Shown here: positions 1-64,000 of the stretch, piece by piece
Layout of the letters: the number at the start of each line of letters is the position of its first letter
Position numbering within the stretch: position 1 is the stretch's first letter
Origin: Cheilinus undulatus
Lineage: Eukaryota > Chordata > Actinopteri > Labriformes > Labridae
Direction of reading: 5' to 3'
Length of the DNA: 64,000 nt
Assembly: GCF_018320785.1 (NCBI RefSeq)
Contig: NC_054866.1
Location: 39,099,000 to 39,162,999 of the forward strand
The notes under the pieces: model-generated
The model's database searches: none
What the model saw: only the letters and a program-made list of their open reading frames with translations
Told to the model about the DNA's origin: nothing
Translations under genes and position numbers: made by a program

Positions 1-3000
1 TCTGGAGTTGCTCTCTCTCTGTGGACTGGGTGCAGTTTGTGAAGGTGATGTGTCTCTCCAAGCCAACTTGCGTTTACTTTTTTCAGAGGAGAATTCTTTG
101 GTGTTTGTTGCAAGTTCGAGTGTCACCTGAACAAATAAAAAAAGTCTTTAACAAACATCAGGCTTAAAATCTTGGTTAAAAAAAACAAGAACTTTATTTT
201 ACCTTGAGAGGTCCAACCTCCTGTATTTCACTGTTTGGTGCCACGCTCTGCACAGGTAAGACGATGGACTGACAGAGCTGTTTACTCTGCAGTAGACAGT
301 GTAGAGGGTGAACTGCCTTACCAATGAGAGCAGGCTGTAGGAAGAGAAGCAAAGGGGCCTTTGTATAGACTAGGGTATCCCAGTTTGATCAGGTTTAGTA
401 AGAATTCTGTTTTGTGTTCAGCTATGTCAACGCTGCATCCCAATAACCACAATAAACTAGCATAAGCCCCTATCCCGATTTTGAGAAATCGGATGTTGCT
501 ACCTGGAGAACACTAACAGAACACAGCATCTTGTTAAATTGCAAAAAGTGACTCACGCTCCAGTTTGTCTGGGATTAACAATTCATTGAATCGTCTCTTA
601 AACTTTAAAAACAGAACTTGATACAAGAATGCACCTCTATCTTTGTTAAATTTTAATATATGAGGTAACATTTAGCTAAAATGGCAAACAATTTGCTCTT
701 GAAATGTGTTGTGGAAACAATTTTACAACCAAGCCAACTTATTTTACAACAATAAAATGTTGATAGATAGACCAAAATGCCAAACTGTAAACATAAACCA
801 GGTATCCATTTGTAGTAAAAAGGCATGGTAAGGTTTAGTAAACAGCCACTTACTTTCTTTTGGTCACTCCTCCGCGAGTAGATCTTGAAAATCAGATCAG
901 TTTCCCACCATAGTTTGACAGTTGTTGTATTACAGTGAACTGGAAACACAGCGTGCTGGTGGAACATCACCACTACATAAAACAACAGCGTAAACTATAA
1001 GTCATATACAGAGACAAAAATGCATGAAAGACTGTCGGAATTCTGATTTTTGCTTTAAACAGCTGAAATTCTTTAGATCATACCTCCTCCAGAGACTTTG
1101 CTGGCAACAGCTCTTGTAACATCTCCCTCTCCACTTTTACTACGATCATGTCGACTGGAAGCGGAAGCCTTCGGGAATGTATATTCAATGAAATATGTGC
1201 TAATTAAAAAATAAAAGGAGAAATTAAAGACTTAAGTTATTCATAATGATGCATTATTACATGAGTGCAGAAAATGATAAATATTTTTCTTACCATTTCT
1301 TGCTGGTTAATGGTCGAGGCGGTTTTCCTTTACTTGAAACTTTTCTGGGTGTGTTCTTAGTGCCCTCTGAGGGTACGGTCAGGGACTCGATGGTCACTTT
1401 TGCCAGCCGGATCAAACTCAGTAAAGATTTCTGACCAGAGGGAAGACCTGCAGCTTCAGACCGCTGAGACTCTATAGTTGGACTGCAAATACAAAAAATG
1501 GTGGACAATAGTGTACTGCTTAGAATGATAAGCATAGAGTTCCTCTTCTTTTCTTCTCTGTTTTGTAAATTGTTTTGGACTGGTTTTCATGTGGGAAATT
1601 AACATTGGGTTAAGCTGTGTTGAAAAGTCATGAAATTACCTGATAGTCTTGAATGAACCATGCCAGAAGTGTTTGCGAAGCTACTGCTGTAAAACCTTTA
1701 AATGATGTCATAAGACTTGGGCAGATTGCTGCCACTGAGAGGATAAGAAGACACTAAATCACTCATAACTGGATTCTATAGCCAATCCACTACACATTCA
1801 CTTGAGCGCAGTGCTTTCTAGACCCAGCAAACCAGCATGCAGGTGAGCTTACCAAGCTTGCATCTCTTGTATGGAAAACAAGTCCTATCTATCTTCTGAC
1901 CATTTATTTTCCTGAATACACTGGATGTTTAGGGCTAGTAGATTGAATCTTTGTTTATACCTGGGCTTAGCCCATAACACTACAAAACGTGGTATTAATG
2001 GAGGTTATATCAAGACTATTTTTGTCAACAATATATGCTGTCCTAAGACCTTTGGTTTTTCATTTATGCTGTGTAACAGATTTATTGTAAATCTCAGTGA
2101 GCTTTTCCTGGTTACATAAATTCAAATAAACAAATACATAAACTGCATCGATTACAAATAGTTGTAGATGTTGATATACCTTTAGTCTGTTTTGAAACTG
2201 CAATAACGTCTGTTTAAGCAGCATGAACTAACAAGCATTTTAAGGTCCTTACCGTCCGCTCATCTTGGGTTCACATTGTTTCAGCTGTTTTTGACTAGAG
2301 GATGTTGTTTCTGGATTTCCTGCCTCAGGCTTAGTTGGTGTTGTATCGGAAATCTGAAAAACAAAAATGCAAAAATTATTTTTCAAAGCATGTCAGTCAC
2401 TCTACAACAGAAGCACTCTATGTGACTGCAGCAGTATTCAGCAAAAGAAAACAAAAAAGAAACAATTATGGATTGGATTCTGGATAACAATCATGGATGT
2501 ATTAAAGGAGGACAACATGGACTGGCTCTCCTTCAGAGTGACTCCAATGATGAGTTGTGATGGTGCAGTCAAGCCAAAATCTGTCTGAATTTGTGTAGTC
2601 TGAGCCAGCCGCAAGTCAACCCAGACATCCCTCTCATCAGTGATGGTTTCCAACTCCTCCTGGAAGATTTCAAGGTGTTCCCAGGACAAATGGGATAATA
2701 ATCCCTCCAGTGAACTCTGGGTCTACCCCAGGGTCTCCTTCCAGTTTGACGTGACTGAAAGACCTCCAAAATGTAGGGTCCAGGAGGCATCCTAATTTGA
2801 TACCTCAACCACCTCAGCTGGCTCCTTTCAATACAAGGAAGTAACAGCTATACTCCAAGCCTCCTCTGGATGTCCAAGCATTTTTATCTATCTCCAAGAC
2901 TAAGCACATTGTCCAAAGCTCATGAATATAGGTAAGAGTTGGAACAAAGATTGACCGGTAAATTAAAAGCTTTGCCTTTAGCCTCAGCTTCCTCTTCACC

Positions 3001-5922
3001 ACAACAATGTGGTACAATGGCATCAGTATCACTGATGCTGCACCAACCTCAAAAACAAGAGATACTTGTGAGTACCACAATACCTCCCCACTGCTATCAA
3101 CATAACCTCTGGAATAGGTGACACATCCCTCTCTTAGAATTTGGTCTCCAGTGCTGTGTATGTAGGTTAGTCCAAATAAATCTTGCTGGAAAAGCTGTAC
3201 CTTTCACACCATCTTCTTCCCTACCTGAGAGGTAGGGTCTGAAGTTCTAAGCTTGTGTCTGTGCAGTCAGGGATCAGTATACTCTGGTTCTAACATTTCC
3301 TTGCTGTCCGTCTTTCTCAGCATCCAATTCCCATCACTATTCATGCAGGTGGTGACCCTACAGGTCTTAAAATTCCCCCCATAGAAAATCAACTCCACTG
3401 ATTATAACATTTCATCAAAACACATACTTTTGAACTACTCACAGGAGTTTTGTAGAACAAATTTTCCAGTAAGCTCTGATCCCAACTCATGCTACTGTGG
3501 TCAGACAGAGATTCAGGGGGGGAGCCATCTCCATCCAAAAGAGGCACAGGAGAGGTGTTAAGACTATAAGAAAGAAACAATGAAATGAAGAATAAGTCAT
3601 GGGAAAGAACGTTCATTAATGTTAACTTCGAAAGTAAAAGCACATTTACATACCTGCCAAGGAGCAGATCTACAGCTATGTTATCAATTGCAGCAGGACA
3701 GTCTAAGCCACTGTCTTTGACTACAAAAACATCCTCAGAGTGTTTCAGAGCTGAATCAGCATGCAGTATATTTTGAAGAAACATCCCAGAGGGAGAAGGG
3801 GAGGGCCTGCTGACAAGGCAATAAATTATTACAGACTACGCAATAAAAGAGAACAGAACAAAACGTTTTTTTTTTTTTTTTTTTACTTTCTGAGCACTTA
3901 CCTGGTTGTTGGCAGGATGTTATCCTTTGGAAGAGGCAGAGGTGTGTCCTTCAGAGCCGAGGCAGAATCTGTGTCACATTTTAAAGCTGATACGACCACA
4001 GCATTTCTCAGCTTGTTTCCACGCTCAAGAATAACTGGGATAAGAGAAAATGACACACAGTTACAACTAAAACACAAAAATTGGCTTTTTGTTTGTGAAT
4101 ATAGCTGATGTTGAGTAATTTTTCAACTAACCTGAGAGGATATCATTGTTATTTTGGGTTGAATCCTGACTTGAAGGATTCCCTGCTGTTTGACTGTTCT
4201 GCAACATGTTTGTTCTTGGCAGCTGATTCTCCAGTGACTGTTCTTTGCCTTGGTCTTTTTGCTCATTTTGGAAATATAAGTGGTCTTTCCCTCTGGAAGT
4301 ATTATGTTGTGTTTTTAGTTACAACATGCAAGCTCATAGAACAACACATGGGCCTATCTTATTATGAAAAACAACTTGATACCTTGGTGCATTTCCACCG
4401 CTGCTCCCAACTGAAGGTGATCTGGGTTGTGGTGGCACTGTCAGTGTGGTGACCTGCGGTCCTTCAGTGCTAATATCTGTGGCGGGACATGAGCTGCTGC
4501 TGTCATAAGCTTCTGTCAGAGACTCCAAGCTGAGGGAAACCTGGAGAGGGTAAAAAATAATCACACAAATCAGAATTTGTAATGGAAATGAATCAATCAA
4601 AGCAGACTCACTAGTCACAGAGCCACTAGTTATGGGATAGCCATAAATGCTTAATTTATCTATGCTAAACATAAATTACAGGTGTTTTCCTACAAGTGCA
4701 GCTGATTGAAAGATGTCAATTTCCACTCACCTGTAGCTCTCCAAGCTTCTCAGATGTGGGAGAAACAAGGGTGTAAAATCCACTAATATGGTGTGAAAGA
4801 GAGAGACGAGAGATGCCGGTAACCTGGGTCCTTGCAATCGGCAAATGATCTGGTTTTGTCAGAACCTCCAGCACTAGAGAGCCCATATCTGTTCATGAAT
4901 GATATGACATGATTACGTTTTAACATACTTTTTAACAGAATAGCTTAACCATACATGTCGGAGCGTTCGTAGTTACCTGTAAGATAGGAGGTAAATTGCT
5001 TGGGCCCACAGCGGATAGGGAAGCGAGCAGTGGTCTTTATGGTCTTCTGTGACAGCTGTGATCCATCTCTTGGTAAGAAGTGAGTCCCATTTGATGACTC
5101 TCCCCACCAGCGCAGCCGGATGAATGTTGCAGATGGAGGTTTGTGAACTGTCCATAACACCCGGCTTACAGTCACCCGCAAGAAGCATCGTAGTTGACCC
5201 TCAACCAGAGGAGGTAGGCTGGTGGAGGGGGACACATCACTGGGAACTGTGAAGAGTTAATTTTGGACATGGTGAACTCAAAACATCTACACTGCAATAG
5301 CTGATGATACTAAATGCAGAAGTGAAAATACAATGCAATGATCAGGTTTAGTATTTAGTGCAGGTTCTGCCTGGATGTCGGCTAGTATAACAGATATGCT
5401 CTGATATGGCCTTGAAGTGTCTAATTATTTTTTCAGCATTTTTTTATTTCAACGAACTGAAGAAAAAAACTTTTGCTGTTTGTTTTAGATATCTGGAGAC
5501 TAACCAATCGCAGTTATGCATCAGAATTTAAAATTCAGTTACATAATAAGTGCTGTGAAAAAGGGACACTTTTGGTTTCTGCTACATTTACTTAATGTTT
5601 TGGAGCGAACGTATTCGTTTTCTCTTACAGTAACGACACATAACAGATAAAAAGTTCCTTCGTCCCTCATGACAAGTTAACAAAAAAGTGTTGATATTAA
5701 GGACGACAACACATTCAAAAACATCACAGACTGTGAGAAAGCGAGAATATAACCCCTCAAAGCATTATAAGCTATATATAAGCAACTACCCTAACATACG
5801 AGACTGACAGCTGACGTAAACAGCTACTTAACTAGCTGTAATGCTACCATGCTAAGCTAACAACAGTTACCTTTCTTTTTGCTCCCTCCAGCTTTGACGG
5901 ACTTCTGGTTCCTGCTCTTCAT
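1..5922 (-). CDS. c2cd3: C2 domain-containing protein 3 (C2CD3), 5' part of gene, 14 coding exons, runs off left edge
   Basis: C2CD3 sits at the distal end of centrioles and is needed for centriole elongation, distal appendages and ciliogenesis (family knowledge). Coding exons in transcript order: 5871-5922, 4977-5246, 4731-4888, 4383-4540, 4132-4292, 3902-4034, 3654-3806, 3443-3563, 2253-2353, 1294-1482, 1084-1199, 854-972, 203-334 and 1-126 (partial). All introns are GT-AG and the phases join without a break, giving about 663 residues. The start [13 protein letters not shown] resembles human C2CD3. Diagnostic stretches are [20 protein letters not shown] and [12 protein letters not shown] (residues about 22-105, the N-terminal C2-like region), [33 protein letters not shown] (about 390-400), and FHQHAVFPV followed by LWWETDLIF in a later C2 domain (about 540-565). 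The reading frame stays open upstream of the chosen ATG to an ATG at 6219; I treat that as 5' UTR because homologues start at the MK(S/Q)R methionine. The 3' half of the gene lies outside the window. Confidence 0.96.
2480..3330 (-). mobile_element. LINE (non-LTR retrotransposon) fragment, 3' end of reverse-transcriptase ORF
   Basis: Lies inside c2cd3 intron 8 (2354-3442), in the same orientation as the gene. Minus-strand translation in shifted frames shows [31 protein letters not shown], then [20 protein letters not shown] and a W-rich tail. That order is the familiar C-terminal end of fish LINE reverse transcriptases (thumb and GRRPRGRPRTRWRD block). Several frameshifts and stops are present, so it is a dead 5'-truncated copy. 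The clade is not assigned. Confidence 0.75.
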
Positions 5923-6250
5923 CCCGCAGCTCAGTAAGTATGAGCGGTGAATGACAGCCTGGTTAGAGCAGGGGCTGAACCTATAACAGGCATTGTTTTT
6001 ATCTCTCCAGCTAACCAATAATCCGTTTAACACAGCTACAGGAGCTACGCACACATATCGACACAACTCAACGGCAGCGCGCAAAACTGTTTCCGAGCAA
6101 CCAAGTCCGAACGTCCCGCCTCCAGTGCCGCTGCTCGGCACTGAAGTACTCTGGGAAGTGGAGTTTATCTGCTTTGTTAGCCAAAATTCACTTCTCTGTA
6201 GAAATTCTAGTTTCTCCATTCTGTGGACGACCGCAGTGCTGCTAAAGTAA
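5923..6250 (-). promoter_or_regulatory. c2cd3 5' UTR and probable TATA-less promoter region
   Basis: This is the stretch directly upstream of the c2cd3 start codon. It is richer in CpG than its surroundings, for example around 6060-6140, and has no TATA box that I can see. The c2cd3 frame is open through it back to an ATG at 6219 with no stop, but the predicted residues resemble no C2CD3 sequence I know. The transcription start was not located; the boundary is an inference. Confidence 0.45.
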
Positions 6251-8691
6251 CATTACTGTACACTAACACGTGTAGCCAACTGTGCAAACGCAACGTGCTA
6301 TTTACATTAAGTAAACTTTTATTATTTTATGCTACATAACTTCTCTACATATCAGCTTTCTACTAGGCATGTCTGGCTTCCTAAAACTACTTATTTTATA
6401 GATATTTAACAGCCTTTAATAATTTTTCGTATCCCGCGTTACTCATGATGTACACATGGTGTTAATGTTGGTCTGTTGACCCCTTTGAAAATCCCATAAA
6501 ACATGTTTCAGCCTATATACTATTTAAAATTTCCTCTCCTTAACTACTATTTTTACCCTTTTATTCAAATGTCGAGGCTTAAATATACTTTCAGCAAACT
6601 AGTTTGATAGGTAGTTGTGTTACTTTTAAGGGATCTTCTCGCAGTAAAAATATAGCATTTTTCAAAATGTCTTGGTATGCTAAAGGACTAAAATTGTCCT
6701 TCACTGGAGATAAGGTTAGCCCACTGCCCCAGTCTAGTTGTCGGTTGCTTTACACCACTCCATCCGACACTTATTGGACTTGGTGATGTGAGGCTTGCAT
6801 GCAGCTGCTCAACCATGGAAACCCAGTCCTTAAAGCTCTCACCCAGCAGTTTTTGTGCTTACATTATTTATTTATTTATTTATTGCTTTAAATTCAGGGA
6901 ATTATTTTTTATCCATTCAGTTTATAAGGTCAATTTGTTACTGAAGGGAAAATGATCCACGTAGACAAAATAATCTGTAAAAAAAACTATAAAAAACAGC
7001 ATATCAATTCCATTATTGCTCCTTTGTCACATACAGTGTGTGATTAAAAAAAACAGAGAAGCTTTACAGAGATTCACTTCCAACAACCCATTTTGCCATC
7101 TACATACATAAACTAACTTGGAATTGAACAACTTTCACTAAAAGCATCACATTTACCTTTCAAATCAAACAAAAATCCAGATTTCAATACACAATGCAGC
7201 TTTTTTTCACCACCAGCAGAGGGCAGCACTGATCTGCCTTTACTCTAAGATGGTATTCATTTGTTTTTACCCTGTAGCTCATGAGAGAATAGACTCATTT
7301 AAGTAATTTCCAAAATGTTAGTTTCTGTTTACTAGTAATATTTTTCATTACATGTGCACACTCATTCAAGCTTTGAAATGTCATTAGTATGTTCTCAAGA
7401 TGTTTCACTGTTTTTTTGTTTCTAAAAAGGGTTTAAATAAGAAAATCTGGCAGAGATACCTTACAAAACGACACATGCTTAGACCCATGGCCCTGTCATG
7501 TATGCTTTAGGTAGTTTGGCTCTTTCTGGTGCGTAGCAACAAGTCTCTGCTGCCATGTTTGTTGTGGTGATCATAGTAACAGAGAGGGAAGCTAGAGGTT
7601 CAACATAAAGCCCTTCAAAAGGGTCAAAATAAAGCCCTTTGAATTCTTGGGTGAAAAGTCTCCTGCTCTCCTGAATTCCTGGTTTCTGATCTGTATGAGA
7701 AAACAACTTTACTTTATAGATATTAACCCTTGTCACTTCAAGTCAAACTGATAAATCAAGAAAATAAAGAAAAGATTTTGAATCCCACTAATAGATTTCA
7801 CTTTAGCTAACATGTATGCTTCTCTTTATACTGTGTAGTTTCAAATGGCATTTTGTATCATTTCTCTTTATCAAATAAACTTTTAGTCTCATGAACATCA
7901 TTTTTATTAGTCATCAGTATTTACACTTGCAATAAAACAGATAAGAAATAGCTTTGTAATCACAGGGTCTCCTGCTAATCAACTTCAAGAAAAAGAATGA
8001 AGCTCTGCCGTAGAGCTTCCACAAAGGAATGGGCAATATACATCCAGTATGTGGGCCACTCATATGTTTTCTGTGAGTCAGAGTGAGCTTGGGGAGTGTG
8101 CATGTTTGTGTACACTGTGGGGAGCTGGAAGGGAAATGTATGTCACTGTGGGCAACCAGTCATTCTCTTTTTGGTAATTCAATCTGTGGGGATGCCCCCC
8201 CAAGAGGCCAAATAAAGAGGCCCTGTGAAGGTGTGACCTCACACTGTTTTCAGATGGGTCATGACTTACTTAGATGCATAAATCTGAGATATCTGAGAGG
8301 TATGCAGACGGTTTTATTTGTGTGAGTTCAGACATGAAGTCTGGTTCTCCATCACTTGGCGTGCAGAGCATGATTAATGTCAACGTTCCACTGGAGCTCA
8401 ATAAGAAGCTGACAGATCTGGTTCATCTGTTACTTCACACTGACAGTTATATGAGGTAGTCTCTTTCAGTCAGCTGGAAATAAACAGGGACAATCACAAT
8501 GAGGGGTTCCTTTGACTCATGAGTCTTGAGATTGAAGATAACACATCACAGATGAGCTCCTAACACACATGCTCTGTGTCTGCAAACAGCTCCCATCCTT
8601 GGCTACAGCATGAATTCAGTTTTAGAGACTGTGAGCATTGCTTTTGGCACACATTTCAATGTGATTCAGCAAGAAAACTGATGTTTCAATG
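6251..8691. other. Intergenic DNA between c2cd3 and p4ha3, no gene recognised
   Basis: AT-rich, non-coding in appearance. Only short open frames without homology that I recognise occur, for example around 7479-7736 (minus) and 8083-8459 (plus). A short ATTT tandem run lies at about 6867-6884. In mammals PPME1 lies between C2CD3 and P4HA3; no PPME1-like exon was seen here. Confidence 0.6.
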
Positions 8692-8693
8692 TA

Positions 8694-10120
8694 CAGTGTC
8701 TATAAAAGGTATTAACCCCCTTGGATGTTTTACTCTTTTGATTTTATAAAGCAGTTGTCAATATAATTTGGCTTTTTTGACAGAAATAACTCTCAACAAA
8801 TGTCAAAGTGAAAACAAATTTCTACAAATAATGTCAATTAAACAATGACATTTAATGTAAATTAAGTGACTGCATATATATTCAGCTCCTTTAAATTGAC
8901 TGACCTAATTCATCAGAAGTCAAGCCAATTGGTGCTTGTAATCCACAATTAGTGAAACAGGGATCACCTGAGTACAGTGAATGTGTCTCGAGTGATTCAA
9001 GTATAAAGACACCTGAGTCTAGAAGGTCCAGTCACTGGTTAATCAGTATTCCTGACTACCATTAACTTACTCCATTAAGACAAAAAAAACATTTCAAGCA
9101 ACTCAGAGAAAAGGTTATTAAAAAGTATTCACAGGATGAATACAAAAAAATTCAAAGGTACTGAACGTCCCCTGGAGTTCAGTGAAATCCATCATCAAGA
9201 AATGGAAAGAATATAGCACGTTTAAATCTGCCTAGATCAGGCCGTCCTCACAAACTGAGTAACCATACAAGAAGGAGACTAGTGAGAAAGGCCACCAAGT
9301 CACCTATGACTGCTCTGAAGGAGTCACAAGCTTCAGCAGCTGAGATGGGAGAGACTCTGAATACAACAACTGTTGCCAAGGTTTTTCACCAGTCAAAGCT
9401 TTATGGGAGAGTTGCAAAGAGAAACCTACTGTTGAAGAAAACTCGGATTAAGTCTGGACTAGAGTTCACCAAAAGACGTGGGAGACCCCATTCAAGTGGA
9501 AGAAAATTCTTTGGTCTGATGAGACCAAAATGATGCTTTTTACTATCAGACAAGACACTATGTTTGGAGGACACAAAAAAATGCACATCACCACAAACAC
9601 ACCATCCCCACTGTGAAGCACATGGAGGCAGCATCATGCTGTTGGGATGCTTCTCGGCAGCTGGTCCTGAAAGGGTTGTAAGGGCAGAGCGTAAAATGAT
9701 GCGCAAAATACAGGAGAAATCCTGGAGGACTATCTTATTCAGTCTGCAAGAGGACTGTGGATGGGAGAAAATTTATTTTCCAGCAAGACAACGACCAGAA
9801 GCAAACAGCGAAAGCTACACAGAAATGGTTTAAAGACAACAAGATGACTGTTCTGGAGAAGCTGAGTCAAGACCCAATCCATCAATCCAGCCCAGACCTC
9901 AATCCATTAAGGAGTTTGTGGCTGGACTTAAAGGGGACATATGCAAAAATAACTTTTTTAGGCTTTTCTAACAAAATATGTACCCCTAGTCTGTCCACAA
10001 TCCCATCAAGTACCAGAAAAAATCCAACAAAAAAGCCCTGATTTTATAGACCATGGTTGAGTTATAAAATCAATAAAAGGGTAAATTATCCAAGGGGTTG
10101 AATACTTTTTCTAGGCTCTG
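8694..10120 (+). mobile_element. Tc1/mariner-like DNA transposon with decayed transposase
   Basis: The element has terminal inverted repeats. The left end starts TACAGTGTCTATAAAAGGTA at 8692; the right end, read in reverse, starts TACAGAGCCTAGAAAAAGTA from 10122. Both continue into AACCCCCTTGGAT / AACCCCTTGGAT. It is bounded by TA dinucleotides (8692-8693 and 10121-10122), the Tc1/mariner target. The plus-strand interior encodes transposase pieces at 9282-9533 (ending in a degraded LWTDETK-type catalytic block), 9564-9833 and 9757-10041 (a QDNDQKQTAKATQKW block and SSPDLNPLRSLW, the second D and the E/D of the triad). The coding region is broken by frameshifts and at least one stop, so this is an immobile copy unless helped in trans. 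It lies just downstream of p4ha3. Confidence 0.92.
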
Positions 10121-10122
10121 TA

Positions 10123-10618
10123 AATGTTTGCATGTATAAGTTCAGAATAAAGTGCTGAGAGTGCTCACTCTGTGTTGTTTACAATGACAGACCCCAGAGT
10201 GGGCCCAGCGTAGGACGAAGGCTGCATAAGATGTTCATTTTTCAAGCCAGCAGGAGCAAACAGCCTCTCACAGTGAGCTGAAACCAGCACAGTGTATGAA
10301 GGCATAGGGCCTCTCTTCTGCCTGACTGCAGAAACTGGCCAGTAGTAGTAGGAGAGCATTAGGCCTCTGGGGGCTGACTGTAAACTGCCTCTCAGCCGTG
10401 TGCGATCTGTGTCCACTGCAGCTCTGTACTGCACGCTTCAGGCTCCCTGGGGCCCTGGGCTCCAATCAAAGATGCAGGCTGCTCCACACCGGCCCTCACC
10501 TCCCCTGCCTGTATGCTCACTTTCTGGCTCTCTCCTGGTCTCTGCCTCTGAGTGTGCCTCTCAATTGTAGAGGCAGGCTCTTGTGCTCCAAGGGGCCCAG
10601 CTACAGCTCCACCCCTCC
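10123..10618 (-). other. p4ha3 3' UTR / downstream flank
   Basis: Relatively GC-rich DNA (about 10380-10620) following the p4ha3 stop codon on the minus strand. I could not find a convincing minus-strand AATAAA close to the stop, so the transcript end is not fixed. The plus-strand frames here have no recognisable homology. Confidence 0.4.
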
Positions 10619-13600
10619 TCACTCTTCAGGGTTCAGGCTGCAGCGATGCTGGAACTCTTGGCCGTACTCGTGGATCCACTTGTTTGCCACTGGAATAAAC
10701 AGAAGGAAAAATGTGTACATATCAGAAGCATCTAAAGCTTTAGGCAACCGTGTTTGACAACTGCTTCCATAATACTAATTTGTGATGATAAATACAGTCA
10801 CTTAAAATAACACAACCTTCAAACGTTTCTGCAGCTGCTTTGGGAAGATTAATATCCTCCTGCTAGTTTAACCGGGTCTCTGACATACGTTTCAGCATTC
10901 AGGGCCAAGCTGCAGCAGATGTTAACCTTCCGAGATGAGCGCTCAGTGTCTGGGCTGCGCTATGTAACATCTCAAAATGCATAATGCAGTACAGATGTGG
11001 CCTAGCTTTTGGGCATCAGCTCCTGTGTAACAGGAGAGCTGAATAACAAACTGTGACTATGATGAAGAAAAGCCTTTCCTGTTTAAAAGGGATCAAGTGT
11101 ACTGATGCATCTTTTTATTTTCCATTCTCAAATCACCTTTTGATGTTTTTTGGCATCATCACATCATACTAAACTCTTACCCCATTTGTCTCCAATCAGG
11201 ACAGGGCAGCCAGCATGCAGAGTGTCTTCATCTCCTTTACCGTTTTTATGCAAATTCCACCAGAAGACAGCAGCTTTCTGCAAAATACAAAGAATATCAA
11301 TCACTTTCAAAACTAAAGGAGATATGTTTGGTCAAAAGTAAGCTTGTAACTAAAAATTCTATTACTTGGCTTATAATTTTTAGCTAGTTGCAATACAAGG
11401 CAGATATAGATAAGATAAATGTTTCATTAATCTGTCAAGCATCCTCTTTTTACTCCACGAAATGTCAGCATCAATGCTCCTGCAGCGACCCTATTTTATT
11501 GTTCATTCATCATTTTGAAATGTTAAGATATAGTGTAAAAAAGTATACAGGAATCAGATCTCAACAAGATGAAAGGTGATACTTTGGGGGTGACCTCATT
11601 AACCTTACACTGCAGCTCATGTTTCCACCAAAAACAGCGTCAACCTCCCCCATAGCTTTTCTCCACAATAGCAGACCTGTGTTTAAAATCTCATGGCTGT
11701 TGTTGCTGTGATTTGACCCTTCAACATTTTTACAGCTGCACATCGTGAGTGAGGCTCCGAGTGAGCAGCGAACAATCTAGCTTGAGGCAAAAATGACATG
11801 AAGACAAAAGAGGAAGCTTTAAGCTCATCTCAGACGTGCAGAGTGATTACCTCCACAACAGGAACGCTGAAGTTGGCGTAGATGAAGGCTGTGGACCCAC
11901 CTGCTTCCACTGAGCTGAGCTGCGGAAAAAGGACGTTCTTTCAGAGTTGTGTCTTGTGTTTATGAGTTCATGTTATGAAAAGCAACTCTCCCTTTGGAAC
12001 ATTTTCGAAGCTTTGTTTCAATCCATTCTTATTTGAAGCACTATCAAATTTTACATACATTTTCACAGTGGATTCAATGGCTAATGTTTCCAAAACACTG
12101 CACTTAATAGATTAGTCATGCTAGGTTAAAGCCTCTGTGAGGAAATTTTTACCTGGTGTTGCAACAAGTTTAAATTAATACTTGTGCTTCTTATGACATA
12201 TAGCAAATATCTTATTGTGCATGTACTGCACAGGAGTGTATTGTAGTCTTTCCACCCCTGCTCAGCCCAGTTTAGGCAGGGAAGCAGCTGCTAGTGATAC
12301 ACAATCAATGGGGATGTGAATATTTTTATATGGGTCAAGGGATCATGACAACATGTGTTAGTTCCCCCCTCTGAAATAATTGTTTTCAAGTATTTTTCAA
12401 GTGCTGTTAAACAGGGCACAGATTTTCCAAACACACTAGTTTTATTTGGGATGTTTACATTATTTTACTTTGCACACACAAAAAAAAATCACAAAAACTA
12501 CTAGGGTCATAACTATTAGTCCCTCTTAGAACTGACCTTTTAGTTGAGCCACAGCACAGACCACTGTTGAGCAATGGTTTGCTTTATTATCATCATGCTC
12601 AAAGCTTGTAAAATCAACTGAGAAATACCTTCCAATTTACACACAGTATAAAAACTTTAGTAAAGCATCATGACAAAAACAAAAGAAATCAGTCTGAGAA
12701 AAAGAATAGTTGATGCTCAAAAAGCAGGTATGAAAGTTATCACAGCATTTCCAAGTGTCGAGAACTGGAGTGAGGAATACCATCAAGAAATTCAATGAGA
12801 GCCACATAGCACAGAATAAGCCTGGCAGAGGTAGGAAGAGAAAGATTTCAAAGACTTGGGAAAGAAAAACAGTGAGAGATGTGTCTTCAGACACCAGAAC
12901 AACTGCCAAGACACTAGTGAATGACTTAGCCAAGACAGGAGTTGTAGCCTTGAAGAAGACCATCACTAGAGCCCTGCAGGACTGTGAGGTTGCAGATCAA
13001 TCTTGTAAAGCTGGAAAAAAATCATGAAGAAAGCAGGATATGTGAAGATTTTGAAAGAAAACCTGAAGCAGTCAGCAGCAAAACCGGGTCTGGGTTATCA
13101 CTTTGTCTTCCAACACGACAACAACCCAAAACATACGTTATTGACTAGCCTGCACAAAGTCCTGACTTGAATCCCACTGAAAATCTGTGGGGTGAACTGA
13201 ATACCAAGGTAAATGATAGAAGACCGTCACACCTGGAGGAGCATGTGAAATACACTAAAAAAGAATGGGTTAGGATCCCTCAGGAGATGTTTCTGAGACT
13301 TGTTTAAAACTACAACAAACGACTGCAGACTTTTATCCAGCAAAAAGAAGACACAACTGACAACTGACAATCAAGTAATTTTGACCCCGGTTTGTGAAAT
13401 AATTTTGTTTCTGTGTTCAGAGTAAAATAATGTAAGCATCCAAAATAAAACAATGATGGAAAAGCTGTGTTCAAAACTCATTTCTATGTTGCTTGGGAAA
13501 TACTTTTTAAAAACTGGAACTTTCATAGGGGGGAGTTGGAATTTCATCTTCATCTATGTTGTCATATAACATTCTTTTTCCACAAATTTATTTTCATTTA

Positions 13601-16600
13601 ATCCTTGTTTTAATGATAAAGTGAAATAAGTGATAAACCATATTTAGTAATCGTGATCCCAATACCCATCACAATCATTGGATGCTAAAGGATAATACCA
13701 GCTGTTTAGATGAGAATTATGAATTCAAAGCAGACATGCAGCACATTGGAGAGATTGTCTTTGCTTACATTTTTCACAGCAACTTAAACATTTGACTGCT
13801 AAAAGGCACAACATGAGATTTTTCATTTTAATAAGATACAATTAACACATTTTGAGGACATAATTAGCACGAAGATAAGAAGTACTGCTTTGTCTATGGA
13901 GGGTGCCAAAATTTACACAATCAAAAAGCTCCTCACAGAAGCTTTAAATCAACATGATTACAAGACATTTAGAGGAAAACTATGGGCCACACAAGAGAGG
14001 GCAGACTCAAAAGGTGCTTGGTTTGAATTTGTTGAATGATTAAACTTCCATAAAAGATAAAATTTAAGTTGTGAGGTTATATCTCATAGAATTTCTTGGG
14101 GAAGCTTTCCAAAAATCTTGCAGCGCTCATGGAAAAGGAACAGCAAAAAGAGGAAGAACCTCCGCCTGGATTGCACAAGCTCATGAGACATTAAAGGTAA
14201 GAATTTACTCACATATATCATAAACGTAGCCAGTCGATTCCCAGTTTTCAGCTTGAACACGGGGCTTGAAGGTGACTGGTGAGGATAAAATCAGAATGTC
14301 ACAATAAATGTAAGCACAAACAAGATGCAAATGTCTACAACTTTACTATTGAATGTTGGAGCTCATAAGCAGCAAAACCATCAATCAGCTTACTGTGGCG
14401 TGATCAAAGTGAGGCTCATAATGACCACCAATGCCATAATTCACCACTTGGAGGTATTCGCCGTATGGGTGATTCACATTTAAACCTGTGAGCATGGAGA
14501 TCCTCTGGTCCAGCTTCCCAACAGTGGACTGTGCCGGGCCTTTCAGCCATGCACTACAAACAGACATCAAAGGAAACAAATGAAAAGTTATTATTTGCAT
14601 GCAGTTTGGTTGGTTACAGTTTAAATGATCTGCTGGCACGGCAGCAAAAAAAGAATAGCATGCTATGAAATGAGATTAAATTACTGAAGATGAACAGAAG
14701 ATTGTTAACACAGTTTTGTGAGTCATTTGTACCTCTTGCTGATTCGGTACTCTGCTGTTTCCTGTTTCTCTCCAGATGCCACAACTGATCGTCTCAACTT
14801 AAAAGCAAAGACAAAAAGACAGCACATAAACCTTGTGTTTGCAGCTTTAAATTGTAGCATATTTTTACACTCCAATTGTGTCTAACATGAGAGCTGTGAG
14901 AAGATCAGAAAGAATCAAGAATGTGTGTTCAGAAGATCAAATGATGGATTGACTGCGAGAGCTCTTCTGACATTTAGGAGGCGTGAAAAATGTCATTCTT
15001 AAACAAAAACATAAACATCAGGCTAAAATACTGCAAGGAGAATTTATAGAGTTCCTATAGAGGTATCAAGTAATGTGATCTTTACTTTCAGTTCACATAC
15101 TGCTCTGTATCTGGAAGGGAGTCAAATAATCCAGATGTTTTGTTCTCAGTCAGATTTCTTTAAGTTGAGCTTCTGTGATTTAGTGGTACTGCAGAGTTTT
15201 CCCACAACATTCTGGTTATTTCATACATGTTTTCTGATTTGCACACACACTGGAACTATGGCTAGAACTGTAAAAACAATTTGGGATTCATTTTCCTGAT
15301 CACACTTCTAAAGACTTCCAGGTCATGACTTTCCAACTCAGATGGGCTTAAACCTGTAATTCTGAAAATTGAAAATGTCAATAAAACAATTTAATCACTA
15401 AGAAACAAAATGATTAAACTTTAAATGCTGCTCTGAGAGTCTGCATGAATCAGTCAAAAGTGAAGCTCATGTTTAATGAACTCTCTGCTCTAAACTATTA
15501 CCATATCCCAGGTCTGTTTTCAATAAGGCCACAAGCTGACATAATGATGAAATGAGTACAGAGGTTTCCATCTAAGCAGAGGATGGAAAACTCACTGAAC
15601 AATGCCAAAACCTCACAGAAACTATAGGGCACCAATCGAGTTAGCCCACCAAATATTCCCTGAGGTCACAAAGTCAGCAAAGTGTGAAAGGCTCCGTAAG
15701 TTTCCATCAAATGAGCAGATTCTTTTAGATAAATACAGAGTCTCAATGATAGTAGACAGCATTAACCAATGGAGCCCAGCAGGGGATTTGGGTAGCTCAG
15801 CACCCAGCCAAGTTTTCCTAGTAATGTATCCCTCATGCCTTTAAGCCTTGCTAAATGTTTGGAAGCAGACCAACTCCTCTTCCATAGGGTTTTTCCAGGA
15901 TCTTTCCAGAAAGGAAAGGTACAGTCCTGGCTTAGACCTCAGCAGCCACAGCAGAGTGGACTGTTAATTAGTATTTTTGCATCTGAAAGAAACCCTTGCT
16001 TGTAAAGGACTAATTTGAGACATTCTGAAGATTAACATCCAAAATCAAATATAGCTGTTGTAAATACACAGTAAGTATTTCCTGTAAACAGAGTGAAGTC
16101 AAACTCCTGGATGTTTTGTTATCAGCTCTGTGTTTACACTGTCAGGACAGCTCTTTCTTCAGCTTGTTTATACTTTACTCAGGGGATTAAACATGATTAA
16201 TACATGTTTTTTGCACTAACCCTTCCCTCTCTACTTGTTAACCCTGTCACCACCTGAAGCTACACTGTAGCACACACGCTGTAGGGTTGACACAAGAGTA
16301 ACACCAGCAGGAGAACCAACAGAATTTAGAAACTGAGAAGAGGTTTTCTTTGGCCTAAGAAACAGATTGCAGATAAATCAATTTTCAGATGCATATTTTC
16401 TCTTGACATTGATCCACTTCCTGTTTTGAGATATTTATCAGCACTTGATTGTGTCTCTTTCTGTCTCAAACACACTTTTACACTCAAAAATTCTTGGTTT
16501 GGTTTATAATCTGATGATATAAGTAGCTGCTAGTGGCTGCCTCAATAAATATTTCTGCTGTATAGACCACTGTTTCAAAGAAGAAAAAGTATACTCATTA

Positions 16601-19600
16601 ATACTATTATAACATTTAAGGCTACGAGGCATTTCCAATACTTCTACCAGTATCATAACAACTCCACTTGAAAGTGTGCTAAATTACAAAATTTAAACTA
16701 CATGCTTCACTGCACTAATGAGCCAAACTTTTAACCTTGCAAAGCAGATGATTTCAAGAGGCAAATCCATCTTGAAAAGCTCCTGACCAATCAGTGTCAT
16801 TTGGTCATTTGTTGGGGTTTAGCTGTACTGAAAGCCAATAGCAATGGTTGCCACCAGTGCAGCAATTAGTTCGGATGTAGCTATAGTATAGCAGAAGTTT
16901 TATCGAAACTGGACCACATTTCTTTATGAAATAAAGAGTAAAAATTACACAGAAAAACTTTAATGATGGAAAAGATGCTTTCGCTCTTCTGCTGACCTGC
17001 TTCAGCATGAGTTTGCGATCGTTATAGGTGGGGTTTGCTGGTGTTTACCATGGCTAGTGGTATGGTGGCTATTAGCACGGATGTTGCTGCAGCATAGCAG
17101 CAGTTTAATCAGAACTGGACAGAAACAACACTCAACAGAACAACATTTCTTTATAAAAAAAAAAAGAAAAGAACAAAGAGGCACATTGAAAGGTTGTCTT
17201 GCGATGCTTTTGTATGTCTCGCAACTGACTTCAGCAAGAAACTCTCTTTGTGAGAGTAGGGTTAGGGTTAGGTGAAAAGTCCTGCCCTTCTCAACCGCTT
17301 TGTATGGGAGGTTTCCCAGATGAATGCGAAATAGTGTCAGGTAGCCAAACTGTCACTACTGATGGCAAATACAGGTGAGCACACGCTGTGTTGTATGTTT
17401 AAAATCAGAAGGTCAGTAACCACAAAATGCAACAGTGATGAAGAGGTGGAGATGCACTTTAATTGAAACACAGAAAGCAGAGACCTGCTCCAAGGCAGCC
17501 TATTTGATTAAACGTTTTGTATCAGAGTAACAGGTTGCTTACATCAAGCTAGTAGTCTAGGAAGCCTGGGGAAAGCTCAAAGTAAAAGGAAATCCTGATA
17601 CAAAAGAGGTACAAACAGCCAACAACAAGAGAGTGTATGGCTTCTTAGTGGAAACCACAAAGATATTCTATAACCACAAAACTTGACCTCTTAAGGCTTT
17701 GATTTTTTGTGAGTTCTATGTAGAGGAAATAGGGAAATGAATCTTATATTTGTTGAGAGAAGTCTTCAAAACACTGGAGTACAATCCCATTTAAAGACTT
17801 TAAATGATTAACCAACAACTCTTGATGTTAACTGTAAAAAGATGGCCCTCCCAAAAAACTTGTGACCAGATGTTTGAAGAAGAAAAAAACAACTTGTTGG
17901 CACTTACTCCTAACTGGGCGAGACCTTTAATGTCCTCGGCTTCCATGTCTGTGATGAAGTCGTGGAACAGGACCACAAACGGCTGAAGGCTCAGCACTTC
18001 ACGTCTCACTGGCTGCAGCAGCAGCCCCAGATTACCATTGGTGAAGAAGTCACAGAAGAGCCCGGGGTTTTTATAATGCATCAGCTGCTGGGAGAAACAG
18101 ACATCTGAAATTCATCAGCAAGATCAAAACAAGATTTGTTTTTGTTTTTCATTCACAAACGATTACACTAAACACTGTTCTTGTTCCACATACAACAAGC
18201 TTAAAGTTAAAAAGCAAATATGGCTTAAGAGTAATCATGTTTTTTTCTGGTCATGGGAATGGTCTCCAATTAAAGACCTTCATAGTTTCAAACACCAGGA
18301 TAAATGATTTAACTTGTGTTTTCTTTTGTAAAATGTGAGGCCTATTGTAGCTTTGAAAATTCTTCTTTTTTATTATCTTTATCCATGCTTACTATGTGTC
18401 TCTAGGAATGCCAGCTGGTTAAACAGTTTGGTTTAGACTAAAATATCTCAAAAACTGACTCTATCAGCTCTCTGATTTGACCTCTCTGATAACCAACCAA
18501 TTAGGGTGGCCCCTCTTTCAACAACCATTGACAGGCTTTGGCCTGGGCCAAGCGTTTCAGTGTGCATCACTGTAAAATTTTAAACTTAATTACATTTCTT
18601 AGGCATGGTTAAAAGGTGTGCTAGGTGCGTCTGCAAAACGAGACACTCACATCCTAATCAGGGAGTATTTTTCATCTGTTTTCTAAACTGGAAGAAAATA
18701 AAGAAAATGCTTAAGACTGTTGGCCACCACACCTGCAATTCAACCCACCAGCTATTTTCAGTGGTTTCAAATAGAAAGTAGCACTGCAACCAGGGATTCT
18801 GTCAAACTTGGACATGCTAAGCAAGGAAGGCAGGGCTTCATAAAGGTTAGCTAAAGCTGGTAAGTTTTATTTCAGACATTCACTTCCAGATGATTCAACC
18901 TAAAATTTCTGATGATTCTACTCCTTTTATTTTAGCACACCCATAAGGTTATAACATGTCTGCTTTAGAGAGACAACTATTAGAAGAAATGCTGTGGAAA
19001 TTGGTTCAGAAAGTCATGATGATGGAAAAAATGAATGCTCAGAAGTTTGGGTAATTTTTCATTTCATTCCATCAGGTCCAATTTCATGTGTTCGAAACTT
19101 CTGTTTTGACCAAATATCTCCACTACTATTTCCTTCCATTGATCTTTAACCACAGTTTTGTGTAAATTAGAAAATATAAGCTTTCAGAAAAGCCTACCTG
19201 AGATGGTAACAGACCCCACTAGCATTATACAGTGCCTTTAAAAAGTATTATTCCCCTTAGATGTTTTACACTTTGACTGATTCTATAAAACAGTCATGGT
19301 CGATAAAATTTGGCTTTGAAAAGATACAAAAAACTGTCCTTAATGTCAAAGTGAAAACAGATTTCTACAAAGTAATGTCAACTGAATAAAATATGTCATG
19401 CTCACCCGCTTCAAGTCAGTATTCACTAGATACTGTACATTTATGGCTATAATCACAGCACAGAGTCTGTGTGGATAGGTCTCAATCAGCCTTGCACATC
19501 TCAACACTGCATTTTACTCCATTCTCAAACACGATGAGCCAATCACAGTACGTATAGCCGTTCCATACACTCGGACAACTGCTGCCTGGACGTCCATTGA

Positions 19601-22600
19601 AATGAGTGGGAGGAAGTCAGTTTTCGTCCAGTTTTATGAGGGTTTTTTGAGATTTTAAGTTTAAAAATGGTCAAACGGTATTCATGGGGTACATGCGACT
19701 CCAACACAAGGTATCCTTAGAGGCTGGACGACGGAGTGTTTTTTTACCCTTTCCTAAGCCACATCTAACCCTAGAAAAGTGTCTTCTCTGGACATAATTG
19801 TGCAGTAGACCACAACATCAACTCAGCATGAATACAGTTAACACGGATGTCTACATCTGTTCTAAGGTAAGCCAACATCGTCTTTGAGGCTCCATATTGT
19901 CACTGCTGGAAAGAAATATTAAGTTATCTTTAACATCTCTAACATTAGCTAAAGTTAGCCTAACGTTAGCTCCTAGCTGCGTTGTTCGTTGTGTCACGTT
20001 GTTTGTTGGGAGTTCATTGGCATTTTTTGTTCTAGTTTTTGTACTTTGGTGATCGTACATCATTGTTAGCTGTTGTCCAAAGGGCTATAGTTAAACTAAC
20101 TTCAACTTCTGGAGCTTAGCTTCATAAACTTATCTGTAATAGCCCAGATAACAAAGGTTGGCCAACGTTATGCTGAATCATTCAATGTAAATACTGTAGC
20201 ACCAGACTAACGGAGAGACACTCTTGGTAAAGTCTGGTAAAAAGGGGTTATATTTTTCTCATATTCTGAGCCAAAAACCTTAACTTCAGTGGCACTTTGA
20301 TGCTGATCCTCTATCTTGTGGTCTGAGATTGTGATGGCAACGAGAAGCGTTTAATCACGTTTGCACTGGGACCTGTACATTTTGGCTTGTAACTGAAGCT
20401 TTTTATCGACCTTCTTGACAATAAAATGATTAATATATCCTTCCAATGTGTAGTTTGGACCCTTTTGGTGACTTCTAGATGATATGTGATCTTTCTGTCT
20501 CCAAAAATCATCAATGGCCTCCGATAAAATGTCTCCTATTGTGACAACTGCCATAGTGCCTGTCACTGAATGTTCATTGTTTGTCTGAGTGAGTGGAGGG
20601 GGCGTGGCTTAGCCATTGGTCAATTGGCTGGACCTCTGTTGACGTAGGTCATATTTATACAGTGAATAATTTGCATTACTTATTTCTATCAAATGACATT
20701 ACTTTGTCGAAATCTGTTTTTACTTTGACATAATTTTTTTTTCTTTTGCCAAAAAAGCCAAATTATATTGACCATGATTGATTTATAAAATCAATTAAAG
20801 GGTAACACATGCAAGAGAATCAATAATTTTTATAGGTATTGTTTGTGCTAAATATCAGCATGCTAGCATTCTCACATTATAACAATGTGACATCAGATGC
20901 AGCTAAAAAGCCTTAGAATCACTAGTTGTATGGCTTTAGGTTTCATATAACTCCCATTTTTGCTTAAAGATGAATCACAAACTTATTAGAAAAAGCAAAT
21001 GTAACTACAATGAGGAGAGCACTGATTTTTAAGAGCTCCCTTCCACGTATCCTATATGATCACAAACCATATCTCACAAGGATCTATACTGTTTGAATAC
21101 AGATTCAAGGAGCAAATGCAGATAAAAACATTTACAGGTACATCTCAAAAAATGAGCAGGTAGCAGTGCCACAGGCTGATGGCCTACATGCCATCAGTAA
21201 TTCATGCAAAAGGAGGCCCAACCAAGTATTGAGTGCATAGAAATGAAAATACGTTTCAGAAGCCTGACACTTCTGTTTAAAGTATCATTTTTTATGTAAT
21301 ATTCTAATTTTCTGAGACACTGAATGTTGGGTTTTCATTATCTGTAAGCCATAATCATCAACATTTCAAGAAATAAGTTAAAGGCTTGAAATATTTCACT
21401 CAATGTGTAATGAGTCTATATAATATATGGGTTTCACTTTCTGAAATGAGTGACAAAAAATATTGAAATTTTTCATGATAATCTAATTTTTTGAGATGTA
21501 CCTGTAATTTAATTATTTTGTTCAAGTAGGAAAGAAATAAATTCCACTGCACATATGGTGTGTTTTATACACTGTTGTTGTATTACCTTGTCAGAGATCA
21601 TTTTAAAATATGTTTTCATTATAAAGAATGTGACCAGATGATTTGTTGTCATGAATACCTGGGCTCCTTGGGTCTGGCAGAGTCTCTCGTAAGTGTCCCT
21701 GGTTCTTAAATACTTGGAGGAGGGTCTCCTTAGCCCACCCCTGCTGAGTGATCTGGGTGGACTTGTGACCAGCAGCTTCTCGTATTTCTCAACGTTCTTC
21801 AAAACTCTTCCATTCATTGGATCTGCACAGAAATGTAAATAGAGCAGTTTTAATTGAAACTTCATGTTAAGTCATTACAGAAAGGCTAGTGATGTAAATA
21901 GGGTTTCCAAGGGCTCTTCATATACAGCAAACACAATTAAGGAAAAAGAGAAATAGCTACCATGATGGAGAAGCTCCTGGGACAGACTAAGAGCATAGGA
22001 CACATTTCCTGTCTGCAACAATGAAAGGTGTTGTAAAAAGAGTAATCCAACAGTTATCTTTTTATGTGTGTATTTGAAGAGTTTCTGTGTGCCTACTTTA
22101 AAGTGAGAGAAGGCCAGATGATCCAGAGCATCCTCCAGAGTTCCTGCATTCTCAGGGCTCCACTCGCCTCCTGTTCCCCTGAAGAGACGCACCGACTCCT
22201 CCAGCCATTGCACTGAGTGGTAGTAGTCTCCCTGCTCATAGGCAACCTTTATAAAGAAAGCATCATACTATTTTAAAACCACAGCCGCTATTCAATTTAA
22301 GCATAATTGTCATTGTTTGTGAGCAATTGTTAAAAAGGCTGCTAAACTGTCTTCACTTTTATCTGCTGTATTTCACATCAGACTTCTGCATTCCTCCTAA
22401 CTGTCATCAATAGAAAAAAATATAGTAATTAAATCTAAAAGAGGGGTTATGCAGCCAAAATGGTCCAGCCCAAGGCCAGCCTGAATCCAGTGTACCAGCC
22501 AAGGTAACAAAATAATGCCAGCTGAATGACGTTATGGAGTTAGCTGAAGAAACTCATCTGATTCTGGTTGCTGTTTCTGGTTCAAAGCTTGCCTGAGAGA

Positions 22601-25600
22601 CAGCTTTTCTGCTTTGCCAAAATTGGTCACGGAGACAAATCTGCCAGCTGGACGGGCACAAAAACACCACTCAGTATCCCACTGAAGGAATTCATCCTTG
22701 TAAAACTGGATATTTTGTTCTTTCAGTGGATGTGTTTGTTGTGATTCTTGCTCAGTTCTCATGTACTCAGCTGCAACAGATCCTCCCTTGAAAAGGAGAT
22801 CTTGATCTTAATAAGATTATCTATTCAAACACGAGCTATAATGAGGGCGGCTGGATGTGATGAAACAATAACAGTTACTTGTAGAGTATGTTCTGCTTTG
22901 ATTTCACTGCCATTTAGAGTTGGACTCTTCTTGATCTGAGCTCATGCTGCAGATCATTTTCAACTCAAGAAGGGCCCAAAATGACACTAAGTTAGCACAT
23001 TTGTTGACTGTCCAGCAGCAACAAAACAAAAATTTTGTATTTGTTAGCATAAAAGAAAAATAAACAAGAAGTTCTTGAATTTAATCATTTGGACCCATTA
23101 TTAGTCCTGGCATATTTACTTGATGCTCCTGTGAAACATTTTTGTTTTGTTGCCCATTTTGGCAAAGCTGTACACAGAAAATCGTATCCTGCTTTATTTA
23201 AACATTAAAATGTACAATGCATTCAGAAAGTATTCAGGCCCTTCACTTTTTTCGCAGCCTGATGTAATAGACGAAAAAAAAATCATTTTTCTCTCAATCT
23301 ACACTCAGTACCCCATATCATGCAAAAGTGAAAGCATCATTTAAGACATTTTTGCAAATTTATTAAAATAAAAAATTGAAATATCACATCGACATACAGT
23401 GCTTAACAAATTTATTAGACCATCTGTCATAAAAACGAGAAAACATAAATATTTTAGAAATCTTTCAAAAGCTGGTTTAAAACTAAAAATTTTATTGTTA
23501 TTTATTTGGCAAATAACACAGTGAAACAACTTAATAGTCCTTTTCACACACAATAACCAAAAAAATCATATTTTGTATGGCCTCCTTTGGCCTTGATAAC
23601 AGCTTGCATTCTTGCTGGCATTGTTTTTATGTACTTTTCCACAGTCTCTTTTGTTATTGAGTTCCAAATAGTTTCTAGCTGTTCCCACAGACTTGCTTTA
23701 GATGAAACTTTTGTGCCATCAATCTTTGAATCTACTAAATCCCAAATTTGTTCAATAGGAATCAAATTCGGACTTTGACTTGGCCAGTGCATCAGTTCCA
23801 GTACTCCAGATTCCTTTTTCTTGGTCAGATAGTGTCTGCACAGCTTTAAAGTATGCTTGGGGTCATTGTCTTGTTGGTATATGAACCCACGACCAATCAG
23901 ATTCAGTCCAGAAGGGATTGTTGTGGTAGATGTTCTTGTTCATGATACCGTCCATTTTCATTAATTTGCCCACGCCGTATCCACAAATGGAACCTCATAC
24001 CATAATGGAATCTCCACCGTGTTTCACTGTAGGTGCAATGCATCTGGCATCAAAACGTTCTCCAGCTTTTCTGCGGACATAAACACGACCATGCTGAACG
24101 AAGAGTTCAAACTTGGACTCGTCCTTCCAGAGTACCTTCTTCCAGTCATCAACAGTCCAGTGTTTGTGCTCCCTGGCAAATCTGAGGCATTTGTTTGCAG
24201 GCCTTGATAATGGCTTCTTAGCGGCTATTCTTCCCTTTAAGCCTTGTTCCGTCAGTCGTCTGCTTATGGTCATTCTGAGACTTTCTCAGACTCTGATCTT
24301 GAAGCATTCATCTCTGCCTGAAGATCAGCAGTGGTCTTCCTTCTGTCTCTAGTACTTCAAATCTTGAGGTGTTTGACATCTGCTTCAGTTAACTTTGGTT
24401 TCCTGCCTCTTCCTTGGCGCATTTTGTAGATACCAGTCTCGGCAATTGACTCCAAAGCATACTTGACCACACTGTGAGAACATTTTATGTCTTTCCCTAT
24501 TTGTCTCAGAGACCATCCAGCATCATGAAGTGCACTTTCATTTTCAGTCAGCTCTCCACTTTTTACCATTTTGAAAAGGAATGAGGAATTACAAACTGAA
24601 TTCACCTTTTTATACCCAAATTTGAGCCGGCTCACTGGGCTTCTCTGAGAAGTCAGAAATTAATCAAGCATAACATTCAACCACTAAAACTCATTTTTCT
24701 GTTCAGGAATGCAAGTAAATAACTATAATTTGACATATTAATCAAGAAATAATAATGTGCTTTATTTTTTTTCAGTTTTTTTGTAAATCAGTAAATTTGA
24801 AAATTCATGGATAACAAAAATAATTATATTTGAGCATCAAAATTATCATTTGGGTTAAAGAGCTTCTACATATTGGTGTATTAACCATTGCAGAAACATA
24901 AAAAATGATTTTGGTAATTACCAATGCTGTTAATTTAGGGCAGCTGTAGCATAAAACTTACTTTGGGTGGTGGTCTAATAAATTTGTTATAAGCACTGTA
25001 TGTATTCAGACCCTTTACTCAGTACTTGGCTGAAGCATCTTTGGCAGCAATTACAGCCTTGATTCTTTTCGAATGTGATGCAACAAGCTTTGTACACCTG
25101 GATTGGGGAATTTTCTGCCATTTTTCTTTACAAATCCTCTCAAGCTCAGTCAGGTTGGCTGGGGACTGTTGATGGACAGCCATGTTCTGGTCTCTCCAGA
25201 GACGTTGGATAGGTTTCAGGTCAAGGCTCCAGCTGGGCCACTCTCTCTTCAGAGATATCAATAAGTCACCCCTGTGCTGTCTTGGCTGTGTGCTTAGCAT
25301 TTCTGTCATCTACGAAGGTCAACCTTGCACCCAGTCTGAGGTCCTGAGTGCTGTGGGACAGGTTTTCAGTGAGGATATCTCTGTACTTTGCTCTGCTTAG
25401 CTTTCCCTCAACCCTGACCAGTCTCCCAGTCCCTGCTGCTGGAAAATACCCCCACAGCATGATGCTGCCACCACCATGCTTCACTGCTCAGATGGTATTA
25501 GGCAGGTGATGAGCTGGTTTCCTCCGGACATAACGATTCAAATTGAGGCAAAACTGTTGAATCTTGGCTTCATCAGACCAGGGAATCTTGTTTCTCACAG

Positions 25601-28600
25601 GCTAAGAGACCTTCAGCTGCTTTTTTTTTTTTTTGCAAACTTCAAACAGGCTTTCATGAGTGTTGTACTGAGGAGAGGCTTCAATGATGGCTGCTTTTGG
25701 AACTTTGTCCAATCTCCACACAGAATCTCTAGAACGCCATCAGGTTCTTGGTCACCTCTCTTACTAATGCTTCTCCCTCAATTGGTTTTTGCTCTGATAT
25801 GCATTGTCAGCTGTGAGGCCTTCTATAGAGAGGCAAATCATGTCCAATTAATCTAATTTACCACAGGTGGACTCCAATCAAGGTGTAAACATCTCAGCAA
25901 AGATAAAGAAAATAGGAGGAGCCTGGGCTAAACTTCAAGTGTTTTTTGCAAACGGTCTGAAAACTTAGATCAATATGATATTTCAGTTTTTTATTTTTAA
26001 TATATTTGCTAAAATGTCTAACAGTGTCTTTTTGATTTGTCATGATGGGATACTGAGTATAGATTAATGACATTAAAAAGGAATTTCTCTATTGTAGCAT
26101 CAGATTAGAATACACTGTTCAATTGAAAAAATGTTCTATAGTTGCAGGTCAGATCTGATCTTTATTTAACTTATGGATTTAGCTGTCGTTTATGCATGTC
26201 AAGTTTAACAGATACTTTTTGCAGCATGACAGTTTAAGAGATTCTGACTTCTCAAGCATGCACAATGTAGACGTTCATAGATCAAAGAACACCTTCAGCA
26301 TTATTCTTACACAAATAAAGTCATGAACACAGGCTTCAGTCTCCCTCTCGTCTTAAACCTCTTTTGTGACCAACTTGACTTGATGAAGTAGGTGCTGACT
26401 GAAAGCCTGACAGCAACCACACAGCATCATGGTGATATGTGGCTCATCCCTGAGCAGAGTACATCCACAACCCCTCCAGACAGCACACAAACACAAATTC
26501 CACTGTGCCATTAAAACCCCCCAAAACACACAAACACTAACTTACCATTTAAAGCACCAGCTTATCAACCCCACCATGGATTTACACTCAGTTCACAACC
26601 TTACACTCATCCATTTGGAAGCTGTAAGTCTTTAAAGGAACTAATAAATTCTTTAAAATAGTCAATAATGGTTGGGTTTCAGTGTTTATAGGAGAAGCAT
26701 CATCTGGTTTTCACTTTGAAGACCTTTAAAAATCCTCTGAATGTAGAAATTTTAATCCTGAGGAGCATTTAACAACCCTATGAAGGCACGTGCCGGCAGG
26801 TCTTTCACTGACCCCCCCGAAACTACAGAAAGCATCTCTGTTTACAGATCTGCTCTGATAATCTCAGCACAAGTGAAGGCAAGCTTTGCTCTGAACGTGA
26901 GATAATGTCTTTTCCATACAAGTGAAAGTCTTTCCCACACGGTGCCCTGCCTTTACACATCAGCAGTGTACATAAACAGTGGAATTTATTACGGGGGAAA
27001 CCTTTTTTTTCCCTTCTTTTCTTTTCTTTCGTACTTGTAGAAGAATATTCATCATCACGTGAAGCAGATTTCCAGACAAGCAGAGGGAAGAATTCCACTT
27101 TTTCCCTCGGCTGACTGTCTGGATTCCCACCACAATGACGGACGGGTTTGGGGAGGAACTACTTCACAGAACACAGGAATGGAAAGTCAATCCAGGAGAA
27201 ACGTCTTTCAAATATCTCCCTATTTTATCACCTAACATGAGGACTTTTGGCTTATTTGCCTGTGAAGAATCACCAGAAAGGATGACAGATTTATTTCTGC
27301 ATATTTTCAGCGCATTTATTTGCTATATTTCACAACAGGGGTGAAAAATAAGCCCTGTTTTGAAGTATCAGAGATCATTATTTCAAGTAGCATACTTTAA
27401 AATAAATACTTAATTTCTTTCTTTACTTCATTGCATTTCAAAGGGAAATTTACTTCTTTAACCTTTTTTTAATGACTTTATTACTACATATTTTTTGCAT
27501 GGGAAAGCTTAAGGATATGCTTCACTCATCAACCATAAGGTGTTATCAATAATGTATATGTCACTTATAAACTGAGCCATGAATGCTTTGTTGATGTATT
27601 ACTGAAGCACTCATGAACCTGACCCTTATCCTGACCCTAACTAGACTCATTTATTAATATTTAACTAATACATCAACATTTCTAGCCATGTTTATAAAGA
27701 ATATATAAATTACTTAAAAATGATTTTAGATTAATAAAAAAGAAAAAGTAAAACCTGTTTCTGGTTTGGGCCTCTCTTTTAAGTGCTTAGAGCCTCGGAT
27801 GGTTTTGATTAAAGTTATTGTTTCACGCCCACAAGGATCAAATTTTCCATTACACACATTTGTGGGACAATACTGTGATAAATCATTCCATGAGACCAAT
27901 CCTGTGACCTTAAGGAGGGGTTGATTTTTTTATTAAAATGTTCATGTTCTCATGGAGAGTTTTGGCACTGCACTCAAAAATCTAACACTTTGTACTTAGA
28001 GGGTCAGGGACCAACGCACTAAAGTGAACAATCTGTGACTGCGTATGAGCTGGCAGAGTGCATTCCCAGGTTATCACTGGAGATACAGTGCTTAACAAAT
28101 ATATTAGACCACCTGTCATATTTGTCTCAGAGACCATCCAGCATCATGGAGTGCTTTAATGCAGACTCTTTCATTTTCAGTCAGCTCTCCACATTTTACC
28201 ATTTTGAACAGGAATGAGGGATTACAAACTGAATTCACCTTTTTATACCCAAATTTGAGCCGGCTCACTGGGCTTCTCTGAGAAGTCAGAAATTAATCAA
28301 GCATAACATTCAACCACCAAAACTAATTTTCATGTTAAGGAATGCAAGTAAGTAACTATAATTTGACATATTAATCAAGAAATAATAATGTGCTTTACTA
28401 TTTTTTCAGGTTTTTTGTAAATCAGTAAATTTGAAAAATTCATGGATAACAATAATAATTGCATCTGAGCATCAAAAATATTTCTGTTAAAGAGCTTCTA
28501 CATATTGGCGTATTAACCATTGCAGAAACATAAAAAATAATTTTGGTAATTAACAATGCTGTTAATTTAGGGCAGCTGTGGCATAAACCTTACTTTGGGT

Positions 28601-31600
28601 GGTGGTCTAATAAATCTGTTAAGCACTGTACATTTGGACATGAGGTGGATGGCTGTACAGTCTGTCACTCCCTCTCTCTCTTTCAGCTGATATTGTTGAG
28701 CAGCCATTGTATCATGTTGGCTCCACTCTCGCCTCTCTAATTGTATTCACTTTGATCTAAAATGTGATTAAGTAGTCTTCTTCACAAACACTATGGTTGA
28801 ATCCACATTAAAAAGGCTTCATAGACAATACTCACAAAGTAAAAGAAAGTCGGAAGAATGATGCAACTGTATGACATCACTACTATGAGGGCACTGTATA
28901 CATTTTTTACTTCAAATGATGTAAAATGTAGTAATCTACTATGAATTTTTATATGGTTTCTATTTGAAATATTTTGGAAATCAGGGCTGATTTGCTGTTT
29001 AAGGCAGCAATTTAGCAGACTGCTGATTCTGATGTTTATTTCATTATTTCTTTTGGCGTAAGACTCACACAATTCCCTCATATCTGACCATGTAAAAAAC
29101 CAGAGTGTGAGCAACTGGTGATGACTCCTGCCTCTCAGAATCAGTATATAGTTGTGTTTAATGCCAGCACTAAATTAATATCACACAACAGATAAACATT
29201 GGCTACTGACATCTGTTTATGCTGCATTATTTGATGATGGATCGATGTCCGTCAGTCAGCCCAATATCTGTAGATACTGATGTTAAACCCATGTACCAGT
29301 GCACCCCTATAAAACCATTGTTTTCAGCTGGTGGGTCTAATCCCAAAAGTGAGTTGTGGAGTCCTTTTAAGTGTGTCATGGATGTGTACCAGGAAAAAAA
29401 CCATAAGCCATTAAGTCATTATTTTATGCTGCTGGTTTACTGTGCTAAGACAAATTAAGACACAGAATGCAGAATATGCAGCTTGCACTGGGGACAAAAC
29501 ATCAGTGTTTTGTGTGCTGCTAAATGCAGCCACATGAAAGTGTGATGCCATCAAAATGTAAGCAGCATTAGGAACAAAATCAGTAGATCAATTTAAATTT
29601 CAGATGTTTTACTGCTGTGTTTTGTTTATGAGATATTTTGTTCAGTCTCAGGACCAAATTGCACCAATTTTCTTTTGAGTGTTTGAAATGTTCCTGCATT
29701 TGGGCTGTGACTTGGCATTTAAGAGGCTATGCTGGGTCCACCAGCTGAGAACCACTGCTATACAATTTACAAGTGTTAATGCAATAACATCAACATGCAG
29801 AGTTCAGTTTAGGGTTTAGACTTATTTGGAACTAGAATTTCTTTTGATTGGTGTGTAAATCTGCAAACTATCCACAAAAGGGAATACATAAAAAGGAATT
29901 AAAGAAAATAGTAAGTAGTTTACCTTTCCGACCAGATAGCAGTCATCTCCAGACAGCAGCACAGGCACTGCAGGCCGGTAGATATCAACAGGCACTCCAT
30001 CAGTGATTCTCTGGAAACGACCTCTGACAAGACTCGCTACCTGTAGTGCGTACACATCCTGCAGCCTCATCAGACCCTTAGCAGCACCCTGCAGGTCCTC
30101 TAGTTGGGGCAGATCTGCCTCTTCTTCCTCATAACTAGACCTGAGGGCTAGACAGCAGAGAGCCACAAGATGAACTAAAGAGGAGGGGATGTGTGGGTGG
30201 TGACAGCTGAGAAAAGAGAGGTAGGGTGTTCAGTTATCATCACCAGATGTGTCTGTAAAGAAACAAACCTTGTATGTTCTCCAAGGCTTCGTTGCTGTAG
30301 ACGACATTCAGCCACTCTGAATGAAGCCTCTTGATCAGAGTGAAGGCCGCTAAAGGGTTCGCCATTGCAGCTGATGGGCCTTTATAAAGCTCAGTGTGCA
30401 GGTTGGACACTCTAGAATAAAAACTGGGGAGAAAAAAAACACATTGGCAGCAATTAATAAAAGAAAGGTCCACTGCTCAGGTAGTTTTAGACATAGCTAA
30501 TAAACTGAGAACTAAGGTTGTCAAAATGTTCAAGTCTGCAGGATTTCTACACATCTAAACTGGCAACATTTATGCAATTTAGAACTGTGGTTCTCAATAA
30601 TTACAACCCAAATTTCTGAAATTGTTCAACAACTTGACTGAAACAGAAAAGACAAGTGTGTCATTACAGATGCCCTAGACATGCATGCATATATCTACGT
30701 ATCGATAGACAGAACGATAGATTCTAAAACTAGTTAAAGGGTGAAACGTCCAAGGGGGTGAATACTTTTTATAATTTTTATAGGCACAGTGCATTTCATT
30801 TTAATGCATTTACTTGGAAAATGTGTAAGTTTGGACTGTTTTGATCTGTCAGGATCTGTCAGTTGAGATCCATTGATTTGGACATTGTGTAGGAGTTTGC
30901 TTGCAAAAAGGTCCATTTGGCTGCACTGAACTTCTATTTTTGTTGCTATAGTATTCAAACAAGTGTCACTATTGTTTGATTTTACCAGTATCACTCAATG
31001 TTAAGATTCTGGTATTGTGACAGCCCTCTTACAAACTGATTTCTAGTGACACATTTCATGGTGCAAGAAAAAAACATTTATAGAAGGATGCCTCAACATA
31101 CTGCACTCTTCCTTATCATTCAACCCTAATTCATCATGGAATACATGGGAAACCCTTTACTGTGCCATCTACTGTGTTTTGATGTCAGTGTGACAGAATT
31201 TAGCCTGTCTGGACTTGGTGCAATTTCTCCTTAAGGACCCATTTAATTATGCTTCACCTGGAAACAAAAGTATTTTTCACTTATTCTACTGAGCTCTAAA
31301 CATTTACAGTTAAGATAAAAAGTCATTTTAACAAATTTAGATAGAGTAGACTAGACAGATAAATTGGTTTATAAATGTTATCCATACCATACAAGTTAGA
31401 AACCATGCAGACTCTCTCATCTAGTGCAACTTAGAAAACCTTTTTAAAAAAACTGCTTGAAAAAAGGACTAAAGTTACCTCTGGTTAGCCCAATTATCAT
31501 CATTTAAAACATTGTAGGAACAGTTATGCATGACATTACTTTTTTTCCCCACCCCCCACCACAAAAAAGCCACCACAATAAGGCCACTGTGTTAAATTTT

Positions 31601-32393
31601 ATGGTCCAACCATAAAAAGTAGCAGTCATTTCCACAGAGCAGCTGTTGAATCATGAGTGGGGAGAGGTGACCGAGAAGTCTCACTGCCAGACAATCATTC
31701 AGTTTCCAACATAAGGAAGACTTCTATATGAAAACCTACAAGTTATTTGCCTTGTATGATTCACTAATATGACTAATGGTGAGTGTTTAAAATACCTCTA
31801 CAGTGTGTCATTGCCAAAATTGTCATGTGTCATTGCCAAAATTGAAGTAAAATACTTGGAGCAAGGAAAAAGAGCACAGACTAACTCGTGGCTAATGTAA
31901 TTTTGCAGACTGACGTCAAAGTCGGTCGTTTTTTAGAGCTGTGGGTCTTAATGTGATTACACTTTGGTTTAAACCTCTACAAACTTTTTCCATGATTATT
32001 CACTCTGTGGAGGAGACTCAGGATTTGTCATCGGATGATATCATTGCTACAGAATTGCATCTCCTATTTAACTATAAAAAGGATTTGAAATTGTTGGACA
32101 CACAGTATTAATCAGGTTTTTGCAGCCTTAAACACCCAAAATTGTTAAAATTGAATGTTTCTTGTGGATAATGTCATGCATCTTCACTGTATCATCGTGC
32201 ATGTCACTCACCGCTTGACGTCCTCCAGTCTCTCCAACTCGTAGTCAATGTAAGTTTTCAAGTAATCGATAAGCTTCCGTTCAACGCTGATCGCCTGTTT
32301 GATGTTGAGCAGCGAGGTGTACATCTCACCTACAGACACATGAACCACAGACAGGACACAGCAACACAGGTAAACACGTGCAGTAGAAATCAT
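10619..32393 (-). CDS. p4ha3: Prolyl 4-hydroxylase subunit alpha-3 (collagen P4H), complete, 13 coding exons
   Basis: ER-lumen Fe(II)/2-oxoglutarate dioxygenase subunit that hydroxylates proline in collagen Xaa-Pro-Gly triplets, working in an alpha2beta2 tetramer with PDI (family knowledge). Exons in order: 32212-32393, 30269-30423, 29924-30147, 22097-22246, 21961-22012, 21659-21822, 17908-18084, 14733-14797, 14394-14553, 14213-14275, 11851-11919, 11181-11277, 10619-10689. All phases join to give 542 residues; human P4HA3 is 544. A signal peptide occupies about residues 1-22. The P4Ha N-terminal domain carries ANPLAAFTLIKRL and GAAKGLMRLQDVY. A TPR-like peptide-binding region follows (GDYYHSVQWLEESVRLF, LEDALDHLAF, about 188-255). 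The catalytic domain holds HYEPHFDHAT (iron ligands H438 and D440), H508 in DTLHAGCPVL and K518, the 2-oxoglutarate-binding lysine, in GDKWVANKWIHEYGQEF. All catalytic residues are intact. Exon 7 has a CAGCAG tandem acceptor, so a 543-residue form is possible. Intron 3 (7.7 kb) and introns 6, 7 and 10 are swollen by repeats. Confidence 0.97.
12359..13543 (+). mobile_element. Tc1/mariner-like transposon, internally deleted
   Basis: In p4ha3 intron 10. The ends are inverted repeats: GTTCCCCCCTCTGAAATAAT near 12361 against the reverse of the stretch ending GGGGGGAGTTGG near 13540. The similarity extends inward through a shared TGGGATGTTTACATTATTTT / TGGATGCTTACATTATTTT block, so the repeats are long (roughly 150 bases). 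The plus strand holds an N-terminal transposase piece (12755-13027, RNTIKKFNESH and GRGRKRKIS) and a C-terminal piece (about 13090-13310, QHDNNPKH, then SPDLNPTENLWGELN). The middle of the gene, including the first catalytic aspartate region, is missing at about 13020. Confidence 0.88.
16813..17260. repeat. Imperfect tandem duplication, unit about 215-235 bp
   Basis: In p4ha3 intron 7. Unit 1 (about 16813-17015) and unit 2 (about 17030-17255) share, in order: GGGGTTTAGCTG / GGGGTTTGCTGG; GCAGCAATTAGTTCGGATGT / GGCTATTAGCACGGATGT; a run on AGCAGAAGTTTTATCGAAACTGGAC / AGCAGTTTAATCAGAACTGGAC; CATTTCTTTAT; and a GCTTCAGCA / ACTTCAGCA segment. Neither copy has a convincing coding frame. It looks like a dispersed fish repeat duplicated in place. 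Confidence 0.7.
17257..17272 (+). repeat. Short telomere-like repeat (GGGTTA, about 2.5 units)
   Basis: The stretch reads TAGGGTTAGGGTTAGG, two and a half copies of the vertebrate telomere hexamer, at the right edge of the tandem duplication in p4ha3 intron 7. It is short enough to be chance or repair-derived. Confidence 0.6.
19230..20841 (-). mobile_element. Tc1/mariner-like TIR pair enclosing about 1.1 kb of unrelated DNA
   Basis: In p4ha3 intron 6. The left end CAGTGCCTTTAAAAAGTATT (19230) and the right end (reverse of a stretch ending TTTTTATAGGTATTG, about 20841) are inverted repeats. Both continue through TTTATAAAATCAA- and AATTTGGCTTT-type blocks and a GTCAAAGTGAAAACAGATTTC / GTCAAAGTAAAAACAGATTTC block. 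Only about 100 bases of the transposase 3' end remain on the left (about 19430-19527, minus strand). From about 19528 to 20645 the DNA is not Tc1-like. It contains GCTAACGTTAG-type motifs, a CCAAT-like and GGGCGTGGC box near 20600, and a small minus-strand frame (20351-20566). The cargo origin is unknown to me. Confidence 0.75.
21135..21504. mobile_element. Mariner-type MITE, about 370 bp
   Basis: In p4ha3 intron 6. It begins TACAGGTACATCTCAAAAAA at 21133 and ends TTTTTTGAGATGTACCTGTA at 21506, a near-perfect terminal inverted repeat bounded by TA. The interior also shows inverted symmetry (TATTCTAATTTTCTGAGACA against TGATAATCTAATTTTTTGAG) and has no coding capacity. It is a non-autonomous Tc1/mariner derivative. 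Confidence 0.9.
23215..26106 (-). mobile_element. Tc1/mariner-like transposon (outer), split by a second transposon, right end truncated
   Basis: In p4ha3 intron 3. The left terminal repeat starts TACAATGCATTCAGAAAGTA at 23213 and runs to about 23394. It resumes at 25001 with TGTATTCAGACCCTTTACTC after the inserted element. Minus-strand transposase pieces lie at 25019-25309 (LDLKPIQRLW, the second D/E block of the triad) and 25266-25484 (KHGGGSIMLWGYFPAAGTG), followed by the N-terminal part to about 25900. The right terminal repeat is recognisable to about 26106 but lacks its outer end. The transposase is broken. Confidence 0.85.
23397..24998 (-). mobile_element. Tc1/mariner-like transposon (inner), about 1.6 kb, both ends present
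   Basis: Inserted in the outer element at a duplicated TA (23395-23396 and 24999-25000). The ends are CAGTGCTTAACAAATTTATT and the reverse complement of AATTTGTTATAAGCACTG. Transposase on the minus strand: the helix-turn-helix part at 24357-24635 (MVKSGELTENE, DAGWSLRQIGKDIKCS, RGRGRKPKL), the middle at 23995-24273 (W-KVLWKDESKFELF, first catalytic D; VKHGGDSIMV) and the C-terminus at 23544-23792 (WPSQSPNLIPIEQIWDLVD, here N-L in place of the usual D-L, so the second catalytic D is altered). Frames shift between the pieces and the copy lacks a short coding block that the related MITEs keep, so it is inactive. Confidence 0.92.
28086..28628. mobile_element. MITE derived from the inner Tc1-like family, 543 bp
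   Basis: In p4ha3 intron 3. The ends CAGTGCTTAACAAATATATT and (reversed) CAGTGCTTAACAGATTTATT match the element at 23397-24998, again between TA dinucleotides (28084-28085, 28629-28630). The interior keeps only the transposase 5' end and the far flank; the left arm jumps from CTGTCAT straight to ATTTGTCTCAGAGACC at about 28118. No coding capacity remains. Confidence 0.92.
30722..30792. mobile_element. Solo Tc1-like terminal repeat remnant
   Basis: In p4ha3 intron 1. The stretch from AAAGGGTGAAACGTCCAAGG to TTTTTATAGGCACAGT closely resembles the right terminal repeats at about 10070-10120 and 20800-20841. No partner terminal repeat or transposase was found beside it. Confidence 0.65.
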
Positions 32394-32560
32394 CTTGTCT
32401 CTGTTAAAGCAGATGTAGAGGTTTCTCCCATCCGTGCGTCCTGAACTGAGTGAAGAGCTGCAGGGTTTGGAGACTCATCCCTCTTTAGCGGACGCGGGGA
32501 TCTCCCTCATCTGAGATCAGCTTTCACCTCCTGCCAGCTGCAGTCCGAAGCCATACAGGA
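32394..32560 (-). promoter_or_regulatory. p4ha3 5' UTR / proximal promoter region
   Basis: Directly upstream of the p4ha3 start codon. It is moderately GC-rich with a few CpGs (about 32440-32520) and no TATA box that I can see on the minus strand. The transcription start is not located; this is an inference from position. Confidence 0.35.
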
Positions 32561-32944
32561 CAATTAGTTTCCCATTAATGCAAGCACATGCATGCATGCG
32601 ACATTAGCTCCACGTGCTCTGTAATAACATTAACACATGTAGTTTTATAGGGGTAAGGATCTGGAGCGAGTTTAGGGAGACTGTTTTTGATTAAACAGGC
32701 TACCTATTCACCTTTTTATCATGTCAAATAACTACGTTAAATATATTATAAAGTCATGAAAATGTTGCCATTTGGCTTTAGTTTCAGTTACTTTTGCATG
32801 TTTATAATAGATGACTGGGGTTTCCTCCCACACAACAAACTCCGAACACGTCGGTGTTCAGCTTTATCTAACTGCGACACCTGCTGGTTAAAACGTTATA
32901 CTACAACCATACTGCTGTTTCAAAGGACATCGGCATGTCTAGAC

Positions 32945-33345
32945 GTAATGGGCCTTATTCACCAATATCTTCCTAACACTTTTCTCAAATTTGTTCTTCA
33001 GAAAAATTGTAAAAGAAAAATACGTAAAATTCATGACACATTCTTAAACTGCTAATAGTTCGCACTTGTGCTCATTAGTTAATGAGTGACGTGTGCTCAA
33101 AAGTTCCTAATTAGAATAGAAAAACACCCTTTTTATGCCCATATAAGGGCAGGAGACTGTAAGGCAGTAAGCAAAAGACAGAAGGCATACAGGGGCGAGA
33201 AGAGAAGAATCAAGCAAATTGTCAGAAATGTCCAAATTAGATTTAACTATGAAAACAACTGCAAAACTTTGAAATATTTTGATATTTCTACAGTGAATGT
33301 AGTGCTACTCCGAATGGCACCAAGAGAGGAAGATTAAATCATTGT
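32945..33345. repeat. Possible Harbinger/PIF-like DNA element remnant
   Basis: The left part GGGCCTTATTCACCAATATC and following CTTCTTAA/TTCTTCAG-like blocks resemble the ends of fish Harbinger-type elements, which start near GGCCT-ATTCACCAA. A basic open frame (33086-33337, plus) follows with no homology I can name. There is no matching right end, so this is a weak call. Confidence 0.3.
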
Positions 33346-33666
33346 TTTCACACTAGTAGTAAATAACAAATATATGACACAATATTTATTGGATGCTGTC
33401 ATAGGTGCAGATGCTTTCATCAGAAATTACATGCATCATGCTGTAAATGAAAGGATGCATGGGGGGATATTTAGACACATTAAGTGCCTGCCTGTAAAGA
33501 TAGGTTACAATTGTTTTAAATAAGTGTCTATAAGTAAAACTCCTACATGTGCTAGATTTATAAGCATAATTTGGCTAAAAGGCAGTGGTTATGTTATAAC
33601 GTCAATATGTTTTAATATGGAGGGTTCCCTTCAAAATGACTGATAAAACATCACAAGCTTTATTAA

Positions 33667-34700
33667 GTAGTGGAAAATCCATATGACAGCTACTTAGAAA
33701 AAGGGGTAAAAGAATTTCACAAGCAAGTTAGAAAAAATACAGGGGAAGAAAAGAAATACTACAAAAAGTATATACATATGTAGAAAATCCCTTTTTACAG
33801 CAGCTTTTAAAATGAGGAAAAAAACAGCAGGGAAAAGTTGAAAAAAGGGAAAGAAAAATAGAAAAAAGAAAAATAAATTACAAAATATAAGAAAATTATA
33901 AGAGATGTAAAGTATTACAAAAAGTCTAAAATATGAGGAAAATCCTTTTTATGGCAGCTTAAAAAAGGGGGAAGATTGAATATGATAAATTAGATGAAAA
34001 AGTCAAAAATGTGGAGGGAAATTTAAAAAAAAATAATCATGCATATACAGTGCTTAACAAATTTATTAGACCACCCTAACCCTAACCAAAGTAAGGTTTA
34101 TGCCACAGCTGCCCTAAATTAACAGCATTGGTAATTACCAAAATCATTTTTTTAATGTTTCTGCAATGGTTAATACACCAATATGTAGAAGCTCTTATTA
34201 TTATTATTGTTATCCATACATTTTCAAATTTACTGATTTAGAAAAAAAAAAACTGAAAAAATAGTAAAGCATATAATTTTTATCTTGATTAATATGTCAA
34301 ATTATAGTTATTTACTCACATTCCTAAGTAGAAAAATGAGTTTTAGTGGTTGAATGTTATGCTTGATTAATTTCTGACTTCTCAGAGAAGCCCAGTGAGC
34401 CGGCTCAAATTTGGGTATATTCAGTTTGAAATCCCTCATTCCTGTTCAAAATGGTAAAACGTGGAGAGTTCACTGAGAATGAAAGAGTCCGCATTAAAGC
34501 ACTTCATGATGCTGGATGGTCTCTGAGACAAATATGACAGGTGGTCTAATAAATTTGTTAAGCACTGTATATGTATATAGAAAATCCCTTTTACTTTAGC
34601 TTATTAAAAGGAAAAAAAAAATGAAAACACAAACAAGTCAGAAAAAAATAAATAAAAGGGGATGAAAAAATTTTTAAAAAGTCAACTAATATTAGTAGAA
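33667..34700. repeat. Degenerate AT-rich tandem repeat, about four units, interrupted by a MITE
   Basis: A motif of the form (T)AGAAAATCCCTTTTTACAGC followed by A-rich, GGGG-containing DNA recurs at about 33668 (GGAAAATCCATATGACAGCT), 33782, 33940 (GGAAAATCCTTTTTATGGCA) and 34579 (AGAAAATCCCTTTTACTTTA). Spacing is about 115 and 160 bases before the MITE; the last unit lies beyond it. The array is strongly purine-rich on the plus strand and has no coding frame. Confidence 0.65.
34048..34567. mobile_element. Second MITE of the inner Tc1-like family, 520 bp, reverse orientation
   Basis: Bounded by TA (34046-34047 and 34568-34569). The ends CAGTGCTTAACAAATTTATT are exact copies of the family terminus. 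It carries the same internal junction (CTGTCAT joined to ATTTGTCTCAGAGACC, read on the minus strand at about 34520-34540) as the copy at 28086. It keeps a short transposase N-terminal frame on the plus strand (MVKRGEFTENERVRIKALHD, about 34452-34512) and has CCCTAACCCTAACC inserted in its left arm at 34074-34087. Confidence 0.92.
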
Positions 34701-36072
34701 AGTAGACAGTGTACACCAGTAATTTGTTATTCATGGGTGGCTTTCTTTATTGTGGTATATTAAAAAAAACAAATAAAAAGGTAAAAACTAAACATTATAC
34801 TTATTGTTTTAATAAATATGTACCATTTAAACACAACTGGCACTGTGATGTGTTGAAGAGTGTCAAAAAGAAACGTACAAGGAATTAACAGGAATCACCG
34901 TGCCCCATAAAGATGCTTATCTCTTTATATAATTCTTTAAACACAGGAAATAATCACACAAAAAGTGTCCTACATTGTTTACCCAAAGCTTTCTTTTCCA
35001 TAGGTTGTGCAAGTGCAGATATAAAATTAAACCTTTTAAATCTTAGTGGCATATTTATATGTATAAAGGGGATGAATGTTGTGATCTGTTTGAGGCAGTG
35101 GTTGCAGAGTTGTGTGCTGGATTTCTGATTTCAGTATTCATATTTTAACCATTATTTTTGGAAAAAAGAATAAAACCTTGATAGACAATTTTGATCAGCA
35201 TATCATGGTAATGACAATATATAGTTGTTTTTGCTGAAATGAACAGCACTAATTTTAATGATCTATTTTTGTGATCTTAGACATTTTCATTTCAGTAATA
35301 GTCTATTGATAGTTGGTCACAGAGGCCAAAAAGGGAAATCTTGCCTTCAATCCGCCCCCCCCCCAGTTAATCATAAATCCTTCATGCTCAGCACTGAATG
35401 TTTGTTGAGCACACTTTATTTAGGATAGCCTTAAATTCACTCACACAATTAAGTAATCTTTATTGGTACTGCTGGCACAGAAATAAGGCCATGGTCTGGT
35501 TTATGTTTGACACAGTTGATCAATGAAACTTAAATGATGCCAGTGTAACCAAAAAAAGGGTCAAGACTAAAAATCGATTCATGATGAAATAATTTCCACA
35601 GATCAGTTTGGCTTTCAACTTATTTGATAAGAGTTTTAACTATCTTTAACTGTTCAAATTAAAGCTATGCAACATTACTGCTTTCTAAATTTGTTCAGGG
35701 GCAGAATTTAATGCAGGAAATGATCGGATAAATTTAAGGCTTTTAAATCCCTTTAACACCATATTGAATTTAATGTCATGCATGTTTTACGATCCTACTG
35801 ACTGAAAAGCCATATGAACATCATGACCAAGAAATAAATTAAAGGAGGTCACATTTCAGCTGCTTTTCAGCATTATATAACAAGAATTTGTAGTTTTAAA
35901 AATGTAAAAATTCCTTTTCAGCTTATAAAATAGTCTCTGTGTGTCTGTTTATGTTAAAGACTCTTGAACACCCCTCAGGACTTAGTATGGATTGAACTCA
36001 TTTATTGCTCTTCAGATACCTTTAACATCACAAGTACATCTTTCTGACATAACAGTTGTTTTAAGAAGCAGA
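34701..36072. other. Intergenic DNA, no gene recognised
   Basis: AT-rich DNA between the repeat array and the first odorant receptor gene. It includes a run of ten C (CGCCCCCCCCCC) at about 35352-35363. No coding homology or clear repeat family was recognised. The last few tens of bases are the 3' flank of the receptor gene on the minus strand. Confidence 0.5.
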
Positions 36073-37026
36073 CTAGTTATCCTGCAGCTTGCCTCTGATA
36101 CTGGGTTTGATTTTGTTTGAGCACAAGAAAAATGTTTTTCCGATGTAGCCTCTGAGACTCTGATCCCTGAAGCCGTAGATGAGTGGGCTGAGAAAGCGTG
36201 GAATCAGCATAAAACAGAAGTAATTAAAAAAGGAAACATCCTCTGGCAGCCAGTTAACATGCAGCACAATAAGAGTTTCAGTGATGGGGCTGGTGAAGGC
36301 CAACATGCACAGCAGCAGCTGAAAGCCGTGCAGCAGCACCGTGTGCATGGCTTTGCTCACAGACACTCTGTCTTGTCTTAGCTTCCTGGTTTCTAGAAGG
36401 ATTCTCACATAAGTAAAGAGGATAATAACTGCCACCACTGCAAAGAAGAGAACACTCACAGCAGCTCTGAACAATGACTGGATAGGAGATGAGTTGACAA
36501 TGGTAGCTTTGCAAATTACAGGGGTGGAGAAGACGTCTACAGCGGGATCCTGTTGCATGATAGCGTTTTCAATGAGAGGGGGGGTGCAGCTGATGAGCCA
36601 CAGAGCCAGAACAGTGATCCAGATTCGGTCTGAGCGCCAGGCTGCCGGGCGCTGCAGGGGGTAGATAATGGCAACATAACGCTCCAGTGACATGGTGGCC
36701 AGGATTAAAGGTGTGTTATGGAAAGTGGCAGTGGATAAAAACAGCAGAGGAACACAGCAGACAATAGCAAATTTCACCCGGCCCATGACAAAGAGGAAGA
36801 GCAGTACAGATGATAAGAGCTGCAGGGTGTCATTGATGAGCATATATGCAAACAGAATATAACGAGAGATGTCCAGGAACCGCCGGTGAGATGCAAAAAT
36901 ATGCAGCATGACACTGATGCAGCATAGGAAGACACAGAAGAAGGGGATAACCACACACACCTTGATAATCACGGACAGACTACTATAAGAAGATGAATTA
37001 CCTGGAAAATCTGTCAGATTCTGCAT
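36073..37026 (-). CDS. Odorant receptor, fish OR131-2-like, intronless, 317 aa
   Basis: Seven-transmembrane class A chemosensory GPCR, expected in olfactory neuron cilia and coupled to G-olf (family knowledge). The single exon is intact. Membrane spans by hydrophobicity are at about residues 23-47, 56-82, 88-118, 137-157, 190-214, 234-257 and 266-287. It has N-glycosylation sequons near the N-terminus (NLT at 3, NSS at 10). After TM3 it carries SLERYVAIIYPLQ, the family form of the DRY motif. TM6 begins TVLLHGFQLLLCM and TM7 ends RFLSPLIYGFRDQ, both typical of teleost OR131-2-type receptors. Paired cysteines start TM3 and sit in the second extracellular loop (VICKA). The ATG at 37024-37026 gives a normal length. 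The ligand is unknown. Its nearest relative in the window is the plus-strand receptor at 52381-53298, which is clearly divergent. Confidence 0.95.
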   Translation of the reverse strand: MQNLTDFPGNSSSYSSLSVIIKVCVVIPFFCVFLCCISVMLHIFASHRRFLDISRYILFAYMLINDTLQLLSSVLLFLFVMGRVKFAIVCCVPLLFLSTATFHNTPLILATMSLERYVAIIYPLQRPAAWRSDRIWITVLALWLISCTPPLIENAIMQQDPAVDVFSTPVICKATIVNSSPIQSLFRAAVSVLFFAVVAVIILFTYVRILLETRKLRQDRVSVSKAMHTVLLHGFQLLLCMLAFTSPITETLIVLHVNWLPEDVSFFNYFCFMLIPRFLSPLIYGFRDQSLRGYIGKTFFLCSNKIKPSIRGKLQDN

Positions 37027-39384
37027 TTTGCATGTGTGCTATCTGTTAAAGACACAGTGAATGAAACATGTTACAACATTTTGAGCAGAGATGCAGAGTG
37101 TAACTTACATTTTTTTCCCGGGAAAACAGAACAGCATATCAATAGAGGAACATTGTGAGAAAACCCCAAACTTTGCAAGACACTTTTTTCACAAATACTC
37201 ATCAAAGACAATATGCACGTTAAATGTACCCTCATGGTAACATTATATTATAAAGGACACCTCTCTCACCTAAGAAAGTCTCCATCAGTCAGAGGAGTAG
37301 GCCAAACTTTATACTTCTGTTTCTCTCATGACAAACACTCTCAGGGATGTTCTGCCCTCATCCTAGGGGTTTGGCCAAACTCAGATGTTGTGACTCAGGT
37401 CTTGATTTCTCCAGACAGATGTTATTTTCACGCTATCCTCATCAAGCAGTAAGTTTGACAAACATCAGATTTCAGTGGGGACAGCTGACACTATGAAATC
37501 TAATTGAAGTTCAACTTTAGTGTGCTGGATAGCTGTTGTTTCACAATGTATGCAATATGCACAACCTGTTTTGATCAACATAGCTGCTACAGAAAGAGGC
37601 CAAATCAACAATGTAGAGCATCTAAGAGTAAAACAATGAACCTGGAAAACTATTACCTGAACCCAAACCTAATCCTTTTTCTTTTAACAACAAAAACCTT
37701 CTTCCACAGCTCTTTTTCTCTTTCTCCGGGAATGCATGATATTATTGGTATGATATCAGCAGACATGAAAATTTCTGCTGACATTTACATCAGATGTTTT
37801 GGATATAAAAAAATGCCTACATCAGCTGTTAGTATTTGTTGAACAAACAAATGGCTGAAGTCTTTTTCTTTAGTCACTATTGCTCCCTACACTTTGAGAA
37901 ACCCAGGTTTTAGTTCTGAACAACATTTGTCTATTTGTATTGGCTAAAAATAATTTGTAAATATCAGCATATCTTATATAAAAAATCCAATATTATGAAT
38001 CCCTTCTTTTCTCCAAATAATGTCCATGATTGTTGCAGCTGAAACAACTCAAAATGCATCTGTTATACATCTTAGCCTTGAGGATGACATATGATTGAGT
38101 ATTACCAAATTATTTATATGACTATTTCAGCTGTCTGTATCTTCTACTGGACTTATGAAAATATTATGAACTACATTTTTCATTACTTTCATGTGAAACC
38201 GTTTTTAAAAGTTCTATATAAAGTTTATTTACACTGACAATCAGGTTTACCATTAAAGAACTGCTAAGTTACTAAATAGGCCTACTAGCTATTAACTTTA
38301 ATTTAAAACGTTTAGACTCACTAAATAAAAATGAACAAATAACTTTGGTATCTAATCAGCAGTAATGATATAATTTTCCATTAAGATACAATATGTAAAG
38401 TACAATTTTAAAAGCAGGCACTATATATATATTTTTTATCATTCAGCATATCCACTTCAATTAGTGATTAATACAGTTAGCCATTCAAGACTGCAAGCCA
38501 GCATAATCCTGACATTCAGGAAAAGAGTAATTTTTTTAACAAAAACTTTTGATTAATTTGTGGTAGCCTTTTAGATAAAACTAAAAATTACGATAATATG
38601 AATCACACTGGGGCATTAGGAAACAAGTTACCTAAACAGCTCATTAAGTAGTGTTAGCAGTTAGCTTGCTAGCGAATAAAGTTATGCTAACCTGAGGGTG
38701 ACCGTTAATATGTTTGTTGTCAGTTACTTAAACTTTCTGTCGACGTGAAGAAAAGTTATCGTCTCTCTGAAGTTACGTTTCTGTCCTACTGACTAAGGTA
38801 AGCTCAGTGATCACTGTTGTTGGGTGTGCTTATTAAAATAAGATTAATCTATCCACTCGCTAGCTTAGGTGGGTTTCTGTCCGATAGCTGGTGTTTGGTG
38901 CTAATAGGGCAATGCTATCACAAGAGGGCTTGCTGATGTTGGACATTTAGGGGACAAACTTTGCAGCAGTGACACTTGATGGTGAAATGCTTTTAAACAG
39001 CAGAAATAGTTGGAAACAAACATTTTAGATGTGCATTTTCAATTTAACTGAATTTTTGGGATGTCAGTAAACCCTTTTGAAACGATTTAAGGGTGTTATG
39101 TATAGATCATAGTTTTAGTCTGCTGACTTAATCTATGATCTTAAAGTTTCTAACAGCATACATAAATTTTGTTTTAAAAAATCTTGATGAGATTAGAAAT
39201 ATCTTTTACAAGAGTGTCCTAGTCGAGACAAAGACTCTCGATAAATGGGTGTTAGAATGAAAAGTACAAACTACTCCACCATATTCAACACACCTGATGC
39301 AACATGAGTTTAAAAAAGGCTGTAACTTAATAATCCCCTCATAGAAATGGTGGTTGGGTTTTTTTTTTCCTGTCACACCTTGCA
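37027..39384. other. Intergenic DNA, no gene recognised
   Basis: Upstream side of the minus-strand odorant receptor gene, which includes its promoter. Only short, homology-free open frames are present (for example 37213-37452 and 37504-37842, plus). No clear repeat family was recognised. Confidence 0.5.
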
Positions 39385-39905
39385 AAGGTGGAAAAAAGCA
39401 CCAGACTATTATACTGAAGTAAAATTACAGTTAGCCTACTTTGGGTAAAATTTACGTTGGTAGAAGTAAAAGAACTTCTGCCCAAGTAAAAGTTAAAAAT
39501 TAGTCATTTAAAGTTTACTTAAAGTACTGAGTAGCTACTTTTGACACCAAGGGGGATTTCACAATGAAATTCCTGAGATCATATTTGTGCAGTAAATACT
39601 AAAGGATGTGTGTCTCCAGCCAGGTTGTTTATTTTATTGTGTGACTTAACTCAAAGTAAAATGTGCTGCAACTGGCAGTTTCCTGTTGCTGGTAGGAAGC
39701 TTGAACCTGATGGTTTCTGTTTTTAGTGTACATTTTATTTACTCAGTACTTGATGATTTTTCAAATGTAATGAAGATGTACAACACTTCCCCCAAAATAT
39801 ACTGTGAAAGCTGAGATTTTGAAAAGCAATCAAATAAGAGCTAGTACACAAAAAAAGCTACTCAATTACAGTGAATAAATTTAACTTGTTACTTTTCTCT
39901 CCTGC
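39385..39905. repeat. Dispersed fish repeat, probably a hAT-type non-autonomous element
   Basis: The left end has the characteristic chain of AAGTA-AAA motifs (GAAGTAAAATTACAG, GTAGAAGTAAAAGAAC, CCAAGTAAAAGTTAAA, TTACTTAAAGTACTGAGTA). The right end shows the reverse type (GCTACTCAATTACAGTGA, TTAACTTGTTACTTTTCTC). This arrangement is common in fish non-autonomous hAT-like repeats. There is no coding frame. Family assignment is from memory. Confidence 0.55.
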
Positions 39906-41454
39906 TGTAAGTTGTTAGTACATGTATCACAGGAATTCAAAGATATGCATGAAAAATACCCTTCAATTAATAGCATATGGATGCTTACAACTTTTGGGCA
40001 TTAAGCCTACTAATTGTTGCCAGTAATAAAATTTTAACTTAAACATAACACAGTTCTCCTAATGTTGATGGAAAATGTTTTAAACATTTTAAATATTTAT
40101 TAAAAATATATGTATATATACTATAGACTATGAGTTCATGTGAAAAAGTGCAGCAGATGCTGGGCTGAACATTCATAAAAACTCTGAACTGGTTATGGTT
40201 TTGGAAACACGATACGGCTGAGGCACAGATGAGGCAACCTCACTGGTGGCTGCAAAATGTCCCCTAATAGCTTTCCCATTTTTGCTGATGCACACCAGTT
40301 TCCAAGTCACTTAACTGAACTATTTTCCAGCTGGATTGGGAGCCCTCATATTGATTTTTGGCCCTGCATTAATCCTGCTGAGTGGGCATTTTAAAGTCAC
40401 CTGCGTTAGATATTCCAGCTTTGTCTTGTACTGTGCAGTTTGGGAACAGTTGTGCAAAGTGTTTTGGCAGTGTCCCCAAATGCTTGTAACTTTGGTACGA
40501 CTGTGGTTGACTGAGTTTTTAAAGTGCAGGTGTTGAGTCCTTCACTGCAGGAGTAACAAGAGAGATTTGAATCACAGGAAAAGGCATTCAAAAAAAGATA
40601 TCCCACTTTACATTGGGGAGAGTTTGTCTGTCAAGAGCAAAATCAGTGAGCAGTTTGCAATGAGAGGCCACAGTCTCTGATCTCTGCTTTATGTCTTCTC
40701 TGCCTTCAGCTTTTTATATGTGCTGAGTGCTAAGCTCTTTATTGCCTTATCTTTGTTGATTGTAAAGGTTAATGCATTGTTCAGCCTTGAGCTGAATTTT
40801 TAGTCACAATTTATAATCATGAAAGTTATGCAAGTAGTAAAGGAGAGTTTATTTCAGCCTTTTCAAAGCTTCAGTACACCATGGCCCAATATGATAGCTG
40901 AAAATTTTAAGTGGGCCTGCAAAAACCCGCATACAACCACAACATGACACTTTAAGTGTGCAATTACAAAGTGCAGTTAATTAGCAGGTACCATTTATAT
41001 TGTTTTGATCTGGCATCTGCAAACTTCCAAGTTTTCTTTTCTTATATTGATCTCTTTAAACATACTTTTTGATTCTGCAAACTCTGTTCTAGTAATGATT
41101 AGGCTTTCAGCAGTTATTTCAACATGAATTCGCTGACACCAGTTCTGTAAATCAGACAAGTGATAGAAAGGTATCATGTCAGTTCAAATGTTTGGCTGTT
41201 TTTTCAGTTCTGGGACTAATTTTGCCTAAAAGTATTAACCTATGATCAGGTATCTTATGATCATTTAAAACATACTTGTTATTTTGAAAATTATATTGTA
41301 GGTTGTATGTAGTGTAAAAGACTTCTACAGTCCACTTGCAGTACCTCTAAGGCCCTCTAAGGAGCTTTGGCCCACACTTTGGGAAGCATTGATCTAAAGT
41401 TTGATAAATAAAGGAAACCCGTTTCATTCACATTCTTGATGCATTGGATTCTTC

Positions 41455-42180
41455 CCAACAGGAAGTCCATCTCAATTTCAAAATGAGGCATTTTGATGGT
41501 GCCAAATGACTTTAACCTCTTATAACTTCTGTATACAGTATTCTGTGATCTTCTACTCTTTCTGGCAAGACAACAATATCACACTGCACACGACCACATG
41601 CAAACATCCCATCATAGCACCCTCTACTCCCGACAGGAAGTGACAAAAATGGTTAATTTCTTTATTCCTCTTACTGTGCTGAACCTATCAAGCTCAGATT
41701 TTTCAACGGAAGTCCTCAATAATTGTCCACAACACTAACATGTTTCATCAATGTATGATCAAGGTCTGCCCCTCTAAACATTCAAAGGATTATTTTATCA
41801 TTTTTGCTGTAGCACTCCCTACTGGCAACAGGAAGTGACACAGTTGGGACAGTTCTTTGTTTCTGCTATTACTGAGTTGAACCTAGCAAGCTCAGATTTT
41901 ATAATAATAATAATAATAATAATATCTTGAATTTATATAGCGCCTTTCAAGAAACCCAAGGACGCTTTACAGGAAAAAGGAAGGCCTCAATATTTGTCCA
42001 CAACACTGACATGTCTTATTAAAGGATGCCTTACTGCCAATGGTTGTTAATTTCACAGGAAGTTGGCCTAAATCTGATCTGAAACATTTGATTTGCATCA
42101 AATTTCACATGTGCTATCAAGGTCTGCCCCTTTATACATTTAATTTCATGGTTTTGCAGCAGCGGCATCTACTGTAAGAT
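41455..42180. repeat. Degenerate tandem repeat (unit about 190-300 bp) with a small insertion
   Basis: Shared segments in order are: GCACCCTCTACTCCCGACAG (41618) / GCACTCCCTACTGGCAACAG (41813), GGAAGTGACA (41635 / 41829), GAACCTATCAAGCTCAGATT / GAACCTAGCAAGCTCAGATT, GTCCTCAATAATTGTCCACA / GGCCTCAATATTTGTCCACA, and ATCAAGGTCTGCCCCT (41757 / 42117). Unit 2 carries an extra AAT microsatellite plus a TTTATATAGCGCCTTTCAAG block (about 41900-41975) that is absent from unit 1. Confidence 0.7.
41900..41976. repeat. AAT microsatellite with a short SINE/LINE-like tail inserted in the tandem repeat
   Basis: About eight AAT units (41901-41925) are followed by ATCTTGAATTTATATAGCGC and CTTTCAAGAAACCCAAGGAC, a sequence type frequent at the 3' ends of fish retroposons (tail on the left, so the insertion is on the minus strand). 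A related TTTATTTATATAGCAGTTTT block occurs at about 54467. Confidence 0.5.
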
Positions 42181-43940
42181 ACCAATAGCAACTCTTGCAT
42201 AGTGTGTCCCATCGTCTTTGTATTTTTCACAGTAAATATTATTATTATTTGTTATTATTACAGTCTAGACCTGCCCTCTTTGTAAAGTGTCTTGAGGTAA
42301 CTTTGGTTGTGAATTGGTGCTATACAAACAAAGACTGATTGATAGAGTTACACCATGTTGAGGATTGTTTAAAAACTTGCCACCCAATGGCCACACTTGG
42401 TTTAATTGGTGTCAGTGTTTGGTTTTCTGTCATGATGGTTATGGCAGATAGATACGTGTTGAAAATTAAGTTGTCCAGCACATTAAGCAGGACAAATGCT
42501 TCATTTTGAAATAACTTGAGACAGCATGCTACAAGCACAGGAGTAGGGAACATGCTGAACAATAAATGTGCTGCCTGAAATCTAAAAATGTGGGTGATAA
42601 TCATACCCAATGAATATGTATTAGTGCTCATTTCATGTTTTTTTCAAAACCAAGAAGGCCTGCTTCACATGCATAAACATCGTTGGTTGTTGTCAGACTC
42701 ATGACAGGTTCATGTTTGAGTCTGGGTTAAGGACACTGCATTTGGTCATGGACATATTTCATGGATTCAGAGGGAGGGGGAATGTTGACAGTCAATGCAA
42801 AGATCAGTGTTGTTCATTTGGGGCTGTTTGAACTCATGTTGCATTTTTTGTACTGGAATTGTTCCTGTTCTACTTTTCCAGTTTGGACTAGATTATACAA
42901 CAATCAAGCACTTAATCATGTTCCTTTATCTCAGGCCAAATCACAAAAACTGATCTCATACTGGGCCTGAATCATAGTTATACAGTTTTATATCTTAGAG
43001 TTTGAACACAGCATGCATTTCCATTAATTCTTTACGAGTGTAATATGTGGTAAGATTGTTTCATTTGTTGTCAGCCAAAAAGGATTTATTAGAAACATAT
43101 CTTGACTGTTTAGATAGTGTTACAGTGTTAAACCTTTTCACTCATACTACTGAAATCTGCAACTAAACTTTGCGTCAGCATTGTTTTGCAGACTATGATG
43201 AAACCAACAGGGTTATTTCTGTAGTTGAAATGACTTGCATGTCAAGCAGTACACTGAGGTACTGTTTAAAATCTCCAGAGCTCACGTCTCATATCCCCTG
43301 CTTGGTCATTAACAAGCTGATGCTGGCTGATCATTAACATGAAGCTCCAGAGTCCTGAAAGTTTCATGTGTTTGGCAAGCAAGTTGACTCTGCTGAGAGC
43401 AGCTACGGAGGGGCTCGCCTCCCCTTTACGTAACTTCTACGTCAGTAATCAGGACTGTGGTGGATCAGAACAAACACAGTGGCTAGAACAAACTTTCTGT
43501 GACTTAACCTACCAAATGTCACCTTAGCAAACTAGTTTTATAGAGGCTATAAAGCTGAATGAATGCCATTGCAAAACACTTTTTAGCGGCTGTAATAGAG
43601 AACTAATAATAGGAAAAAGATTGACTAAAAGAGAAAAGATGTTTGAAGTTAAACAATGAAAAAAGGTCAGACGAATATGTTTTGAAGAGGACACATATTT
43701 AATACCAAGAAATGTGGCAGTGCCATGTTTGTATAATACCATTCTTTAAAAAGGTCATACCTGTGTACCATTCAGGATCATGATATGATATAGAGTATTA
43801 TTGTTCTATGTCTTGCACAGGTTGGCAAATAGACAAATGCCTAGAAAACTTTCTAGTATGATGTTTGACAGTCAGTTAGTGCCTGATAGATGTTGATATA
43901 TCAGGGAAAATGCTTTATTCAGTTTTTATTTATTTATGTA

Positions 43941-44114
43941 TTTTTTTAAGATTTATTTTTGGGTCTTTTTGTGCCTTTAGTAGCTAGAGGAGGATAGTGG
44001 ATAGACTTGGAAACAGGGAGAGACATGCAGCAAAGGGCCACAGGCCTGATCCAAACCCGGGCCGCCAGCGTACATGGGTAGAATCCCAAACCACTGGGCC
44101 ATCTGCGTGCCCCC
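43941..44114 (-). mobile_element. SINE-like repeat, copy 1 (minus orientation)
   Basis: Runs from TTTTTTTAAGATTTATTTTT to CTGGGCCATCTGCGTGCCCC. The pattern (T-rich tail, TGCCTTTA, GACAGTGG-type block, ATGCAGCAAAGGGCCACAGG, GAnCCnAACCCGGGCCG, final CCACTGGGCCAT) is a widespread fish repeat. The right end, read on the minus strand, resembles a tRNA-derived promoter head. Confidence 0.65.
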
Positions 44115-44572
44115 TTTCAGTTTTTTTTTTTTATACATTTTTAAATTGGAAGCTCTGAAAGGAGGTTATCATTCTGGAAAACTGAGTTCTTATTTAAAAC
44201 ATGGAGCATGTTGAACAGTGGAAGATCCCTTACACTAGGTTTGTTCCTATCAACTAGTTTCACTGCTGATTAAAAGCAAATTTAAATCCAGACTAGCCAA
44301 CTGCTCTTAGGTTAAGAAAACACTCAAAAAATTTCATATCAAGCACAGTTTATTTCACATTGTTAAATGCAAGGTTGCAGTCTCTGCTGGTAAAAAATGT
44401 CAAATTGGTTTGCTAAGTGTGAAAAGTGCTATAACCAACAGCCTTCGGTTCTCCTTGGAGGTAAACGTCCACATATGCTTCTTAAATACTGCTCTGGTTT
44501 TATTAGAGCCAGTTTAATCTGAAACAGCCCATATACAACTTCTCCATATTTCTAGATCAAAATACTGCCAAA

Positions 44573-44776
44573 GGGGTGCCAATGGCCGAGCACTTAGGGG
44601 ACACACCCTGTATTATTGAGGCAACAGTCCACCAAGCAGGCAGCCAGGGTTTTTGTCCAACCTATGGCTCCTTTCCCATGTCATTCCCCACTTTCTCATC
44701 TATGTTTCTGACTTTATCCACTGCTGTCCTCTATAATAAAGGCATAGAAATCCCAATAATAAAACGATTTAAAAAG
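44573..44776 (+). mobile_element. SINE-like repeat, copy 2 (plus orientation)
   Basis: Starts GGGGTGCCAATGGCCGAGCA, where TGGCCGAGCACTTAGG resembles an RNA polymerase III A box. It continues through CCCATGTCATTCCCCACTTT and ends ATAATAAAGGCATAGAAATC then an A-rich tail. It is the reverse complement family of copy 1 at 43941-44114. Confidence 0.65.
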
Positions 44777-44944
44777 TAGTATCAAGGCATGGCTCTGCTA
44801 ATTCTTAAAAAAAGCCAAACCCCTTCATGCAATGTGATGCTATTCATCCTCATAGCTGGCATACTCGCAGTAAAGGATTATTTCAGTGTGGAAGTAGCTA
44901 GCCATTGGCAGGAGGTACAGCAGTGGCCAGCTGCTTATACACAA

Positions 44945-45110
44945 TAATGGCAGGGTTGCACAGTATTGGATTTTTGACGATATCTGATATGCCAATCAGG
45001 AGTGAGCTGATCCTGATCGCGTGTATTGAGGCTGAAATTAACATTTTTTATTTGATTGGCGATTGGCAGGTTGATCAGATCAGCCTAGCCGATCTCAGCC
45101 ATCGTACATG
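44945..45110. repeat. Degenerate dispersed repeat with GAT-rich palindromic blocks
   Basis: Contains ATTTTTGACGATATCTGATA, CAGGAGTGAGCTGATCCTGA and GATTGGCGATTGGCAGGTTG followed by GATCAGATCAGC. It resembles fish repeats built on GATATCGG-type blocks. No ends or coding frame were identified. Confidence 0.3.
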
Positions 45111-45790
45111 GAGTACATATCTCATGGTACATCCATAATGCCAATATTTCCAGAAAAAACAAGTGAAGTGGAAAGAAAAAAATAATAAATTGATAAGTGC
45201 ATAGAATGGTTCATTACTGTCTAAGATGTAACTTAATGCTGTGTTGGAGGCTTTCATGATGCTGGTCATTATTGTAAGGATTTATAGAGGAAATATTGAT
45301 TATGTGTGCTCACTCTGTTAGTGTTAAGGATTTTGTCTATAATTTCTGGCTGATCTTCATCTTTTAGAACATGTGGTTTGTATCTCATCTAATGTTAACT
45401 TGTATGTTAACAGTATGCAGTATGCAGCTGTTTTGCTTTTCGTGTTGATGAAAATATTCCTACAGCCAGTTTTGTGCTATATAAAAAAAGCAAAAGATAA
45501 CTTCAAGATAACTTTTTGGGGATTAATTTTAGATGTTTCTAACATTTTTTAAAATCTAAATAGTTAATTTTTATAGTGATATGTAAAGGAAATTTCAAAT
45601 TTTTCTTAAAGATCTATAACGTCCTTAACTAATACTAACCCCGTTTTCCATGCAAATACACTCACATACGCACATACCCATCTGAGCAAGCGAGGGAGAG
45701 AGGGATCTAGACGTAAGGTCTGTCCTTCTGGCCTCTCTCTGATAAAGCCAAATACGCACATTTGCAGGCCGAGTCAACAGATCAATGCCT

Positions 45791-45825
45791 TTACGTAATG
45801 ACACGGTTTCTGGGCCTTATAAATA
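45791..45825 (+). promoter_or_regulatory. Core promoter of the first DIABLO paralogue: TTACGTAA site plus TATA box
   Basis: TTACGTAA at 45791-45798 is a perfect palindromic bZIP site (PAR-bZIP/NFIL3/C/EBP-ATF type). TATAAATA at 45818-45825 follows 19 bases later. The likely transcription start is about 45848-45855, giving a 5' UTR of about 175 bases to the ATG at 46028. The second paralogue has neither element. Confidence 0.6.
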
Positions 45826-46027
45826 CCAACAGGGATTTCAGTTGACCATCATTGAGCAGACCGCAAGATCACAAGCAGCAAAAACAGTATTCTGCTACTT
45901 TTACAAAGGCTGTTAAACTGTGAAAGGACCTGATTGTAGTTCAAACTGCAAAAAGAAGAAAACGACTGTCAGCAACTTTTTCTCACATAGCGCATAGACT
46001 CAGTCTGAGTGCAGCAAAATCTGCAAA

Positions 46028-47492
46028 ATGCAAGCCATTCGACAATGTTCAATGTGTGCCAGCAGCGCTGCTGGAGGACTTCTGAGAAACCAGGCAGACT
46101 TTTCATTTCTGCGGACAAACAAGAGCATGCTCAGGAGGGGAGCCACCTGTGTCCGCTTCATAAGGTAGGTTATTCTTCTAAAAATGTTCTTAATTTTTTA
46201 GGATGTTTGGTAACTTCAAATCCTAGGCTTTAACTTTAAGAGAGCTGTTATTGAGCTGACAGACTAATCCATTTCCTGCATCTTATTTTCTGCAGCATTT
46301 CTGAGAGTGGACAATTCAGCAGCACAACACCTGAAGTGCAAAAGATGGGCGAACAGACAAATACTGCAACCAAGGGCTATACATCTTCAAGCGTTGCCAG
46401 TGGGCTCAACTCTCTCCCCTTCTCACAGGTTGGTCATATTCCTACAGCTATATCTACAAAAAGAACAACTCTTTTAGTTTTTCAAATAAAGATGTTAAAT
46501 TGTTGAATTTCTCCCCTTGTATGCAGCATGTGGAGAACCTCTCTCACGACTCCCTGATCAGAAGAGCGGCCTCAGTGGCAACAGATGGTTCAAATACTTT
46601 CCTCTCACAGTCCTCCTTGGCTCTCATCGATGCCCTCACTGCCTATTCAAAGGTAGGCTGGATGTTATGTTATGGGCATTGAGTCTGCTGAATTAAAGCT
46701 TCTGTGAGTTTATTTTTTCAGAAATAACTGGCACTGTCCCTGACTGTCTGCCCTGTCTTTGTTTGCAGGCTGTACTCACTCGCATTGCTTTCCAAAGACG
46801 CTACTTGGCCACGCTGGGAAAACTGACCCCAGCAGAGGAGGATTCACTCCTGGAGGTGATCAATGTCCAGCGTGCAGAGGTATGTTATTGCTGTCGGTTA
46901 AAGACAAAAAAAGTACAATAGCACTGTGTTGATTTATGCTTTTTTTTTTAATCTGAAAAGAAGTTGTTTATATGAGACTGATCCATGTTTTGTTTTGACA
47001 GGCTAGTGACAGGCTGGAGGACTGCAAACGCCTTGAGTCAACCTGGATCAATGCTGTCAACTTGTGCAAAATGGCAGCTGAGGCAGCACACAATTCAGGT
47101 GAGTAATGCCTCTCGTAATAATAATGTGCTCACAGAGAGATTAAAGTTGTATTATCTGCTAGAAGGTGATCAGATCATATTTTATCCTGTTACTTAAAAG
47201 AAAACTGATTCAGTGGACTGAGCTCTTGATAGTTTTTCAGCTTTATCAGCGGTTTGAACAAAATGTATGTTTCCATATGTTTCCAGGAGCTGAACACGCA
47301 TCTATGACAGTGAGGACAAACATTCAGGTGGCCCAGTCGCAGGTGGAGGAGGCTCGTAAACTGTCTGTTGATGCTGACAAGAAGCTGGCTGAGACAAAGG
47401 TCGAGGAGATCCAGAGGATGGCAGAATACGCAGCTTTTAGATGGGATAATGAAGAGCACGAGGTGCATGAGGCCTATCTGAGAGAGGACTGA
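46028..47492 (+). CDS. diablo: DIABLO/Smac paralogue with altered IAP-binding motif, 6 exons, 269 aa
   Basis: DIABLO/Smac is a mitochondrial intermembrane-space protein that, once released, binds IAP proteins through a processed N-terminal AVPI-type tetrapeptide and so promotes caspase activity (family knowledge). Exons: 46028-46164, 46296-46428, 46527-46652, 46769-46879, 47002-47098, 47287-47492; all are GT-AG and in phase. The N-terminus (MQAIRQCSMCASSAAGGLLR) is basic and acid-poor, like a mitochondrial presequence. The helical core is well conserved: [87 protein letters not shown], ending EAYLRED. At the position of the paralogue's CAIPFKQ this protein has NSLPFSQ, so the exposed alanine needed for BIR binding is missing, and the hydrophobic stretch before it is replaced by a polar one. 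Exons 1 and 2 are therefore unlike the second copy. Paralogue letter (a or b) not assigned. Confidence 0.94.
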
Positions 47493-47798
47493 GATAGACG
47501 GAGTAACCAGGAAATCATGCAAACACGAGCGCATGTTTCAACTTTGAAAGCTGTGACCTGTCAACCATTTATTTAACTTTTTGTTCTCATTTCTTTTTGA
47601 GCCCTTAAGTTGTGTTTGTAGCAACAGTATTTTAAAAAAGAGATATTATAATTATGAAAAAAGCCTAATTTATTATTTAAGACTATTTATTTTAAAAGTA
47701 AATGACAGCTGCTTTCTGAGCTTCTGAATAAATGATTATGGGCTGTGGGCTTATCCAACATTGTATCACAGTGTTCTTTATTGTATGGATTTTTGTTG

Positions 47799-47804
47799 AA
47801 TAAA
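47799..47804 (+). terminator. Polyadenylation signal of the first DIABLO paralogue
   Basis: AATAAA lies about 307 bases after the stop codon, in TTGTTGAATAAAAAGTTTC. An earlier AATAAA at about 47727 (CTGAATAAATGATT) could be used as an alternative. Confidence 0.6.
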
Positions 47805-47859
47805 AAGTTTCAAAATGAAATCTACAGTGTGAATCAATGTTTTTTTTCACTATTTTCAT

Positions 47860-48425
47860 AGAGAGGTGTTTCTAAACCTTGACTGGAGTCACCTGTGGTA
47901 AATTAAATTGATTGGACATGATTTGGAAAGGCCCACATCTCTATAGAAGGCCTCACAGCTGACAATGAATATCAGAACAAAAACCAAGCCATGAGGTCTA
48001 AGGAACTGCTCAGAGATAGGATTTTTGCATGGCACAGATCTACTACAAAAAAAATCAGTTGCTCTGAAAGTTCCCAAGAGCACAGTGGCCTCCATAATTC
48101 TGAACTGGAAGAAGTTTGGCACAAACAGGACTCTTCCAAGAGCCCAGCTAAACTGAGCAATCGGGGGTGAGGGGCTTTTTATTAAGAGAGCTGACCAGGA
48201 ACCTGACAGTGGAGATGGGACAAAGTTCCAGAATGACAGCCATCACCGCAGCCCTCCACGTATCTGGGCTGTATGGGGGATCGGCCTGATGGAAGCCCCT
48301 CCTCAGTGCAAAACACAACAAAGCCTGCTTGGCTTTAACATGATTTTTTAAAATCTGATTTAAAGTGTTTGCAAAATACAAATTCAGAGATTGTGAGGGT
48401 GAATGATGAAACTTTTTAGTGTGCT
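47860..48425 (+). mobile_element. Tc1/mariner-like fragment, same family as the outer element at 23215
   Basis: The stretch GACTGGAGTCACCTGTGGTA, AATTGATTGGACATGATTTG and ATCTCTATAGAAGGCCTCAC is the near reverse complement of about 25795-25875 in the outer element. The HTH-region remnant runs to about 48250, then it passes to about 48420 with a deleted middle. It starts about 55 bases beyond the poly(A) signal of the first DIABLO gene. No intact terminal repeats or reading frame. Confidence 0.75.
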
Positions 48426-49813
48426 GTTCACGTGTTGGTTGCAATCATCCATGAAATGTAGCATTTAAATTCAGCTAGATTTTATGGTATACATGAATAA
48501 ACAAAAAACATTGAATGTTTACATCAAGTTCAAGACAACTCAATCTTTTTCCAACTTACTTTTTTCTTACTGTTGGGTCATCCATCTCTGGTGAGAGACA
48601 AGATTAGCAGTAAGAGTTTAAATAATTGATGAAGCCATTAGCCGTCACCTTTAATGAGTTTCACAGGAGTTTATGCCATAGGAGAGTCGTGATGATCAGC
48701 TCATTAGTATCGCTGCTCTGTTTTGATTCTAAATCCACGTGGAGGAAACCAGCCATGACTGCAGGACACCAACATGTTCATATTCCCTCATGATTCCCCT
48801 CTGTTAGCTGCTGTTTCTATGTGAGAGCTCAGAGTGGGCCATGAAACAACATAACTTTGAATTCTAAACAAACTTTCAGAAAGAAATAATAGTCAGAAGA
48901 CTGCAACTTTTATTTACACAGTAAGGATATTCTTAAGACCCAGTATTATTTCAGTGAAAGGTGGCACTAAAAGAAGTACAGGGTTAGCAATATTTGAATA
49001 AATATCATAAAATGGTGACTCAAACATCCAGAAAACACCCTAAAAGAATATTGTGCTTTAAGAGGACATCCCTGCCAGCTGCATATGAGGCCTGACCACA
49101 ACAAAACATGGCCTGCCCACAGAGAAATAGAGGAGCCCATGGAAGGTCCAGTAGACAGGCCCCCCAGATGTCATTCAGTAATACTAGGCTGGACAGTATG
49201 GTCTAAAATCTATAGCATGGTATTTTTGCCCTAGACTGTAATGCTATTATATCATGGTTTTATAAATCCAAAGGAAGAACCTAAATAAATGCTTATTTAG
49301 GTTCTGCTAGCCCCTTTTCCCTATAAAAAGCCTTCAATGGCATACGTCTGAGCATAAGATCACAAAAATATGTTTAAATAAGTCTCTGTGTTCAAATTTT
49401 GTTATTTTTAAGTTTTGTTCTCTCCTGCAGAGATGTATCAAGCTGCCCACTGATGACACCATGTTTCCTGATGTTGATGTTCACAATAAAAGCACTCAAA
49501 CAACATAAAAACCACAGACCTTATTTTGAAGAAGTTGTTGGAAATAAAAACAAAAAGTAAGGCAATTTGTGTTTGGTACATTATTTCTTTGTTGTAACAA
49601 TGCTTATTGGTAATAAATCTTACAATGCTGGAAAGCCTGTTTATTACCCTTTTAAATGATGCCACATTTGTAAGGATCATGCATTTGTAGGATGAGCAGC
49701 AGAGCTGAGTATGTAGGTTGCGCCCATGAAAAATGTGCCAAATCTTCTCTGCAAATGCCAAACAGCTTATTTTGCTGTTGCTATTGACTCTTGTTTTGAG
49801 CTTCTGGTACCCC
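48426..49813. other. Intergenic DNA, no gene recognised
   Basis: AT-rich DNA with no coding homology. A small internal repetition of CTAAATAAATGCTTATTTAG lies at about 49280-49300 (local inverted symmetry). Open frames such as 49438-49848 (minus) have no recognisable family features. Confidence 0.45.
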
Positions 49814-49851
49814 CAGGTGCTGCCAATCAGGTGACTGATTGGCAGCACCTG
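49814..49851. repeat. Perfect 16-bp inverted repeat with a 6-base loop
   Basis: Left arm CAGGTGCTGCCAATCA (49814-49829), loop GGTGAC, right arm TGATTGGCAGCACCTG (49836-49851). The arms match at every base. It lies about 30 bases upstream of a transposase N-terminal fragment, so it may be part of that element's untranslated end. Confidence 0.95.
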
Positions 49852-49882
49852 TGAGCATGAGCCCTGCTACAGTGGTCAGTAG

Positions 49883-50150
49883 ATGTCTGCTTCAAGAATT
49901 GGTATGCCACGTTTGACTGATCTTGATAGAGCCCGTCGGTTGGGCAACTTCAAGCTGGTGTTCTGCAAAACCAAGTTGTTTGGAGTTGTCTGGCATTGTT
50001 TGGAGTGAAACCTAGCACCATCTCCAAACTGAAGGCCAAGTTCCATATAACGCTGAATGTCAGAGACAGGCCATGAAGTGGGCTTCCCAAGAAGACAGCA
50101 CCCCAAGAATACTTTTTTCTCACCCTGTCAGCAAGAACTCTATCCTCCAA
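49883..50150 (+). mobile_element. Tc1-like transposase N-terminal fragment (different family)
   Basis: Plus-strand translation starts MSASRIGMPRLTDLDRARRL and, after a frame change, gives TISKLKAKFH and PKKTAPQE(Y)FF. This is the helix-turn-helix region of the MPRLTDLDRARAVG-type Tc1-like transposases. The catalytic domain is absent. Broken and truncated. Confidence 0.65.
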
Positions 50151-51156
50151 GATGACAACAATGGCAATCAGTCAAATTAAATAAAAAAAAGTCTGAAAAG
50201 GTAATTTAACCATTTCTGAAACATGTTTAAAGTCTCTTTTCATGTATTAATTCATTATATATCTTCTTTAATCTTATAAACACAGAACCCTGTTCAGCTA
50301 CTAGCTAAATGATAAGTGGGCTTTTTTGGCACTTTAATCTTCTGACCACTCAAAGCCCTTTTCCTCTTCATGTTGAAGTCGCTCATTCATTCACTGATGG
50401 CGAGGGCTGCGTGCCCATCAGTACTAAGTAATCTCATTGAAGTACATCAAAGCCAAGGACCCCTCAATACAAAGTCTGTAGAAGCTTGAGATCAAACCAC
50501 CGACTCTATCAGATTCAACCACAAGATGACTAAGTCAAAGTCTGCCCCTGATTCCAGGCCCAAAACGACATTTCACAGTAACTCCACACAAAATGAATAC
50601 TCACTTTTCTGGTCTCAGTCTTCAACTTCCTCAACGTGTGTGCAGCAAGATGAACAGCACCACTCATTACATAATTACAGATTCATTCAATGACAACCAG
50701 AGTTTTGACTATACAGTCAAAATCGTGCATAGTCAATTGCTACTGTAAAGTTAACAAGCTAAATTCGGCTAGCTGTTAGCTGTGTTGTACAATCGATGCA
50801 ATAGCAAAATCATTAGTCCATCTCAACTCCTGTCAGTTTGGTTATGATATGTTCTAAAGGACACAAGTATACACTCATGTTGTCATAAATTAACAAATTG
50901 GTCCATTTCTGGCACCATCATGGCTACTACTATGGCTGTGTTTGTTCTGCTTCCTCCATCAGTCAGCTTGTTTCCTGACCAGCTGTTGTCCATTCCACAT
51001 GGCGATACAAAGAGTATGCACTTGGCTGTCCTTGGTGTTGCCTCTCACAGCAGGATTTCTGATCATAAATACTGAACATGTTTAATATTTCCAGTTTCAA
51101 ATCTGGGCAGCCTCTGGGCAGACTGGGGAGGGTAAGTCCCTCCTAACACACCCTAC
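50151..51156. other. Intergenic DNA, no gene recognised
   Basis: No coding homology and no clear repeat family was seen in this stretch. Confidence 0.4.
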
Positions 51157-51590
51157 ACCAGTGGTTTTCAATCTTTCGTTGCCCAAGGCACACCTAAGAT
51201 CAAGCCAAAATTTCAAGGCACACCACAACCATATCTTTACAAAATAGCCTCTTACATGTTACAGTAAATCGAGCATATAGTGTTTGTTCAGGCAAGCCAT
51301 GGAATCAAGCACTGCCATATAATTGAGATCAGCTGATCCAATGAAAGTTCTTGTCCGCTGATGCAGTCTAGGCATGCTATTGGCAAATCATACTCATGCT
51401 GCCATATCCAAAGCCTGTAGTAGCCTTTGCTACTCCCTCTGCAAGCTACTTTTTTCTCTCCTCCACCCCAGCTCCTCCTTTATTCTACCTCTGACTTTAT
51501 CAGTGTCATTCTGTTGTCATTTTTGCCTGTTATGCTCTGTTTTTTGTTATTGTATAGTTTTAGTAATAACGTATGGTTGTACAAATTCCA
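51157..51590 (+). repeat. Dispersed repeat (hAT-like end), copy with extra internal DNA
   Basis: Begins CACCAGTGGTTTTCAATCTT followed by CCCAAGGCACACC and TCAAGGCACACCA; ends GTATAGTTTTAGTAATAACG. Both parts recur in the same order at 61095-61250, where the roughly 290 bases between 51250 and 51540 are missing. The opening resembles hAT termini (CAGTGGTTCTCAA type). Confidence 0.55.
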
Positions 51591-52380
51591 AAGGAAATTC
51601 TAGCAAGATAATAAAGATATATCAGATAATCCAGCCTTTGCTGACTTTAGTCAGAAGGGGGGTATCGGCCTAAAATCATCCTCTTCATCTTGTAGTTTGT
51701 GCCTCACCTTTATCAGATGTAGTGATATGTCAAATTATGACAATTTGTGGGATTGTTTGTACTACAAATACAAAGAAAAAATAACTTTTGACTCATCAAG
51801 GACTGACCTCCACAAAAAGTGGAAAGTGGAGGAAAAGATTCAGCCGCTCAATAATAATGCAATCACATTCAGACACCAATAGATTCTTTGGAGGGTTGTA
51901 GTCTGGGGGCGTCATTTACTTAATTTACTGCAGCCTTGCCTTTACATTTAGAGTGTACTTATGTTTGTTTTTCTTTGAGAAACTCATTTGCATTATGAAC
52001 AGGACCTAATTTGTGGTTGTTAGTGCAGCCTAGTGTGCTAGCAGTTACTGTCGATGACGACTTCCATGTGCTATTCCCCTGGAGCTGAGGCTGTGTCTTA
52101 TTAAGTCTTCATACACACTCCTTACTTTCATTCATCTTTGAATCACAGAGGCAGTATGTCATGTTCCTGCAGCGTTGGTTTGTAACATGAGAATCTAATG
52201 CCATTTAACTTGTTCATGTACTGTATATGTCTGGTGTGAATGCTGGGGGCTGTTTTAATGTAGGTAAATGCAAATTGTCCAATTTGCATTGGTGATTTTC
52301 TTGAATTTGAACCTCTTTGACCTTATTGTTTTTGAAAAGTGGGTAAAAATTATCAACAATATTTTAAACCTGAACTGAAC

Positions 52381-53298
52381 ATGGCTTACAATAATTCTCA
52401 TGTTGGTAGCGTATCCCTCATGGAAGGGCTTAGTTTCAAAATTATTTTAGTTCAGGTTTTGGTGATAGTTTTCCTTGGCATCAACTTTATGCTGCTCTCA
52501 ACCTTTTTTATGAAGGAGGTCTTCTACACATCTTTGCGCTACATCTTATTTGCTGTTACATTGCTGTCTGATTGTGCAGTTTTGCTTCTGACGGGTATAC
52601 TTGCCATCTGGACCAGATTTCATTTCACCGTGCCTGTATGGCTGTGTCTTATCATATTTATTTTGGCCACTGTATACACTTTAATCACGCCGTTTACGCT
52701 GACAGCAATGACCATAGAGCGTTATGTAGCCATCTGCATGCCCCTGCGTCATGGAGAGCTGTGCTCCACACGCTGCTCACTGCACTGCATCCTCATCATT
52801 CACGGCCTCAGCTCTATTCCCGTTATTGTTGATCTCGCCATCTTCTGTTTATCAGTGCCTCTCAGCTTTTATAAAAAAGCAGTGGACTGCAGGGCAAGGG
52901 TTTTTATTTTGTACAAATGGCAGGAGTATATTCGATCTGCTATAAAGCAGTTCTATTTTTTGCTTATGTGCATTGTCATTGTATTCACTTATGCTAAAAT
53001 CATGAAAGCAGCCAAAGCTGCATCAGGAGAGAATAAAAAGTCAACATGGAAAGGATTAAAAACTGTAGTCCTTCATGCTTTCCAGCTGCTGCTCTGTCTC
53101 ATCCAGCTGTGGTGTCCATTCATAGAGGCTGCTGTCCTTCAGATTGATTTCATGTTGTTCATTCATCTTAGGTTTTCTAACTACATTCTTTTCTATCTTG
53201 CTTCAAGATGCCTGAGCCCTCTTATTTATGGTCTCAGGGATGAGTTGTTTTTCAGTGCATTGAAATACCAGCTCTGTGGCTTGCACAACACTAGTTAA
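52381..53298 (+). CDS. Odorant receptor, fish OR131-2-like, intronless, 305 aa
   Basis: Seven-transmembrane chemosensory GPCR in one uninterrupted exon. The ATG at 52381 gives MAYNNSHVGSV with an N-glycosylation sequon (NNS) before TM1; the frame is open further upstream but has no other ATG. Membrane spans lie at about residues 19-42, 49-72, 80-111, 130-152, 185-208, 227-250 and 257-279. Family motifs are TIERYVAICMPLRHGELC after TM3, TVVLHAFQLLLCLI opening TM6 and ASRCLSPLIYGLRDE at the end of TM7. The receptor at 36073-37026 shares these motifs but little else, so the pair are old paralogues on opposite strands rather than a recent duplication. It lies between the two DIABLO genes. Ligand unknown. 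Confidence 0.95.
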   Translation: MAYNNSHVGSVSLMEGLSFKIILVQVLVIVFLGINFMLLSTFFMKEVFYTSLRYILFAVTLLSDCAVLLLTGILAIWTRFHFTVPVWLCLIIFILATVYTLITPFTLTAMTIERYVAICMPLRHGELCSTRCSLHCILIIHGLSSIPVIVDLAIFCLSVPLSFYKKAVDCRARVFILYKWQEYIRSAIKQFYFLLMCIVIVFTYAKIMKAAKAASGENKKSTWKGLKTVVLHAFQLLLCLIQLWCPFIEAAVLQIDFMLFIHLRFSNYILFYLASRCLSPLIYGLRDELFFSALKYQLCGLHNTS

Positions 53299-54029
53299 TT
53301 TTATAAATGTTTGTCTCATATATGATTATCTGCACATTCATGACTGAAAGAGTAACTGCTTTAACGAATACTAACTCCTAGCTTACCGTGTTCAGACTGT
53401 TCTTCTGAATGCAATGTTGAACTTTAAATCATATGCTCTTGTTGATGAATCTAGAGAATGCATAGTAACTGGTAGAATCATGCAGTTATTGACTGATGCA
53501 GTTCCCTGATATATTTTTATGCACATGTTATAATTGTCTTAATGATATCTGTTTCCATCTGTGGCTGTTTATCCATTCAGTGTCATTGGAAGTGATGATC
53601 CTTTGTTTTCTGTGTCCCTATAAAACAGCATTAGCTCTTCATCGGTTTTAAAACTGAAGCTACTTTTTGTCCTCATAAACTTTGATGATTTTCTCTGATA
53701 TATTTCATTAGAATATTCATGTTATTTTGGTAGTTTTCTTTTTTATTCTGTCACAGTTGAACACATTCACACAGCAATCCCATGTGCACAATAATGTTCA
53801 ATCTATCAGTGACTACCAGAATTTGTTCTCTGTTCATGTATTGCTGTTTTGTCTCTCTCTATTTTTGCTTGCTGTGTATTGAGCTTTCCTGCAGCTGTTA
53901 ATTCACTCATGTCAAAGTCATGGCTGAGCCTGTAAACACACTATACTCCCCACCTTGCTGCATTTTTTATATTTTCCCTGGATTTATTCTGTTCTCTTAG
54001 AATTCAGATGTTTGTGCTTCAGCCTTTAA
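53299..54029. other. 3' flank of odorant receptor and intergenic DNA, no gene recognised
   Basis: No coding homology and no recognised repeat. I did not identify the poly(A) site of the receptor gene. Confidence 0.4.
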
Positions 54030-54150
54030 ACTTTTATTATTTAACCTTTATTTAACCAGATAAAGACCCATTGAGATCGAGATCTCTTTTACAAGGCTGA
54101 CCTGGCCAGGAGGTCAGCAGCACATGTCATAATAAATAATACTTAACCAA
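54030..54150. repeat. Dispersed fish repeat (TTTATTTAACCAG type)
   Basis: The stretch AACCTTTATTTAACCAGATA, ACCCATTGAGATCGAGATCT, CTTTTACAAGGCTGACCTGG and CCAGGAGGTCAGCAGCACA matches a repeat pattern seen widely in fish genomes. Class not assigned. Confidence 0.55.
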
Positions 54151-54439
54151 ATAACTTACAGGGAGATTTTACAAAAGCATCTTTTATGGGCTCAGTGCTG
54201 TTTCTGTATTACATACCTCCATACCACTGTTTGCCTGATGAAGGTGTTGTATCAAAACGCAGAAAATAAATGACTTTGTGCAAGCTAGAAGTTGTGTGGG
54301 AGTTGTCATTACATATATGAAATTTAAAAGGGTTTCATTGGGATTTTAGTTGGTTAAGTACACAAAACCAAACACAAGACCAACACATAATCAGAATCAT
54401 TAAACAAAAAACCTGCTGGATTTCTTTTTGGTTTGATTT

Positions 54440-54965
54440 AATGTTATTAGATCAAGTTGAGTAAACTTTATTTATATAGCAGTTTTCACAGACAAAGGTC
54501 ACAACGTGCTTTACATCAGCAAAGTACAACACAAAAAGCAGAAACAAAGTATAAAACCTTCCTTAGTAATCACTCACAGGGTTAAGGAGAGATAAAGGGG
54601 GTCACATAGACGTTTTTAAACAAGCAATGACCATGTTCAATTAATGGAAAAATAAAGCGTAAGTCATTTACAGTAAGTTGACAAGGTGAATATGGTTGTC
54701 CATAAGCCTGTCTGAAAATGTTTGTTTTTTTGACTGTTTTTTTAAAAACTTGACTGAGTCAGAACAATGCAGCAACATGGGCAGCTTGTCCCAGAGGTTT
54801 GATTCTGAGGCCTTAAAAGCCCAGCCATCATGTGTTTAAGTGGGTTGGATCCCTGTGAACAGGTTGGCAAATAAAAGTGAACGAGTTCTGTTAAGTATTC
54901 AGGAGCCTGACCATGATGTTTTGTTAATGTCTTGTAGGTTTTATCACCATCTCAACCAGAGAAAA
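54440..54965. repeat. Dispersed fish repeat (TTTATTTATATAGCAC type)
   Basis: Starts with GAGTAAACTTTATTTATATA and GCAGTTTTCACAGACAAAGG, then ACAACGTGCTTTACATCAGC. It ends with a TTGATTCTGAGGCCTTAAAA and CAGGAGCCTGACCATGATGT block. This arrangement recurs in many fish genomes as a non-coding repeat, often near genes. Class uncertain. Confidence 0.5.
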
Positions 54966-55072
54966 AAAAAGACAAAATTCTCATACTTTTTTAACTTTCT
55001 CATATGAATCTTCTTACATTAAGTGATTCCTGTTTGCTGTTTTCTTTTTTAAACATTTACTTTTTTTTATTA

Positions 55073-55248
55073 TTATAAAAATATCACTATATTACTGTCA
55101 CTTTCGGTTACAACCGAGGCAGCTGCTCTCTTCTTTTTCTGGTACCCCATACCACCACTTGCTCTTTGAGTGGCACTCAGTATCAGACTGTACCAGCTTC
55201 CTTTTACTTCTAAACCACACCCAGTTACTGTACAGTCAGACAACCTGA
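55073..55248 (-). CDS. Candidate terminal coding exon, unidentified
   Basis: Minus-strand frame with coding-like composition: LSDCTVTGCGLEVKGSWYSL then ILSATQRASGGMGYQKKKRA and a stop. A good splice acceptor (TTATGTTCTCAG) would open it at 55248, and AATAAA on the minus strand (55066-55071) follows right after the stop. I do not recognise the protein and no upstream exon was found between here and the second DIABLO promoter, so this may be chance or a pseudo-exon. Confidence 0.2.
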
Positions 55249-55539
55249 GAACATAATAGTGAGAATCACAAGAAAATGTTGTCAATGTTTGCACAGTGCT
55301 CACAGGCAGCATCATTGAGCAGAGCTTTAATATTTACTATGCATGGATACAGTCAAATAACTTCAGAAATGAAGACATATTTTGTTTTTATTAAAAAATA
55401 AAACAGTAAGTAAAAACGAAATTAAAATAAAAGTAAAAAAAATTCCCAAACTATAACAACCATGGCTACAAAAAAAAAAAAAAAATGTTTTGGGGGTCAA
55501 TTGGTTGGTTCGCATTATACCGAAATTTAGATACTATTT

Positions 55540-55645
55540 TTCCCGCCAGATGGCGACAGCGTTTAGTCCATGAAATCTCTGTGGTGGAACCTTTGGTCAT
55601 TGACGACGAACGCTTTATGGTGGCGGACCAAGATGGCCGCGCTAC
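55540..55645 (+). promoter_or_regulatory. TATA-less promoter / 5' UTR of the second DIABLO gene with YY1-like sites
   Basis: GC-rich and CpG-containing with no TATA box. CCAGATGGCGACAG (about 55547) and ACCAAGATGGCCGCG (about 55628) resemble YY1 sites (AAGATGGCGGC); the second overlaps the start codon. An upstream ATG at 55617 lies in another frame with a weaker context. This layout is typical of constitutively expressed mitochondrial genes. Confidence 0.5.
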
Positions 55646-58600
55646 GGACGGTAACAAGCTACCTCCGTCTCCTCAGGTAGGAAATTTCATACAGAAAAAA
55701 TATCTTAAAGAATATGTTGATCATTCAACATACAATCGTTGTGCGGAATTGTCAGTCACCAAAAATAATATATAGCTTTTGGCTTATTTGTGGTCAATTA
55801 AGAGTGATTTCTTTTGTCATAATACTGCGTTCAACGACAACTGGAAGCTGTCAGTGCTTATGTTAAACTTGTTTTTCACACTCTAGCAGAAACATTCTGA
55901 CTACAGTTTAACATCATGAAACAGTTAACGTCTGCATTCTTATTTACGTTTCTGGGGTTAATAGTAAGTAGACACTTAATGAGAGTTGGGTATCGAAAAT
56001 ATAAGTAACCCTTGCTGTTACTCACGGTGCCTGACAACTTAATGCACACTTCCTGTATTTAACAGGATAGTATTAGCTCATCTCGAGTTTAAACTACTGC
56101 TCTCTTTCTCCCAGGAGTTCTGCTCGTTTCCTGGTCAATAACAACAGAAAACCGGGGAAATGGACAAATATTCTTTACAGCAGTATAGCGTCTTTGACCG
56201 TAGGCGGTGGTCTATGTGCCATACCTTTCAAACAGGTAAGTCACCAAAGCTAAATTATAGCATGTGCAGTGTCACAGTATATAGTTCACATGTTATATTT
56301 ACCTGAAATAGTTCTTCTGTGTCTCTCATGCAGGTTGACAATCTCTCTCATGATTCTCTGGTCAAACGAGCAGCATCGCTGGTTACAGACAGCTCAAGCA
56401 CTTTTCTCTCTCAGGCCACTCTGGCTCTTATAGATACCTTCACAGAATACTCAAAAGTAAGTGGAAGTAACGTTGTTCACATATCTAGCTGTTCAGACTT
56501 AATACTATGCTAATAACAACAATTTTAATTATGCACCCTTCATATATGAAGTTGGAAGGTTCATCACAAGCAGACATTAAAATACAAATGGTTGAAACAA
56601 ACCAGCCCCATCAAGATAGTTGCAGTAAGGTTTATAAATAAATCAGGAAGCATACCAGTCATGAAAAAGGTTATATATCAAAAGATCAACTCTAGATATT
56701 ATGATTCATGAGTCTTTTATGCTAATAAGATACTCTTTCAACTCTGCTTTTGCAATATTAATCATTTGCTGTTCATCAGGCCATTCACTACACCCTGACA
56801 CAGGTTGTAAGGAATTCAAGGGGGGAAAAAATCATAGTTATGATTATTTGATTGATATTGAGTTAAAGATTGTTAAACAACATTATGTATTGATTTTACA
56901 GCATCAGTATGACAGGCATTTTCTAGTTCAACTTTAGATTGACTTTCTGAATATTTTAAAAAGTAACAATTAATGACAATAAGAGAAAGATCTATAAATA
57001 TTTATTAAAATGTGTAACAACAATAATAATAACTATGAAGGATAAATGAAAATAAATCAGCAATGTTTTAGAGGTAGCGGTGATTATCCTTTTGACTCAA
57101 ATACAACAACAAATGCTGAAACATTTATCACACATAACATAGCCTACAGCTAAATGAGAGCAACAGAGTGTGTGGTGCATTTAATCTTTGTGATCTTCTT
57201 TTCAGGATCCTGAAAGACAATTTAAATCAAAAGTCAATTAATAGCTCAGCACAACAGCATATACACAAAAAATTTACAATAGAGCAGCAGTTCCCAAACT
57301 TCAGTATGCTGTGGTCCAAGACCTGAAAATCCTCTAGGACCCAATTAAACCCTTGTGCAATCATAAAATGAGACCAAAATATTTGTCTTTTATTTATCAT
57401 ATTTTTATTTCATAAATTGAGAATTTCAATATGATCCAATGAAATGTATTTTGTTTGTTTTTATCAGGTATCTGCAAAGTCACTTAAAATTTATTTTATA
57501 ATATTCATCTCTGTAAATTTACTTTGAGGCCCATCAGACTCCTCCGATGTATCATTTATGTCTCCAAAGGCACTAATGAATTCTTTAAATTGGCAAGCAA
57601 GCAGCATAGTAAAATGTTAAACAGAATGTCACCAGTTATTCCAACATCAGTTAAACTGTGACACAGATGGAACACATCAGACAACATAAATAATAAAAGT
57701 GGCATGATTTAAAACTTCTGTCGGTTTTACTTCTTAGACTCCAATGATTTGTAATCAAGTATTTAATGACTTAAAAAAATATATTATTCCTTATTAGCTA
57801 TTGCGAATGACCTCATGTGGCTCACTTATTGCATGCTTAGAATGTAAACCTAGTTAATATAGTTATCTTATTTTTCACAATAAAAGCCATTGTATTTTGT
57901 CTGCATCGCCTTTTGTAACTATAATGTGAAAAATAAGGACACAATAAATTTCAGCAAATATCTTCTACTGTGCTGCCAGGACAGGGTACAACATTTTGGG
58001 TGTACGAGTTCTTTGTTCCCATGTCATGAAATTCAAAATAGAATAAGAAGAAATGTTCAAATAAAAAAACTTGCAAATTCTACTATAGTGTGGGCAATAA
58101 TTCTGTAAGTACTCCACACATTCTGCTGAAGTTCACACATATTAATGCAATGTGAAGATTTAGCTATACCATGCGGAAATAATGGAAAATGTAAGGAATG
58201 TTAAGCTATGTATAATATGAATCTAATGTTTAATGACTAGCACTTATAACTGCAAAGTTAGTTGAGGTAATGCAGAGGTAAATTAACTAGTGTTTTTTTC
58301 CTTAAGAGGGACAAAGAAATTAAAAATAAAGAGCTTGGATAAAAGAAGTTTGGGTTAGTAAGACAAAACAAGACAATGACAAGTTTCCTTTTAGCTTTGT
58401 CTAAACTCTGCAGTATTGTATAGTTTTTGTTTGATCTTGAGTACACCTTCAGCTGTAACTCCAGTATAAGGTAAAAGATATTAAAGCATTAAATCTTAAA
58501 TCTTATTAAACATTAAATCTTAAGTATCAATTATTAATTTGTCTCAAGAACCAGGCCTCTGGCTTAGATATGAAATATTCTACAGACCTACTTCTGTCTG

Positions 58601-59652
58601 AAACTTTCATCCAATACAGTAAAAAGTCTTGAAAATCATCTTCTGTGTTGCTTTGCAGCCACAGTTGATGTTTGATTTCAAAATGCAAATTATGTATGTT
58701 CACTGTGTTTGCTGACAGGCTGTGCACACACTCATAGCTCTTCAAAGGCGGTATTTGGACTCTTTAGGGAAACTGACACCTGCAGAGGAGGACACAATCT
58801 GGCAGGTGATCATTGGCCAGCGTGCACAGGTACGTTTTTCATGCCCTTCCTTGAAAAACTCCCTAATAACAAAGCTGAACAAAGTATTCAGGTTTCTTTT
58901 TATTCATTGCAGCAACATAAATATGACAGCAGGCCCAACGTAATAAAGGTGTAAGCCTCACTGGGTCTTACTAGAGTTTATATCTCTCTCTTCCTGACAG
59001 ATTAGTGAAAGACAAGATGAATGCAAGCGTTTCGAGTTAACCTGGATCACAGCAGTCAGGCTGTGTGAAACTGCAGCGGAGGCGGCGTACACCTCAGGTG
59101 TGTGGAAGTGTCACTGCTGTGTGATTAAACAGTCAGGATGTGGGGTTTCTTACAGATCATGTCTTGAAAAATACAAATTTTTGCTTTGAATCATCCTCTC
59201 AAAGCTTTGTGTGTTGCCGTTTATGCTGGTTCCTATTCAGCTGCTGTCAGTGTAAACCTTAAGATGGTGTGGGGATCATTTGGTATCACTCAGCATTGCT
59301 TTGTGTAAAACAAAATGGAGATGATGGACAGGAGGGCCTTCTTAATGACCATGCCTAATGTCTGATCTCGAGGTGGTATATTATGTCAACCTTTGAACTT
59401 CTCTCAGCAATTGGACTGTCTGTGTTTACATGTGTGTCTGCAGGAGCCGAGCACGCATCCATCACTATGAGGACTAACATTCAGGTGGCTGAGACGCAGG
59501 TGGAAGAGGCTCGTAAACTGTCAGCAGATGCAGATAAGAAGCTGGCTGAGACTAAAGTAATGGAGGTTGAAAGGATGGCACAGTACGCTGCATCCTTAGA
59601 GAATACCAACGAAGAGGAAGAGATACCTGAGGCTTATCTGAGGGAAGACTGA
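55633..59652 (+). CDS. diablo: DIABLO/Smac homologue, mitochondrial, canonical, 6 exons, 234 aa
   Basis: Pro-apoptotic IAP antagonist stored in the mitochondrial intermembrane space (family knowledge). Exons: 55633-55676, 56115-56235, 56334-56456, 58719-58829, 59001-59097, 59444-59652, all GT-AG and in phase; human DIABLO is 239 residues. The presequence is basic ([20 protein letters not shown]). A hydrophobic stretch ([13 protein letters not shown], about 38-50) follows, then AIPF at residues 51-54, a standard IAP-binding motif released when the presequence is cut after the cysteine. The helical core reads [78 protein letters not shown] and [20 protein letters not shown], ending EAYLRED. The start has a good Kozak context (AAGATGG). 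Intron 3 is long (2.26 kb). This copy is much closer to mammalian DIABLO than the paralogue at 46028-47492. Confidence 0.96.
57286..57545. repeat. Possible hAT-like remnant in intron 3 of the second DIABLO gene
   Basis: Starts AGCAGCAGTTCCCAAACTTC with CAGTATGCTGTGGTCCAAGA, resembling hAT ends (CAG-GGTTCCCAAACTTT type). No right end was identified. Weak. Confidence 0.3.
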
Positions 59653-59949
59653 CACAAATATGTGGCATACAAAAAGTCTCATTTTTTGAGTCAGTAACAT
59701 GTTCAATTCTGTGATTTGCTGTCTTATTTGTCTCTTATATGTGCACTTAAACTGCAATGCTAAAAAAATGAATCACCAACTTTGGGACAGTGTCTCTGTT
59801 AAGGATCTTGTGATTTTTAAGTGTTTAGTCATTTGTGACTATTTCTCTGAGTATTTGAAATGGCTTCTGGTGGGTAGCGTATTATGCTTTCACTTCAGTC
59901 TTTTTTATTTTGTTACTTGTGTAGCACATTTTTTTGTCAGAAATCTTGT

Positions 59950-59955
59950 AATAAA
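59950..59955 (+). terminator. Polyadenylation signal of the second DIABLO gene
   Basis: AATAAA in CTTGTAATAAAGATAAACTC, about 300 bases after the stop codon. No earlier AATAAA was seen in the 3' UTR. Confidence 0.65.
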
Positions 59956-59974
59956 GATAAACTCATAAAAAATG

Positions 59975-61094
59975 TACATCTGGTTACTTTTTTGTCTGAA
60001 CTTGAAATCCTGTTTTTGTTTGTCCTTAAAATTAGACATTTTGTTTACTGGAGTGACCAAAAATCTGTTCATCCACATTACTGCAAAACATTGTATAAGT
60101 CAGTTTCCACTCCTTCTGTTGCATAACAATTAGGATTTATTGAAACCAGCATTTGCCTTGTTTTCACATGGTAAATGTTGGTGCCAATGATGTGATCATA
60201 GCACCCATTGTGTTTGTATTTGGGAGATTTTATGTTCACTGAAGTGACTGGAGCCCAGAACACTAATGAGATATTGTAAAAATTCACAGAGGTCAGATAA
60301 TTGGTAACAATGTTTATTTGTGAAATTAAACCACTCGGCAGGTGACATTTTTGTTAATTCTTTCATTTACGAGCTAAAACTATCTGCACAAATCTTCATC
60401 TTCAGTATTAATTCCCTCTGACAAATTCTTTCTGAGAACATCTTCAATTTGGTGTCATTTTACATGTTATTTGTGTCTCTTTTTCTCACTCAACAGTTTT
60501 ACTTTCACTGCAAATTACCCATGTCCAGACTCTCCCCTATGGGGCTTTTAGGCCGTTAATCAACCTCCTCTGTGTCATCACTTCATCTTCAGTGTCACCT
60601 CTGTTAACACTGTCACACAAGAGGAAATAAACTGGGAGATCTCTATCAGCATTAATGACTCAAATTGTGATGCTGTAAAAAACAAACAAACAAAAAAAAC
60701 AGATTTCCAACTGAGATTTGGGCTAGGCCAAGGTGTGTTCAGGGCAGCAAGGATGATACATGTGGTGTAGAAATTCAACAAACTGCATTATTCTGCTGGG
60801 AGTAAATATGAATCCTTTTTGTACCTTTTATTTCTTTATTGAATGTTTGAAATAAAGCTATCAATTCATATTAAAGTATAGATTTTCTTAATTGCAGTAC
60901 CTATAACTACACTAAAGCACAACAATAGTATGTCTACTATTTACAAGCCCAAATACACAATTCAGGGTAACTTGCTTTTTCTAAACTGTCAAACTAGTTC
61001 TAGGTAAACAGTGAAATGTATTTCCTTACCTTATCACTGACACTGGATGTGCATTAATTAAAGATCTCTTAACTTGTTTTTCCTAAACAGACAG
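59975..61094. other. Intergenic DNA, no gene recognised
   Basis: AT-rich DNA downstream of the second DIABLO gene. It contains only short frames without homology and no clear repeat family. Confidence 0.45.
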
Positions 61095-61250
61095 AGCAGT
61101 AGTTTTCAATCTTCTTTGGCCCAAGGCACACCAAAGACCAAGTCAAAATCTCAAGGCACACCATATCCATTCAAAACAGCCTCATTTAAACCTGCTATAG
61201 TAACTTAAGTTGTATGTATAGTTTTAGTAACAACATATGGTTGTCCAGTT
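61095..61250 (+). repeat. Dispersed repeat (hAT-like end), short copy
   Basis: Shares GTTTTCAATCTTCTTTGGCC, CCAAGGCACACC, TCAAGGCACACCATA and GTATAGTTTTAGTAACAACA with the repeat at 51157-51590, in the same orientation, but without that copy's internal 290 bases. Confidence 0.55.
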
Positions 61251-61979
61251 CTTACAGCAAACCAAGACTTGCCTCTTTATTTGGTGGTTTTAGCTCAGCT
61301 TTTAAATACAGCACATCGTTTAATTAAAAGACTGAAGACAGAATTATTTTATTGTCAAAAAAAAAACAAAAAACTTTTTGTTTCATTTTGGATTTTTTAG
61401 TGACCTAAACTAAGGTAATTGACTTCCTGTTTGGATACAGACCTGCTTTTATTTTGAAAGAAAAGTGGACTTCAGATATATTGAACATGACATGAGGTTA
61501 ACCACAGAAGAGGAACTTGTTTTTGATAAAGAAGGAAATAAGGGCATAGAAAAGGTAAAAGGTCAATGTTTGATACCAGAAGCAGCAGATGACTTTTGAC
61601 TTGTCCACTAGGCTGTCTGTGAGGTTTTTTTAAAGTAAAATGAGGTGCAGTGGTGTCCTTATCTAATGTCACTGTGGCTGCATGGAAACACTGTGGTGGC
61701 TTAGCCTTAGTGTGCTGAAAGGGATTATAAAGCAATGATTGATCACAACTAAAAAATAATGCTCAACTTATGGATCAAAAGTAATTGAGAGCCTTTATTT
61801 AAAGATTTTTTTAAACCAGCTTCAAAGAGCATGTCAGTGTTAACAGCCATTTATTAGAACATGGAAGCCTAAGCACTGAGGTCCCCAAAGCTGAGACAGC
61901 TCACCACTACTTTATACTAATGAGTGCAGGAGTTTTCATCCCAATGACTACATAATCCAATTCTCAGAGGACACTGCCA

Positions 61980-62155
61980 TTTTTTTTAAAGATTTATTTT
62001 TGGACTTTTTATGCCTTTATTGACAGCGGAGGACAGTGGATAGAATCGGAAACGGGGACGAGAGCTGAGAAGAAATGTGGGAAAGCGCCACAGGTCGTAC
62101 CTGAGCTGACCGCGTACATGGGGTGTGCCCCAAACCACTAGGCCACTGGTGCCCC
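61980..62155 (-). mobile_element. SINE-like repeat, copy 3 (minus orientation)
   Basis: Runs from TTTTTTTAAAGATTTATTTT through ATGCCTTTATTGACAGCGGA, GGACAGTGGATAGAATCGGA and GCGCCACAGGTCG to CCACTAGGCCACTGGTGCCC. It is the same family and orientation as copy 1 at 43941-44114. Confidence 0.65.
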
Positions 62156-62569
62156 AGGACTCTGCAATTTTATCACTGCAGAAAAAGATATGTGACGCAT
62201 TTGACTACTTTTTCAGAGACTAAAAGCTTTTTGAACTAGTGTGAGGTCACCCATCTTGTTCCGAATGTCAGTAAGACAAAGGCGATGATGTTTGACCCTA
62301 GGAGAGTCTGAGACCACAGGCCTGTGGTCATCCACAACCAAACCATCACATTGGATTTCATCCTCCTCATTTAAATGTTGTGGTGTTTTTATTGATAATT
62401 TGCCTCTCTGGGACACACAAGTTGAGATTCAACCATAAGTTAGTTTATTTCATTAAGGAAAGGCTTGATACGAGTTTAAGGTTGATTTATTTTACAATGA
62501 AAAATGTCTTCAACGAAGATGTCTTTATGAAGTTGAAGAGGCAGTGAGGTCGACGGCAGGATAGGACAC

Positions 62570-62745
62570 CCCTATGGAGTCTAGACACTGGTGGTGGTGA
62601 TGAAAGGATAAGATGAGGAGTGGACCTCTGAGAAGCTTGACCCAGACACCGAAGAGATGACTTGGAGGTGGCGATGAAAGGATGCACAAAGGAGCTGGAC
62701 CTGGACACTGATGAGATGCAATGGAGGTTGCTGGGGTGGAGGAGG
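62570..62745. repeat. Imperfect tandem repeat, about 60-bp units
   Basis: Units start near GACACTGGTGGTGGTGATGA (62584), GACACCGAAGAGATGACTTG (62645) and GACACTGATGAGATGCAATG (62704). The first two also share GGTG-CGATGAAAGGAT and GGACCT-type blocks. Open frames over it have no homology that I recognise. Confidence 0.5.
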
Positions 62746-64000
62746 GTTGCTTTGTTTGCACTGAAACAACAGACTGTCTACGGAGGAGAGGAGAACATAT
62801 TTTAAAATATTACGCAGCCGGATGACTTGATTGAGGGAGGTCATGGCTAAAAGGGATGTTGACACCCATACCAGCTGATGACCAGTGCAGGAAACAGAGA
62901 GAGAAAAGGGAGACACGTGAGTGATTATTCATGAATGAAAGGATGAAATGAGACAGTCTTCCTGCTTAAACTTATACTTAGTTTAATTTTCATCAAGCAG
63001 TCTTAGAGAGCTTAATCATGAATGGTATTGCAGCATGGTGTGGTGATCTGTCTGTGCAGTCAAATCCAAACTGATGGGATTTAGACTGCATGGAAACAGT
63101 AGAAGGTAAACATCACACACAGGCTATTCTTAGGCCAGTGACACTGTAAATGTTATACATACAGCTCAGGATGAGCTGATGCCCTCCGGTTAGAGGTTTG
63201 GGGTTCCCTGTTGTAGGCTGAACAGGTTCATTCTTGCATCTGTAAAGCTCATATATAGTGGCAAATAATGCAGGCAATATTGCACTATACTTTAAGAACC
63301 TAATGTTAGTTCTTTTTTGGAATTAATAATTTCTACATTGTCATATGTTAATGTGAATGATGTTTAATATTATCTCTTTTTACTGCTGCAGCATGGGGAA
63401 AGTGTCCAAGACAAATTTCTCACTTTGTGGAACAATGAAGTTATTCTTGCAGCTTGCAAAAACTTCTCTTTCAATTCCAGCAGGTGGCGATCTTCACACC
63501 AGAGTTCCCTTTTTATTGCTTTAGTTGGATCCTCTTCCTTTGCAGTTTCAGCACTAGTCCACTGAAATAATTTTATTTGAGCCATTATCTCCCCTGTAAT
63601 AACTCTTTTTAATTGAAAAAGCAATGACCTTCACTATTTTCCTTGGTGTTCAAAGTAGTGCTTAACTTTGTGCGCCAGATTTAGAAGCCTTTATGCTGCA
63701 TACAATGGTCTATATACTTAGATTTGTGCGAAGCATTGTAGCTCTAAACCTGCACTGCAGTATGACATGACACACTTTTCTGTCAGCCTGTTTTTTGCAT
63801 GCCTTTTTAGAGCATTAGAGCATCTGAGAAAAATGAAATAAATCTGTAAAGATACATACTTCTTACTTGCAAATATTCTTTTTTCCCGATTCAGTGATGT
63901 AAGATTCCTTTTAACAGGTACGCCATCTTAATGATGTTCACATCTGCCTTCCTAAAGGTCAGCATGCTCTGCAGAGTGTCATTTCATAGAGAGCTCATTA
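62746..64000. other. Intergenic DNA to the right edge, no gene recognised
   Basis: Non-coding in appearance. A minus-strand frame at 63370-63624 has lysine- and glutamate-rich sequence but resembles nothing I know and has no supporting splice structure. Confidence 0.4.

Follow-up and report, generated by a model that had tools for sequence, protein, structure and literature searches.

A tandem DIABLO duplicate in Cheilinus undulatus that may encode a permanently IBM-less Smac with a replaced N-terminal maturation module

When a DIABLO (Smac) gene reads SLPF where the IAP-binding motif (IBM) is expected, is it the serine that sets its product apart, and could that product still act as an IAP antagonist? 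The question is raised by copy 1 of two DIABLO genes that lie about 8 kb apart on the + strand of the window, the whole 64,000-nucleotide stretch of Cheilinus undulatus DNA analyzed here. Our best explanation, drawn from the sequence of one genome and given a probability of about 0.5, is that copy 1 is an old tandem DIABLO duplicate that would encode a permanently IBM-less Smac, its N-terminal maturation module having been replaced. The coding exons and associated features are as follows.

45818..45824, + strand: putative TATA box (TATAAAT) of copy 1, from a motif search, 210 bases before the ATG
46028..46164, + strand: copy 1 exon 1 (45 complete codons), a basic and amphipathic sequence resembling a matrix presequence
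46296..46428, + strand: copy 1 exon 2, with a polar stretch in the stop-transfer position followed by SLPFSQ (AIPFKQ in copy 2)
46411..46422, + strand: SLPF at the IAP-binding motif place of copy 1, positioned relative to the exon end (46428)
46527..46652, + strand: copy 1 exon 3, where the helical body begins, dimer residue F kept (human F88/F33)
46769..46879, + strand: copy 1 exon 4
47002..47098, + strand: copy 1 exon 5, dimer residue L kept (human L163)
47287..47492, + strand: copy 1 exon 6 with stop, ending EAYLRED; AATAAA at 47727 and 47799
55633..55676, + strand: copy 2 exon 1 (presequence)
56115..56235, + strand: copy 2 exon 2, carrying the hydrophobic segment and the AIPF motif
56334..56456, + strand: copy 2 exon 3
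58719..58829, + strand: copy 2 exon 4
59001..59097, + strand: copy 2 exon 5
59444..59652, + strand: copy 2 exon 6 with stop

Copy 1 (46028-47492) and copy 2 (55633-59652) each comprise six coding exons, specifying 269 and 234 amino acids, respectively; all 10 introns (five per gene) are GT...AG, their phases match between the copies, and both proteins end in EAYLRED. An in-frame ATG at 55570, 63 bases before the assumed copy 2 start, may add 21 N-terminal residues to that copy. Both products matched the Pfam family Smac_DIABLO (PF09057; cutoff, 25 bits), copy 1 with 235.9 bits and copy 2 with 309.4 bits, copy 1 residues 68-269 matching profile positions 28-237 of 237, and the solved Smac structure 1few_A was found to be a relative of copy 1 (139 bits, E 2.1e-39). 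Over a core of 151 residues, the copies are identical at 107/151 positions, whereas copy 1 and copy 2 share 71/151 and 82/151 with human Smac, respectively. A PF09057 profile search of the whole genome (1.17 Gb, 46 contigs) yielded, from 9 scored candidates, 7 exon matches, all within this window, in a procedure that takes exons singly and that very diverged copies could escape; one match extends beyond copy 1 exon 5 into the intron and hence shows a stop. Since the only matches are these two genes, copy 2 is the sole canonical Smac found in the genome by this exon-wise search.

Copy 1 is flanked by two single-frame seven-transmembrane receptor ORFs (36073-37038, - strand, and 52336-53298, + strand; Pfam 7tm_1, 52.3 and 46.5 bits), odorant-receptor-like by eye, the latter lying between the DIABLO genes. 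The - strand carries a C2CD3 N-terminal C2 domain (PF25339) at 4945-5256 and a prolyl 4-hydroxylase TPR domain (PF23558) at 21875-22267, and the ORFs 14385-14675 and 32208-32474 (-), which have no Pfam family match, look by eye like the same prolyl hydroxylase. Tc1/mariner-like transposon remnants occupy 23544-24659 (-), 9186-10041 (+) and 47880-48250; the DDE_3 match in 23544-23939 is subthreshold (22.7 bits; cutoff, 28.6), and the other two were recognized by eye. Because human C2CD3 and P4HA3, neighbors on 11q13, are not near human DIABLO on 12q24, the DIABLO pair may have moved to its present site.

The original prediction placed NSLPFSQ|HVEN across an exon boundary of copy 1 and the motif of the second copy at the same place and boundary, and both points were borne out by the matching intron phases and by the exon ends. 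Exon 2 of copy 1 (46296-46428) ends in ...SSVASGLNSLPFSQ and exon 3 begins at 46527 with HVENLSHDSL; in copy 2, exon 2 ends in AIPFKQ and exon 3 begins at 56334 with VDNLSHDSL, the start of exon 3 having one additional residue (H) in copy 1. Aligned without gaps, the 29 C-terminal residues encoded by exon 2 are identical at 11/29 positions, a score equaled by 0 of 10,000 shuffles, and by 1 of 10,000 when the last 6 residues were removed. The best tblastn match of the copy 2 presequence in the window outside copy 2 itself was 46339-46431 (E 0.012), and the next, 48213-48076 on the opposite strand (E 0.054), contains a stop. Alignment of the two exon 2s as DNA was not significant (equaled by 17/500 shuffles). 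A 4-residue deletion in the membrane segment of copy 1 was considered and dropped, as the ungapped alignment fits. The protein comparison indicated that the homology of the two exon 2 ends is above chance. The pattern A-x-P-[FIYWVL] is absent throughout copy 1 and occurs once in copy 2; as read from the exon alignment, there is no canonical A-x-P-x at the motif place in copy 1, and the canonical exposed motif has quite likely been lost from this copy.

Another upstream exon restoring A-x-P-x had been named as the finding that would overturn this reading, and the search for it gave nothing credible in the window upstream of copy 1. A scan of the + strand for phase 0 exons carrying A-x-P-x, with any x, returned 4 candidates in 40001-46526 and 9 in 1-40000, an earlier scan with the second residue restricted having returned 3 in 40001-46526. 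The donors of the four candidates lie at 40306, 43441, 44120 and 46433, and the mean hydropathies of the preceding 15 residues are 0.63, 0.66, -1.49 and -0.57, respectively. For the candidate at 40306, the open frame contains no AG acceptor at a sufficient distance upstream, and that at 46433 is copy 1 exon 2 read in another frame. No upstream exon restoring A-x-P-x had a hydropathy of at least 0.9 over a full 15 residues in 1-46526 (+ strand, phase 0); the true copy 2 exon, as a control, was recovered at 1.25. Skipping of exon 2 would break the copy 1 frame, because exon 1 supplies 137 coding bases (44 in copy 2).

The segment before the motif is hydrophobic in copy 2, as a stop-transfer signal should be, and polar, with a lysine included, in copy 1 (TATKGYTSSSVASGLN), the mean Kyte-Doolittle values of the 15 residues before the motif being 1.25 and -0.17, respectively. 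The resulting difference of -1.42 compares with a lowest value of -0.49 among 161 windows of the body, and the same 15 residues share 4 identities (4/15), against a body minimum of 6, hydropathy serving here as a proxy for sorting. According to the passages cited, a stop-transfer segment retains such proteins in the intermembrane space and is where PARL cleaves a Smac intermediate (PMC8061763), Smac residues 1-57 have been used to direct a reporter into the intermembrane space, and a weakly hydrophobic segment of PINK1 was modeled as passing into the matrix (PMC13324151). The cited part of a study of PARL specificity (PMC7966987) gives no answer on whether Asn before the cut is accepted. From the comparison of the two copies, the serine is the smaller change and the loss of the hydrophobic stop-transfer/cleavage segment the larger one. 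Since that segment is gone and exon 1 differs, SLPF is probably never made into an N-terminus; we know of no way to turn it into one without the membrane segment. Capture of copy 1 exon 1 from another gene or repeat was considered and found unsupported: the 90-residue presequence of copy 1 matched nothing in the genome beyond its own two exons, and the DNA of 45750-46300 matched only itself in a genome search that skips simple repeats and very common words.

The two genes also differ upstream. Besides the putative TATA box listed above, a TATA-like site lies upstream of copy 1 at 45478, and the same search of 55000-55640 found one site only, at 55074, 559 bases before the copy 2 ATG. With transcription assumed to start near 45848 for copy 1 and at 55590 for copy 2, no ATG occurs between 45848 and the copy 1 start, and an in-frame TAG stands 30 bases upstream of the copy 1 ATG. 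The CpG ratio around the assumed starts was 0.97 for copy 2 and 0.57 for copy 1 (0.27 for the window). With the TATA box in copy 1 and the higher CpG ratio in copy 2, the promoter types seem to differ, which suggests regulated expression of copy 1 versus housekeeping expression of copy 2.

Over 175 aligned body codons, the dN/dS between the copies was 0.144 (NG86; bootstrap range, 0.070-0.230, with 298 of 300 resamples giving a value), 0.183 (LWL85) and 0.232 (YN00). As dS ranged from 0.82 to 1.21, the duplication is old by this measure and the ratios are rough. Were dS divided equally between the two branches, neutral evolution along that of copy 1 would alone be expected to yield a dN of 0.41-0.61, more than twice the 0.17-0.19 seen; thus, these estimates indicated that copy 1 was constrained during much of its history, with purifying selection on the body. 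The 29 codons of the exon 2 end gave an NG86 dN of 0.574 and dS of 1.514. With human Smac as the outgroup, the 151 core sites include 17 with a change confined to copy 1, 6 with a change confined to copy 2 and 21 at which all three proteins differ (P = 0.035), indicating, as a single test of modest strength, that the copy 1 body has changed more than that of copy 2.

How much a serine tip would cost can be gauged from published peptides on XIAP BIR2 and BIR3, among which, in the part of PMC3760131 cited here, SVPI, SMPI and SMRV are shown and SLPF is not. The Ki values (micromolar by the text, although the table prints M) were 12.02 and 4.62 for SVPI and 5.24 and 0.71 for AVPI on BIR2 and BIR3, respectively, so that SVPI is about 2-fold weaker on BIR2 and 6.5-fold weaker on BIR3; the other pairs were 3.11 and 0.08 for AIPI, 33.97 and 12.54 for SMPI and 12.25 and >47 for SMRV (PMC3760131). 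The same source records a natural P1 Ser in XIAP BIR2-caspase-3 and terms P1 Ala essentially unalterable in peptide libraries. The original prediction was that serine weakens or abolishes IAP binding: weakening agrees with the SVPI values, abolition does not fit them or the natural P1 Ser, and the claim presumes an N-terminal SLPF, which our analysis speaks against. The serine argument was thus wrong in emphasis, because the segment exposing SLPF was lost too, and the suggestion that copy 1 lost the antagonist role or changed its partner is plausible, with the whole maturation module rather than one serine as the cause.

Residues named at the Smac interface are V78, V81, F88 and L163 (PMC2948501); the F88 and L163 equivalents are kept in both copies, V78 is replaced by A in both and V81 by A only in copy 1. 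In the passages cited from that paper, an N-terminal extension leaves dimerization possible, and IBM-less human Smac forms bind XIAP, potentiate caspases and can promote apoptosis, so a Smac that loses the tip does not thereby lose every interaction with IAPs. Smac60, an IBM-less form, binds XIAP, forms pairs with Smac56 where both are in the cytosol and, under proteasome blockade, raised caspase-3-like activity 7.3-fold; killing by etoposide was not potentiated, and the AQKS sequence with which Smac60 starts was suggested as a secondary IBM (PMC2948501). Copy 1 lacks AQKS and has SQHV at that place. Human Smac76-239, without the start of the mature protein, formed no complex with IAPs (PMC2948501), and the stretch missing from it is kept in copy 1. 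The Smac precursor is bound by BIRC6 independently of the IBM and its degradation is promoted, and neither HtrA2 nor active caspase 9 was displaced from BIRC6 by Smac with AAAI for AVPI (cited part of PMC10827748), which speaks against antagonism of BIRC6 by a Smac without the IBM. BIR proteins are kept in the genome (11 matches spread over five contigs; 8 matches have no internal stop). A role of copy 1 in binding through its body, proposed by analogy with these forms, is somewhat doubtful; failure of the IBM-mutant Smac on BIRC6 counts against both that role and the overall explanation.

As an IBM-less Smac with a replaced maturation module, copy 1 would offer no membrane segment for the inner-membrane protease (PARL or IMP) to cut, SLPF would stay unexposed, and the product would not be a canonical intermembrane-space IAP antagonist. 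Its dimer, if cytosolic, would meet XIAP, cIAPs or BIRC6 only via the body; if the exon 1 presequence works, copy 1 would enter the matrix and would need a new role. Of the mechanisms considered, IBM-less body action is the best supported and matrix import its main rival; the compartment occupied is the deciding question. That exon 1 is a true presequence and the Smac-fold dimer is a fully imported matrix protein with a new, nonapoptotic function is rather unlikely, even with 7 basic residues and 1 acidic residue among the first 45, a best 18-residue hydrophobic moment of 0.63 at residue 26 with a net charge of +5, and the consistent stop-transfer logic (PMC8061763) and PINK1 segment model (PMC13324151). 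The exon 1 composition is joined by RFISISESGQ at residues 43-52, which fits the MPP plus octapeptide-peptidase pattern, a motif whose shortness weighs against the reading, and we know of no matrix Smac for comparison.

It is distinctly unlikely that copy 1 retains IAP antagonism through a protease that exposes SLPF, with weaker binding to BIR domains and an altered balance between BIR2 and BIR3. The SVPI values, the natural P1 Ser and the register of P-F and the exon end with copy 2 are consistent with this, but intramembrane cleavage would need the membrane segment that copy 1 has lost, the 4 pre-motif identities fall below all 161 body windows, and the library result on P1 Ala (PMC3760131) argues otherwise. 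Copy 1 could instead be a damper that pairs with copy 2 into one-tipped dimers of weaker XIAP binding, as the kept F88 and L163 equivalents and the pairing of Smac56 with Smac60 would allow. This is improbable, given that V81 is A in copy 1 and that, in the cited passages, pairing of mitochondrial with cytosolic Smac was not seen and an extremely stable dimer is described (PMC2948501), so copies 1 and 2 would have to share a compartment during folding. The greater number of derived sites in copy 1 than in copy 2 would suit a dying duplicate or a wrong gene model, but this reading is highly improbable beside the open 269-codon frame, five GT-AG introns phased as in copy 2, the poly(A) signals, the EAYLRED end and a low dN/dS at high dS, in keeping with the earlier judgment that the gene is not simply decaying.

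Compared with canonical Smac/DIABLO (human, and copy 2), copy 1 shares the Pfam family and, with copy 2, the intron phases, but it lacks the hydrophobic sorting segment and the A-x-P-x tip and has another exon 1 and a TATA promoter. In humans, the splice isoform Smac-beta (Smac-S) lacks the IBM and remains in the cytosol (cited part of PMC2948501); like copy 1, it is a Smac body without an exposed IBM. It complexes with XIAP, cIAP1 and cIAP2, and the feature by which copy 1 is likened to it is the missing motif; Smac-beta is a splice form of one gene that skips an exon, whereas copy 1 has a gene to itself, with the exon retained in altered form and a possible presequence. The BIRC6-bound Smac precursor (cited part of PMC10827748) resembles copy 1 in having the motif unexposed and the body available, but it is a passing state of normal Smac. 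The literature matches listed, mostly nonsubscription, included no paper on an IBM-less fish DIABLO paralogue, which is weak evidence of novelty, and included fish papers naming diabloa 1-4 times. In the virus and prokaryote contig collections, there were 28 and 38 matches to the pattern, and tblastn found no relative, with no bearing on fish.

In the papers cited here, the value of a tipless Smac body has so far been argued from splice isoforms and engineered constructs, and a separate gene without tip or sorting segment, yet maintained by purifying selection, would supply evidence from nature that the body is of use by itself. Tentatively, at less than even odds, a vertebrate lineage may have split Smac into a canonical IAP antagonist and a long-kept Smac-fold dimer that has neither sorting segment nor tip and acts in another compartment or with another partner, which, if true, would be a genuine job change for a core apoptosis protein.
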